Shown: piece by piece, positions 1 to 64,000 of the stretch
Layout of the letters: each line of letters starts with the position of its first letter
How positions within the stretch are numbered: position 1 is the first letter of the stretch
NCBI GenBank assembly: GCA_019614645.1
Contig: JABWDB010000013.1
Span: 7,579,501-7,643,500, forward strand
Direction of reading: 5' to 3'
Length of the DNA: 64,000 nt
DNA from: Stratiolaelaps scimitus
Taxonomy: Eukaryota > Arthropoda > Arachnida > Mesostigmata > Laelapidae
Made by a program: the position numbers and the translations under genes
The notes under the pieces: generated by a model
What the model was told of the DNA's origin: nothing
Database searches by the model: none
The model's input: the letters and a program-made list of their open reading frames with translations, nothing else

Positions 1-3000
1 AGCAAGACGGAGAGAGAGATAGGGGATATATATATATATAATATTGTACGGATGCTGGCTATTATTGTATCGATTTTTTACGACGCGTGAAACGAACGGT
101 GAATTGATTTGTTGACCGTATCGGTAGGTCCATCGATTTGCTACTCACGAACGAATCAATCAATCAATCAATCAAGAAGAAGTGCAGTCACCGCGAGGTG
201 CTCTAGCTGTGCTCAGTGTCCAGATTAAATATCAGAGAACGACAATCAGAACAACAGAGAGGAGAGAGAGGGTCAGAGATGGCCGAGATATTCAAAAACG
301 ATGAAGGGCACAACAGAGCTCTGTCATCGATAAGGACGGCGATTTGTTGATTATTTTCCCTGTCAACCCTCCCCGTGACCCCTTCGTAATGCCACGAACG
401 CTTGTTACATTTTAAATGACGACAATAACGACAACGACAACAACAACCGAACGACGAGTCAATACAAATTGTCTGATTGTTGATTGTATTTCTTAACTGC
501 AACACATGACCTCGAGCGTCAATTGCAGTTTGCCCTGTTTGATTTATTTCCGCTGGCCCTTCGCATTCCCTGTCGAGTTGAGCGGATGGACGAACCCGAT
601 GACGATTCAGGCGTTTTCCCGTGCATTCGTCACGGATACATTGTTTGTTTGTCGCCCTTCCGTCCGAGCGTCCTCTCGTGACCGCCGTACGCCGACGGAT
701 GCTTGGAATTGCCTGGGCCGGCATCACTGTTCTGTCTCACATGGGTTTTATGTGTGCGTACATAAAATAGAAGATCCCATGTTTTGGGCGCCCGAGATAC
801 CGTAGCCTTCGTCCCCGAATGGCTGACGAATTGAATATATGTTATGATGAGCGTATCCACGCAAGCGTAGCGAGGAAATGAATGAACAGAAGTGTATTAT
901 AGACATTGCATTGTTTCGTATTGTCATGACGGCTCGTACTTTGGTAGTTGATGCTATCACTAACGTGAATGAAATCGAGAGAGAGAGAGACAGAGAGAGA
1001 GAGAAAGAGAATAGAGATCTACGCAAAAAGTAATAGCCATGCAAAGATAACTGCAACCGACTCGCTATACCGAGCCGTGGCACCCTGTGGTCACGTGGTG
1101 ATGGATGGCCACAAGCTTTTTGTTCGCCGGGGATCGTTACGCGTAGCATCGTTTGACGAAACGAAATTAACATGTGTATGTTATCAGGAAAAGAATGGTC
1201 TGCTCTCTTCGTCGACGTACGCATTGAAAATGCAGCAAGAGCAACAAAGCAACATCGATTATACTGGCAAGAATATCGTGATATCGACAGAAGGCGAAAA
1301 GGAAACTCGAAGAAAAACATACAAGAGCATAAATGTCGTCAAAAGGAAGAACATGTTGCTGAAGAGTGCTGAACATCGGAGATGAGAACACACAGATGAG
1401 AATCGCTAGGGCATTGCACCACGTTTGCCCAACACACCTGAAAACACTGAGATGCACCGATTGCACGATCGCACTGACTAAAATTTCAAGAAAAAGAAAA
1501 TATCGAAAAGAAAATAAAGGGGAAAATGGTGAGAATCGAACGTCGCAAGGGTGGAAACGGCCCCCACCAGCTGTCTGGCTAACGTTACCCGCCGACAGGA
1601 ACCCGCTGACCTTATGCCTGCATCTGATATGGTTTGGTGTCGCGTTTTTCCTCCGGCTGCTACTGCCGTGGCTGCGTGGCCTTGTAAATTGCGAGCAAGC
1701 TTTAGCAGAGTGCAGAGGTGGCCAACACACTTTGGGTAGTATAGCCATGTCGACAGTGCAATCGCAACCATGTCGACGACACTGGGACAATCAAGAAGTT
1801 TTCCAACAAAGTAACGAGGCCAACGCAAAAGCCGTTTACTCTTGCTCGTCTCGCCACGAATGCTTGCAACAACTGCCGGATTTCGGTGGTCAGCGCAGGA
1901 CGTACAGCTAGAAAACGCGCAGTATGCAATATGCAACTCAACATGAGTTAGAGCTGGTGGACAGCAGGGAGACGCCGGTAAGCCCGCGGATTTCCAGCGA
2001 GAACGCACACACATCTGTAGCATATGGTACAATACACACTATAGCTTTTGCTTGTACCCAAACGCTTTGGGCAGCGAAGGTGGGCAGTAGTTGGAAATAG
2101 GCGACAACCGATGACCAGTGCCGTATGGGCGTAAGGATGATTCATTTCGTCAGATGGGGTTTCCGCATATGGGGGACGGCCGGTAATAACATATCCTCTA
2201 TTGACGGTATGATTATCTATTTAAATACATACATATATATATATACGGGGGTTGTAACGAATCGGCTATGGGAAAATATATAGATCCCCAAAACAGCCAG
2301 GGGTGAGTGAACGTACGAAGTGGGTTGAATGGCAGGCAACCGGAATCTGATCTGTCCGGGTCATCTGAACGAGTCGGTGTCATTCTCCATTCACATACGG
2401 AGACCGGTCACGCCCGGTCAACTAAAAAGATTCAATCATTCATTCAACCAACCAACAAACAAACTCAAATAACAAAACAGAATTAAGAAAAAAAAACAAG
2501 AATAAAATACAGTAAATCCAACAGTTGTCTTGGCTATTCATTGAGTTCGTTATTGGAAACGTTGCAGTTTGTAGCTTTGGCCGTCAGCTCCAGACAGAAT
2601 CAGGTCAGTAAAAGGTGAGCTTGATTGCTAGTATTATTATTATATTAGTTTGTAATGGTTTGCCAGTATTCACATCTAGTTTGTCATATTACTCACGTCT
2701 GGTGCCATTTTGCATAGTCCGTATTGCCATATTGCATACGATACCATTGTATTTTCTGGTGGTTGTAAATACGTAACCAAGTTTCACCGGGTCGCTAGTT
2801 CACTTTAAAGACGTCCATTGAGCTCGTACCCTCACCTAATAAGATAACTTAGTTTTACTTTACACTCTCTAGAGTAAACAATTAGGCACACACGTGTAAC
2901 TGCTCTTCTATTTTCATTATTCTACGTGGAAAAAGGAAACGCACATCATTGTCGCGAATGAATTAATGTAGCCCTGCACACACCTCGGTGCAGATCTAAT

Positions 3001-3128
3001 ATTTATTTACAAAGCTCGCACTTATGCTCGCTACAGGTGTCGGGTTCGTTGGCCGAGCCATGCTGAATATGGCCCGCCAAGCAAACAATCAATCCCAACG
3101 ATGAAGATCGACTAACTCTTGTTTTAAT
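1..3128. other. No recognisable gene; intergenic
   Basis: I found no exon that I can name on either strand. The open frames here are rich in low-complexity translations and lack family motifs. There is an AG-rich microsatellite at about 976-1012, a short (TA)n at about 27-42 and another at about 2230-2245. A-rich sequence around 2450-2510 looks like untranslated or intergenic DNA. A possible minus-strand poly(A) signal for the next gene lies near 3001-3008. Confidence 0.5.
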
Positions 3129-5477
3129 TTATTTAACCTTCACTGACCGCCGAGTGCTTCTTCTTGGTGTGGGTGGAGCGACCTTCCTTTCCTCTTCCAT
3201 GGACTCGTCGGCCTTTTCGTTCTCATCTTCAACAACCTCCTTTACTTGACTGCTGCCCGCGCTCCGCTTCGCTTTCTTAATTACCCGATTCTCCTTTTGC
3301 TTGTTACTGTCCTGTTTCTTCTTCTGCGCGGGAACTTCCTCCTCTTCTTCGCTTTGAGGGTCTTCGCCCTCGTCTTCAGAGCCTTCGTCGCCCTCATCTG
3401 CGTCATCGTCGTCTTCCTCCATCTTCTCATCCTGTTGCTCGACCTCGTTGAGCTCATTTCCTGAAGGGTGGGATTTCTTGAATCGCTTTGCCTTGCTCCG
3501 TTTAGCCTTGGATTTCTTAACCTCGGCCAGACTGCGCTCCTCCTTCTCGTGGAGGACCCTACAAAGACAAAAAAAGGGACGATACAATAGATGCAAACGA
3601 TTAGAGCGCAAGGCAATGGCTCTATGTTGGAGGATGTGTCTTGTGCATTGCTGCGGTGAATTACAAGCACCGATCTGCGTATTGTCGATCGATGCGTCGA
3701 CACACTCCGAAGCTAACAGTTTGTGTCGATCATTTCGGACGCTTCGGCATGACAGGAATCTATTCATACATTGCCAGAACTGTCATTTTGATAGTAGTCA
3801 TTATCATTATTATTCGAAATTCGGAGTGGTAGTATAGCGGAATACTATTTATGTGGTTGCTGTAAACCTACATTTAATTATTTTATACATGAATCGTAAA
3901 CGTAAATTAATCCTTTATATATTAATCCGCCGTAGCATCATAATCTGGCAGAGACAATACTGGCACTTACTTGAACGTGCCATCTTTCCTCCAGAGGAAT
4001 TCGAGTGTCACGTGAAACTCAGCCATGTGGATGTCCACATGCTTGAGGATGTCGGCCATCTCCGGCGTGAGTGTGTCGCCCTTCGAGCATACTGTGAAGT
4101 CCTGAAGCAGCTTAATCTTGCCGTTGACTAGTTTCGTGGGCACACCAAGCCGTCGGAATTGTGGTTCCATTGAGTGAACGAACTCACTTAGGTCGTCCTC
4201 CTTTAACACGACAGTCTCAGTGGCAACAAAGCCCGCACGAGCATAGTCTGGCTCGCGGTAGGATTCAAACCATTCGATGACCTCATCTTCGGGTTCGGAC
4301 GTCAGCAGTAAGCCACATTGGCCTAGCAGACGCTCCGAGACCTGGATCAAAAGTCAAGACGTTGTTAGGACGTTGTTGGATCACACACCTTTGGAACTCC
4401 AATCACGAATGCACATTGACATCCACATCAGACTGTGGCGGATACTGTGATAATAAAAAGTCCACAAAGCCTGGACACAGCGCTAGACCGCTCGAAATTA
4501 ACCACCTGGCGTTGGATCCACCAATACGCATCTTCTTACCTTATGTATGTTGTCAGCAATTTCGTTCTCGGCACTGCGACCGAGAGCGATCTGTAAAACC
4601 TTGTTCTTTCCCATGATCAGTTTGGAGGTGCCTTTCCACTCCTCGCGAACATCTTTCAATTTGTTGTTTCGCATATTCTCAATAGAGAATATATACAATG
4701 ACTTGTATTGGTCGAGAGCATCGCGGATTTCCTGTAATATAGATAACGTAAGCGCATGTTCGAGCGAGACATTACACGGCACATCTTGTTGTAATGGCGG
4801 GTGATCTTCCAAATACCTATAGATGCATAAGCTTCCTCTAGTAGGCAATTATGTACCCGTGTAAATACATCGTAACTTTACGTTTGGCGTTTAAGGGAGG
4901 CGTCGCCAGCGACGTTCCACAGAGACAGTTGCAGTTGCTTTGTAACAACAGCACATCTTTCAAAAATAAACAGCTACGAACCTATTAGGATCGATGGCTT
5001 TAGGCCGACATGATCTTAACTAGAAGCAGAGATATATATATATACACTCTGTAATCGGGAGAGTTATTTGTAAACTTTCCAACGTTTCAGTTAGGACAGG
5101 TTTTGATACCGTATACTCTCTACGGTATGAAAACCTGTTCTAAAAAAAGTCGAAATTTCGCAAATATTCAAAACTCATTTACCGAATACGCACCCCGTCG
5201 AGGTGTCACAAGGGAGAATATATATATTTTTTTCAATTTATTAAGCTATTTATATGTGAGAAATATAAATGGAAGCAATGAGCCCATTGTGACTAAAGTC
5301 CAACTATCGACTGTTCGTTCATTGTCAAATGGTGCTCTGTAGATCGAACGTGTCCCACCGCGTCGAACTCGTTATATCTCAAATGCGACTTACGTTCACA
5401 AGCTTCTCTTTGTGTTCGAGACCCTTCTTCTTGGCCTGCGTCAACGAAATCACGCGATTCCGTTTCGATACGGGCAT
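3129..5477 (-). CDS. MRTO4: mRNA turnover protein 4 homolog (ribosome assembly factor, uL10-like)
   Basis: Four exons join in phase: 5477-5394, 4731-4540, 4341-3971 and 3558-3129 (1,077 nt, 358 aa). Introns begin GTAAGT, GTAAGA and GTAAGT and end in AG. The N-terminus MPVSKRNRVISLTQ, the stretches IFSIENMRNNKLKDVR and GKNKVLQIALGRS in exon 2, and DYARAGF, HSMEPQFRRLG and GDTLTPE in exon 3 are the conserved core of MRT4, a nuclear/nucleolar factor that occupies the P0 (uL10) site on pre-60S ribosomes until it is exchanged for P0. The start was chosen because the family begins with MPKSKR-like residues. The last exon encodes an unusually long basic then acidic tail (K-rich, then D/E runs, ending in a basic TPRRSTRRS-type stretch), making the protein about 120 aa longer than the human one. 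Family assignment is firm; the tail boundary depends on the last acceptor at 3559. Confidence 0.93.
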
Positions 5478-7617
5478 TCTGACCGGTCTTCTAGGGTACA
5501 CTAAGCGTGGCTAACTCTGTAGACAATAAACTACACCGCGACACGAAAGCAACACGCGAGAACGTCGATCTCGTAGCGAAGATCGCATGCGAGGCGCAAA
5601 AATTACCGGATGCGACGACCAAAACAAACACACGTGCTCACCAATCAGTCATCCATTTGTTTGAACTGAAACTCCAGCTATCGCCACTCGTCTGCTATGG
5701 CGGGCTTTTTGTTTCGGACAAAGCGCGATATACATAGTACGGACAACGGCTAGGATTGCCTCTCAGATTTGTATGCGCCCAATGGACACATTCCTGGACT
5801 TTTGCCAGGTACGAGAGAATAGGCAAAAGTGGCCCTGATAGGTCTCCTCATAGTAATAGCTAAAAGGTTAAGAGCTGAGGCCTAGGTCAGATAGGGGAAC
5901 AGCTGAGGGTCAGCTCGAAAAATTGTCAGGATTGCCCTCAGATAGTCGCCTGCGCCGGGCCATTAGCCGGGGGAGGAACCTCGTATTTCCACGCTTAAAT
6001 TACCTTGAAGTTAGCAACAAAAGAAGCGCTTCTCGGCAAGATGAAAGTACTTGTTCCACAAGTAAGGTCTCTGTTTGGATTGCAGCAAGAGATTTTCCCA
6101 AATCGTTGAATTAGTTGTCTAACTTTTTTTATGTGAGTGTTACATTAAGCAGGACAACGGCTTCTTTAGTTGACATCTAACGTAAATACTAGAAAACCTC
6201 TTCAACGCAAGCGTGTGTTCAGCGTCGGAACGGCTCGACGCTGCGTGCAGTCCATAGTTAGCTATACCGCTAACGTATTTCAAAATGGAAAAATTGGTAT
6301 AGCAAAGTAGTAAGCGCAAGAGTTGCGAAGAAATGAACGAGTGACTCCCACATAAACAGCCAGTGTCTGGATTCGTCTACGAGCGCTATCTTTCTTTGCC
6401 ATGAGAGCAGTGCTCTCAAAGCTATGACTCTGATTTGTCCGTAGTAAATTGTTTGAAATTCGAACGCACGCCTGCATTCGTGTCTGATGGCAATGAACAG
6501 CTTCATCTTGACACCCCTTCTGTCTGCTTTCGATTTAAGCCGACATTTCCTTGCTGCCACTGTTCGTAACCGATAATAGTCAAGATTACCGTACACTTTG
6601 CCAATCCCGCTCATGCTCCAGTTTCTGGGTGAGCCTTAGAGGATTTCTGACAGGCTAGCCGTGATGGTTCCTTGCCACTTTTGAGCATCCCGTGAATACA
6701 GTAAATTTCGGCGGGAGCAAGCTCAAGTGGTTGATGTAAAGTGCGCCGTGACGAAACACCTGCTCACCGAAAAGAAGTAGCCCGCTGGGGACATCGTGCG
6801 CCGGCCCGCGTCTAGATTATAAATTTCTAAAAAGTCATATTGGGCTCGAAAGCCGCCTTTTTGCAGAAGGCTCACTACTGATACGCTATGTAAAAAATGA
6901 GCGACTCTTCAAGAGGGCTTTAGTCTCAAAATGACACGTGTTCGCCCTGGCGTATTCGTATTCTCTATAAGGAGAAATTCGTGAATGCCTTTTTGAATGA
7001 TTTAAAGTATCAACATTCATTTATTCGTGATCCAAGTTCAGGGAGTTGATTTGCGATGAGGGTGTCTGTGGCGCTGTACTAAAAATCCTTAATGAACATA
7101 CACCACATCACGCTGTTAAGTGCAGACGTTATACTAGATGAAAGGGCACCATCTGAATTGTATTCAGTAGCAATTCATATACGGATACTTCTTCCCTTTA
7201 AGCACATAAGCAGTTTCTGCTATAAAGCAGAGAGCTTTTCGATCACTTATCCATCTTGGACGCACTCTGAACAGTATAGGGAGGCGCAACTTATCTCATG
7301 CTTACATACAAGAAGCGCATATGTTCTTAGCTCAACAAATACAAATAAATAGGACGAGCTTTTCTTACTTCAAAAATAACAATATCAGTTTATTCAACTT
7401 CGGCGACAGTTTCCGCACGCTCACGTGCAAATCATATTCATATTGGCGCTCCAAAATTACTTTACACTTGCGAAATTCATATATTTATGCACAGATTATC
7501 ATGAATATACAGTCGATGGTGGACGACAACACCGTTGCCCTCTCGAACGGGCGCAGCCATGTCAAAGTGTTCCGTTAAATTTCTTCGTCCTCACAGCCAT
7601 GTCGTGCGCTACAACCT
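5478..7617. other. Intergenic, no gene recognised
   Basis: No exon with family similarity was found. It holds one truncated SINE (listed separately). A minus-strand AATAAA at 7394-7389 is a likely poly(A) signal for POLR2E. Confidence 0.5.
5789..5932 (+). repeat. Truncated tRNA-derived SINE (body and short A-tail)
   Basis: This stretch matches the body of the SINE at 22,097-22,369 (opposite strand), including CAGGTACGAG, CTCATAGTAATA, AAAGGTTAAGAGCTGAGG and the 3' block AACAGCTGAGGGTCAGCTCG followed by AAAAA. The tRNA-like head is missing, so it is a 5'-truncated or decayed copy. Boundaries are approximate. Confidence 0.7.
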
Positions 7618-9050
<1,433 letters not shown>

Positions 9051-9915
9051 CCTGTGGCGTTTATGCTAACACTTCCGAGCTTTGAACCTCACAAGATCGA
9101 AACACCGGCACACCTGACGCTCCGAGCTCCGCAGGCGGTTCTTATACTGTGTGTTTATATCGTGCTGGCCGGCGTGTTCGAATTGATTGCACCACTCGCT
9201 TGTTTGGAGAGGGCGCTGCGAGCGAGTCAATATCTATTCGGCGACCGGCTGATTTTCTCGACGCGAGATTGGCAGCGCGAGCGATATTGGCGCTCATTAA
9301 ATAATTCGAGCAATTTGTTTAATTGGGGATATTCAGCTGAAAAGGGTGTGGCGTTACTCTGTGCGGAAATTTTATTCTTAAGGCACATTACACAACATGG
9401 TGCAACTACTAAATCGGATGGTAAGTGCAAAGGGTGAATCCGTTCGAAAATACGACTATTCATGACATGCCACACTGTTATCCAGTTTGATTTTATTATG
9501 GAGACTCGTCTCGCTGATTTGTTAAATTTATAGTGACAGAGGGCGAGAGATAGAGAGAGACGGGCCCGCAGATTATTTCTATAGCTAAGTTTCTGTAATT
9601 TGATGCAAACTCTCGACGAGGCAACGCGGCCGGCAAAGGTCTATTAAAGGAACTGCAGCACAGTATATGCTTGTGTGCTGTGTCTATTCACATCAGCAGC
9701 TTAAATATATCGCTGCTAACCTATCGCTTACTGTGTGATTTAATTGTGAATATGGTGTCCGGACATTCGGTGCAAGCAGGAAGGAGCCCATCGTTGCTTG
9801 AGTTGGTTCCCGGTAGTTCTAAGAGCCTGTTGCAACGATATTTTTACCTGCAATGAAGACTTAGCCAGTCTCCACCGAGTTTTGATAACTGCTATTTTCC
9901 GAACATCATTTCCAG

Positions 9916-11939
9916 GCAACATGCTTGCGTTCAGCCGTGGGCGCTCGGAAAAATCTATTACACACAAGCTGTCGCGTTAATTTGCCCATGGTGCCTATTG
10001 TCATTGAGCAGACCGGACGCGGTGAGAGGGCGTATGATATCTTCTCGCGACTGCTGAAGGAGCGGATTATCTGCTTAATGGGACCGGTAATTAAACGTAT
10101 TTACGAGTGTTGAACACGATACGCCGAAGCATCAGATCCCGTCGACCCGATTTTAATCACCCGACCGACGAATGAATGTGTCGAAATTATGATATATATA
10201 TATATTTCAAAAACAGGCTCTATCCTGTGCTATGTTCTAAGGTGCCTAAAGTTTCGGCTCTTATAATTTTGAAGATATTCCGTGTGAAAGCATGGCTTCA
10301 CAAGAAAACTATGATATACACGAAATGTGTGGGGGAGTCAGAGTTATGTGAATATATGTATATATACATTATATTTGTAAATGTATTAATTTACGTTTGG
10401 GTCGTTATTTCGACAACTGTAAAGAATTTGAAAGAAATTTTGTATTTACACATCCTTTAGCAGGGGGGTTTCATTCGGAAAATATATAATATAGGTGTAA
10501 AATAAGTGGGTATTTTGAATTACCCTGGTTGTTCGCCATGTAAACATTTTGTTTTACTAAAAAAATTGTTAAATTTTTCGAGCTTGATGGAATGGACACA
10601 GATTTTTCAATCTTTTCCGATTTCTCTCCATTTTTATCATGAAGTTAAGTAATATGTTTCTTTTTTTGAGAAAACCATTAAGAGTTACGAGTAACTTCAA
10701 TACGGTTTTAGGTTAACAGATAAATGCAATAACTAGATGGGATAACTAACAAGAAGCAATTATATAACTGATTTTCCCATAATAAGGTCGACTTTTACGT
10801 CTAGTCAAGGATTAACCGTCAAAAGTAACTCGTTCTTTCAGATCAATGATGATATCGCCTCACTGGTTGTTGCCCAACTCCTGTTTCTGCAATCCGAGTC
10901 ATCGAAGAAGCCGATTCACATGTACATCAATTCGCCTGGTGGTAGTGTCACAGCCGGATTGGGTATCTACGATACGATGCAGTATGTGTTACCTCCCATA
11001 GCTACATGGTGTGTTGGCCAGGCATGTTCAGCCGCCTCTCTTCTACTCACCGCAGGAGAAGCAGGTATACATGCCTCTGGTAGAAGGGACACTGCTCAGC
11101 AAGCAACGCTAAGCCTCGTCCATAATTTTACCGGATAGTCGTCTACGAGTCTATCTCTATATCGTCTCTGTGAATGCTATCGATTGTCCGATGCAATTGC
11201 GAGCAGCGCTTTGAGATATACATATATCCGATATGTGACATATTTCGATCTTACCGCGTGTCAATTTCTGTGTTTAGGTATGCGGCACTCGTTGCCAAAC
11301 TCCCGAATCATGGTTCACCAGCCATCAGGTGGAGTAAGCGGTCAGGCTACCGATATTCAGATCCACGCTGAAGAGATTCTCTACCTGAAACGCAAGGTCA
11401 ACCATCTCTACGCCAAACACACGAAACAGACCCTCGAAATGATTGGTAGGTGAACGGACGCGGGACTTTTTCATTTTCCTTTGTACTGGGAAAGAAAGAG
11501 AGAAATTTTTTCGTTCCAAAATGATTAAAGTAAAATGGGATGACACTCCGGTATGTCTCCCCGTCGTCGCCGCCCTGAGTAACGCTTGCACAGCAAACAT
11601 ATTCGCCGTAGCGAATTGCGGACGAGTCCATGACTGTCCTTTTTACAGGATTGATTTGCTGCAAAACAGATAGTTTAATGGAGTGTTTTCATCACGTCCC
11701 GCTGCGTATGCAGATGGATGTACGCAAGGGTCATACTCACTGAGTTGGCGTTCTGTGGAGTATGCTCTCTTCGTATTGAAGGTTAGTGTTTGAGTGTTAT
11801 TTTAATTAATATTGTGTCATTCTTATCGATGATTACAGAGTCTGTTATGGAACGTGACCGATTTATGAGTCCCGAACAGGCCAAGGAGTTTGGCCTCATT
11901 GACACGGTCTTGGAACAGCCACCTGTGCGGGATAGCTAG
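9916..11939 (+). CDS. CLPP: ATP-dependent Clp protease proteolytic subunit, mitochondrial (copy A; 5' end unresolved)
   Basis: Exons 9916-10086, 10842-11064, 11278-11445 and 11839-11939 join in phase (663 nt, 220 aa plus stop). The protein shows [36 protein letters not shown], the catalytic serine in GQACSAAS, the catalytic histidine in [22 protein letters not shown], and the catalytic aspartate in [19 protein letters not shown]. ClpP forms tetradecameric chambers with ClpX in the mitochondrial matrix. Exon 1 here starts at an acceptor (TTTCCAG) and encodes the end of a basic, Ser/Arg-rich presequence; an in-frame stop lies upstream and no in-frame ATG precedes it, so an upstream exon with the start codon is expected but I could not fix it. 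GQACSAAS differs from the usual GQAASMGS around the nucleophile. An AATAAA follows near 12,058. Confidence 0.93.
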
Positions 11940-11975
11940 TTGGAAGTTGCCTGATATTGTGCTAGAAAATACTTC

Positions 11976-12023
<48 letters not shown>

Positions 12024-14469
12024 CAATTTATCTCTTTCTTCTTGGTGATTTAGCTACTAATAAATATTTTTACTGAAACACATTCGACTCGTGTGGGATC
12101 TTCATTTATTTGCCTTCTGAATTCTCATATTTAGATCACCTCTATTAATCCAAAACAACCGCAAACGGAATTTACGCTGGTCACAAAATAGCGGGGTCCG
12201 CTGCTGTAGATGCTTATATGAAAATGTGCGTTATTTAGCTGACATAACTATTGTACACACACATTACGTCTAACAGCAGAATAAGCACACACCTCTTTAC
12301 AGAAATCAAAAGCAAAATTAAAAAGTAAATTTGCCTGGCTGACTCACGGCCAACATTGCTTCATAAGACTAACCCCTTAAATGCGGTGAAGGTGAATCTG
12401 TCACCAATTGACAGAGCAACTGATAGTAGCAAACATGGCCACAAGCATAATAATTTACCGAAACATTCTACGCGAAATCAAGTATTACCAAGCAGAGTTT
12501 GCGTATGCCGTTTAGCTATCGTCATTGGACTTATACATTTGCCTCATTAGTGAGGACATAGAGCTTCAGCAGTCGGCTTACATGGACCTTGAACTTCGCG
12601 AAGGCAGATTCTGCACAACTATTCGGCAGTGATATATCTAAGGTCGCGTTTCACAGCGAACTCAGGTGCCATAGTAGAAAAGAACAACTTTTCAGCATTG
12701 GGACTCCTGACCTGAGGCGACTTTATCGCCATGGGGGTTCCCTTATTCTCGCTCGGTTCTTCATTCTACAATTGATCTATTGTTGCCTATAGAGCACATG
12801 ACTCCTGATTTCTTAACGCCTCGAGGCGTTACAGGTTTGCTTTTGATTGAAAAATTGATACCTCTCCCTTGACCAATTGACTCCGAGTCTAATTAGACTC
12901 CGAATGATTTGATTGGCGAGCCTCGGCCGCAGCGGAAATCCTAGCTCGGCTCACAAGCAGAGAACGCTGAGTCTTTTTGCTACAACTAATTTAGCCGCTA
13001 CCAATCCCATTCGATCAAATTCGGTGTTTAACCTAAAGCGAATCGCTGACTCGGCTGTCCAATTACTCGATTGCGGTTGTAGCCATGCAGATTGAGTACA
13101 CTATAAGCGAACAAAACGACTCTTTCCGACAATGTTCAAGGACAGTCAACAAGTTCAACATCTCTCGCTCAACGATCAACAATGAATTCTGATTCGTAAG
13201 AAGATTCTGCAAAAAAATACCGGGGAGGATCTCTATTCATTTATTGAAATCAAATGAGTAGGCCATCTCAACCTCAGTTTTTAGGGCCCACTCCCTTTTG
13301 TGAGCTCTGCGGGAGATAGTACTGTTCCTTGGATGATGACAAAACAAGGGATCAACAGTTGAAATAAAGAAGGCTCAGCATCAAAAGAGTCTTCTATGTT
13401 CAACGTAACCGGGATGACTTTACAGGAACTGTTGAATACGGATATACGCAGCGCTATTCAACGAAGATTCGGATGATGTGGACAATGCCGCAGGGGTGTA
13501 GATATTTATTTAACAACCAGCCAGCCAAGTGTTTTGCTTTGAATACTAATTGCTTTCACAGAAACGAAATTAAATATCAATGTCGACTCGCCACTGTTAA
13601 GAATCGAAAACACTGCAGTGATCAAATGGTTATCCCGAGCGATTGCTTCCATCAAGTGCACCTTCCATGCTTTTAAACAACAGCAGAAAGTTACTAACGG
13701 AAGTTAGCAAGTGGCATTTGGTGTTGAAGCACAGTGAGTGCTTCACTTGGCTGTGAAAAGCCGGACGCTTTTCACAGCTTTCTTTTTTTCTGTCTCAGTG
13801 TTCGAATCCCGTTGCATGACATATAAGAGAACTTAAGCATTGTATGCAGTTCCTTTAATAAATCAATAAAGCTATCTTTACCTTACCTACACTAGCTGAA
13901 TCGACAAAAATTGTATATTGTAATGGCAGCAGTGACGTCCCGGATAGCGCGAACGGGACGCTGTTATCTCAAGAACCCGATGCAAGCCCCTATTAGTTGA
14001 GGGATATAGAAGAGACCAGTCCTTCAAACATCGGTGTTGTTAATTCCTACTTCCTACGAAAAAGGCTCGCCGGAAGTCAACAAACATCGAAACCACTGGG
14101 CGTCTCGAATGGCGCCATATTTGAAAATTACCTGCGAATATTTTTCCGGCAAAAATTACGATATTTGTTCATCGAATTGAAAAAGCAATCCCATTTGCTC
14201 GTCAAACATCCACAGGAAAGTTCCCCACTAATAAAATCAATCCCGAATAGTCCTCTACTCGATGCCGAATTGCCCTCTCCACGAACACTAGCGCCACCCC
14301 CCCTCCTAAAAACGCGCTGCAAGCCTCGTCTGCAATCAGTTAGCGTCTAGCTCCGGTACAAGTTGTCGTGGCGGAGTTGCATGTACGCTTCATTGTGAAC
14401 GAGTTACGAATTGTGAATTTTGACTTCGTCGTGTCTAGGCTTCGGAAGTCACAGTAAATCAGCAGCATA
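11940..14469. other. ClpP-ALYREF intergenic region, copy A
   Basis: No coding exon recognised. It contains a (TA)n tract at about 11,979-12,020, a tRNA-like SINE piece near 13,735-13,880 with B-box-like GTTCGAATCCC, and at 14,050-14,058 the scar of the deletion that removed RPS20. The last roughly 410 bp are the ALYREF promoter and 5' UTR, almost identical to unit B. Confidence 0.6.
13735..13880 (+). repeat. tRNA-derived SINE-like repeat, copy A
   Basis: The block AGCACAGTGAGTGCTTCAC followed by GTTCGAATCCCGTTGCATG resembles a degenerate Pol III A/B-box arrangement, and it ends in AATAAATCAATAAAGC-type sequence. The counterpart in unit B (about 31,890-32,015) lacks roughly 25 bp present here between the boxes. 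The assignment rests mainly on the B-box match. Confidence 0.35.
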
Positions 14470-17400
14470 ATGGCCGAGAAGGTGGACATGTCCCTCGACG
14501 ACATTATCAAGGCGAATCGAGCATCCTTCAGGACAAGCCGTGGCCGGGGAGGCTTCCGTGGACGCGGTGGCCGCGGTGCCGGCAGAGGTGCGGCCCGTGG
14601 TAGCGGCGGTAGGCCTGCCCCACGAAAGCCCGGCTTCAGCAACTCGCCCCGCAAGACGGGCTTCTCCAGCGGCGCCGGCCGCAAGTTTCCCCGAGTGAGT
14701 ATTGGTTTACGCTGAGCTGTGCTGGGACACCTGGAACTGAGCGCAACTCGTCGACTTTCGGCGAACGACTAGTTGAAACCGGCTAGCGGTGCTGTGGCCT
14801 TCCTGTGTGTAGGCCTACCTACTACGTGGACCCCGGCGGCGTTTCCGTTGGGTGTGCCAAGCGTCCCGCCAGTGGAGATTGGTTGTGCTAAACACACGCT
14901 AAGGCACAAGCGTCTCATCATCATGAAATGCAATCCATGAAAAACCCCAATTTCTAAGAGGACGAACAGATTAGATGAGCGACCAACAACAGCGAACAAC
15001 CAATACTACAGGATGTTTTCGGCAGCGAAAGGGATGGGAGGTTCTCCCCAATTCTGCTGCTCTTCTCTCAAAATCCCCCCTGAACATCAGCCGCAGAAAA
15101 TACTGGAAGATCTGAGCTCCTGCCTCTGCTGCCGGTGTCTCTGTGTGGATGGCTGTGTTGTGTTGTGAGGTGGTGATAATGATGATGGTGGCGGCGCTTC
15201 TATCTGCAATAACACAGAAACACGTCAGATGCTGCGGCATTGATAGGTCATTCTCGAAACGAACGAGGCGCTTTGAATGTAAAACCGATGCCGAACGCTG
15301 ATATGCGGCTGCAATGTACATCACATATACCGAGGAGAGCCCTGAGCCTTGAATCCGAATCATCGCATGCTTCTCAAAACCTAGCAGAGTTGACCGCCTG
15401 CAAATAGCTGCCGACGGCAGAATGATGTCCTAATAACGAGTCCGCTCGAGAAATCCTGGATTAACTGTAGGATCTGGCGTGCCAGTAGAGAAGGCAGGGG
15501 TGATATCACAGGCTGAGTTCAATTGTGTACAGTTGATTTGGTTACAGCAGCAACTAATATCATGCTACATATATATATAGATCTATCTATATATAGATAT
15601 ATGGCGATTGAGAATCTCCTTTATTTCTGTCTCAGTGTTGAGAATCTATGCTCGCTTACCCTTATTTGGTTGAGCGACAACGAGCTTGCGGCTGCTGCTA
15701 CTGCTGCTGGTCAACGAAGCCTAAACGATATTGGTGCCCGTGACAAAAAAAGCCGGCAAAAACCAACCTGCTGCTATGACGTTACGGGGGCATGTCTGCA
15801 AGCGCTAGCTAGCAGATACCGAGCAGCACTCGTCGAAACCCAGTCCTTGAGACGCGACACCGTCTGAGAGACGATGACCAATGCCTCATGCCATGTTCCT
15901 TCTCATGCCCGGATCGTAGTCTGCGTAGTCGGCACTGATTGGTCGTTGGTTAAACCGCTGGTGGTGGTGGTGTGGTGTAATAGAGAAGTCTGTGCTCTTT
16001 CGGTCACGGTTTACCGCCGTCTGTGTCTCCGTGTGTGCCTTCCTTCGAGTGGCGGCTGATCGTAGGTGGCTAAGTGCAGTGTGTGGTTCAGTTTGTGCGC
16101 CAATTCTGCGCGCTCTGATGAAGAGGGATTAATAACGTCGGATCATTGCCGGCGTCTTCGTTTGCACCTTCCGCAATGGCGGTGTGATGTTCTCTATCTA
16201 TCTGTGTATGTGTGTTGTGTGTGATGCCGCTCCTCTGCTGCTGCCGTCGCATCGTCAGTGCTGAGAACGGGGGAAGATGGATTGGGATCTCTATCATACC
16301 CACTCCCCTTTATCTATCTCTCTGTCACTCTCTTGGCGAATCGTATATCGAATCGTCTATAAAAGTTAGCAAATTATTACTGCTGCTTCTGCTGCCGCCA
16401 CCACCACCACCATCGGCACCAGCAGCAGCGATTTCGCGTTCGGGTATCAGCCAGCCGCCCAGTTCGTCCCGTCCCGTCCGTGAGTGAGTCAGTGAGCCAG
16501 GACCGCCGGCCGGCCGGCCGGCCGACCTTCAATCAGGCGGACCACAATACTCGAAACGAAACAGCATATCACCACCACTTGCCTCCTTCCTTCCCTGTTG
16601 CCGCCTCCAGCCTCGAGCTACAGCCGCATCGGCAGCGGTTCATAATGATGATGATGGTGGTGATGCGGATGAAGTTCTCATCTAGGGATGTGCGAGTGCC
16701 AATCAGTCGTTGGGTTGTTCAACCGGTCACAGACAGACGGGTGACTCAGTCAATTCGGTCGGTTCGGTGCGACATTCGACGATGTTCGTTGTTCACGAGT
16801 CCGCAGTTCGCGAGCTCGCCGGGGTGAGCATCGAGTGAACTCGAGCAATAAGGGTTATCTTCCATATTGAATACCTTCACTTCTTAGGATACTCTTGGAA
16901 AGGGCGCATCGGGCGATCGCTGGCAGCATGACAAGTTCCAGTACCGTGGAGCGGGCGGAAGCAACAACGGCGTTGGGGGACCCGCCGGCCGGGAACAGTC
17001 GTCCAAGCTGACCATCAGCAATCTCGACTACGGTGTATCGGATGCTGATATCAAGGTAAGCCAATGTGCCACGTTGGCGCTTGCTATGTATCCATCTACA
17101 TATCGACCTATCTGTATTCATATTGGCGGTTCCGGATTGGTAGCCTAGCACTTTTACCATGATAAAAAATAGTTGTTTTTGGTAACGACCCCTTGGCCTT
17201 CGTCGAGGTACGCTCCTCGATTTGGATTCGTAGTGGTAGTATTAAGCAAGTCTGTGATTTTTCCTTTGCAGGAGTTGTTCACAGAATTTGGTCCCTTGAA
17301 GAAGGCGGCCGTCCATTATGACCGGTCGGGTCGGAGCTTGGGCACAGCGGATGTTATCTTCGAGAGGCGAACTGATGCCCTGCGAGCTATAAAGCAATAC

Positions 17401-18152
17401 AACGATGTCCCTCTTGACGGTATGTTAATTTACTCGTTATAGGCTTGCCGTGATTATGTTTGTTTGCCCACACCGGTTCGACCCTTATCCAACATGAAAT
17501 GGCGAACTTGGTCTGACTTTACCCCCTTGTATCTTGACCCGTAACCAACTTTGTGCCTTGTTTCTTGCTCTTCAATTAGGCCGTCCGATGAAGATCGAGC
17601 TCATCGGTGACAAGCCGGCAGTTGCCGGCGTCGGCGGCGGTCTTGCGCGTGTTCTGGCAGGACGAATCGGCAAGAAGCCTCGCGGAGCACCCCGGAGTCA
17701 GGGCAACGAAGGCGGCAACAGACGGTACGTTTGTTTACGTTGATCTTTTCTATTTGAATATGGATTCACCCCCGTCAGCGGGAATAGTTTCCTTCTGTTC
17801 CCTACCCAAGCACTCGACGTTGTTCTGCTCTAGTAGCGTTCTCGAATATAGGCGACGACGATTTCGAGAAATTACTTGTTCGTCAGAGTTATAGAAAACC
17901 GCTACTGCTTATAAGAAACAGCGGCGGCGTCCTCACCGCCGTATGCTGAGCTTTGCATTGCGCTTGCATATATTGCATATATTATATATATATATATATA
18001 TTAATGGTGGCTGGTGGCAAGGTTGTCAATTGTTTTTTCGTTCGGACTCGTGTGTTTTTAGGGCCGGCAGTGGAAAGACCCAGGGCGGTCGAGGTGGCGG
18101 AGGCTCGCGCGGTGGTCGTAAGCCGCCAGCCAAGTCTTACGTTCATATCTAG
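14470..18152 (+). CDS. ALYREF: ALY/REF mRNA export factor, copy A, C-terminal motif lost
   Basis: Exons 14470-14694, 16888-17055, 17272-17419, 17580-17724 and 18062-18152 join in phase to 258 aa. Residues 2-16 carry the N-terminal UAP56-binding motif (DMSLDDIIK), followed by an RG-rich region. The RRM runs from about residue 115 (KLTISNL) through LGTADVIF to about 190, then a second RG-rich tail. The family normally ends [13 protein letters not shown], the second UAP56/DDX39B-binding motif; unit B has it. Here the frame passes PPAK and enters inverted 3'-flank DNA, giving SYVHI and a stop. The inverted segment also supplies an AATAAA at 18,168. ALYREF couples the TREX complex to NXF1 in nuclear mRNA export. 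Whether this copy is functional, dominant-negative or decaying is open. Its other exons are nearly identical to B (D for G at the start of exon 2, I for M in exon 3). Confidence 0.9.
14695..16887. other. ALYREF intron 1, copy A
   Basis: A 2.2 kb intron with no coding exon recognised. It contains a (GGCC)n run near 16,508-16,525 (one unit longer in B), CTG/CCA triplet-rich sequence near 16,380-16,430, and a GTGAGC at about 16,821 after a CG-rich block that could be the donor of an alternative first exon; that last point is only a guess. Confidence 0.5.
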
Positions 18153-18470
18153 GGCTCGTAACGCATTAATAAAGACAAATGTGCATCATAATAGTGTTTT
18201 TTTTATTTTACTTCTATTTCCACGCTTCCAAAGTTCGTTTTCATTCTTGGTATAAATGCGTACACTCACTCTCTGCAGTAATGTACGCGTCAGCAGCACA
18301 GCAAACTCATGATACGCTCGCTGTATGTATATGTATGTGGGTGTGTCTGTACGTTGGTGGAGTGGGTTATGTATACATTGATAATTTAATATTTGTTTGC
18401 TACTGTTTTCTTTAATATACACAATTCTTTCTGTGTTTGTCTTTGTACAAAGTTCTCCTGTTTTTTCTTG
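18136..18470 (-). other. Inverted ALYREF 3'-flank segment in unit A
   Basis: Reverse-complementing this stretch gives the sequence at about 38,067-38,387 plus 38,670-38,710 of unit B, in order, with the B-only Helitron-like insert excluded. For example AAACAGTAGCAAACAAATAT and GTATACATAACCCACTCCAC appear on the opposite strand. Unit B keeps the conserved ALYREF C-terminus, so B is the ancestral orientation and A carries the inversion. Confidence 0.9.
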
Positions 18471-20282
18471 CTTCTACAGCAGTTCTTCCTCTGCTGCTTC
18501 TAACGACTGCTACAGCAGTCGTTACTACTTAGGTAGTCAAATCGCGAAAAACTGGCAAATTAACTATTAACTTTTTGATCGGCACTAGCCCTGTTAAATA
18601 CGTTCAAAGCGTAGGGGTCGCCTCGTGGACAGGTGCACCGTAAATTTACTGAGACGAATTATCGACCTCCGCTAAATCACCGCATCAACAAACAGGGATT
18701 AGTGCAACCAGATACAACGAGCCAACTATGACTCGACAACTGGCAAATGGGTCCATTGTTCGTGGGTGTCCAATAGCAGAACGGAAACAAACGTAAGCAC
18801 GAATTCATCAACGGGCGTCTGTCAGAGCAAAGTTCCGTTAGATTATTTTCAGCATCGAGTAACTCTAAGGGTACTCGGTTAGTTCGGCGTTATTTTACGT
18901 GATGTCTCCGTTTCTCAGGCGTTCACTAAATCACTTGAACTCAATATATTCGCTCTATCTCTAACCAGGATCCTCCCCCATTTGCTGTTCTGCTATTTTT
19001 TTCCAGCAAGGCCGGCGTTCTCCAGACCCGTAGCAGTCTATGGGAGTAAAACAGCTGTGTTCTTTTTTGCAACAAAATGTCGCCGTTATAGTAAACGTGA
19101 AGTAGAAGAGTAAAATATACAAACCCTTCAGGTTTAGGTCTCACGCTCGCTAAAATCAGCCTTGCTGTTCAAATCACACATTCAGAGACTGTTTCGATTT
19201 ACGCCATAGGGTTAAGAGTGACATAGCCAGTATGCATATCAGCCTGCAAAGACACCCCATTTCAATGACATTTCCCATGACAAAACGGAAATATCAAATC
19301 ACTTCTAGGCAAGAAGAGGACCTGTGGTAGGTTATTATAAATCTAATAATACAGCTAACTGCGGTAAACAGAGAGGCCTTAGCCTAAACAGTGACGGGCA
19401 GCTAATCAAGAAGGCTCATGGTAAGTGAGACGTAACACCTGCTAGCAGGAATCACAGACAACTTCAATATTAAAATGCTCTGAATTTTAATAGCTGTGAA
19501 AAACTTTACTAAATTGTAAACAACTTTCGCCGTGATTGTCCCACCTGACATTAGCGTCCTTTGGAATAAAGTTCGTTATAAAGCCAAACCTATTTCACTT
19601 AATAGAGAGCAAGCAATAGCCAAATTTACATAAAATGTTTTTGTGACATTTAATATTATTTAGTATCTTAAAATACAACAATACACAATACAATAATTGG
19701 TGACGCAGTTGACAACGGGGTGTCAGGCCAAGGCCGTCATGGTCGGCGTTGCCTCTACCAGAATTTCTACATACATTGAAAGACATCGCCAGCCATTGTA
19801 ATTAGGCTATGAAAACGTTGTGTCAAGTTGCCATCCGACTAATATCAATGTTGTAACAGCCAATAGTGAAATCGTTCGTTCACGTAGTTATGTTTGTTTT
19901 TCAAATGAAAAACGCATAACGATTCATTACGGTTACTAGGACGCAATTGGCTGTCGTTATAATACTGTCGTAGAATATAAGAATCAACAGTTGAAATAAC
20001 GTAATTACTCAATCGATTCGAGACGATGAATGAATACAATCCTGCAGAAATACAAACTAAACTCTTGCTAAGTCGATTTGAGCTGGACTCCTGCCATCCA
20101 CCGGGCTCGAGCTATTTCGGTTGTGCGATTGATCGAGTCGTATTAACGCTCCATTATTAGTTAGATTACGAAAACTCGCACGTGTTCGGAAAAATAGATC
20201 AGAAGTTCACAATACGATCAACATGCAGCTTCTGAACCCAGTCTGAACTTTGTTCGGCTCTCCTTCGGTTTGTTTTGAGGGC
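18471..20282. other. Non-coding, unit A
   Basis: Colinear with 41,055-42,456 of unit B from about 18,544 on. No exon recognised. Compared with B it holds an extra block of roughly 400 bp (about 19,833-20,249) that contains the first of two A-specific 154-bp repeats. Confidence 0.5.
20052..20205 (+). repeat. A-specific direct repeat, first copy
   Basis: A 154-bp block beginning ACAAACTAAACTCTTGCTAA and ending GATCAGAAG, about 94% identical by eye to 21,045-21,198. Neither copy exists at the matching places in unit B. Probably a non-autonomous mobile element or a templated duplication; no terminal features identify the class. Confidence 0.85.
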
Positions 20283-20838
20283 ATGTGTTTTATGTGGTCT
20301 ATTGGTTTCATGTGGTATTGTAAGTCACTTTGGTTGAGAAACAAATCCATTTTCACTATCCTATATATTTTTTTCAGATTTAATCGTAATAAAAATAGAT
20401 CACTCAAAAAATCAGCACGCGCAGAAGATGATGCAGTACCATAAAATCGCGTGCTCATTTTCTTCGAAAGTTGTGACGGCTTCAACACTTTTATTGGCTG
20501 TCTTGGATGTCTTTGTTTATTTGAGGTTGTCGGCAGAACCTTTCGTCAATTTCCGTGGGCGTTGTCTTTATCTCGGCATGCCTTTCAGCAATATGCTGAT
20601 CGATATCTATCTCAGTGTTGTCTATTGCTGTCGGCTTGCACTCGATCTCTTGCCAGATCCTGTGTGCCTCATGCCGTTTTGGCCGTGTGCTAGGCCTGAT
20701 GTCCCTTACTTTCTTTCTTTCTTGTTTCCGGTTAGTGCTAGTATCGTTGGTACCGGTCTACTATGGACACGGATTGTAAATGGCAAAATAAATAGGAAGA
20801 TGGTCTATATTGCGATTGTAACAGGAAATTTGTCATAG
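20283..20838 (+). CDS. Putative multi-span membrane protein, copy A
   Basis: Not recognised. Two exons, 20283-20319 and 20378-20838, join in phase (498 nt, 165 aa) across a 58-bp intron with GTAAGT donor and a T-rich tract ending TTTTCAG. The spliced protein starts MCFMWSIGFMWYY, with hydrophobic segments at about residues 4-18, 45-68, 85-105 and 128-150, suggesting three or four membrane spans. Evidence for a real gene: the only indel relative to the unit B copy is one T in the polypyrimidine tract, so the spliced frame survives in both. Evidence against: about seven of the eight base differences I noted between the copies change an amino acid. An upstream coding exon is possible, since sequence before the ATG is rearranged between units. 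Confidence 0.45.
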
Positions 20839-20919
20839 GAGAGAATATCCAATTACTCGTAGCATCTATCAGAAATGATAATCTCGAAGTGGGCCACCGT
20901 GGGTGCCCAAATTGATTCC

Positions 20920-20959
<40 letters not shown>

Positions 20960-21044
20960 TTTATAATTTAGTCTTATTGTTCAATGTGGTATTGCAAGTT
21001 TTCTCTTACAAGATACATATGTGGAAGGCTACACTTGACACTGG

Positions 21045-21198
21045 ACAAACTAAACTCTTGCTAAGTCGATTGGAGCTAGACTCCTGCCATCCACAGGGCT
21101 CGAGCTATTTCGGTTGTGCGATTGATCGAGTCGTATTAACGCTCCATTATTAATTAGATTACGAAAACTCGGACGTGTTCGCAAAAATCGATCAGAAG
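21045..21198 (+). repeat. A-specific direct repeat, second copy
   Basis: Matches 20,052-20,205 in the same orientation. In unit B the flanks are joined without it (near 43,228). A (TA)n tract of about 30 bp lies upstream at 20,925-20,955. Confidence 0.85.
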
Positions 21199-22096
21199 CT
21201 GGGGTCAGCTGGAAAAAACAAAACGATGCTGCTGAAAGCATACCTAGCATATATTTTATGAATTATTATATAAAACATATGCATATGTTTTTTAATTTAT
21301 TAGTATGGTTTCTATAGCGATGTGTCAAGTGTAGCCTTTCACACATGTATGCATGTCGGACATTTCATCTTTTTAATTCCGAAATGCCCTTCATTTATTC
21401 AAATACCTTTGACAACATAGGGATATCGGATAGATGTATTTTTTTCTATGAAGACTTGAGTGGTTCCTGCGTCGAAATCGGCGCCTAGTCCGAACTCTTC
21501 TCGGTAGACAATAGGTTATGTCCATTCCAATGATATTGTTCATACCGAATTTCCTGGTTCAACGGGGTCAATTTTATCGATTCTTCTTATTCGTTGCGAT
21601 GGGCATTTGGTGCCTGCCTTGCGCGTGTAGAACATCATTCTGGCTCTGAAATGACCCCATTATAATTATCATTAATTGCTTGATCTAGAGCATGTGAAGA
21701 ATCCATATGTGAGCAATCTGTGCGCAACAGAGTCGCAAGTGATACTGTAACTTTGTGCGAACACAACACACAATGAATGCAAGGCGGAAATGTCTGTTGG
21801 CTGAATACAAAAAGCAGCTCGACTGGACACGAACTCACAGCAGAAAGACCTGATTGGATGACACCCTAAAAGCTGAATTTCTACACGGGTACGATTATCA
21901 AATGTCTTTGCAGAAGGTATTATAAGACATGTGTCTCTCTCGAGCACGCGGGAGAGATACAATCTTTGAGAACGCAAATTGTACGCCATTATCGAATAAT
22001 GACGTATTCGACGTTTGAAGTTTTTTCACATTTCAAATATCTGATAAAGTCAGGTCCAACGAAATCCGTCACTCCACATGGCTGCGGACGGAAGTT

Positions 22097-22369
22097 TTTT
22101 TCTTTTTTTTTTTCGAGCTGACCCTCAGCTGTTCCCCTATCTGACAGGCCTCAGCTCTTAACCTTTTAGGTATTACTATGAGGACCTGTCGGGGCCACCT
22201 TTGCTTATTCTCTGCCTTACTCGTACCTGACAAGAATCCTCAGATAAAGAAAGATGATAAAGAACTCCAAAGATTCTCCAAAGCGTCTGACAGGATTTGA
22301 ACCCAACACACACGTGTCCCTCCGGTCTAGTAGTCGAAGACGCCAACCACTAGACAACCATCCAGGGGA
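22097..22369 (-). mobile_element. Full-length tRNA-derived SINE with target-site duplication, unit A
   Basis: Read on the minus strand, it starts with a tRNA-like head (A-box-like TAGTGGTTGGCG, B-box GGTTCAAATCC), continues into a body ending GCTGAGGGTCAGCTCG, and ends in a poly(A) tail. It is flanked by a 15-bp direct repeat, CTGCGGACGGAAGTT at 22,082-22,096 and CTGCGGACGAAAGTT at 22,370-22,384. Copy C has an uninterrupted empty site at about 62,026-62,048. The same insertion is in unit B. Confidence 0.9.
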
Positions 22370-22500
22370 CTGCGGACGAAAGTTATGACGATTGAATTCC
22401 GCTCATTTAATTGCATCAACGGCCACCATTCCTTCGACGAAGATTATCTAGACATGATTACGCTATATGACCGTCCTAACTAATATTATATGCATAGTAA

Positions 22501-22596
22501 CGTTCCTCATAGTAATACCTAAAAAAGGTTAGGAGCCGAGGCCTGTCAGATAGAAGGGGAACAGCAGCTGAGGGTCAGCTCGAAAAAAAAAAAAAG
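22501..22596 (+). mobile_element. 5'-truncated SINE with target-site duplication, unit A
   Basis: Same family, plus strand: CTCATAGTAATACC through GAGGGTCAGCTCG and an A13 tail. Flanked by ATGCATAGTAA at 22,490-22,500 and 22,597-22,607. Shared with unit B; not found in copy C. Confidence 0.85.
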
Positions 22597-24849
22597 ATGC
22601 ATAGTAATGTGTTGCCTTAAGGTGTATGCCAAGACAATTCCCCGACGATGACTGCCGAACAATTAAGTGTTCACAATAAATGCTCTAGCAACGCTTACAC
22701 AACAGCCGACTGACATTTAAGTGGGGATCCTTCCCAGGCACCAATCGACGAGTTCCCCTGCTGCTTTGGTAATTTCTAACACATCGACCTGTCCCAGGGG
22801 AAAGGGAAAGTCGCTCGATCGGCGTTCAAGTTGGCGACGCATAGCAGCTCGAAGAACGAAATAAATCAAAGCCTTGTTGGAGCTATTGATCAATTTCGTT
22901 TCCTCCGCGCTTGGCATGGGAAGAAATGCGAAAAACGCCAAAAAAAGACGAAGTCTGCAATAATGGCAATGTCATTAATTGGCTTTCCTAATTTAAATGG
23001 AAGAAATAACTTCAGAGGTGAGCAAACGAGCCTAGAACGAAACGCAATGAACTAGTCGCTGCTTTATCTCGAATATCGATCAGTCCCGTTAAGAGAAAAG
23101 GAGAAATTGAATAGAAGAAACGTAAGTCCTTCTTTCTGGTCTTGATTCTAAACAAAACTGGGGTCATATTTCTAAACGATAAGGCAATACCGTAAAGCTC
23201 TAGGTAGCAGGGACTTGATACAAAGCAGGAGACGTCGACTATGAAATTTAAATGAAACATGGCATGAACGTCTTATAATTTTTCCTCTCGAGACTTCTTT
23301 CGAGTGCCTTACCACAACTTAGAATAATGCTTGGAAAGCTAAATCAACTATCTCAATAATCAACGATTTCAATACAAGCCAACGTTCACTTTACCTAGTT
23401 CACTTGCTGCGAATTTAATGTGTCGCCTCTTCAACGCGCAATGTGCAGTGTTCACTTACTCGCAATCGATGGTTGGAAGGTGGTTCTCCTCGTTACAGAT
23501 TGCCTTTTGAACTGATACAGCATTAGCCAGTATTAAGGCAAAGACACTCAGTCGTTTGGGCTGAGCTGATTGCTGACCCTCCCATCCAAGTGCAGGAGAG
23601 AGTGCCACTGGAATAATTGAGTGGCTCCTATCAATAGACCTGTAATCTTCGTCAACGCGACAAACAAGGCCGCTCCACTTGAATGTTACATTATCGAGTT
23701 TATGCTTCGCAACTACATCCGCGGCTTGCGAGGTAAGGTTGGTCACGAAGGAGGGCGAATATATGAAGCTGACGGACTTCGTTGAGAGGTCAGTCGACCC
23801 TTGGAGACGAGCCATTGACTTGGACCACGTGTCCTTGACAGCGATATTACTGAATAGTAGGGCATTCGAAAGTGAACAGAGCGTTGCCAGGTAACACGTC
23901 CAAATCTGCGCCATATGTAGCCCAAGTTTGCTGCTAATGTTCGGGCATTCGTCCAACGTAGAGCAGTGACCGTAGAAGGCCAATACGGCTACTCGTATAT
24001 ACTCATATTCGTAAATAGGCTTATAAATACCTTGATTAATTTCGGGCATGACCACCTTTAAGTCATCCCTGATACCTGTGTTATTTGGAAACAACGAGTG
24101 TATTATCTTTTTTGCCTGATCAACTTTGAGTATCGCTTCTAAGTAGGAGGTCGATAACTTAAGGTCTTCTTCAATTATAATACTAGGTTTTCCGTGCGCA
24201 ACATCGCGTAAGCGAGCATCTGCGGATAGAGCAGCTTGGATAGACTTGGAAACTCCTTTACATTCCTTTGTATCATTTTTTTCCGCTTCTCAAGATGTCG
24301 AATAATGAACGGGTAGCCTATTTCACTTTGGTCCAGCAGGGTAGCATCAGTTTCGCCATGGCGCCATCACAGTTCGCTGAAATCAAAATCAATGACTGGT
24401 ATTGGCTTTGGGAAAAACCTTCCTTCCTGGGACAATATTAATAGGAGATCTCGCATTAGCGAATCAGACCATATAAAGCTTCGACCATATTAATGGATTG
24501 TCCGATACTTTCATTGGTCCAACCGTGCCGACAAGGTTCTATTGATGAAAGCATCCGAAAAGAATTCACTTCTACCCAAAGATAGCAACAACAAACTGCT
24601 TAAGTCATATTTATTGCCTAACACTGACTCTAAATGTTCTACCGTCACTTATATATTGCAACCTTTCATTCAAGCGATAAGACTGTTACTGTAATACTAT
24701 GCTAAAATCGAGAAAAAAATGGCAGCAATCAAGAACTGGCGTTCACTGCACAACGAGCAATGAGTCTTTAGCAGGGCTCCATTTTAGCTCTAGTAAAGAA
24801 TAAGCGGGAAATAAAATATTAATATTATATTGCAGAAAAATATTGCTCC

Positions 24850-24932
24850 GCCCGCGTGCATGACGTTGTGGGTAAGGGAGGCAGTATTAAAGAGAGCTTT
24901 GTGGTGTCGGAGGTTCAAACCTGAGTGGAGCC
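24850..24932 (+). repeat. tRNA-like SINE head, second family, unit A
   Basis: GTGGGTAAGGGAGGCAG followed by GGAGGTTCAAACCTGAGTGG has the spacing of Pol III A and B boxes. The same block recurs at 46,881-46,965 and, in decayed form, at 58,484-58,560. Confidence 0.5.
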
Positions 24933-25148
24933 ATATTTACTTTTATGGATAGTATCTCCGCAATAAGACTTGAACACGTAGTAGTAGTAGTAGCAACTAG
25001 TGTGGTCTGCGGCACAGCTGCCACTGCGCAGAAAGCAAGGCACCATACACCCCCTCTGTGCGTCATGAATACTGCGCGTTTATATACACGGAGCTTTCTA
25101 CAGACATCCTAGTGACCAAGTAGTCGTTTAAAGGCGGACAGATCCCAG

Positions 25149-25210
25149 CTTCCCTTCTCTCTCATCCTAGATTTCCTGTCTAGGAAATCTGGGATGAGAG
25201 AGAAGGGAAG
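25149..25210. repeat. Near-perfect 29-bp inverted repeat, unit A
   Basis: Arms 25,149-25,177 and 25,182-25,210 pair with one mismatch around a 4-nt loop (left arm starts CTTCCCTTCTCTCTCATCC). It lies in intron 4 of the mosaic gene copy and is also present, slightly diverged, in unit B near 47,157-47,219. Confidence 0.9.
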
Positions 25211-26459
25211 CAGCTGAGAGTCAGCTAACCTCATGTGTTGTGCTCGTGGTTGGCCTTGTACACGTATCACCGCCCTTAGTGAAAGAATACGCTAAGCGAT
25301 ACCAGGAAGGGCGGTGCTGTTGAACATCGTCCACGGTTCCACAAGGGGCGGCGGGCATGGTGTTGACATGCATTGGCAGGCCAACACCCCCCTTTTCCTC
25401 AATTTTTCGTCTTCTCATTGGCTTCAAGGGATTGTTTCTAGGCATGCATATTGCTTTGCAAATCTTCACTCAACCTCTGGAGGTAGCCGACTGGAAGCTA
25501 TATGTATCTTCCAGTCGGCTACGTCTATTATATATATATATATATATATATAATACGGGAAGATTGCCAGGGACACCCAACTGGTTCCACGGGAATGCTG
25601 ACGAAAACGTCATAATCAGAATCACCCTCCAAGGAGCGACCTGGGCAAGGCCTAAGCAGCTGTATATCTTTAAATCCAAAAAAAAAGTTCGCACTCGCAA
25701 ATTTTGACAACTAAAGAATGCCGAAATAAGTCCCGAGATGCCGCCAGGTGGCCACGGGGAATATCAACGCACTCTACCTCAATAGGATATGTGCATAATG
25801 AGTTGCAATTTAGCACTTGTGAAAAAGCTCAAAGGGGCTCGCAATTCTTCGGTAGGATACGTAGAGTATCGCATCAACGATTGACCCAGACTATGCAACC
25901 CGTGATAGACAATCTAGGACATTACTTAACGTTGTACTCGAAGTTCATCCAAGAAACTGCACAGAACGAATAGGAGTTCAGTTATTGGTAAGTGGAGAGC
26001 AAGTAAGTGAAGCTTGAACCGGCACAATACAGTATGACTATTTGAAGAAAAAAGCTGTCATTGGTAGCCGACACGGAGAAAGCTTTCCGCAGCACTCCTT
26101 CACTGGTGCGTACATGAATTCTGCGCACTAAACAATTCTGGTGACTGAAACCGGTATTCAAATTTACTATGTCAAATATCCAAGCAGAGGCGGCTTACAC
26201 GTGCAAATTTAATTCTTGTGTAGATTGCTTTGGAGCTACTGCTTACCTTGTCTTAGGACACAGTATCCCTTAAAGAACAAAGGTTTTCCTTTTTGGCCCT
26301 TGGGCGCAAAGCATTTCTTTGAGCAGAAGACGCTTCCTTTCTTTACGTAGCCCGCAAGGCATGGATAAAAAGTCATCAAACCTGTGCAATGTTGATTTTT
26401 TGTGCACTCCTCCTCTTCATGTGGTTCCAGATGAACGAATCCTTCCGATTTGACACCAC

Positions 26460-26970
26460 CTGTTAAATTGGGGTAACGTTAGGTTTAACTAGACAATATT
26501 ACTATTTAGTTTTGAATATTATTTATTTAAAAAGTAAAAGACAAGATTACAAACAAAAATTCTAGAGAACTCTGCACGCGTCCGACTGGCAGAACCAGCT
26601 TCGGCAAGCCATAAGAAGGACGAGACGGCCCAAGTCTAGAAAGAGATGTTCTTAAAGCGCTAGGTAGCCACAATTGTAATCTCCAACTGCCACACTGCTG
26701 GATGTTTTCTATGAATCACGAACTCGGTAGTAATAAAGGTCTGCATGATGTTGACAAATCTGTCATTCACGGTGGGATTTACAAACTGGCTACTTGAGAA
26801 CAATACTTGAATACACGACATCTTTACCCAACTGGGTGCCCATGTATACCCCATGTAGTCCGTAACAGGAGTTAGAAATTTTCAAGAAACATTCATCGGA
26901 TTGATACAACGATTGAATCTAACCTACAATGATTAGTTCGTGGTTCTTTACAAATTCCTTCACTGCTCGG
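26460..26970. other. End of unit A and tandem junction
   Basis: 26,460-26,791 matches 48,505-48,831 of unit B. 26,792-26,970 has no match I can see elsewhere in the window. At 26,971 the start of unit B begins directly. No exon recognised. Confidence 0.6.
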
Positions 26971-27407
26971 TTATCCAGTTTGATTTTATTATGGAGACCC
27001 GTCTCGCTGATTTGTTAAATTCATAGTGACAGAGGGCGAGAGATAGAGAGAGACGTGCCCGCAGATTATTTCTATAGCTAAGTTTCTGTAATTTGATGCA
27101 AACTCTCGACGAGGCAACGCGGCCGGCAAAGGTCTATTAAAGGAACGGCAGCACAGTATATGCTTGTGTGCTGTGTCTATTCGCATCAGCAGCTTAAATA
27201 TATCGCTGCTAACCTATCGCTTACTGTGTGATTTCATTGTGAATATGGTGTCCGGACATTCGGTGCAAGCAGGAAGAGCCAAACGTTGCTTGAGTTGGTT
27301 CCCAGTAGATCAAATAGTCTGTTGCAACGATATTTTTACCTGCAATGAAGACTTAGCCAGTCTCCACCGAGTTTTGATGACTGCTATTTTCCGAACATCA
27401 TTTCCAG

Positions 27408-27681
27408 GCAACATGCTTGCGTTCAGCCGTGGGCGCTCGGAAAAATCTATTACACACAAGCTGTCGCCTTAATTTGCCCATGGTGCCGATTGTCATCGAG
27501 CAGACCGGACGCGGTGAGAGGGCGTATGATATCTACTCGCGACTACTGAAGGAGCGGATTATCTGCTTAATGGGACCGGTAATTAAACGTATTTACGAGT
27601 GTTGAACACGATACGCCGAAGCATCAGATCCCGTCGACCCGATTCTAATCACTCGACCGACGAATTAATGTGTCGAAATTA

Positions 27682-27737
<56 letters not shown>

Positions 27738-30093
27738 CAAAAACAGGCTCCATCCTGTGCTATGTTCTGAGGTGCCTAAAGTTTCGGCTCTTATAATTTT
27801 GAAGATATTGCGTGTGAAAGCATGGCTTCACAAGAAAACACTATGATATACACGATATGTGTGGGGGAGTCAGAGTTATGTGAATATATATATATATATA
27901 TATTATATTTGTAAATGTATTAATTTACGTTACGAATGGCCACGAATGGCCATCACGGTCTCTCGTGCGAACGCAGCGCCGGTCGCCATCCGCGACACAC
28001 GATGCTTAATGACACGCTCGTGAGGGCCCTCCACTCCGCCGGTATCCCTTGCACAAGGGAGCCACAGGGCCTCGACACCTCTGACGGGCGCCGCCCTGAC
28101 GGCCTCACCCTTATCCCCTTCCATCGAGGCCAGCACCTGGTTTGGGACGGCACTGTGGTTGACACCCTAGCACCTTCTTATGTCAACCACTGTGCAACCA
28201 TCCCCGGTTACGCAGTAGCGCGTGCGGAGCGGGCAAAGCTGAGGAAGTACGCCGCACTCCAAGCAACGCACCTGTTTTCCCCCCTTGCCTTTGAGACCCT
28301 GGGCGGGCACGGCCCTCTCACTGCGAACTTCCTCGAGGGGGTCTACCACAGGTTGATCCGCGCCACCGGGGACAAGCGCGCTGGCTCTTTCCTCCTGCAG
28401 CGCCTGTCCCTCGCTGTGCAGAGAGGCAATGCCATCGCCTTCCTCGGGACGTTGTCGTCCTCACCCCCCCCACCCCCATAATCCCTAGAAATTCCGACCT
28501 ATTGTAACGTTTAACATATTATAATAAATTTAAATACTGTAATTTACGTTTGGCTCGTTATTTCGACAACTGTTAAGAATTTGAAAGAAATTTTGCATTT
28601 ACACATCCTTTAGCAGGGGGGTTTTATTCAGAAAATATATAATATAGGTCTAAAATAAGTGGGAATTTTGAATTACCGTGGTTGTTCGCCATGTAAACAT
28701 TTTGTTTTACTAAAAAAATTGTTAAATTTTTTGAGCTTGATGGAATGGACACAGATTTTTCAGTCTTTTCCGATTTCTCTCCATTTTTATCATGAAGTCA
28801 AGTAATAGGTTTCTTTTTTTGAGAAAACCATTAAGAGTTACGAGTAAGTTCAATACGGTATTAGGTTGATAGATAAATGCAATAACTAGATGGAATAACT
28901 AACACGAAGCAATTATATAACTGATTTTCCCATAATAAGGTCGACTTTTACTTCTAGTCAAGGATTAACCGTCAAAAGTAACTCGTTCTTTCAGATCAAT
29001 GATGATATCGCCTCACTGGTTGTTGCCCAACTCCTGTTCCTGCAATCCGAGTCATCGAAGAAGCCGATTCACATGTACATCAATTCGCCTGGTGGTAGTG
29101 TCACAGCCGGATTGGGTATCTACGATACGATGCAGTATGTGTTACGTCCCATAGCGACATGGTGTGTTGGTCAGGCATGTTCAGCCGCCTCTCTTCTACT
29201 CACCGCCGGAGAAGCAGGTATACATGCCTCTGGTAGAAGGAACACTGCTCAGCAAGCAACGCTAAGCCTCGTCCATAATTTTACCGGATAGTCGTCTACG
29301 AGTCTATCTCTATATCGTCTCCGTGAATGCTATCGATTGCCCGGAGCAATTGCGAGCAGCGCTTTGAGATATACATATATGCGATATGTGACATATTTCG
29401 ATCTTACCGCGTGTCAATTTCTGTGTTTAGGTATGCGGCACTCGTTGCCAAACTTCCGAATCATGGTTCACCAGCCATCAGGTGGAGTAAGCGGTCAGGC
29501 TACCGATATTCAGATCCACGCTGAAGAGATTCTCTATCTAAAACGCAAGGTCAACCATCTCTACGCCAAATACACGAAACAGACCCTCGAAATGATTGGT
29601 AGGTGAACGGACGCGGGACTTTTTCATTTTCCTTTGTACTGGGAAAAAAAGAGAAAAATGTTTTTCTTTCCAAAATGATTGAAGTGAAATGGGAGGACAC
29701 TCCGGTATGTCTTCCCGTCGTCGCCGCCCTGAGTAACGCTTGCACAGCAAACATATTCGCCGTAGCGAATTGCGGACGAGTCCATGACTGTCCTTTTTAC
29801 AGGATTGATTTGCTGCAAAACAGATAGTTTAATGGAGTGTTTTCATCACGTCCCGCTGCCTATGCAGATGGATGTACGCAAGCGTCATACTCACTGAGTT
29901 GGCGTTCTGTGGAGTATGCTCTCTTCGTATTGAAGGTTAGTGTTTGAGTGTTATTTTAATTAATATTGTGTCATTCTTATCGATGATTACAGAGTCTGTT
30001 ATTGAACGTGACCGATTTATGAGTCCCGAACAGGCCAAGGAGTTTGGCCTCATTGACACGGTCTTGGAACAGCCACCTGTGCGGAATAGCTAG
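27408..30093 (+). CDS. CLPP: ATP-dependent Clp protease proteolytic subunit, mitochondrial (copy B; 5' end unresolved)
   Basis: Exons 27408-27578, 28995-29217, 29431-29598 and 29993-30093 have the same lengths and phases as copy A (220 aa plus stop), with intact splice sites. The Ser (GQACSAAS), His (MVHQPSGG) and Asp (ERDR) residues are present. Differences from A include YDIYSRLL for [16 protein letters not shown] for [14 protein letters not shown] for AKHTKQ, ESVIERD for ESVMERD and a final NS for DS. In each copy some of these match the usual animal residue, so neither is clearly the degenerate one. The intron between exons 1 and 2 received a 608-bp retroelement insertion. The presumed start exon upstream is unresolved as in A; a one-base difference upstream (27,280 region) indicates that stretch is non-coding. 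Confidence 0.93.
27932..28539 (+). mobile_element. 5'-truncated non-LTR retroelement fragment (C-terminal REL-like endonuclease region), B only
   Basis: The plus-strand frame 27,936-28,481 encodes the C-terminal part of a retroelement polyprotein. It contains [47 protein letters not shown] and [14 protein letters not shown], a domain that in my recollection follows reverse transcriptase in some invertebrate elements. The RPD then D spacing resembles the restriction-like endonuclease motif of R2-type elements. It is flanked by an exact 11-bp repeat TAATTTACGTT (27,921-27,931 and 28,540-28,550). Unit A has the unoccupied site at about 10,386, so the insertion is B-specific. It begins with a tandem ACGAATGGCC. 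Confidence 0.8.
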
Positions 30094-30126
30094 TTGGAAG
30101 TTGCCTGATATTGTGCTAGAAAATAC

Positions 30127-30189
<63 letters not shown>

Positions 30190-32813
30190 CAACTTATACT
30201 CTTTCTTCTTGGTGATTTAGCTACTAATAAATATTTTTACTGAAACATATTCGACTTGCGTGGGATCTTCATTTATTTGCCTTCTGGATTCTCATATTTC
30301 AGATCACCTCTATTAATCCAAAACAACCGCAAACGAAATTTACGCTATCCACAAAATAACGGGGTCCGCTGCTGTAGATGCTTATATGAAAATGTGCGTT
30401 ATTTAGCTGACATAACTATTGTAAACACACATTACGCCTAACAGCAGAATAAGCACACACCTCTTTACAGAAATCAAAAGCAAAATAAAAAAGTAAATTT
30501 GCCTCGCTGGTTCACGGCCAACATTGCTTCATAAGACTAACCCCTTAAATGCGGTGAAGGTGAATCTGTCACCAATTGACAGAGCAACTGATAGTAGCAA
30601 AGATGGCCACAAGCATAATAATGAACCGAAACATTCTACGCGAAATCAAGTATTACCAAGCAGAGTGTGCGTATGCCGTTTAGCTATCGTCATTGGACTT
30701 ATACATTTGCCTCATTAGTGAGGACATAGAGCTTCAGCAGTCGGCTTAGATGCAACTTGAACTTCGCGAAGGCAGATTCAGCACAACTATTCGGCAGTGA
30801 TATATCTAAGGTCGCGTTTCACAGCGAACTCAGGTGCCATAGTAGAAAAGAACAACTTTTCAGCATTGGGACTCTTGACCTGAGGCGACTTTATTGCCGT
30901 GGGGGTTCCCTTATTTTCGCTCAGTTCTTCATTCTACAATTGATCTCTTGGTGCCTATAGAGCACATGACGCCTGATCTCTTAACGCCTCGAGACGTTAC
31001 ATGTTTGCTTTTGATTGAAAAATCGATACCTTCCCCTTGACCAATTGACCCCGAGTCTAATTAGACTCCGAATGATTTGATTGCCGAGCCTCGGCCGCAG
31101 CAGAAATCCTAGCTCGGTTTACAAGCAGAGAACGCTGAGTCTTTTTGCTACAACTAATTTGGCCGCTACCAATCCCATTCGATCAAATTCGGTGTTTAGC
31201 CTAAAGCGAATCGCTGACTGGGCTGTCAAATTACTCGATTGCGGTTGTAGCCATGCAGATTGAGTACACTATAAGCGAACAAAACGACTCTTTCCGACAA
31301 TATTCAAGGACAGTCAACGGGTTCAACATCTCTCGCTCAACGATCAACAATGAATTCTGATTCGTAACAAGATTCTGCAAAAAAAATACCGGGAAGGATC
31401 TCTTTTCTTTTATTGAAATCAAAGGAGTAGGCCATCTCAACCTCAGTTTTTAGGGCCCACTCCCTTTTGTGAGCTCTGTGGGAGATAGTACTGTTCCTTG
31501 GATGATGACAAAACAAGGGATCAACAGTTGAAATAAAGAAGGCTCAGCATCAAAAGAGTCTTCTATGTTCAACGTAACCGGGATGACTTTACAGGAACTG
31601 TTGAATACGGATATACGCATCGCTATTCAACGAAGATTCGGACGATGTGGACAATGCCGCAGGGGTGTAGATATTTATTTAACAACCAGCCAGCCAAGTG
31701 TTTTGCTTTGAATACTAATTGCTTTCACAGAAACGAAATTAAATATCAATGTCGACTCGCCACTGTTAAGAATCGAAAACACTTCAGTGATCAAATGGTT
31801 ATCCCGAGCGATTGCTTCCATCAAGTGCATCTTCCATGCATTTAAACAACAGCAGAAAGTAACTAACGGAAGTTAGCAAGTGGCACTTGATGTTTAAGCA
31901 CAGTGAGTGTTTCACCTGGCTGTGAAAAGCCGGAAGCCGCAGGTCCGAATCCCGTTGCATGACATATAAGAGAACTTAAGCATTGTATGCAGTTCCTTTA
32001 ATAAATCAATAAAGCTTTACTTTTACCTTACCTACACTAGCTAAGTCGAAAAAAATTGTATATTGTAATGGCAGCAGTGACGTCCCGGATAGCGCGAACG
32101 TAAGACGCTGTTGTCCCAACAACCCGATGCAAGCCTCTATTAGTTGAGGGATATAGAAGAGACCAGTCCTTCAAACATCGGTGTTGTTAATTCCTACCAG
32201 CTAGTGTGATTTTTCCGAGCACACCAAAATATGTGGTTCAACAAGTGACGAAATTGACCAATCTTGTGCGACATCAGTTCTCTATATTGCATGAGAAGAT
32301 TTTGGTTTCGGTCATCGCGAGCATTGCGCACCCGAAAATAACATTATATAATTCTATAATGATTAACTCATTCAACGTATATCGTTCAGCTAAGGCATGT
32401 TTTCTTGTGAAGAAAGTGTCACTGCTTCTTTAACTCGTGCAATTGCTCGAAAAACATACACCCCATAGAAAATGTTGACTTAAGACGGTACCTTATCTTT
32501 CCTTCACATTTAGTGAGTCAGCTACTCCATTAGCTTTGAAGTAGGTTAAGCAAATAGAATATCTATCAGAGAGCATTACCTACAATAGACATCACTATCG
32601 ATGTCAAGAGTAATCATAAACTTCCAAGACACCCCCCAAAATGATGAATGCACCTGCAGTGCCAAATCTTAAAATGACAAACACAATCAAATTCGGTGGA
32701 CAGATTTATTGTTGTACAATAATCGTCGCCGCAGCAGCCACCGAATCTCGCACACCGATGCCCGCCGAGGTTGGCAAACGTCAGTGGAGCCCGCCGGAGC
32801 AAATACGGCCGAC
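30094..32813. other. Non-coding, unit B, with RPS20 3' UTR
   Basis: A (TA)n tract of about 56 bp at 30,131-30,186, longer than in A. Colinear with 11,940-14,050 of A up to 32,198. The tRNA-like SINE piece lies near 31,890-32,015. A minus-strand AATAAA at 32,710-32,705 is the likely RPS20 poly(A) signal. No further exon recognised. Confidence 0.55.
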
Positions 32814-33131
32814 TTACTCGGCGATGGTCACCTCGACTTTTACGCCGGACTCCAACACGATGTTCGTGATCTGCTTGACAATGTCAGCAGGCGAGTGCAG
32901 ATCGATGACGCGCTTGTAGATCCTCATCTGGAAGCGGTCCCATGTCTTGGAGCCTTCTCCGCAAGGCGTCTTACGGGTTGTGATTCGAAGAGTCTTTGTG
33001 GGCATACGGACGGGTCCGTGCACAACTAGATCCTTTTCCCGAGCCGACCGTAACAGGTCTGTGCACATACGTTCGAGGGCGCGCACATTGCGGCCAGACA
33101 GCGTGATTCTGCAAGGAAACATTGATGTGCA

Positions 33132-33162
<31 letters not shown>

Positions 33163-33486
33163 GACAATCAGTCATTGTCATCTGATTACACAGCCGGCAC
33201 CGGAGCACGTGAATGTTGGGATAATCTATTCGCTCTGTAAATAGCTCATGAAAACGTTACGTGTGAAAGAACGGATCCGCTAACTTGTACAACTTTCATG
33301 TTAACATATAACTTACCATTAGAGCAAACGTTCTTAGAAACAAGACTAACAAAAAGTAGCTGGAAATATTGTTATAGCGGACCAATGGCGGAAGATGGAC
33401 ATAGTTGTGTGCGACTTTTCGTACCTGATCTTATGCACTGTCTGGGCCGCGGGCTCTTCAGCCTTTTGCTCCTTGTACGCGGACAT
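32814..33486 (-). CDS. RPS20: 40S ribosomal protein S20 (uS10)
   Basis: Two exons, 33486-33425 and 33108-32814, join in phase 2 (357 nt, 118 aa; human is 119 aa). Exon 1 reads [20 protein letters not shown] and ends at GTACG; exon 2 begins at TTGCAG and contains [45 protein letters not shown] and [13 protein letters not shown], ending VEVTIAE. Cytosolic small-subunit protein. The intron carries a (CA)n tract at about 33,133-33,162. It is divergent from ALYREF copy B, with 518 bp between the start codons, so the two could share a bidirectional promoter. This gene is missing from unit A. Confidence 0.97.
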
Positions 33487-34004
33487 GTTCACAGTATGAA
33501 AAAACTACACTATTTAGCGACTTCTGGCCGAGATATTCACGAAGAACAGCGCTGAGCCAGAACACACGTGTCCACACAACGTTAACCTCAGCGAAAAAGG
33601 CTCGCCGGAAGTCAACAAACATCGAAACCACTGGGCGTCTCGAATGGCGCCATATTTGAAAATTACCTGCGAATATTTTTCCGGCAAAAATTACGATATT
33701 TGTTCATCGAATTGAAAAAGCAATCCCATTTGCTCGTCAAACATCCACAGGAAAGTTCCCCACTAATAAAATCAATCCCGAATAGTCCTCTACTCGATGC
33801 CGAATTGCCCTCTCCACGAACACTAGCGCCACCCCCCCTCCTAAAAACGCGCTGCAAGCCTCGTCTGCAATCAGTTAGCGTCTAGCTCCGGTACAAGTTG
33901 TCGTGGCGGAGTTGCATGTACGCTTCATTGTGAACGAGTTACGAATTGTGAATTTTGACTTCGTCGTGTCTAGGCTTCGGAAGTCACAGTAAATCAGCAG
34001 CATA
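33487..34004. promoter_or_regulatory. Candidate bidirectional promoter, RPS20 / ALYREF
   Basis: The 518 bp between two divergent start codons of housekeeping genes. The part from 33,593 to 34,004 is almost identical to 14,058-14,469 of unit A, where ALYREF remains but RPS20 is deleted. No TATA box stands out. Promoter function is inferred from position only. Confidence 0.5.
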
Positions 34005-37000
34005 ATGGCCGAGAAGGTGGACATGTCCCTCGACGACATTATCAAGGCGAATCGAGCATCCTTCAGGACAAGCCGTGGCCGGGGAGGCTTCCGTGGACGC
34101 GGTGGCCGCGGTGCCGGCAGAGGTGCGGCCCGTGGTAGCGGCGGTAGGCCTGCCCCACGAAAGCCCGGCTTCAGCAACTCGCCCCGCAAGACGGGCTTCT
34201 CCAGCGGCGCCGGCCGCAAGTTTCCCCGAGTGAGTATTGGTTTACGCTGAGCTGTGCTTGGACACTTGGAACTGAGCGCAACTCGCCGACTTTCGGCGAA
34301 CGACTAGTTGAAACCGGCTAGCGGTGCTGTGGCCTTCCTGTGTGTAGGCCTACCTACTACGTGGACCCCGGCGGCGTTTCCGTTGGGTGTGCCAAGCGTC
34401 CCGCCAGTGGAGATTGGTTGTGCTAAACACACGCTAAGGCACAAGCGTCTCATCATCATGAAATGCAATCCATGAAAAACCCCAATTTCTAAGAGGACGA
34501 ACAGATTAGATGAGCGACCAACAACAGCGAACAACCAATACTACAGGATGTTTTCGGCAGCGAAAGGGATGGGAGGTTCTCCCCAATTCTGCTGCTCTTC
34601 TCTCAAAATCCCCCCTGAACATCAGCCGCAGAAAATACTGGAAGATCTGAGCTCCTGCCTCTGCTGCCGGTGTCTCTGTGTGTGGATGGCTGTGTTGTGT
34701 TGTGAGGTGGTGATAATGATGATGGTGGCGGCGCTTCTATCTGCAATAACACAGAAACACGTCAGATGCTGCGGCATTGATAGGTCATTCTCGAAACGAA
34801 CGAGGCGCTTTGAATGTAAAATCGATGCCGAACGCTGATATGCGGCTGCAATGTACATCACATATACCGAGGAGAGCCCTGAGCCTTGAATCCGAATCAT
34901 CGCATGCTTCTCGAAACCTAGCAGAGTTGACCGCCTGCAAGTAACTGCCAACGGCAGAATGATGTCCTAATAACGAGCCCGCTCGAGAAATCCTGGATGA
35001 ACTCTAGGATCTGGCGTGCCAGTAGAGAAGGCAGGGGTGATATCACAGGCTGAGTTCCGTTGTGTACAGTTGATTTGGTTACAGCAGCAACTAATATCAT
35101 GCTACATATATATATAGATCTATCTATATATAGATATATGGCGATTGAGAATCTCCTTTATTTCTGTCTCAGTGTTGAGAATCTATGCTCGCTTACCCTT
35201 ATTTGGTTGAGCGACAACGAGCTTGCGGCTGCTGCTACTGCTGCTGGTCAACGAAGCCTAAACGATATTGGTGACCGTGACAAAAAAAGCCGGCAAAAAC
35301 CAACCTGCTGCTATGACGCTACGGGGGCATGTCTGAGCAAGCGCTAGCTAGCAGATACCGAGCAGCACTCGTCGAAACCCAGTCCTTGAGACGCGACACC
35401 GTCTGAGAGACGATGACCACTACTATACCGACGATTGTCATAACCTGTAATAAGCGCTGTGCCTAAAAATCTAGTTCCTTATCATGCCCGGATCGTAGTC
35501 TGCGTAGTCGGCACTGATTGGTCGTTGGTTAAACCGCTGGTGGTGGTGGTGGTGTGGTGTAATAGAGAAGTCTGCTCTTTCGGTCACGGTTTACCGCCTT
35601 CTGTGTCTCCGTGCGTGCCTTCCTTCGAGTGGCGGCTGATCGTAGGTGGCGAAGCGCAGTGTGTGGTTCAGTTTGTGCGCCAATGCTGCGTGCTCTGATG
35701 AAGAGGGATTAATAACGTCGGATCATTGCCGGCGTCTTCGTTTGCACCTTCCGCAATGGCGGTGTGATGTTCTCTATCTATCTGTGTATGTGTGTTGTGT
35801 GTGATGCCGCTCCTCTGCTGCTGCCGTCGCATCGTCAGTGCTGAGAACGGGGGAAGATGGATTGGGATCTCTATCATACCCACTCCCCATTATCTATCTC
35901 TCTGTCACTCTCTCGGCGAATCGTATATCGAATCGTCTGTAAAAGTTAGCAAATTATTACTGCTGCTGCTGCTTCTGCTGCTTCTGCCGCCACCACCGCC
36001 ACCACCATCGGCACCAGCAGCAGCGATTTCGCGTTCGGGTATCAGCCAGCCGCCCAGTTCGTCCCGTCCGTGAGTGAGTCAGTGAGCCAGGACCGCCGGC
36101 CGGCCGGCCGGCCGGCCGACCTTCAATCAGGCGGACCACAATACTCGAAACGAAACAGCATATCACCACCACTTGCTTCCTTCCTTCCCTGTTGCCGCCT
36201 CCAGCCTCGAGCTACAGCCGCATCGGCAGCGGTTCATAATGATGATGATGGTGGTGATGCGGATGAAGTTCTCATCTAGGGATGTGCGAGTGCCAATCAG
36301 TCGTTGGGTTGTTCAACCGGTCACAGACAGACGGGTGACTCAGTCAATTCGGTCGGTTCGGTGCGACATACGACGATGTTCGTTGTTCACGAGTCCGCAG
36401 TTCGCGAGCTCGCCGGGGTGAGCATCGAGTGAACTCGAGCAATAAGGGTTATCTTCCATATTGAATTCCTTCACTTCTTAGGGTACTCTTGGAAAGGGCG
36501 CATCGGGCGATCGCTGGCAGCATGACAAGTTCCAGTACCGTGGAGCGGGCGGAAGCAACAACGGCGTTGGGGGACCCGCCGGCCGGGAACAGTCGTCCAA
36601 GCTGACCATCAGCAATCTCGACTACGGTGTATCGGATGCTGATATCAAGGTAAGCTAATGTGCCACGTTGGCGCTTGCTATGTATCCATCTATATATCGA
36701 CCTATCTGTATTCATATTGGCGGTTCAGGATTGGTAGCCTAGCACTTTTACCATGATAAAAAAGTTGTTTTTGGTAACGACCCCTTGGCCTTCGTCGAGG
36801 TACGCTCCTCGATAGGTTGGATTCGTAGTGGTAGTATTAAGCAAGTCTGTAATTTTTCCCTTGCAGGAGTTGTTCACAGAATTCGGTCCCTTGAAGAAGG
36901 CGGCCGTCCATTATGACCGGTCGGGTCGGAGCTTGGGCACAGCGGATGTTATCTTCGAGAGGCGAACTGATGCCCTGCGAGCAATGAAGCAATACAACGA

Positions 37001-37966
37001 TGTCCCTCTTGACGGTATGTTAATTTACTCGTTATAGGCTTGCCGTGTTTTTGTTTGTTTGCCCACACCGGTTCGCGTGCTCGACCCTTGCACACAACAT
37101 GAAATGGCGAACTTGGTCTGACTTGACCCCCTTGTATCTTGACCCGTAACTAACTTTGTGCCTTGTTTCTTGCTCTTCAATTAGGCCGTCCGATGAAGAT
37201 CGAGCTCATCGGTGACAAGCCGGCAGTTGCCGGCGTCGGCGGCGGTCTTGCGCGTGTTCTGGCAGGACGAATCGGCAAGAAGCCTCGCGGAGCACCCCGG
37301 AGTCAGGGCAACGAAGGCGGCAACAGACGGTACGTTTGTCTACTTTGTTGATCTTTTCTATTCGAATATGGACTGTTCCCTACCCAAGCACTCGACGTTG
37401 TTCTGCTCTAGTAGCGTTCTCGAATAGCGTTCTCGAATATAGGCGACGATGACTTCGAGAAATTACTTGTTCGTCAGAGTTACAGAAAACCGCTACTGCT
37501 TATAAGAAACAGCGGCGGCGTCCTCGCCGCCGTATGCTGAGCTTTGCATTGCGCTTGCTCTTTTCTAGCGTGCTCTCGCCCGCCGGACACAGCTTAAAGG
37601 ATTCGTGTTGCTTGTCTGTATCCTTGGGCGTTCTATGTCCCAGTGATTGTCGAGATATATATATATACCCATATATGTCCCAGTGATTGTCGAGATATAT
37701 ATCTATATATATGGTGGTATAATTTTTGTCGAGATATATATCTATATATATGGGGGGGGGGCGATTATATATATGGTGGCTGGTGGCAAGGTTGTCAATT
37801 TTTTCGTTCGGACTCGTATGTTTTTAGGGCCGGCAGTGGAAAGACCCAGGGCGGTCGAGGTGGCGGAGGCTCGCGCGGTGGTCGTAAGCCGCCAGCAAAG
37901 ACTCTAACAAAGGAAGAATTGGACGCCGAACTCGACGCATACGTGTCAAAAATGGACACAGCCTAA
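34005..37966 (+). CDS. ALYREF: ALY/REF mRNA export factor, copy B (complete)
   Basis: Exons 34005-34229, 36482-36649, 36867-37014, 37185-37329 and 37828-37966 join in phase to 825 nt, 274 aa. Order: N-terminal UAP56-binding motif (DMSLDDIIK), RG-rich region, WQHD linker, RRM from about residue 115 (KLTISNL; RNP1-like LGTADVIF at about 154-161) to about 190, a GGRGGGG-type RG tail, and the conserved C-terminal motif [18 protein letters not shown]. The human protein has the same order. It acts in the nucleus with DDX39B/THO to load NXF1 on mRNA. Intron 1 is 2.2 kb; intron 4 holds an AT-rich minisatellite. This is the intact member of the tandem pair. Confidence 0.96.
37640..37775 (+). repeat. 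AT-rich minisatellite in ALYREF-B intron 4
   Basis: Three imperfect units of about 45 bp sharing GTCGAGATATATATCTATAT, two of them with the prefix CCCAGTGATT, followed by a G9 run. Unit A has only a simple (TA)n at this place (about 17,978-18,002). Confidence 0.85.
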
Positions 37967-38387
37967 TCAACTATTACTAATCAAGGCTGCTATAACCCAG
38001 CGGGCCAAACGGAAGAGCACGCCGTGCGGGCGACACGTTGGTTCCGCGATGAAGAAATCGAAAAAAGCAAGAAAAAACACTTGTACAAAGACAAACCCCG
38101 AAACAATTGTGTATATTAAAGAAAACAGTAGCAAACAAATATTAAATTATCAATGTATACATAACCCACTCCACCAACGTACAGACACACCCACATACAT
38201 ATACATACAGCGAGCGTATCATGAGCTTGCTGTGCTGCTGACGCGTACATTACTGCAGAGAGTGAGTGTACGCATTTATACAAAGAATGAAAACGAACTT
38301 TGGAAGCGTGGAAATAGAAGTAAAATAAAAAAACACTATTATGATATATTACTATACTATCATCATATAGTAACATTAGCACATTTG

Positions 38388-38669
38388 TCTTTATTTATTA
38401 GAGCAACGGTGTCTGTCCGTCCGTCCGTCTGACAATGACCTCCGTTTCGTTTCGGCTGCTCTTTCTGGGGTTATCTTTTTTCAATATGGGCATGTGTGCT
38501 ATCATTGTGTAGCTACGGATGAGGGCCATGTTTTGAGGGGGGTGGGGGCTCGCTGGGGGGGTGGGGGTCAAAATGGGGGGGCATTTTATACCATGAGGTC
38601 TATGTAAGGGGTGGTTTTTTTTGCATGTATCGATTTGTTTTGCCGGAGGCCCGCCGGGCCTTGCCCTAG
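38388..38669 (+). mobile_element. Non-autonomous Helitron-like element, B only
   Basis: Begins TCTTTATTTATTAGAGC, has GTCCGTCCGTCCGTC near the 5' end, and ends with a GC-rich hairpin AGGCCC-GCC-GGGCCT (38,647-38,661) followed by TGCCCTAG and a host T. TC at the 5' end, CTAG at the 3' end, and a hairpin just before it are the Helitron hallmarks. Unit A (inverted, near 18,165) shows the site without it. The 9 bp GTCTTTATT occur on both sides, so a 9-bp target duplication of another element class is the alternative. 282 bp, no coding capacity. Confidence 0.65.
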
Positions 38670-38700
38670 TCTTTATTAATGTGCTACGAGCTCTAGATAT

Positions 38701-38842
38701 TAACGTATCGTATGAACGTATGACTTGGAAGTATCAAGTTTATGAACGTATCGTATGAACGTATGACCATAGACATTGACTACCGCTTTAGACTTGATAC
38801 TTCCAAGTCATACGTTCAACGCGGTAGTCAATGTCTATGGTC
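38701..38842. repeat. Intercalated inverted repeats (X Z X' Z' order)
   Basis: X (38,714-38,738, 25 bp) pairs exactly with X' (38,793-38,817); Z (38,765-38,786, 22 bp) pairs exactly with Z' (38,821-38,842). The pairs interlock like a pseudoknot. A near-exact 24-bp direct repeat (CGTATCGTATGAACGTATGA core) sits at about 38,701 and 38,744. It starts just where homology to the inverted segment of unit A ends. Confidence 0.9.
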
Positions 38843-39714
38843 TAATTCGAGCGATGCAGAGGTCCGTAGCGAAAATCGAAAATCTATCTTCGTTTTCATT
38901 TTTTTGAGTCTTCCTTACCCGCTTGATGAGCTTTGGTTTGATTTGGCTGATCAAAGTAAGAATTGGCACTATTTGGTGGAGCGTGTAGTTGGAGGACGCT
39001 GTGAAAAAAGTTGCTTACCGAAAAGACTACACGAGATGAGCTAGGTTCGACTAAACTAGATAAATTCTGCTACTATCCAGTGTAATTAACCAGACGAGCT
39101 GGTTGGGCACACTTTTCTTCGGCGACATTGGTTGAGCTTTTGTGCCGGTCCATCTCATTATATAAGCCAGCATCGCTGAAAGTCTTCGGACAATTGTCAG
39201 CAGTAGCACCAGGTTGAATTCAAATAGTGCCATATCATGGTCGACGTTTAATCATGTTCGTGTTGTGAAGTCACCTAGCAATTAAAACCAGCGAGTTATT
39301 TTGTTTAAAATGCAATTTCATCGTCCGGAATTGTCCAGCTGTGCAGCCCACGAAAGTCCAAATAGCCGTACAGAAATACATCCGTGTATAAGATCTAAAA
39401 ATTGATATACAAGTTGAGACGTATCTATACAATCGAGTTGGCATTCGCGTTTGTTCACAGAACACAGGATGGCTTATCCCATGTTTGGTACTGCTTTAGT
39501 CGATAGATAAAAGATCACTAATCTCTCGCTGCTGATTACAACACAAGTCAAACGTATTCGGCTACGGTCAAGCTTTCCCCCCCTGCATCTCATTATTAGT
39601 TCTGGTGGCCAAGAGCAACAAATCAAAACCGTCCAGCCATCACTGGCTGACTACGTAACTGTGCAACTAAGTTGAAATTGACAATCCTGGTGCTTCGACT
39701 TTGATGAAACAGCC

Positions 39715-40344
39715 ATGGCCAAAATAAGTATCAGCCTTCAGGTTGTGCTTCTTGCTGGGCTCATCTTGGCCAGCCATGGATCTCACGATGTTGATAGCGA
39801 CGTGTGTCAGGCTCTCGACAGTTTCCGACAGGGCATACTGCACGTGAACGACGTTCAGGTGGATCAGGCTGTCGCGTACATTCGGCCAAACTTCTTACAG
39901 GCGATCCAATGCAACGAAGTCTTGACCGCATTCGATGCGTCATCACTCCTTGCTCTGCTATCGGTGCGGCCACCGCGCGAACCGGCGGCGGTTCCCAGCG
40001 TCGTCGACGTCCAAGTGATACGAAGTGTGCAGCAGTGGCTACTACTGCATCCCCACGAGGAAGCGACCACCCAATTAGCCCTTCTCGACGCCATAAGTTT
40101 CGTCAACATCGATCCGGCTACACCCCGCGAGGCCGGAGCCGCTCCATCGAAATGGCTCCCTATGGAACGGCTGGCGGAGATCGTCGGCGAAGGGCAGCAA
40201 CAGCTCACATTGTCTACGAGCATGATTCTTATAGCGATGCTGGTGGTTGGATCGGCACTGCTACTGAAATTCATTTCTTTTAGCTGTGTCCAACCGCTAG
40301 CTTCGACTGCCCATCGAGCTTCGATTTCGTATTGTCGTTCGTAA
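39715..40344 (+). CDS. Putative signal-peptide / single-span membrane protein, 209 aa
   Basis: Not recognised. An uninterrupted frame starting MAKISISLQVVLLAGLILA, a good signal peptide with likely cleavage near ASHG/S at residue 23. The mature part has two early cysteines (about residues 30 and 65), acidic and leucine-rich helical-looking segments, then a hydrophobic stretch at about 170-192 (STSMILIAMLVVGSALLLKF) that could be a transmembrane anchor, and a short basic/Ser-rich end. An AG after a T-rich run at 40,283 leaves open that the last codons belong to an intron. It lies between ALYREF-B and sequence shared with unit A and has no copy in A. Base composition is more GC-rich than the surroundings, which supports coding. 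Confidence 0.55.
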   Translation: MAKISISLQVVLLAGLILASHGSHDVDSDVCQALDSFRQGILHVNDVQVDQAVAYIRPNFLQAIQCNEVLTAFDASSLLALLSVRPPREPAAVPSVVDVQVIRSVQQWLLLHPHEEATTQLALLDAISFVNIDPATPREAGAAPSKWLPMERLAEIVGEGQQQLTLSTSMILIAMLVVGSALLLKFISFSCVQPLASTAHRASISYCRS

Positions 40345-42456
40345 CTGACCGCTTGCTAACGCGAACAGCAACGCGCAACTGCTCCAGGAACACAGGCATA
40401 GTAAGATGAGGGTTTTTTGATACAGAGCAAACAAGTGGTTCTCGTACATCGACGACGTTTTGTTTACTGACAAACTCGTAAGCTTTTGACAAAGGATGCG
40501 TCGATTTATCGCCAAGAGACATTTGGAAAGATAATCGATTTGTCGACTTGACAAGGCTTGGCACACAAATGAGTGCATCGAAATTTGTGCAAAATACTCA
40601 TGTTTTGCTAACAGCACCATGTAATCAGAAACACACAAGTGAGAAGAATGTTCTACGACGCTGCCAAATCTAAAATAATATGGAACAGTTCCGATTTGAG
40701 GCAATGGCTGATATAGATGACCAAAACCGCGCGTACCGTTACTTAGCTCTCGTTTAGGATTCGGAGCCGTTCAGGCTAGGGCGATATCCCTTTACGCCAC
40801 GCGTAATTTGTGCACGTGATTAACTTTTAATTACCCCATTTTCGTCAGTGGCGTTGAATTTGTCACTTTGCTTACACCTCATCATTTATTTGTTATCCTT
40901 AGCGTTACACTATCAGATACTCGTTACGACCTTCATTTGTGTACTCAGTTTGTATTACTGCTGATTAAAAAATTGCACTTCCAATAATAAACCACTATTT
41001 GAAATATATTCATATATTCAATATATTGTCTGTTTAGCTAGCCCACTCATTTGGGCGAAAAACTGGCAAATTAACTCATGAGATCTGGTTCTGCAAGAAT
41101 GGTTTAAATAGGCATCAAGGTAACTTTTTGATCGACACTAGCCCTGTTAAATACGTTCAAAGCGTAGGGGTCGCCTTGTGGACAGATGCACCGTAAATTT
41201 ACTGAGACGAATTATCGGCCTCCGCTAAATCACCGCATCAACAAACAGGGATTAGTGCAACCAGATACAACGAGCCAACTATGAATCGACAACTGGCAAA
41301 TGGGTCCATTGTTCGTGGGTGTCCAATAGCAGAACGGAAACAAACGTAAGCACGAATTCATCAACGGGCGTCTGTCAGAGCAAGGTTCCGTTAGATTATT
41401 TTCAGCATCGAATAACTCTAAGGGTACTCGGTTAGTTCGGCGTTATTTTACGTGATGTCTCCGTTTCTCAGGCGTTCACTAAATCACTTGAACTCAATAT
41501 ATTCGCTCTATCTCTAACCAGGATTCTCTCCCATTTGCTGTTCTGCTATACTTTTCCAGCAAGGCCGGCGTTCTCCAGACCCGTAGCAGTCTATGGGGGT
41601 AAAACAGCAGTGTTCTTTTTTGCAACAAAATGTCGCCGTTATAGTAAACGTGAAGTATAAGAGTAAAATATACAAACCCTTCAGGTTTAGGTCTCACGCT
41701 CGCTAAAATCAGCCTTGCTGTTCAAATCACACATTCAGAGACTGTTTCGATTTACGCCATAGGGTTAAGAGTGACATAGCCAGCCTGCAAGGACACCCCA
41801 TTTCAATGACATTTCCCATGACAAAACGGAAATATCAAATCACTTCTAGGCAAGAAGAGGACCTGTGGTAGGTTATTATAAATCTAATAATACAGCTAAC
41901 TGCGGTAAACAGAGAGGCTTTAGCCTAACAGTGGCGGGCAGCTGATCGAGAAGGCAGCAACGAGTTAACTTATTATAATAGGCAATGAGACAGCGAGTTC
42001 ATGGTAAGTGAGACGTAACACCTGCTAGCAGGAATCACAGACAACAACTTCAATATTAAAATGCTCTGAATTTTAATAGCTGTGAAAAACTTTACTAAAG
42101 TGTAAACAACTTTCGCCGTGATTGTCCCACCTGACATTAGCGTCCTTTGGAATAAAGTTCGTTATAAAGCCAAACATATTTTACTTAATAAAGAGCAAGC
42201 AATAGTCGAATTTACATAAAATGTTTTTGTGAAGTTTAATATTATTTAGTGTCTTAAAATACAACAATACACAATACAATAATTGGTGACGCAGTTGACC
42301 ACGGGGTGTCAGGCCAAGGCCGTCATGGTCGGCATTGCCTCTACCAGAATTTCTACATACATTGAAAGACATCGCCAGCCATTGTAATTAGGCTATGAAA
42401 ACGTTGTGTCAAGTTGCCATCAGACTAACGGCTCTCCTTCGGTTTGTTTTGAGGGC
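40345..42456. other. Non-coding, unit B
   Basis: 40,345-41,054 has no match in A. From 41,055 on it is colinear with 18,544-20,282 of A, minus the A-only block. Nothing recognised. Confidence 0.5.
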
Positions 42457-43011
42457 ATGTGTTTTATGTGGTCTATTGGTTTCATGTGGTATTGTAAGTC
42501 ACTTTGGTTGAGAAACAAATCCATTTTCACTATCCTATATATTTTTTCAGATTTAGTCGTAATAAAAATAGGTCATTCAAAAAATCAGCACGCGCAGAAG
42601 ATGATGCAGTACCATAAAATCGCGTGCTCATTTTCTTCGAAAGTTGTGACGGCTTCAACACTTTTATTGGCTGTCTTGGATGTCTTTGTTTATTTGAGGT
42701 TGTCGGCAGAACCTTTCGTCAATTTCCGTGGGCGTTGTCTTTATCGCGGCATGCCTTTCAACAATATGCTGATCGATATCTATCTCAGTGTTGTCTATTG
42801 CTGTCGGCTTGCACTCGATCTCTTGCCAGATCCTGTGTGCCTCATGCCGTTTTGGCCGTGTGCTAGGCCTGATGTCCCTTACTTTCTTTCTTTCTTGTTT
42901 CCGGTTAGTGCTAGTATCGTTGGTACCGGTCTACTATGGAAACGGATTCTAAGTGGCAAAATAAATAGGAAGATGGTCTATATTGCGATTGTAACAGGAA
43001 ATTTGTCATAG
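42457..43011 (+). CDS. Putative multi-span membrane protein, copy B
   Basis: Counterpart of 20,283-20,838. Exons 42457-42493 and 42551-43011 (37 + 461 nt, 165 aa) flank a 57-bp GTAAGT...TTTCAG intron. Unspliced, the frame also happens to be open through the intron here (to give about 201 aa), whereas in A one extra T closes it; the spliced form is the one preserved in both. Changes from A include L to R, S to N, T to K, V to L and N to S. Family not recognised. Confidence 0.45.
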   Translation: MCFMWSIGFMWYCKSLWLRNKSIFTILYIFSDLVVIKIGHSKNQHAQKMMQYHKIACSFSSKVVTASTLLLAVLDVFVYLRLSAEPFVNFRGRCLYRGMPFNNMLIDIYLSVVYCCRLALDLLPDPVCLMPFWPCARPDVPYFLSFLFPVSASIVGTGLLWKRILSGKINRKMVYIAIVTGNLS

Positions 43012-43089
43012 GAGAGAATATCCAATTACTCGTAGCATCTATCAGAAATGATAACCTCGAAGTGGGCCACCGTGGGTACCCAAATTGAT

Positions 43090-43099
43090 TCCATTTGTG

Positions 43100-43142
<43 letters not shown>
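43090..43142. repeat. (TA)n tract, unit B
   Basis: About 40 bp of TA repeats 3' of the membrane-protein gene, in the same place as 20,925-20,955 in A but of different length and flanks. Confidence 0.9.
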
Positions 43143-43143
<1 letters not shown>

Positions 43144-44093
43144 TTTATAATTTAGTCTTATTGTTCAATGTTGTATTGTAAGTTTATCTCTTACCAGATA
43201 CATATGTGGAAGGCTACACTTGACACTTAAGCATAGAAAGCATACCTAGCATATATTTTATGAATTATAAAACATATGCATATGTTTTTTAATTTATTAG
43301 TATGGTTTCTATAGCGATGTGTAAAGTGTAGCCTTTCACACATGTATGCATGTCGGACATTTCATCTTTTTAATTCCGAAATGCCCTTCATTTATTCAAA
43401 TACCTTTGACAACATAGGGATATCGGATAGATGTATTTTTTTCTATGAAGACTTGAGTGGTTCCTGTGTCAAAATCGGCGCCTAGTTCGAACTCTTCTCG
43501 GTAGACAATAGGTTATGTCCATTCCGATGATATTGTTCATACCGAATTTCCTGGTTCAACAGGGTCATTTTTATCGATTCTTCTTATTCGTTGCGATGGG
43601 CATTTGGTGCCTGCCTTGCGCGTGTAGAACATCATTCTGGCTCTGAAATTACCCCATTATAATTATCATTAATTGCTTGATCTAGAGCATGTGAAGAATC
43701 CATATGTGAGCAATCTGTGCGCAACAGAGTCGCAAGTGATACTGTAACTTTGTGCGAACACAACACACAATGAATGCAAGGCGGAAATGTCTGTTGGCTG
43801 AATACAAAAAGCAGCTCGACTGGACACGAACTCACAGCAGAAAGACCTGATTGGATGACACCCTAAAAGCTGAATTTCTACACGGGTACGATTATCAAAT
43901 GTCTTTGCAGAAGGTATTATAAGACATGTGTCTCTCTCGAGCACGCGGGAGAGATACAATCTTTGAGAACGCAAATTGTACGCCATTATCGAATAATGAC
44001 GTATTCGACGTTTGAAGTTTTTTCACATTTCAAATATCTGATAAAGTCAGGTCCAACGAAATCCGTCACTCCACATGGCTGCGGACGGAAGTT

Positions 44094-44366
44094 TTTCTCT
44101 TTTTTTTTTTCGAGCTGACCCTCAGCTGTTCCCCTATCTGACAGGCCTCAGCTCTTAACCTTTTAGGTATTACTATGAGGACCTGTCGGGGCCACCTTTG
44201 CTTATTCTCTGCCTTACTCGTACCTGACAAGAATCCTCAGATAAAGAAAGATGATAAAGAACTCCAAAGATTCTCCAAAGCGTCTGACAGGATTTGAACC
44301 CAACACACACGTGTCCCTCCGGTCTAGTAGTCGAAGACGCTCACCACTAGACAACCAACCAGGGGA
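44094..44366 (-). mobile_element. Full-length tRNA-derived SINE, unit B
   Basis: The same insertion as 22,097-22,369, with the same target-site duplication (44,079-44,093 and 44,367-44,381). The tRNA-like head reads TAGTGGTGAGCG here, so the A-box differs slightly. It predates the A/B duplication. Confidence 0.9.
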
Positions 44367-44497
44367 CTGCGGACGAAAGTTATGACGATTGAATTCCGCT
44401 CATTTAATTGCATCAACGGCCAGCATTCCTTCGACGAAGATTATCTAGACATGATTACGCTATATGACCGTCCTAACTAATATTATATGCATAGTAA

Positions 44498-44593
44498 CGT
44501 TCCTCATAGTAATACCTAAAAAAGGTTAAAGGCCGAGGCCTGTCAGATAAAAGGGGAACAGCAGCTGAGGGTCAGCTCGAAAAAAAAAAAAAG
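44498..44593 (+). mobile_element. 5'-truncated SINE, unit B
   Basis: Counterpart of 22,501-22,596 with ATGCATAGTAA on both sides (44,487-44,497 and 44,594-44,604) and an A-tail. Confidence 0.85.
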
Positions 44594-46880
44594 ATGCATA
44601 GTAATGTGTTGCCTTAAGGTGTATGCCAAGACAATTCCCCGACGATGACTGCCGAACAATTAAGTGTTCACAATAAATGCTCTAGCAACGCTTACACAAC
44701 AGCCGACTGACATTTAAGTGGGGATCCTTCCCAGGCACCAATCGACGAGTTCCCCTGCTGCTTTGGTAATTTCTAACACATCGACCTGTCCCAGGGGAAA
44801 GGGAAAGTCGCTCGATCGGCGTTCAAGTTGGCGACGCATAGCAGCTCGAAGAACGAAATAAATCAAAGCCTTGTTGGAGCTATTGATCAATTTCGTTTCC
44901 TCTGCGCTTGGCATGGGAAGAAATGCGAAAAACGCCAAAAAAAGACGGAGTCTGCAATAATGGCAATGTCATTAATTGGCTTCCCTAATTTAAATGAAAG
45001 AAATAACTTCAGAGGTGAGCAAACGAGCCTAGAACGAAACACAATGAAGTAGCCGCTGCTGTATCTCGAATATCGATCAGTCCCGTTAAGAGAAAAGGAG
45101 AAATTGAATAGAAGAAACGTAAGTCCTTCCTTCTGGTCTTGATTCTAAACAAAACTGGGGTCATACTTCTAAACGATAAGGCAATACCGTAAAGCTCTAG
45201 GTAGCAGGGACTTGATACAAAGCAGGAGACGTCGACTATGTAATTTAAATGAAACATGGCATGAAAGTCTTATAATTTGTCCTCTCGAGACTTCTTTCGA
45301 GTGCCTTACCACACCTTAGAATAATGCTTGGAAAGCTAAATCAGGTATCCAAATAATCAACGATTTCAGCACAAGCTAACGTTCACTTTACCTAGCTCAC
45401 TTGCTACGAATTTAATGTGTTGCCTCTTCAACGCGCAATGTGCAGTGTTCACTTACTCGCAATCGATGGTTGGAAGGTGGTTCTCCTCGTTACAGATTGC
45501 CTTTTGAACTGATACAGCATTAGCCAGTATTAAGGCAAAGACACTCAGTCGTTTGGGCTGAGCTGATTGCTGACCCTCCCATCCAAGTGCAGGAGAGAGT
45601 GCCACTGGAATAATTGAGTGGCTCCTATCAATAGACCTGTAGTCTTCGTCAACGCGACAAACAAGGCCGCTCCACTTGAATGTTACATTATCGAGTTTAT
45701 GCTTCGCAACTACATCCGCGGCTTGCGAGGTAAGGTTGGTCACGAAGGAGGGCGAATATATGAAGCTGACGGACTTCGTTGAGAGGTCAGTCGACCCTTG
45801 GAGACGAGCCATTGACTTGGACCACGTGTCCTTGACAGCGATATTACTGAATAGTAGGGCATTCGAAAGTGAACAGAGCGTTGCCAGGTAACACGTCCAA
45901 ATCTGCGCCATATGTAGCCCAAGTTTGCTGCTAATGTTCGGGCATTCGTCCAACGTAGAGCAGTGACCGTAGAAGGCCAATACGGCTACTCGTATATACT
46001 CATATTCGTAAATAGGCTTATAAATACCTTGATTAATTTCGGGCATGACCACCTTTAAGTCATCCCTGATACCTGTGTTATTTGGAAACAACGAGTGTAT
46101 TATCTTTTTTGCCTGATCAACTTTGAGTATCGCTTCTAAGTAGGAGGTCGATAACTTAAGGTCTTCTTCAATTATAATACTAGGTTTTCCCTGCGCAACA
46201 TCGCGTAAGCGAGCACCTGCGGATAGAGCAGCTGGATAGACTTGGAAACTCCTTTACGTTCCTCTGTATCATTTTTTTCCGCTGCTCAAGATGTCGAATA
46301 ATGAACGGGTAGCCTATTTCACTTTGGTCCAGAATTAACATCAGCTTCGCCATGGCGCCATCACACTTCGCTGAAATCAAAATCAATGACTATATGTCTG
46401 GCTGTATGTATTGGCTTTGGGAAAAACCTTCCTTCCTGGGACAATATTAATAGGAGATCTCGCATTAGCGAATCAGACCATATAAAGCTTCGACCATATT
46501 AATGGATTGTCCGATACTTTCATTGGTCCTTGGCTGGCTTTCATTGGTCCGAACTGTGCCGACAAGGTTCTATTGATGAAAGCATCCGAAAAGAATTCAT
46601 TTCTAGCCAAAGATAGCAACAACAAACTCCTTAGGTCATATTTGTTGCGTAGAACTGACTCGTAAAGGTTCTACCGTCACTTACATAACCCAACCTTTCA
46701 TCCACGCAATAATACTGTTACTGTAATACTATGCTAAAATCGAGAAAAAAAATGGCAGCAATTAAGAAATGGCGTTCACTGCACAACGAGCAATGAGTCT
46801 TTAGCAGGGCTACATTTTAGCTCTAGTAAAGAATAAGCGGGAAATAAAATATTAATATTATATTGCAGAAAAACATTGCT

Positions 46881-46965
46881 CCGCCCGCGTGCATGGCGTT
46901 GTGAGTAAGGGAGGCAGTATTAAAGGGAGTTTTGTGGAGTCGGAGGTTCAAACCTGAGTGGAGCC
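46881..46965 (+). repeat. tRNA-like SINE head, second family, unit B
   Basis: Counterpart of 24,850-24,932: GTGAGTAAGGGAGGCAG then GGAGGTTCAAACCTGAGTGG. Confidence 0.5.
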
Positions 46966-47156
46966 ATATTTACTTTTATGGATAGTATCTCCGCAATAAG
47001 ACTTGAACACGTAGTAGTAGTAGCAACTAGTGTGGTCTGCGGCACAGCTGCCACTGCGCAGAAAGCAAGGCACCATACGCCCCCTCTGTGCGTCATGAGT
47101 ACTGCGTGTTTACATACACGGAGCTTTCTACAGACACCCTGGTGACCACTGTATTT

Positions 47157-47219
47157 GTTCCCTTTTCTCTCATCCTAGATTTCCTGTCTAGGAAATTTGG
47201 GATGAGAGAGAAGGGAAGC
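47157..47219. repeat. Inverted repeat, unit B
   Basis: Counterpart of 25,149-25,210; arms remain pairable with a few mismatches (TTTGG for TCTGG, CCTTTTC for CCCTTC). Confidence 0.85.
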
Positions 47220-48831
47220 AGCTGAGAGTCAGCTAACCTCATGTGTTGTGCTCGTGGTTGGCCTTGTACACGTATCACCGCCCTTAGTGAAAGAATACGC
47301 TAAGCGATACCGGGAAGGGCGGTGCTGTTGAACATCGTCCACGGTTCCACAAGGGGCGGCGGGCATGGTGTTGACATGCATTGGCAGGCTAACACCCGCT
47401 TTTCTTCCATTTTTCGTCTTCTCATTGGCTTCAAGGGATTGTTTCGGCATGCATATTCCTTTACAAGATCTTCACTCAACCTCTGGACGGTTGAGTAGCG
47501 CTAGCCGAGCGGCGGAAGATATATATCTTCCAGTCGGCTACGGCTATTATATATATATATATATATATATATGACATATAATACGGGAAGATTGCCAGGG
47601 ACACCCAGCTGGTTCCACGTTAATGCTGACGAAAACGTCACAATCAGAATCACCCTCCAAGCTACGGCCTGGGCAAGGCCTAAACAGCTGTATATCTTTA
47701 AATCTAGGCAGTCCAGGCTGGGCAAATTTTGAGCTCGCAAATTTGGACAACTAAAGGATGCCGAAAGAGGTCCCGAGATGCCGCCAGGTGGCCACGGGGA
47801 ATATCAATGCACTCTGTCGCAATAGGATATGTGGATAACGAGTTGCAATTTAGCACTTGTGAAAAAGCTTAAAGGGGCCCGCAATTCTTCGCTAGGATAC
47901 GTAGAGTATCGCATCAACGATTGACCCAGACTATGCAACCAGTGATAGACAATCTAGGACATTAATTAACGTTGTAGTCGAACTTCATCCAGGAAACTGC
48001 ACCGAACGAATAAGAGTTCAGTTATTGGTAAGTGGAGAGCAAGTAAGTGAAGCTTGAACCGGTACAATACAGGCTGACTATTTGAAGAAAAAAGCTGTCA
48101 TTGGTAGCCGACACGGAGAAAGCTTTCCACAGCACTCCTTCACTGGTGCGTACATGAATTCTGCGCACTAAACAATTCTGGTGACTGAAACCGGTATTCA
48201 AATTTACTATGTCAAATATCCAAGCAGAGGCAGCTTGTACGTGCAAATTTAATTTATTTTTTGTGTAGATTGCTTTGGAGTTACTGCTTACCTTGTCTTA
48301 GGATACAGTATCCCTTAAAGAATAAAGGTTCTCCTTTTTGGCCCTTGGGTACAAAGCATTTCCTTGAGCAGGAGACGCTTCCTTTCTCTACGTAGCCCGC
48401 AAGGCATGGATAAAAGGTCATCAAACCTGTGCAATGTTGATTTTTTGTGCACTCCTCCTCTTCATGTGGTTCCAGATGAACGAATCCTTCCGATTTGACA
48501 CCACCTGTTAAATTGGGGTAACGTTAGGTTTAACTAGACAATATTACTATTTAGTTTTAAATATTATTTATTCCAAAAGTAAAAGACAAGATTACAACCA
48601 AAAATTCTAGAGAACTCTGCACGCGTCCGACTGGCAGAACCAGCTTCGGCAAGCCATAAGAAGGACGAGACGGCCCAAGTCTAGAAAGAGATGTTCTTAA
48701 AGCGCTAGGTAGCCACAATTGTAATCTCCAACTGCCACACTGCTGGATGTTTTCTATGAATCACGAACTCGGTAGTAATAAAGGTCTGCATGATGTTGAC
48801 AAATCTGTCATTCACGGTGGGATTTACAAAC

Positions 48832-49750
48832 TTTTTGGTGCTTTCTGTTGCCATGCCAATTATTCATGAGATCCTTCTACAACTCGAGATCTCGATCCGA
48901 GTCGAATTTTTTCTTTTGGGCCCAAAATCTCTAGCATTTGCTATGGATTTCAACGTAATTTACTTCTAAAAGAAGTAAATTCCGTTGAAATCCATAGCAA
49001 ATGGTACCATTACTTTAGGCTCAAATCTATTTGGTACTGCTACGGCCATTGCCTGTTCACCTGGTCGTGGCCACTTTTTCACTTTATCTTTTTCTGGTAC
49101 CCTATACAGGCTGATCTAGGTCTCGTCCACTGCAACGATATGCTCTAAGCTATTCTTTTGCTGCCTATATATATTCAAATTGTCTTGCGAACATTCTTCG
49201 CGCATTTTCAGTTGGCCAGGACCGAGTACATGAAAGACCCATTTTGCCTTTTTTTCTGCATCGTCAGATTATTTTTAATAATTCGACGGCATGTTTCAGA
49301 AGGTACGCAAATTTCAGCCGGCAAAGTCATCAATGACTAAGCTCTAGTTTGCTCAAAAACATTTTCGATTACCTCGATCCCTTCGTCGAATCGAGATTCG
49401 GGAAGGGGTGGGCGGCCTCGATGTTCATAATATCCCAGTTACTTTGCCTAAACTGCGCACACCAACGGCACACCAGACTCAGGACATTATGGCCGTGCGC
49501 ACTAACCAACCTTCGACGTATTTCAGCTGGACATTAAATCTGACACTTTTCTTCTGAGAATGCAAGTCTGAGGGACCTGGTCCGCCAATAACCATTTAAA
49601 CGCCCAATGAGAGCCAAATGCTAGCGGCTTTGGCTCGCGGTGCCTGCTTGCTAATTGTCGTGTTTCACTAACCGCCAAATTTGAACTCAAACCGGCGAAT
49701 AATAAGAATACGGGGCAAGACGATAGGAGTGCCATTTTTTCGGGTCAGCC
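48832..49750 (-). mobile_element. Degenerate mariner-like transposon 1
   Basis: On the minus strand it starts GGCTGACCC at 49,750 with TATCGTCTTGC shortly after, the same terminus as the element at 58,819. It encodes fragments including VDET-stop-ISLYRVPEKDK (the tryptophan of the usual ETW is a TAG), KKWPRPGEQAMAVAVPNRF and HPFPNLDSTKG, typical of mariner-family DDE transposases, with several stops. A TA follows its outer end (49,751). The other end lies where unit B homology stops. Confidence 0.75.
48935..49003. repeat. 33-bp foldback inside mariner 1
   Basis: Arms 48,935-48,967 and 48,971-49,003 pair with a single mismatch and a 3-nt centre. The second mariner copy has only one arm at this place, so the other arm is a templated inverted duplication. 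Confidence 0.9.
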
Positions 49751-50762
49751 TAATACCTTTCACGACTTCAGAGAAACAGTCTTCAGGAGGATTAAATTGA
49801 TGAAGATGATGAACATGAAAGACCCCGAAATAAGACCTACAAAGCTAAATAATTTGTTCTCTTGGAGAGTCGCACGTCTCATACGAGACTCACGAAGTGG
49901 ACATTTGCCATTACCACAAATGTAAAAATTTCAGACAGCGCCCTCTGTCGGCGAAATGACTATGCCCATCACAACGCACGATCAATAAATCAGTCTGCTC
50001 GTAACTATGCTGTCGCACACATCTATGCAGAAAAGAATGCCGGTATTGTACTGTTGAGCGACTTGGTGACTCGGTAAGCTCGCTCCTAGCACACCACGAG
50101 GTAGCTTAACTATCGCGCCTAATATTAACCTTTACGAAAAGATCCCAAGGAGCGATGGATAAAGCTTTAACCGGAAGCAGATGATGCTGAACTGTTTCAG
50201 ACGGATTAAGGATCCTAATTTGCATGAACTCAGGATTTGATAATGTACAAGAAAAGATGAAACAATGGGGCCGAAACGTAACAGTTTGGACAATTTGGAG
50301 ATAGACATTTTACACTATTTAGAGATTTGGTGTTGAAGAAGAGCAAGGAGATGCAATGCCTAATTCTTGGTCATATTAGCCGTGGACTAACTGTAAATGG
50401 ACCTCGTCCTCTGCCAGCCTCTATTTACGAGTTGGAAAAAAATTACATAATTTCAATTCAATCACAACTCAAGGTGTCTATAAAATCAGGATCTAGTTTA
50501 ATCGATCGGCGAAGTCTTGCTTGCCGCGTAACTCTATGAGCACTGTGGCAGTCCTCGCAGTAGTACTCGTTTCTATAGTTCCAGTACGCTTCCACTTTGC
50601 ATCTAATATCATACATGAGCAAGATATGATAAAGATAAGAAAAAGCATAGATGCTGTTAAGAGCAGGGACATGTTGGACATATCCATATATGCATCTTTT
50701 GTATTTATGTACACACTCAGATCCAGAATTAAGAAATTGTAGATAAATGACAGTTTTCTTAC
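49751..50762. other. Non-coding or intronic
   Basis: No recognised exon. The minus-strand frame at 50,740-50,493 includes a hydrophobic stretch but no family match; one version of it begins at an AG (50,615 region) in phase with the Kazal-like exon and could be an alternative 3' end. Confidence 0.4.
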
Positions 50763-50888
50763 GTTGACAAGAGAAGTTCGTGAACGTGGTCGGCTTTGAA
50801 TCGTCACAGAAGGGTGGACTCGATATTGTATCAGCACATACGTAGTTTACGATATCCGCACAGGTGACGGGGCATTCTGCGGGTTGCT
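50763..50888 (-). CDS. Kazal-like exon (exon 3 of the mosaic gene)
   Basis: A 126-bp exon between ATATAG and GTAAGA. It encodes CPVTCADIVNYVC, then a spacer with one extra Cys (PPFCDD) and TTFTNFSCQ. The C-x3-C, Y-x-C and TF-x-N-x-C spacing resembles Kazal serine-protease-inhibitor domains, minus the last cysteine, which could come from the next exon. Phase in is 1, phase out is 1, matching exons 2 and 4. Inhibitory function is not implied. Confidence 0.55.
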
Positions 50889-51419
50889 CTATATAAAAAA
50901 GTCTTTTGTTAAAACAGAATCGCTTGTGGTGGCTAAGTACCCGTTCCCGCTCATCGATTTAGCCACGCTATCTATGCAGTTGGTCTAGCTCTGACCCCGT
51001 ATTTAATATATCATATTTCTAAGATAAACTTGGAAAAGAAGAGACCCAGATACTCTTTTGATGAGAGTAAGTCACGAGCTTAACCCAGACATAATTTGTA
51101 GAATAATCGGTTAGTCTTATGGCTCAAAATCATTGCCACTACAAATGGTTGCAGTTATATCTGTATCATTCAATGCTGTGTGGGGTATCTCGGTAGAGCC
51201 CTCACCCAGTGCTCAATGAAGGTCGCGGCAAACGAGCTCACTGGTTAGACCTGCATTGCAGGTCTAGTGAGATAGTGGAAAGATTTAAAACACCGATTCT
51301 GATTATATAGATTCGTGCAGTCTCGTGATACAAATCTATATCAGACTTATCTCTATCGAACCCCTATATTGGGTCAAAGTATAAAAATAATATATTAAAT
51401 ATTACATTCAAAAATTGAT

Positions 51420-51500
51420 AATTGTATGTGTGTGTCTAATGCTTATAGTGTAATATATACATATACTAACTATAAGCATTAGGCACACACACATACAATT
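51420..51500. repeat. Long hairpin (about 29-bp arms)
   Basis: Left arm 51,420-51,448 (AATTGTATGTGTGTGTCTAA...) pairs with 51,470-51,500 with one mismatch and a 2-nt CA expansion; a 21-nt AT-rich loop lies between. It could be a MITE-like relic or produce a foldback RNA. Confidence 0.9.
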
Positions 51501-51638
51501 AGCAATCTTTTGGATATATATATATATATATTACATCACGTGAAGCCGAGGGAAGCCGGCTAAGGGTATCAGTATGAGGGTGTCACTCCACAACGTGGAC
51601 CCTTTTCTGAGCCTTAGGCTCAACTCAGAGTTAGGCTC

Positions 51639-53300
51639 ATGCTGGGACTAGATGCTAATGCAGAGATCAGGAGAGACGAGAAGGCATGGCTGGGAAAGAA
51701 TAAAGTATGGAAACGTAGAGTCACGCTTCCCAATGTGCTGGGTAAGAGACTCATAGTCATGCCGTCCACGAAACTTGGGACAATGGATTGTAAACCGGAG
51801 GAGTGGGTAGTGATACCTACCTGCTACAACGTCCAGATGCTGGGTCATGTCACCAGGGAATGTACGACCGAAAGGGTAGAGGGACGACGCTGCCGCAGGT
51901 GCGGAGACATTGGCCACTTCATCAAATATTATACAATGAAACAGGCCAGGTGTTACTCGTGCAACGAAAAAGATCGTACTACTGTCCTAACGGAGTACCC
52001 AAAGTTCAAAGAATTGATAGAGCGGAGAAGGAAGACGGCAACTACTTCCCCGACAGAGCAAGCAAAGCAGCCAAAGTTAGAAGCTCGGAAGTCAAAAAGA
52101 GAGACCCCGGTGCAACCAAAATACTGGTGGAATGAAAAAATCAAGAAGAGCACGAAGGAATACATGAAAGCTCGGAGAAAACTTAAGCTTGCGAGAACGC
52201 ATGGTTGGGACGCAAACGATCTCCTACTTTCCTCAAGGCGCTGCACGGCGGAAGTCAAGCGAGCGATCGCTACCAGTAAAAATTAATGCGGGAAGGAATT
52301 TCTAACAGAGCTAGACGATTACCCGTAGGGGCGCCCGTACAGACTAATGAGGGGGATAATGGGAAAAGCTCCGGAAGTAGATATATTGAAACAGGAAAGA
52401 CTGGACATACTGAATAAGCTCTTTCCCCGCCACCGAGATTTCGAAAGGGAAGAATTTCGAGGCTCGGGAAGAGACATGGGGAAGACTTCCCAGCAGTCAC
52501 GACAGAAAAGGTACTCAAAGCGGATAAGGACACAAGCAGATAAGGCCTGATGGTCCTGATGGAATTCCACCAGCCGCAGTCAAGGTGCTTTTCAGGGAGT
52601 TCCCCGAGATTGTGACTGGTGTCGCCACAAAAATGCTACACAGTGCAAAGTTTCCAACAGCTCGGAAGACTGCGGAGGTGGTTCTCATCCCAAAAGTCAG
52701 CAGGGGTTACATGCTCATATGCCTCATTAACACGCTTGCCAGGGGGTTCGAGATGGTAGTGGAAGAAAGGCTGAGGGTCTTTGCTGAACCACACGGCCTG
52801 CTTCTGGCAAGCCAGTATGCCTTCCACAAGCACAGGTCCGTTCATACGTCAATATACAAATTGGTCGTAAAAGCAGAACTTTTACATAATTCCAAGCGAC
52901 AGACCAGACGCCTGATGGTAGCGATCTTCCATGATGTTAAAAATGCTTTTAACAGCCTAACGTGGAAAGTCATCCTGAGTACAGTCGGAAACGGGCGCGG
53001 TACTATCTGGTAAGAATTATATCAGGGTATCTGAAGGACAGGGCTATCACAATTTCGGGAGTAAGCATGAGCATGACGGAAAGGCGTTCCACAAGCTCCA
53101 TTGTGGGACCCTTGCCGTGGAACATTGCCTACGATGATGTTCTTAGCCTGCAGGGATTACACGGCAGAGTTGAAACCCTTGCATACGCTGACGATCTGGC
53201 GATGATAGTGGATGTTAAAAAGGGCGCAGAACTAGAGATAAAAGTCAACAGGGTGCTTCATTTGATACAGGAATAGATGGTCGGCGCTGGTTTCGAACTA
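51639..53300 (+). mobile_element. Degenerate R1-like non-LTR retrotransposon, endonuclease deleted
   Basis: The first frame (51,639-52,286) has decayed CCHC knuckles (GHVTREC, CRRCGDIGHF, CYSCNEK) of an ORF1 protein and then jumps directly to YWWNEKIKKSTKEYMKARR, the segment that in R1 elements lies between endonuclease and reverse transcriptase. The apurinic-type endonuclease is therefore missing. RT fragments follow: LIPKVSRGY, GLLLASQYAFHKHRSVHTSI, FHDVKNAFNSLTW and, after a frame change, VGPLPWNIAYDDVL and YADDLAMIV (YADD at 53,184-53,195). Stops and frameshifts throughout. It lies in intron 2 of the mosaic gene. Confidence 0.85.
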
Positions 53301-54089
53301 ACTCTATAACAGAGTGAGGCGGCTGTAATGATTAAGTCCCTGTTGATCACTGTGACTGGGATAAGTCCCAGTTGACCACTGTGTGGGGGTTATTCTGGTT
53401 ATCAAGTCAGGGACCTGATACCGGACATCAAATAGTGGCTAAGTCGCCCTGGGGATCAGATGGACTTCTTTGTGACCGAGGTGGTAACCGGGCACTGGAG
53501 ACTTCCAAGCATATCTCAGTGACTCCAATGTGACACCTCAATCGGGACAATGTATTCAATGTCAGCAGCAAGAGAGGGACGATGCTCTGCACACCCTACG
53601 TATGCCCTGGCGGTCCAGAAGGTCGTCTCTCTTTGGAAAAGAAACGGGGATCTGAGAGCCACAAAACCATACATCATGCCGAAAACAAACATGGGACTTT
53701 GTCGAATTCATGTGTAGCTCAAATAGTAGGTGGGAAATAGGTGTAGCGACAGCCAAAGAGGACTGGGAAGGACGTATCAGACTACAAGGACTCCTGGCGT
53801 TGGGAAATGGGCGGCAAGCTCCTGTAAGAAACAGTTTGCCTGGCGAAGAAGGAAGACTAACGGATGACCCCGGCCGTTTGACACAGCAAGCATCCACCGC
53901 TTCTACCTACCCGTAGGACTATTCAACGAACACCCGGGAGATATGGGCTGATGTTTTAGCGAGATGTGTGGTTTTCCAGAACATCGGAAACCTGGATTTT
54001 AGTCGGAAACACCACGTGTCGACCTCACCGTATGGGTGGTGAGTCCGACACTGTTCGGCCCACACGAAGTGCCTCCAACCGCTATTTGC

Positions 54090-54720
54090 CTTGTCGCAAA
54101 TTGCATCTGAGGCTGGCGTAGATGGGAATGTCCGAATCGTGTAAAGATGTCCAGATGTCTTCAGGCATCAGAGAATCGTGTTCATAGAAAACTCAAATGA
54201 AAACCTACATTGAAACATAGATCGAAGATTGAGCTTCGCTCGTGAGCAAATTTCGTTGACAGAGGAGTGGCAACGTGTGCTCTTCTCCGATGAAAAGAGA
54301 TTCAATCTTGACGGTTCTGACAGACAATATTATTTCCACGACATTAGGGAAAAGTAGAAAGCAAGCGAGAGGTGGTGTCGAAATGATATGGGCCGGTATT
54401 GGCTACAACGCAAAGACCGATTTGGTCTTCATAGACGGGCGAATGAATTGTTGTGCCTACGTTTATATGTTGGAGGATCAACTTAGAAATCACGCCGATA
54501 AGATCTGTACTGGAAGATTCATCTCGCAGAAGGATAACGCTGCAGGTCGTACGGCGAGGATCGTCAAGGAATTCTTCGGAACTCAAGACGTCCAGTTAGT
54601 GAGCTAGACGCATGCTCCCCAGACGTAAGACGCTACTGTGGAAGGCCTTATCTACAATTGTTGTAGAGGTTACGGCACATGAGCTAAAAAAACGTTAGTA
54701 GCCGAATGGAATGTTCAAAC
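54090..54720 (+). mobile_element. Degenerate Tc3-like transposase
   Basis: Frames contain EEWQRVLFSDEKRFNLDGSD (first catalytic Asp), GGVEMIWAGIGYNAKTDLVF, DGRMNCCAYVYMLEDQL and FISQKDNAAGRTARIVKEFF (second Asp in a mutated QQDNA). A frameshift separates the two parts and the third acidic residue is lost. Ends not identified. It sits in intron 2 of the mosaic gene. Confidence 0.8.
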
Positions 54721-55099
54721 CTGTTGTTCAAAATGTTGTTGATCAAACCTCATACGTAAATTTTATGAATCTATGCCCAAGCGATTAATTTCTGTTCTGA
54801 GGAAGGGCGGCGGCCCGACGAAATACTAAACGTGTAGAAAATTCGTAGGAGAACGACGTTAGAACTCAGTTGTGTTCGACAAACACTAACTGGGCTATCA
54901 TTTTGTCGCACCCTCGAAACGACAATTTCCGATATCAAATGCTTGTATCCGAGTTAGACGGGCAAATATTCAGCGAATGTTGTTTAAATGCGATGACTTT
55001 GAAATTTCTGAAAGCGAAACTGCAGTGCTACTTACGGTTGAGAAAAGATTTCAGAAACATAGGGGTGGGCTACTTTTGACGCAGTGGGTGGTAGATATC

Positions 55100-55165
55100 A
55101 CACATAATATATATAATATCTATATATATAATTGTAGACTATATATCATATGATATATACTCTAC
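55100..55165. repeat. AT-rich palindromic tract
   Basis: ATAT-rich sequence with ATATCATATGATATA, able to fold on itself. Just downstream of exon 2 of the mosaic gene. Confidence 0.7.
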
Positions 55166-55230
55166 AAATGATTCACCTTTAGTGAGATATGCTTTGCTGT
55201 AAATGCTTCGATATGAATGCTTTCACTTAC

Positions 55231-55485
55231 TACATTTATTGTTGTAGATAGACGAGACGAACGAGTACACATCCTTAAAACAACGGTTTGTGTAACAGAC
55301 TCCGTCAGGACAAACGCCTCGAGGATCATCGCGGCATTCACTCAGACATTTCTCCTGGTAAAGGTTTTTGCCCACGTGGCATTTGCAAGTAGGTTTAAAC
55401 CACTGCCTGGCGCAGCTCGCATTAATTCCAGTGCAGTGTTGTGCCTCGTCTGTGCTGCATTCTGCGAACAGTCCTAATAGGAGAA
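55231..55485 (-). CDS. Cys-rich exon (exon 2 of the mosaic gene)
   Basis: Between TTCTCTTAG and GTAAGT. Translation VLLLGLFAECSTDEAQHC continues through CKCHVGKNLYQEKCLSEC and VCPDGVCYTNRCF: 11 cysteines in about 85 residues, with an EGF-like C-x-C-x(8)-Y...C pattern. The hydrophobic start joins in phase to the end of exon 1, extending its membrane span; alternatively it is the tail of a signal peptide from a different first exon. Confidence 0.6.
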
Positions 55486-55842
55486 CTAAGAGAAGAAATT
55501 AACTCAGATTGGACAGCGGGCAGGTATGAAATCGGTTGCGAAAGCTAAACCGTTCAGTCGGTCTGTCTGTGGACTACGCTGTCATTACATCCGGTGGGCG
55601 GCAACAGATACACTTGCCGAAGTTGTGAACGGAATGCGACCTGCATCAAATGGGGAATATCAACAATCTGTGCTTGTCAAGAGTGCCACGTCTTCTTAGC
55701 TTTGAATCTTGGGGTTGTCGAGGACTATTTATTCATCCAAAAAGCACAACAATAGCAGATTGTCTCTTGGCGATTTTCAATTGCATCCTAATGTATCCAG
55801 CCTACAAAACAGACTGGTAGATAGATGGATATATATTGGTCA

Positions 55843-55880
55843 ATTGAATGCATAAAGATATATATCTTTATGCATTCAAT
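55843..55880. repeat. Perfect 38-bp palindrome
   Basis: ATTGAATGCATAAAGATA followed directly by its exact reverse complement with a TA centre. In intron 1 of the mosaic gene. Confidence 0.97.
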
Positions 55881-55959
55881 ATAAATACATGTAAGCACTA
55901 CGCTAGGCAAAATCCGGCACACTACGCCGGATTGGAGCCTGATCAATACCATAGGATAG

Positions 55960-56650
55960 TACTACAGTGGTGTGCATAAACCTAACGCACCCCTACATTT
56001 CAACAAATCGTTACAAAAAATACACATTTGAGGCATTTATTCTGTATCTGATTAATGGACGTGTCAAATAACATACACACCACAAAGAACAGCGCATATG
56101 ACGTCGCATGCAGCCTGCTACAATAAAATGTGTCATTTCGGTTGTGCAAAATGATAACGCTTCCCTCAGTTATCGAGTGTTTTCGTTGAATTAATCCAGT
56201 TTGTGTTGAGCATTCAAGCTGTACTGCACATGCTTCGAGCCTTAGTGATACAGACAAAGCAGTTATTACTGCTTTACACCGAGCAGGAAAAACCCAGGCT
56301 GCAGTTGCCAGAAAAATTGACAGAAGTCGTCGCGTAGTGCCAAATTATTTACGCAGTCCGTCGACGTATGGTACTATAATATTAAGTCGAAAGAACGTCA
56401 CGAACGATCAGCCAGCGAACTTGGCAGACAACCACTCGCTTTCATCTCATCTCAAATGAATAGCGAGGACTATCAGCAGATGTTGACCAACAACCTACTA
56501 CCGTTTAGGAGCAGATTTCATCGACCACCAATTGTTTTCCAACAAGATAACGCTTCAATTCACGTCAGCGCACGTGCGTGGTTAAGACGGCATTGTCATT
56601 GAAACCCTAAAGTGGCCAGTATGTTCTGGAATGGACGTGCACAGTTGTGC
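55960..56650 (+). mobile_element. Degenerate Tc3-like transposon, internally deleted
   Basis: Starts near TACAGTGGTGTGCATAAAC. Plus-strand pieces read LSDTDKAVITALHRAGKTQ and AAVARKIDRSRRVV (N-terminal helix-turn-helix), then, after a deletion, YQQMLTNNLLPFRSRF and IVFQQDNASIHVSARAWL (DDE region around the second Asp). The middle of the transposase is missing. It lies in intron 1 of the mosaic gene. Confidence 0.8.
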
Positions 56651-56672
56651 ATGTCCATTTAGGTGCACTTAC

Positions 56673-57033
56673 CCACAATGATCATGATTACCAATATAAG
56701 GCAGCAAACTGCTCCCAGACTGCCAGCAATTATTCTCTGCCGGCGAGGCTTTTCGTCGAGGTCGTGGCTCTGGAACTGATCCGGTTTTTGGTATAAGGAT
56801 TTATCACCAGCAGGGATGTCGGCGAACGGCAAAAGCGATTTATCTTCGGGCGACGTTGGGTCGAGAAGAGTTTCCTGTGGCGAACTCCTAGAAGACTCCT
56901 TTGTATCATCTGATTTGTCTGATTCTGGAGATCCGTGCGCAATGTCGCCTCCACTGGTTCTATTTTCTTGACTCGAAGTGGTCACGGCTTTATCTCGTTC
57001 GGTCTTGGCCCTTGGGCTGGCTTCGGTATCCAT
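56673..57033 (-). CDS. N-terminal transmembrane exon (exon 1 of the mosaic gene)
   Basis: ATG at 57,033; 120 codons plus one base, ending at GTAAGT. The first roughly 95 residues are hydrophilic, Ser/Asp/Glu-rich (MDTEASPRAKTERDK start), then DEKPRRQR and a hydrophobic span IAGSLGAVCCLILVIMIIV. Basic residues before the span and no signal peptide imply a cytosolic N-terminus, type II. This arrangement is common in neprilysin-type (M13) and similar ectoenzymes, but no enzyme motif is visible downstream. Confidence 0.6.
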
Positions 57034-57297
57034 TTTTGTAGAATTTTCGTGAAGGAACCCACTGTGGTCACGTGTCTTGTGTCATGTTCGCTATGTAAAC
57101 TCCGTAGCCCTAAGTAGGCTAAGACGATTTGGCACGACGGACCCAGTCGTAAACTTCAGTGCTCCCAATCAACACGAGCTTCGTTCAATCCTTTGTAATT
57201 AGCAGCGTCGTTATCCTTGGCGAACGACAGGTCGCCCAAGAGACCGTGAACGGGTGGTTCGTTAACATTGCAGGAGTTGCGGGGACCCTGTCGCGAC

Positions 57298-58001
57298 GAA
57301 TGACCACCACGGATTGTCGTGCGAGCGCAGCGCCGGTTGCCAGCCGCGTCACATGATGCTTAATAACACGCTCGTGAGAGCCCTCCGTTCCGCCGGTATC
57401 CCTTGCACAAGGGATCCGCAGGGCCTCGACTATACTGACGGGTGCCGCCCTGACCGCCTCACTCTTATCCCATTCCACCGCGGTCAGCACCTCGTTTGGG
57501 ACGGCACGGTGGTTGACAGCGCCTTCCTATGTCAACCACTGTGCAGCCACCCACGGTTACGCAGTAGCCCGTGCACGTCGGGCCAAGCTACGGAAGTAAG
57601 CGAATGCATGACCGGCCGCACGAATTCCCAAGCGGCGCACGTCCAATACAATGATAAGTCTCATTAGATCGCAATACGGTAACTGCTCTATAAATTACAA
57701 CACTTTGATTGATAAAAGTCATTTGCAAGCAGTCTTATGCCCGGGACGTATGAAGATTAAGTACCTATAGGAGGACATTCATTACTCTAGAACCCACCTC
57801 TTTTCCCCCCTGCCTTTGAAACCTTAGGCGGGCACGGCCCCCTCACTGCGAGCTTCCTCGAAAGGGTCTACCATAGGCGGATCCGCGGCACCGGGGACAA
57901 GCGCGCACGATTTTTCCTTCTGCAACGTCTCTCCCTCGCTGTGCAGAGAGACAATGCCATTGCCTTCCTCGAGACAACGACGGCCTCGGTCCCCAACTAA
58001 T
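57298..58001 (+). mobile_element. Second fragment of the RPD-type retroelement, interrupted
   Basis: Homologous to 27,940-28,480: [29 protein letters not shown], then a break at about 57,597 and resumption at about 57,790 (CACCTCTTTTCCCCCC, GGCGGGCACGGCCCC). The roughly 190 bp between them have no match. RPDG is RPDR here and there are frameshifts, so it is dead. Weak similarity may extend upstream to about 57,206. Confidence 0.8.
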
Positions 58002-58818
58002 TCCTAATTATTGTATTTTTGAATTCTAAATTCATCAGCGGTGATTCTGGGACTAACCTATAAATGCTATTCTGTTACTGGGAATGTGATTGATATTAAC
58101 CTTCGCCTTTGCGACAATTTCTATAGGTTCTTGTAAATACAAGCGTGGCAAGATAACTTGAATGGCGCGACGAAAACAATGAGTACGAAATCTTCATATC
58201 TTGTATCTTTGAACTGGGTTTGTTATTGGGGTCCTTTAAAGGGTACACAAATAGCCCTTCTGGCACAGGCGAAGTAGAAATATTATTCTCCATAGATAAA
58301 ACAGTTCCCGTTTCACAATGAACAGACAAATTTTGAAATCCATTTCTTAATACAACTTACTATATTTCGTTTCGTTACTTCACAAAGGAGACAGGCAATC
58401 ATAAATTGAACAAATAACAGAAAAAAAACATTGTACAATTGTTTATTTTTCAAACAACCATTAACACGTGGGGCGTGTGCAGCTGTGTCAGTACGCCTGC
58501 GGGCATGGCGTGGTGGACAAGGTAGGCAGTACCAAACAGGGAGTTTTGTCCCCGGTCCATCCAACACCCCCCGTTAAAAAAAAAAGCTGTGTCAGTGCAC
58601 TTCTCAGGTTATCATCAATGATCGGCAGATTCACTAAAGGAGAAAGTGTCATCTTCGCTCTAGATCGGCAGCGTATAGATTTGCTTTTCATTTCTCGGTA
58701 GTGGACAGTCTGCCTACTGTAACGGCCCGGCCAAGTTGTTATTATAATTTTACAGGAGACAGCTATAAAGGATGGGGTAAATGATCGGCTATTTAAGAGA
58801 ACACGGCTGTTATTATCC
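58002..58818. other. Intergenic with a decayed tRNA-like SINE
   Basis: 58,484-58,560 resembles the SINE head at 24,850 (GGCATGGCGTGGTGGACAAG). No gene recognised. Confidence 0.45.
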
Positions 58819-59900
58819 GGCTGACCCATAAAGTCTGAGACTGCTATCGTCTTGCGCGGTGTTCTTCTTATTGGCCAGTTTGAAATCAAATTTGGCGGGT
58901 AGTGAGACAACTAGCAAGTAGGCGGGGCAGAAGCCGCTAGCATTCGGCTTTCGTTGGGCGTTCGAGCTAGCGAGCGGCGGACCAGGTCCCTCAGACTTGA
59001 ATTCACAGAAGGGAAGTGTCAGGTTTTATGTTTCAAGAGAAGAAATGTCCAGCTGAAATCCATCGAGGGTTGGGTAGTGTGCTCGGCCATAATGCCCAAA
59101 GTCGACGACAGATGTAGGCAAGGCGACTGGGAGATTGATGACCATCGAGAGCGTCCACCCCTTCCCGGATCTCGATTCGACTAACTGATCGAAATGATCG
59201 AAATAGCTTTTGAGCAAACGAGAGCTTGGTCATCGACGGCCTTGTCGGCTGAAATTTTCGTGCGTCGTGAAGCATGAACTATTAAAAATGATCTGAGGAT
59301 GCAGAAAAAAAAGTGCAAAATGGGTCCCTCATTAACTCGATCCTGGCCGACTCAAAATGTGTGAGGGGTGTTCGCGAGACAATTTGAAGATAAATAGGCA
59401 GTAAAAGCGTCGCGGAGAAGACCAAGTGAAACAGTGGCTACGACCAGGTGAACAGGCAATGGCGGTATCAGTACCAAATAGATTCGAGCCTAAAGAATGG
59501 TAGGACTTTCCATGGACTTCAACGGAATTTGCTAGTACGAGATTTTGGACTCGGCCCGATATCTCGACTAGGGACTCATGAATAATTCGCATGGCAATAG
59601 GAAGCACCGAGTGTGGATGCTCGATGACAATGCTAGGGCACATCGTAGCGATGAAATCACGTCTTTTTTTAAGGCCAACAAGATTGAGCGGTGGCGTCAC
59701 TCGCCCTTACCCATTCTCCCGAATTTAAATTCTCCCCTTATTTTCCCGATTTCATCAACCATAGTTACACGGGCTATAGGTGGCCAAAGGTATGCAGACA
59801 TTTTTCGATTTGCTCCAAAAGGCCTTAAATAATGAAGTTATAAATGGGAATAGAAATGCATGGTGCGTACCTAGCCGTCAGAAGGCTACCAGAGGTCTGG
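58819..59900 (+). mobile_element. Degenerate mariner-like transposon 2
   Basis: Starts GGCTGACCC with GCTATCGTCTTGC nearby and aligns, on the opposite strand, with mariner 1 through CCGCTAGCATT, GGACCAGGTCCCTCAGACTT, AATGTCCAGCTGAAAT and CGACCAGGTGAACAGGCAAT. The 3' part encodes VWMLDDNARAHRSDEITSFF, the region around the second catalytic Asp of mariner transposases. Multiple stops. The 3' end is uncertain. Confidence 0.75.
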
Positions 59901-59989
59901 GACCAGTGTATAAATATAAGAGGTGTATACCTCTAACTAATACTAAAAACCCTTGTATATAAGATTTTTTAACTTGAAACATTCAATAT

Positions 59990-60480
59990 TTAGAGGGCTC
60001 GTCCGTGAGGGAGCGAACGAGCTCGAGGGACGACCTCGGGATGAGGCGGCACCCTGAGAGCAAGTGCTGGAGGTCGGTGTGGGTGTCCAAGACGTTGCAA
60101 ATATCGAACTTGACTAGGGCCGCGGCCGGGTGAGCGTGGATAAGAGCACAGCCGCACGAAGAGCGATCCCAGAGGTACCAGACGGCTGGCCGCACCCTAA
60201 CTGGGTTGGGCCGAGCAGATTCACAACCGTGTCCATCTCGTTGGTCCACGCTATCTTAGCCTGATCGTGCTGGAGCAGGCAATAGGCCACACCGAGCAAT
60301 CCTTTTTCTTAAAGGCGATGAGGCGGGCGCCAAAGAGTGTTGGCCGTAACCCCAGTGGTATATAGTTGACCACTTTAACGAGGGCCTTGGAGGACGCTGG
60401 CAACGGCTCCGAGCACCGGAGAGAGCAGGTCCCTGAGATGAAGCGACCGAAGGCCATCGGGAACGGCGTACGAGTTTAGT
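59990..60480 (-). mobile_element. Reverse transcriptase fragment of a non-LTR element
   Basis: Minus-strand translation gives PTLFGARLIAFKKKD then CSVWPIACSSTIRL (RT blocks with the GARL-AL-KKDGG-RPIA pattern), then frameshifts through PTQLGCGQPSGTSG and AALVKFDICNVLDT (block with the first catalytic Asp; usually LVKLDFKNAFN). It stops where mariner 2 begins. Likely the same element family as the RPD fragments. Confidence 0.75.
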
Positions 60481-60499
60481 GAAAAAGAGCCAACGCCCG

Positions 60500-61420
60500 C
60501 AAGAATCTCATCAGTGGATGTTGGGGCTATGTCGACCTGTGAGGGACGTTCGGGGAGGCGTAGTGAGGAGGGGCGGGGGAAGTGCTTCGTTCTGAGGGCG
60601 TCGAGGGCCTCGACAGAGTCTGTAGCAGAGTCGGTAGAGCAGAGTACCCGGGCTGCACCGGAGATGTCACCCTGGGAGAGTCTTTGCGGCCCCCCAAGGC
60701 CGGTGATGACGCAAGCGGTACTACAAGCGCGCCTCTGCGCGGAAGGCCGCCAGATTCCCCCGAACCACGGCTGGGAAGGAGCGGGTGGTGTCTCTTGTCC
60801 GTCATGTGCAAGACCACCCGGGCAAATGCCAGGAACGCTTCCTAGGGAGGGACCTCGTTATTGGTGTGGACGTCCCGGAGGACGTCTGTGAGGGCCACGG
60901 CGAGCAGGGTACGCGCGGTCTTTGGGACAATACTGAAGACGGGGGCGTTGCGATGGCCGCCTGTATCCGCACTTCTAACGGTTGAGGTAGCTGACCTGGC
61001 TGAGGCACCGAACGGACCTCCGGATACCGCGCCGTTATGTGCGTGCTAAGAGGGAATTCAAGGACACCTGGGACAACGATACCTGGAAGAGCTGGCACCG
61101 CCTTGGTGTGTCGGGACTCGACGCGGGCAGGGCGAAGAGGGCTAGGCCAGGGCTGCGGGGCGGGGCAGGGATTCACCTTGGGTTGGGCAGCAGGATCATG
61201 GGAACCTGAGCACTGTTGGAGGGGACCACAATAGTCCAAACCACCGCAGCGTACGAGCAGGCTGGCGACTGGGTGGGCCCCAGGATCCCGATTGGAAGAA
61301 TTGAAAGAATAGATGTGTCCTTCACCTGTTCGAGTACCCTCAGTGACGAGGCTGACGTCCATGGAAGTAAGCCGACCGAGGGCACATTTGCGAGTCCGGG
61401 CTATAAGCACCTTCACAATT
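60500..61420 (-). mobile_element. GC-rich ORF1 (gag-like) remnant of the same element
   Basis: On the minus strand near 61,420-61,360 one frame reads RCVNCEGAYSPDSQMCPR, a zinc-knuckle-like C-x2-C-x-G...C pattern of retroelement ORF1 proteins. The rest is Pro/Ser/Arg-rich and GC-rich (clearly above the window average) with several overlapping open frames in both strands, none convincing as a host gene. It lies directly 5' of the RT fragment in the minus orientation. Confidence 0.55.
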
Positions 61421-61894
61421 GACGCAGCGGGAAGGGCGAGCAGGACAGACCTAGGCGAGCGGAGAGCCGCACCCGGCGCGGTAGGCGGACGGCCACTCCA
61501 GCCCTTGCTCTCTTGAGTGGCCGATCACCCGGCGGCTCCTCCGAGCCATCACCCACCCGGCACATAAGCGCAGCACATAGCGCCTTGGGAATACACAGAC
61601 GATGCGAACAGCACGCACACGGCTTGAATAACTAGCACTGCATGCAGCACGGTGAAAAGCAGGACGTAGCCTCGTCGTTGCTGCGGAAATGGTCATCAAA
61701 TGTTATTACAAAAGGTATTTTAAGCTATATAATATCTAATATATTCACGCCAAATTCGGCGTAAATTGTCTCTGAATGTATTTATATTTAACGTATGTAC
61801 CTTAATGGCCTTAACGTATGTACCTTAATGCGTGGCCGCAGAAAAACAAAACTAAAGGTGGAACTTAAGTGTCACACACACAGACTCACTCAGT

Positions 61895-64000
61895 CTCTCT
61901 CGCGCGCGAAAGATGTGATCTGTGAGGACACATTGTACGCCATTGTCGAATAATGACGTTCTCGACGTTTAAAGAGTTTTCACATTTCAAATGCTTAATA
62001 TAGTGAGGCCCCGGTTACCCCATATGGTTGCGGAAGTTACAACGATTGAATCCAGGTCTTTTAATTAATTCAGTGGCCAATATTCAGTGGACGAAGTTTA
62101 TCTAACTACGATTTAATTAATGAAATATTAGATGAAAAGTAATGTGTTGTAAATTGACTTTTATAATATAGTGAATGAAATTCATGTGTTGCCTTAAGGC
62201 GTATGCCAAGTCAATTCCCCGACGATGACTGCCGAACAATTAAGTGTGCACAATAAATGCTCTAGTAACGGTTACAACACCCGACTGACATTTAAGTGGG
62301 AATCCTCCCCAGGCACCAATGGACGAGTTCCCGTGCTGCTTCAGTAATCTCTGACATATTGGCTGGTTCTGCGGGAAAGGGGAAGTCGCTCGATCGGCGT
62401 TCAAGTTGGCGACGCATAGCCGCTCGAAAAATGAAATAAATCAAAGCCTTGTCGGAGTTGTCGATCCATTTCGTTTCCTCTGCGCTTGGCATGGGAAGAA
62501 ATGCGAAAAACGCCAAAAAAAGACGGAGTCTGCAATAATGGCAATGTCATTAATTGGCTTCATTAATTTAAATGGAAGAAATAACTTCAGAGGTGAGTAA
62601 ACGAGCCTAGAACGAAACAATGAACTAGCCGCTGCTTTATCTCGAATATCGATCAGTCCCGTTAAGAGAAAAGGAGAAATTGAGTAGAAGAAACGTAAGT
62701 CCTTCCTTCTGGTCTTGATTCTAAACAAAACTGGGGTCATATTTCTAAACGATAAGGCAATACCGTAAAGCTCTAGATAGCAGGGACTTGATACAAAGCA
62801 GGAGACGTCGACTATGTAATTTAAATGAAACATGGCATGAATGTCTTATCATTTGCCCTCTCGAGACTTCTTTCGAGTGCCTTACCACACTTTAGAATAA
62901 TGCAACTAATAAATCAACTATCTCAATAATCAACAATTTCAATACAGCTAACGTTCACTTTACCTAGTTCACTTGCTACGAATTTAATGTGTTGCCTCTT
63001 CAACGCGCAATGTGCAGTGTTCACTCACTCGCAATCGATAGTTGGAAGGTGGTTCTCCTCGTTACAGATTGCCTTTTGAACTGATACAGCATTAGCCAGT
63101 ATTAAGGCAAAAACACTCAGTCGTTTGGGCTGAGCTGATTGCTGACCCTCCCATCCAAGTGCAGGAGAGAGTGCCACTGGAATAATTGAGTGGCTCCTAT
63201 CAATAGACCTGTAGTCTTCGTCAACGCGACAAACAAGGCCGCTCCACTTGAATGTTACATTATCGAGTTTATGCTTCGCAACCACATCCGCGGCTTGCGA
63301 GGTAAGGTTGGTCACGAAGGAGGGCGAATATATGAAGCTGACGGACTTCGTTGAGAGGTCAGTCGACCCTTGGAGACGAGCCATTGACCTGGACCACGTG
63401 TCCTTGACAGCGATATTACTGAATAGTAGGGCCTTCGAAAGTGAACAGAGCGTTGCCACGTAAAACGTCCAAATCTGCGCCATATCTAGCCCAATTTTGC
63501 TGTTAATGTTCGGGCATTCGTCCAACGTAGAGCAGTGACCGTAGAAGGCCAATACGGCTACTCGTATATACTCATATTCGTAAATAGGCTTATAAATACC
63601 TTGATTAATTTCGGACATGACCACCTTTAAGTCATCCCTGATACCTGTGTTATTTGGAAACAACGAGTGTATTATCTTTTTTGCCTGATCAACTTTGAGT
63701 ATCGCTTCTAAGCTAGAGGTCGATATGTTAAGGTCTCCTAGTACTAGGTTGTCCCTGCGCAACATCGCGTAAGCGAGCATCAGCGGATAGAGCAGCTTGG
63801 ATAGACTTGGGAACTCCTTTACATTCCTTTGTATCAATTTTATCCGCTGCTCAAGATGTCGAATAATGAACGGGTAGCCTATTTCACTTTGGTCCAGACT
63901 TTGCATCAGCTTCGCCATGGCGCCATCACAGTTCGCTGAAATCAAAATCAATGACTGGTATTGGCTTTGGGAAAAACCTTTCTTCCTGGGATAATATTAA
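61895..64000 (+). repeat. Third, diverged copy (C) of the 3' part of the duplicated unit
   Basis: From about 61,895 the sequence aligns with 21,950 onward (A) and 43,930 onward (B): CATTGTACGCCATTGTCGAATAATGACG, then the exon 6 and exon 5 regions. It lacks both SINE insertions of A and B. It runs off the window. Confidence 0.93.
62292..63935 (-). CDS. Unrecognised mosaic protein, copy C: exons 5 and 6, intact frame (partial at 5')
   Basis: Exon 5 (63935-63029, 907 nt) starts after TGATTTCAG and ends at GTGAGT; exon 6 (62529-62292) ends CLGRIPT and stop. Joined in phase they give about 381 residues with no stop. Exon 5 begins NCDGAMAKLMQSLDQSEIGY, includes YPLMLAYAMLRRDNLVLGDL exactly where A and B are frameshifted, and has sequons NIS, NNT, NLT and NVT and about seven cysteines, fitting a secreted or extracellular region. 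Exon 6 starts with the hydrophobic LRLFLAFFAFLPMPS. No family recognised; it does not show zinc-protease motifs. Upstream exons lie beyond the window. Its donor is GTGAGT where A and B have GTAAGT. Confidence 0.65.

What the first reader, a model, noticed from the sequence alone, without database searches (positions are those of the whole stretch)
44714..57033. Candidate undescribed mosaic membrane gene: type II anchor + Cys-rich + Kazal-like + glycosylated ectodomain
Six minus-strand exons, several too short to notice as open frames, have canonical splice sites, and all five junctions are phase-compatible (1/2, 1/2, 1/2, 1/2, 2/1 nt). The order TM, 11-Cys module, Kazal-like module, 6-Cys module, about 300-aa region with N-glycosylation sequons, hydrophobic C-terminal exon is one I do not know from any named family. 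Chance agreement of five phases is possible but unlikely together with the matching topology.
Basis: partly seen in the sequence, partly recalled or inferred. Interest (0 to 1): 0.8.

Follow-up and report, generated by a model that had tools for sequence, protein, structure and literature searches.

The report
Orphan membrane gene in tandem array
An animal genome carries what looks like a real six-exon gene for a membrane-anchored, cysteine-rich surface protein that matches no known family in the searches run here; it may be a fast-evolving lineage-specific gene, but no transcript was available to prove it.

Summary
Six minus-strand exons (57033..44714) have canonical splice sites, five phase-compatible junctions and one 642-aa frame. 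All five donors are GTAAG; that strand has only 8 GTAAG in 12.4 kb, and the five used end the longest open runs of the eight.

Topology looks type II: a 100-aa tail, one strong transmembrane segment, exons with 11, 5 and 6 Cys, then about 330 aa with 5 of the ectodomain's 7 N-glycosylation sequons.

Exons 5-6 look constrained. Copies A and B differ at 5 of 998 exon sites against 22 of 505 in the intron between them. Gene conversion is not excluded.

"Kazal-like" fails on Cys number, spacing and Pfam. No homologue was found in a 5.8-billion-protein database holding nr/UniRef animals, in Pfam or in the PDB. My degenerate-neprilysin idea failed its tests.

New here: A and B can start exon 5 at an internal acceptor. 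The segment before it weakly resembles TFIIH subunit p8 (Tfb5) and is frameshifted in A; in copy C it is in frame.

Single-transcript status, species and function remain unproven.

The parts
56673..57033 (-). exon 1 (copy B): start codon, Ser/Thr-rich mildly acidic tail of 100 aa, transmembrane signal anchor
   Evidence: open frame, KD 2.93, donor GTAAGT; tail 21 D/E, 15 K/R, 23 S/T
55231..55461 (-). exon 2 (copy B): 11-Cys module; alternative in-frame starts 55473 and 55485
50763..50888 (-). exon 3 (copy B): 5-Cys module, not a Kazal domain by spacing or Pfam
48292..48504 (-). exon 4 (copy B): 6-Cys module; 9 of 212 sites differ from copy A, all six Cys kept
45457..46216 (-). exon 5 (copy B): glycosylation-prone core, most conserved long stretch of the A/B duplication
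   Evidence: 3 of 760 sites differ from copy A
44714..44951 (-). exon 6 (copy B): C-terminus and TAA stop
   Evidence: 2 of 238 sites differ from A, both synonymous; 26 of a 239-site segment differ from C
46183..46370 (-). TFIIH p8 (Tfb5)-like segment behind an earlier acceptor, intronic in the B model
   Evidence: Pfam PF06331 E 2.4e-4, below the curated cut-off; tblastn E 0.005
26247..26459 (-). copy A exon 4
23460..24219 (-). copy A exon 5 (same internal acceptor as B)
22717..22954 (-). copy A exon 6
63029..63935 (-). copy C exon 5, open from the earlier acceptor and including the p8-like segment; lacks the internal CAG and 8 bp
62292..62529 (-). copy C exon 6

Best explanation
This is a real, lineage-restricted animal gene (copy B) encoding a 642-aa type II single-pass membrane protein, in a small tandem array with a paralogue (copy C) and a partial or allelic copy (A). 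Shown by sequence: exons, splice sites, phases, a topology signal, Cys-rich modules, and low A/B divergence confined to exons 5-6 relative to the intron between them. Inferred: the transmembrane segment acts as an uncleaved signal anchor; the three symmetric (phase 1-1) Cys-rich exons form a disulfide-braced stalk that holds the N-glycosylated exon 5-6 domain outside the cell; exon 5 is the conserved functional core, while exons 4 and 6 are looser, as expected of a surface-exposed binding protein rather than an enzyme (no catalytic motif recognised). Its partner and tissue are unknown.
For: One 642-aa frame over six exons with five matching phases. Five of the strand's 8 GTAAG sites in 12.4 kb are these donors. 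A/B differ at 3 of 760 sites in exon 5 and 2 of 238 in exon 6, against 22 of 505 in intron 5 (p 3.5e-7). In the 695-site core of exon 5 plus exon 6 there are 0 nonsynonymous differences over about 715 sites and 3 synonymous over about 212 (p 0.012), but see against. The stretch 45422-46190, with one difference, is the longest of its kind in the 16 kb aligned duplication and covers exon 5 except its first 26 nt. One transmembrane segment, 7 sequons, 11+5+6 Cys. No homologue at E 1e-3 for copy C exon 5 or for a 650-aa query close to the model, although the same database returned animal neprilysins for a control.
Against: No transcript. e1-e3 have no second copy to test. Copy A keeps exons 5-6 without e1-e3. 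The whole of exon 5 holds two nonsynonymous differences (both in its first 26 nt) and one synonymous one, so the clean 0-against-3 contrast depends on where the core was cut. Gene conversion can also give A/B near-identity: another stretch, 43651-44340, with no Pfam match in its 117-codon frame, is nearly as long (690 bp), and the synonymous rate in the core is itself low (1 of 157, p 0.08). e4 shows no constraint beyond kept Cys (6 nonsynonymous, 3 synonymous). Structure predictions were uninformative (pLDDT 36 and 46).
Confidence: 0.52

Rival explanations
1. Two neighbouring genes are merged: a membrane or secreted Cys-rich gene (e1-e3) and a separate gene (e4-e6 or e5-e6) with its own first exon.
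For: Copy A has e4-e6 only, yet e5-e6 differ from B at 5 of 998 sites. e1-e4 all end in phase 1, so any order of them would be phase-compatible. The stretch before the last e2 acceptor reads LLLVLLLGLFA, which could be part of a signal-peptide exon (read).
Against: I found no alternative first exon, but did not search for one systematically; the last e2 acceptor gives a clean membrane-to-Cys junction; all junctions are compatible.
Confidence: 0.25
2. Copy A is not a paralogue: the tandem duplication is an assembly artefact in which two haplotypes were placed one after the other, and the A/B comparison is allelic.
For: A ClpP-like exon lies in both blocks (10833-11081 and 28986-29234, 98.8% identical). 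Block divergence is 423 of 16141 sites plus indels. Copy A stops inside the gene.
Against: The ribosomal S10p/S20e-type exon (32817-33107) is in block B only, which an allele would be unlikely to lack. A real tandem duplication looks the same otherwise. Copy C, about 5% diverged, shows that the family does duplicate.
Confidence: 0.33
3. Exons 5-6 are an extremely degenerate neprilysin (M13) ectodomain that lost its zinc site.
For: Same predicted type II topology; by eye, motifs in order (NAFY-, PAGIL-, HExxH- and ADNGG-like). My reading only.
Against: No Pfam M13 hit at E 10 (HMMER's filters drop weak matches). Vertebrate neprilysin HMM score -1.8, reached by 106 of the 1122 shuffles that got a score (2000 submitted). 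BLASTP E 2.1. Pairwise z from -0.76 to 1.4. hhalign probability 0.2%, exon 5 only. No HExxH.
Confidence: 0.05
4. Copy C is the functional form and its exon 5 includes a TFIIH p8-like segment; A and B are decayed.
For: C is open for the whole 907-nt exon. Pfam Tfb5 E 0.001 on a C fragment and 2.4e-4 on a B fragment. tblastn of human p8 ranks B first (E 0.005) and C second (0.061) in the window.
Against: Both Pfam scores lie below the 23.5-bit cut-off, and with the longer C protein E is only 0.008-0.009. With phmmer on frames, C ranks third (E 0.68), behind an unrelated frame (0.082); copy A matches only at E 24. C lacks 8 bp and the internal acceptor, and its first codons match the A/B reading in another frame. 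A/B divergence is 9 of 151 sites before the internal acceptor and 3 of 760 after it (p 1e-5).
Confidence: 0.12

Closest known systems
Neprilysin (M13) family type II membrane metallopeptidases
   Same: Short cytosolic tail, single signal anchor, large ectodomain (predicted)
   Different: No HExxH; no profile or pairwise similarity above chance to vertebrate members; three Cys-rich exons in front
Kazal-domain proteins
   Same: Exon 3 has C-x3-C-x7-C
   Different: Only 5 Cys, wrong later spacing, no Pfam hit
TFIIH subunit p8 / GTF2H5 / Tfb5 (PF06331)
   Same: About 40 residues after the earlier exon 5 acceptor align to it
   Different: Below the curated cut-off, partial, frameshifted in copy A, outside the A/B exon
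Arthropod salivary or venom Cys-rich secreted families (recalled)
   Same: Small Cys-rich modules in phase-1 exons

Membership tests
Kazal domain | Six Cys with C-x(n)-C-x7-C-x10-C-x2,3-C-x(n)-C (spacing recalled) | tested here: not met
   Five Cys, spacing 3-7-9-12 (from the positions)
Kazal domain | Pfam Kazal profile hit | tested here: not met
   No family for exon 3 or the whole model
Neprilysin M13 | HExxH zinc motif | tested here: not met
   Absent from the 642-aa model; motif named in passages seen of PMC2259306
Neprilysin M13 | Profile similarity to Pfam M13 families or to neprilysin | tested here: not met
   only vertebrate neprilysins were used in 43, 47, 52 and 64
Neprilysin M13 | Type II membrane topology | tested here: met
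   Predicted: one N-terminal transmembrane segment with a basic cytosolic flank
TFIIH p8 (Tfb5, PF06331), upstream exon 5 segment only | Pfam score at or above 23.5 bits | tested here: inconclusive
   21.5 bits (B) and 19.4 bits (C), E 2.4e-4 and 1e-3
TFIIH p8 (Tfb5, PF06331), upstream exon 5 segment only | Match over the whole family profile, N-terminal part included | tested here: not met
   Match covers profile positions 11-49 of 67; a pattern look for the p8 N-terminus in intron 4 of A and B gave nothing convincing
Type II single-pass membrane protein | Signal anchor used, ectodomain outside | not testable with these tools
   Predicted only

The most novel reading that the evidence does not exclude
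A previously undescribed, lineage-specific family of type II membrane proteins in tandem array. The ectodomain fold of exons 5-6 has no known relative, and one paralogue (C) has drawn a fragment of a transcription-factor subunit gene (TFIIH p8) into its extracellular reading frame by a splice-acceptor switch, while A and B skip it.
Probability: 0.1. Interest if true: 0.6.

Novelty: new variant of a known kind. Interest (0 to 1): 0.38.

Why it matters
If transcribed, it adds an unnamed architecture to type II membrane proteins, and a three-copy natural comparison of how a splice-acceptor switch and local frameshifts remodel an exon. Lineage-specific surface proteins are often how an animal meets its hosts, mates or parasites (general knowledge). 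If it is not one transcript, the case still corrects a merged gene model and flags a possible assembly duplication.

Tried and rejected
Degenerate neprilysin: raised by eye, rejected.

Kazal label: rejected. Kinship of e2 and e4: the score was reached by 40 of 2000 full shuffles but by 137 of 2000 shuffles that keep the Cys positions, so it is not claimed; e2-e3 and e3-e4 were negative. Faster-than-neutral change of exon 4, an early note of mine, is not supported (p 0.11).

Structure prediction from single sequences was unusable, so no fold search was run.

Viral contigs for exon 5 and exon 2, prokaryote contigs for exon 5 and for a neprilysin fragment, Rfam, tRNA and NCBIfam gave no confirmed match. 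The PDB gave chance-level hits only (E 0.52, E 0.28). Papers: search listings only; passages of PMC7396615 and PMC2259306. The titles, abstract starts and passages shown did not name this architecture; that is not a claim that it is unpublished.

The species was not established. I suspected a tick or other arachnid from memory and have no tool result for it.

Confidence in the single gene was lowered from 0.55 to 0.52 and in the allele rival from 0.40 to 0.33.
Full report
WHAT IS THERE. Read with first bases 57033, 55461, 50888, 48504, 46216 and 44951 they give 1929 nt, one frame of 642 aa and a TAA at 44716-44714, with phases 1/2, 1/2, 1/2, 1/2 and 2/1. The donors are all GTAAG. On that strand between 44700 and 57100 there are 8 GTAAG; five are these donors and end open runs of 136, 89, 65, 77 and 265 codons in the required phase, the other three end runs of at most 20. 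As a control, 359 of 1686 positions sampled every 7 bases on the strand also end a run of at least 65 codons in some phase, so the donors alone are good but not overwhelming evidence. Exon 2 has three usable AGs in the same frame and exon 3 two, so their first residues are uncertain (read).

TOPOLOGY. Residues 101-119 score 2.93 on the Kyte-Doolittle scale; the next best separate stretch scores 1.74. KPRRQR precedes the segment. The 521-residue ectodomain has 7 N-x-S/T sequons against a shuffle mean of 2.8 (23 of 2000 shuffles reach 7). Exons 2, 3 and 4 carry 11, 5 and 6 Cys. The 100-residue tail has 21 D/E, 15 K/R and 23 S/T. That fits a type II protein with a disulfide-braced stalk; this function is inference.

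IS IT CODING? Exons 4-6 occur again at 26.5-22.7 kb (copy A) and exons 5-6 at 64.0-62.2 kb (copy C). A and B lie in a tandem duplication of about 17-22 kb; 423 of 16141 aligned sites differ. A and B differ at 3 of 760 sites in exon 5 and 2 of 238 in exon 6, against 22 of 505 in the intron between them (p 3.5e-7). The stretch 45422-46190, with one difference, is the longest of its kind in the duplication and covers exon 5 except its first 26 nt. By codon, the 695-site core of exon 5 plus exon 6 has 0 nonsynonymous differences over about 715 sites and 3 synonymous over about 212 (p 0.012). The full exon 5, however, adds two nonsynonymous differences in its first 26 nt, so this contrast depends on the cut. 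Against constraint: another stretch, 43651-44340, whose 117-codon frame has no Pfam match, is almost as long (690 bp), so patchy gene conversion is possible, and the synonymous rate in the core is itself low (1 of 157, p 0.08). Exon 4 differs at 9 of 212 sites (6 nonsynonymous, 3 synonymous), no faster than the block (p 0.11), with its six Cys kept. Between B and C the exon 5 core differs at 14 of 695 sites, exon 6 at 26 of 239 and intron 5 at 27 of 499: exon 6 is faster than its intron (p 0.009), the core slower (p 0.002).

COPIES ARE NOT EQUIVALENT. A and B share an internal acceptor (CAG) at the start of exon 5. Between the earlier acceptor and this one they differ at 9 of 151 sites, with a 2-nt and a 1-nt indel; after it, at 3 of 760 (p 1e-5). 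Copy C has CTG at that place and lacks 8 bp, but is open from the earlier acceptor at 63935 through to the donor. Its first codons still match the A/B reading, in another frame. That segment resembles TFIIH subunit p8: Pfam PF06331 at 2.4e-4 (B fragment) and 1e-3 (C fragment), both under the curated cut-off, and 0.008-0.009 with the longer C protein. By tblastn human p8 finds B first (E 0.005) and C second (0.061) among all places in the window, while copy A appears only at E 24; by phmmer on frames C is third at E 0.68, behind an unrelated frame. I read it as a probable relic; a pattern look for the N-terminal part of p8 in intron 4 gave nothing convincing.

WHAT IT IS RELATED TO. Nothing found. 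Copy C exon 5 and a 650-aa query close to the model gave no hit at 1e-3 in the 5.8-billion-protein database, which does hold nr and UniRef animal proteins, as the neprilysin control showed. That search needs shared 5-residue words and similar length, so short secreted relatives of exons 2-4 were not tested. The exact 642-aa model has no Pfam family at E 10 and one chance-level PDB hit (E 0.28); earlier piecewise scans gave only the p8 match and weak hits such as E 0.12 for exon 1. Kazal fails by count, spacing and profile. I proposed a degenerate neprilysin by eye; profile, pairwise and profile-profile (exon 5 only) tests do not support it, though only vertebrate neprilysins were available for those.

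WHAT REMAINS OPEN. The own-genome search was unreachable in all 18 tries, so species, orthologues and copy number are unknown. Copy A lacks exons 1-3 yet keeps exons 5-6 nearly identical to B. Either exons 4-6 work without them, or conversion keeps the copies alike, or A is an allele placed in tandem by the assembler. A ClpP-like exon is present in both blocks, but the S10p/S20e-type exon only in block B, which speaks against a plain allele. My confidence that B is one gene as drawn is about 0.52, and lower for any statement on its role.

Noticed in passing
9477-26787 against 26970-48832: Tandem duplication of about 17-22 kb, 423 of 16141 aligned sites differing, with a ClpP-like exon in both blocks but the S10p/S20e-type exon in one only; real duplication or misplaced haplotype.
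   Followed up: partly
46183-46370 and 63800-63935, minus strand: Segment resembling TFIIH p8 (Tfb5, PF06331) directly after a TTTCAG acceptor; weak, below the Pfam cut-off, but top-ranked in the window by tblastn.
   Followed up: yes
51621-53013, plus strand: Likely retroelement inside intron 2: reverse transcriptase PF00078 E 2.1e-6 (just under its cut-off) and a weak CCHC knuckle E 0.013.
   Followed up: no
43651-44340: Stretch almost as conserved between A and B as exon 5; holds a 117-codon minus-strand frame without Pfam match.
   Followed up: partly
27939-28249 and 57293-57598: Dispersed repeat, 84.6% identical over 311 bp, about 260 bp upstream of exon 1 of copy B.
   Followed up: no
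39706-40344, plus strand: 212-aa frame with hydrophobic N- and C-terminal stretches (by eye), no Pfam family.
   Followed up: no
8240-8671, 3970-4353 and 32817-33167, minus strand: Housekeeping-type exons: RPB5, an L10P-insert protein and ribosomal S10p/S20e.
   Followed up: no
50458-50604, minus strand: The exon 3 frame stays open past its donor into another Cys-containing stretch; by eye the nearest acceptor does not fit the phase of the exon 3 donor.
   Followed up: partly
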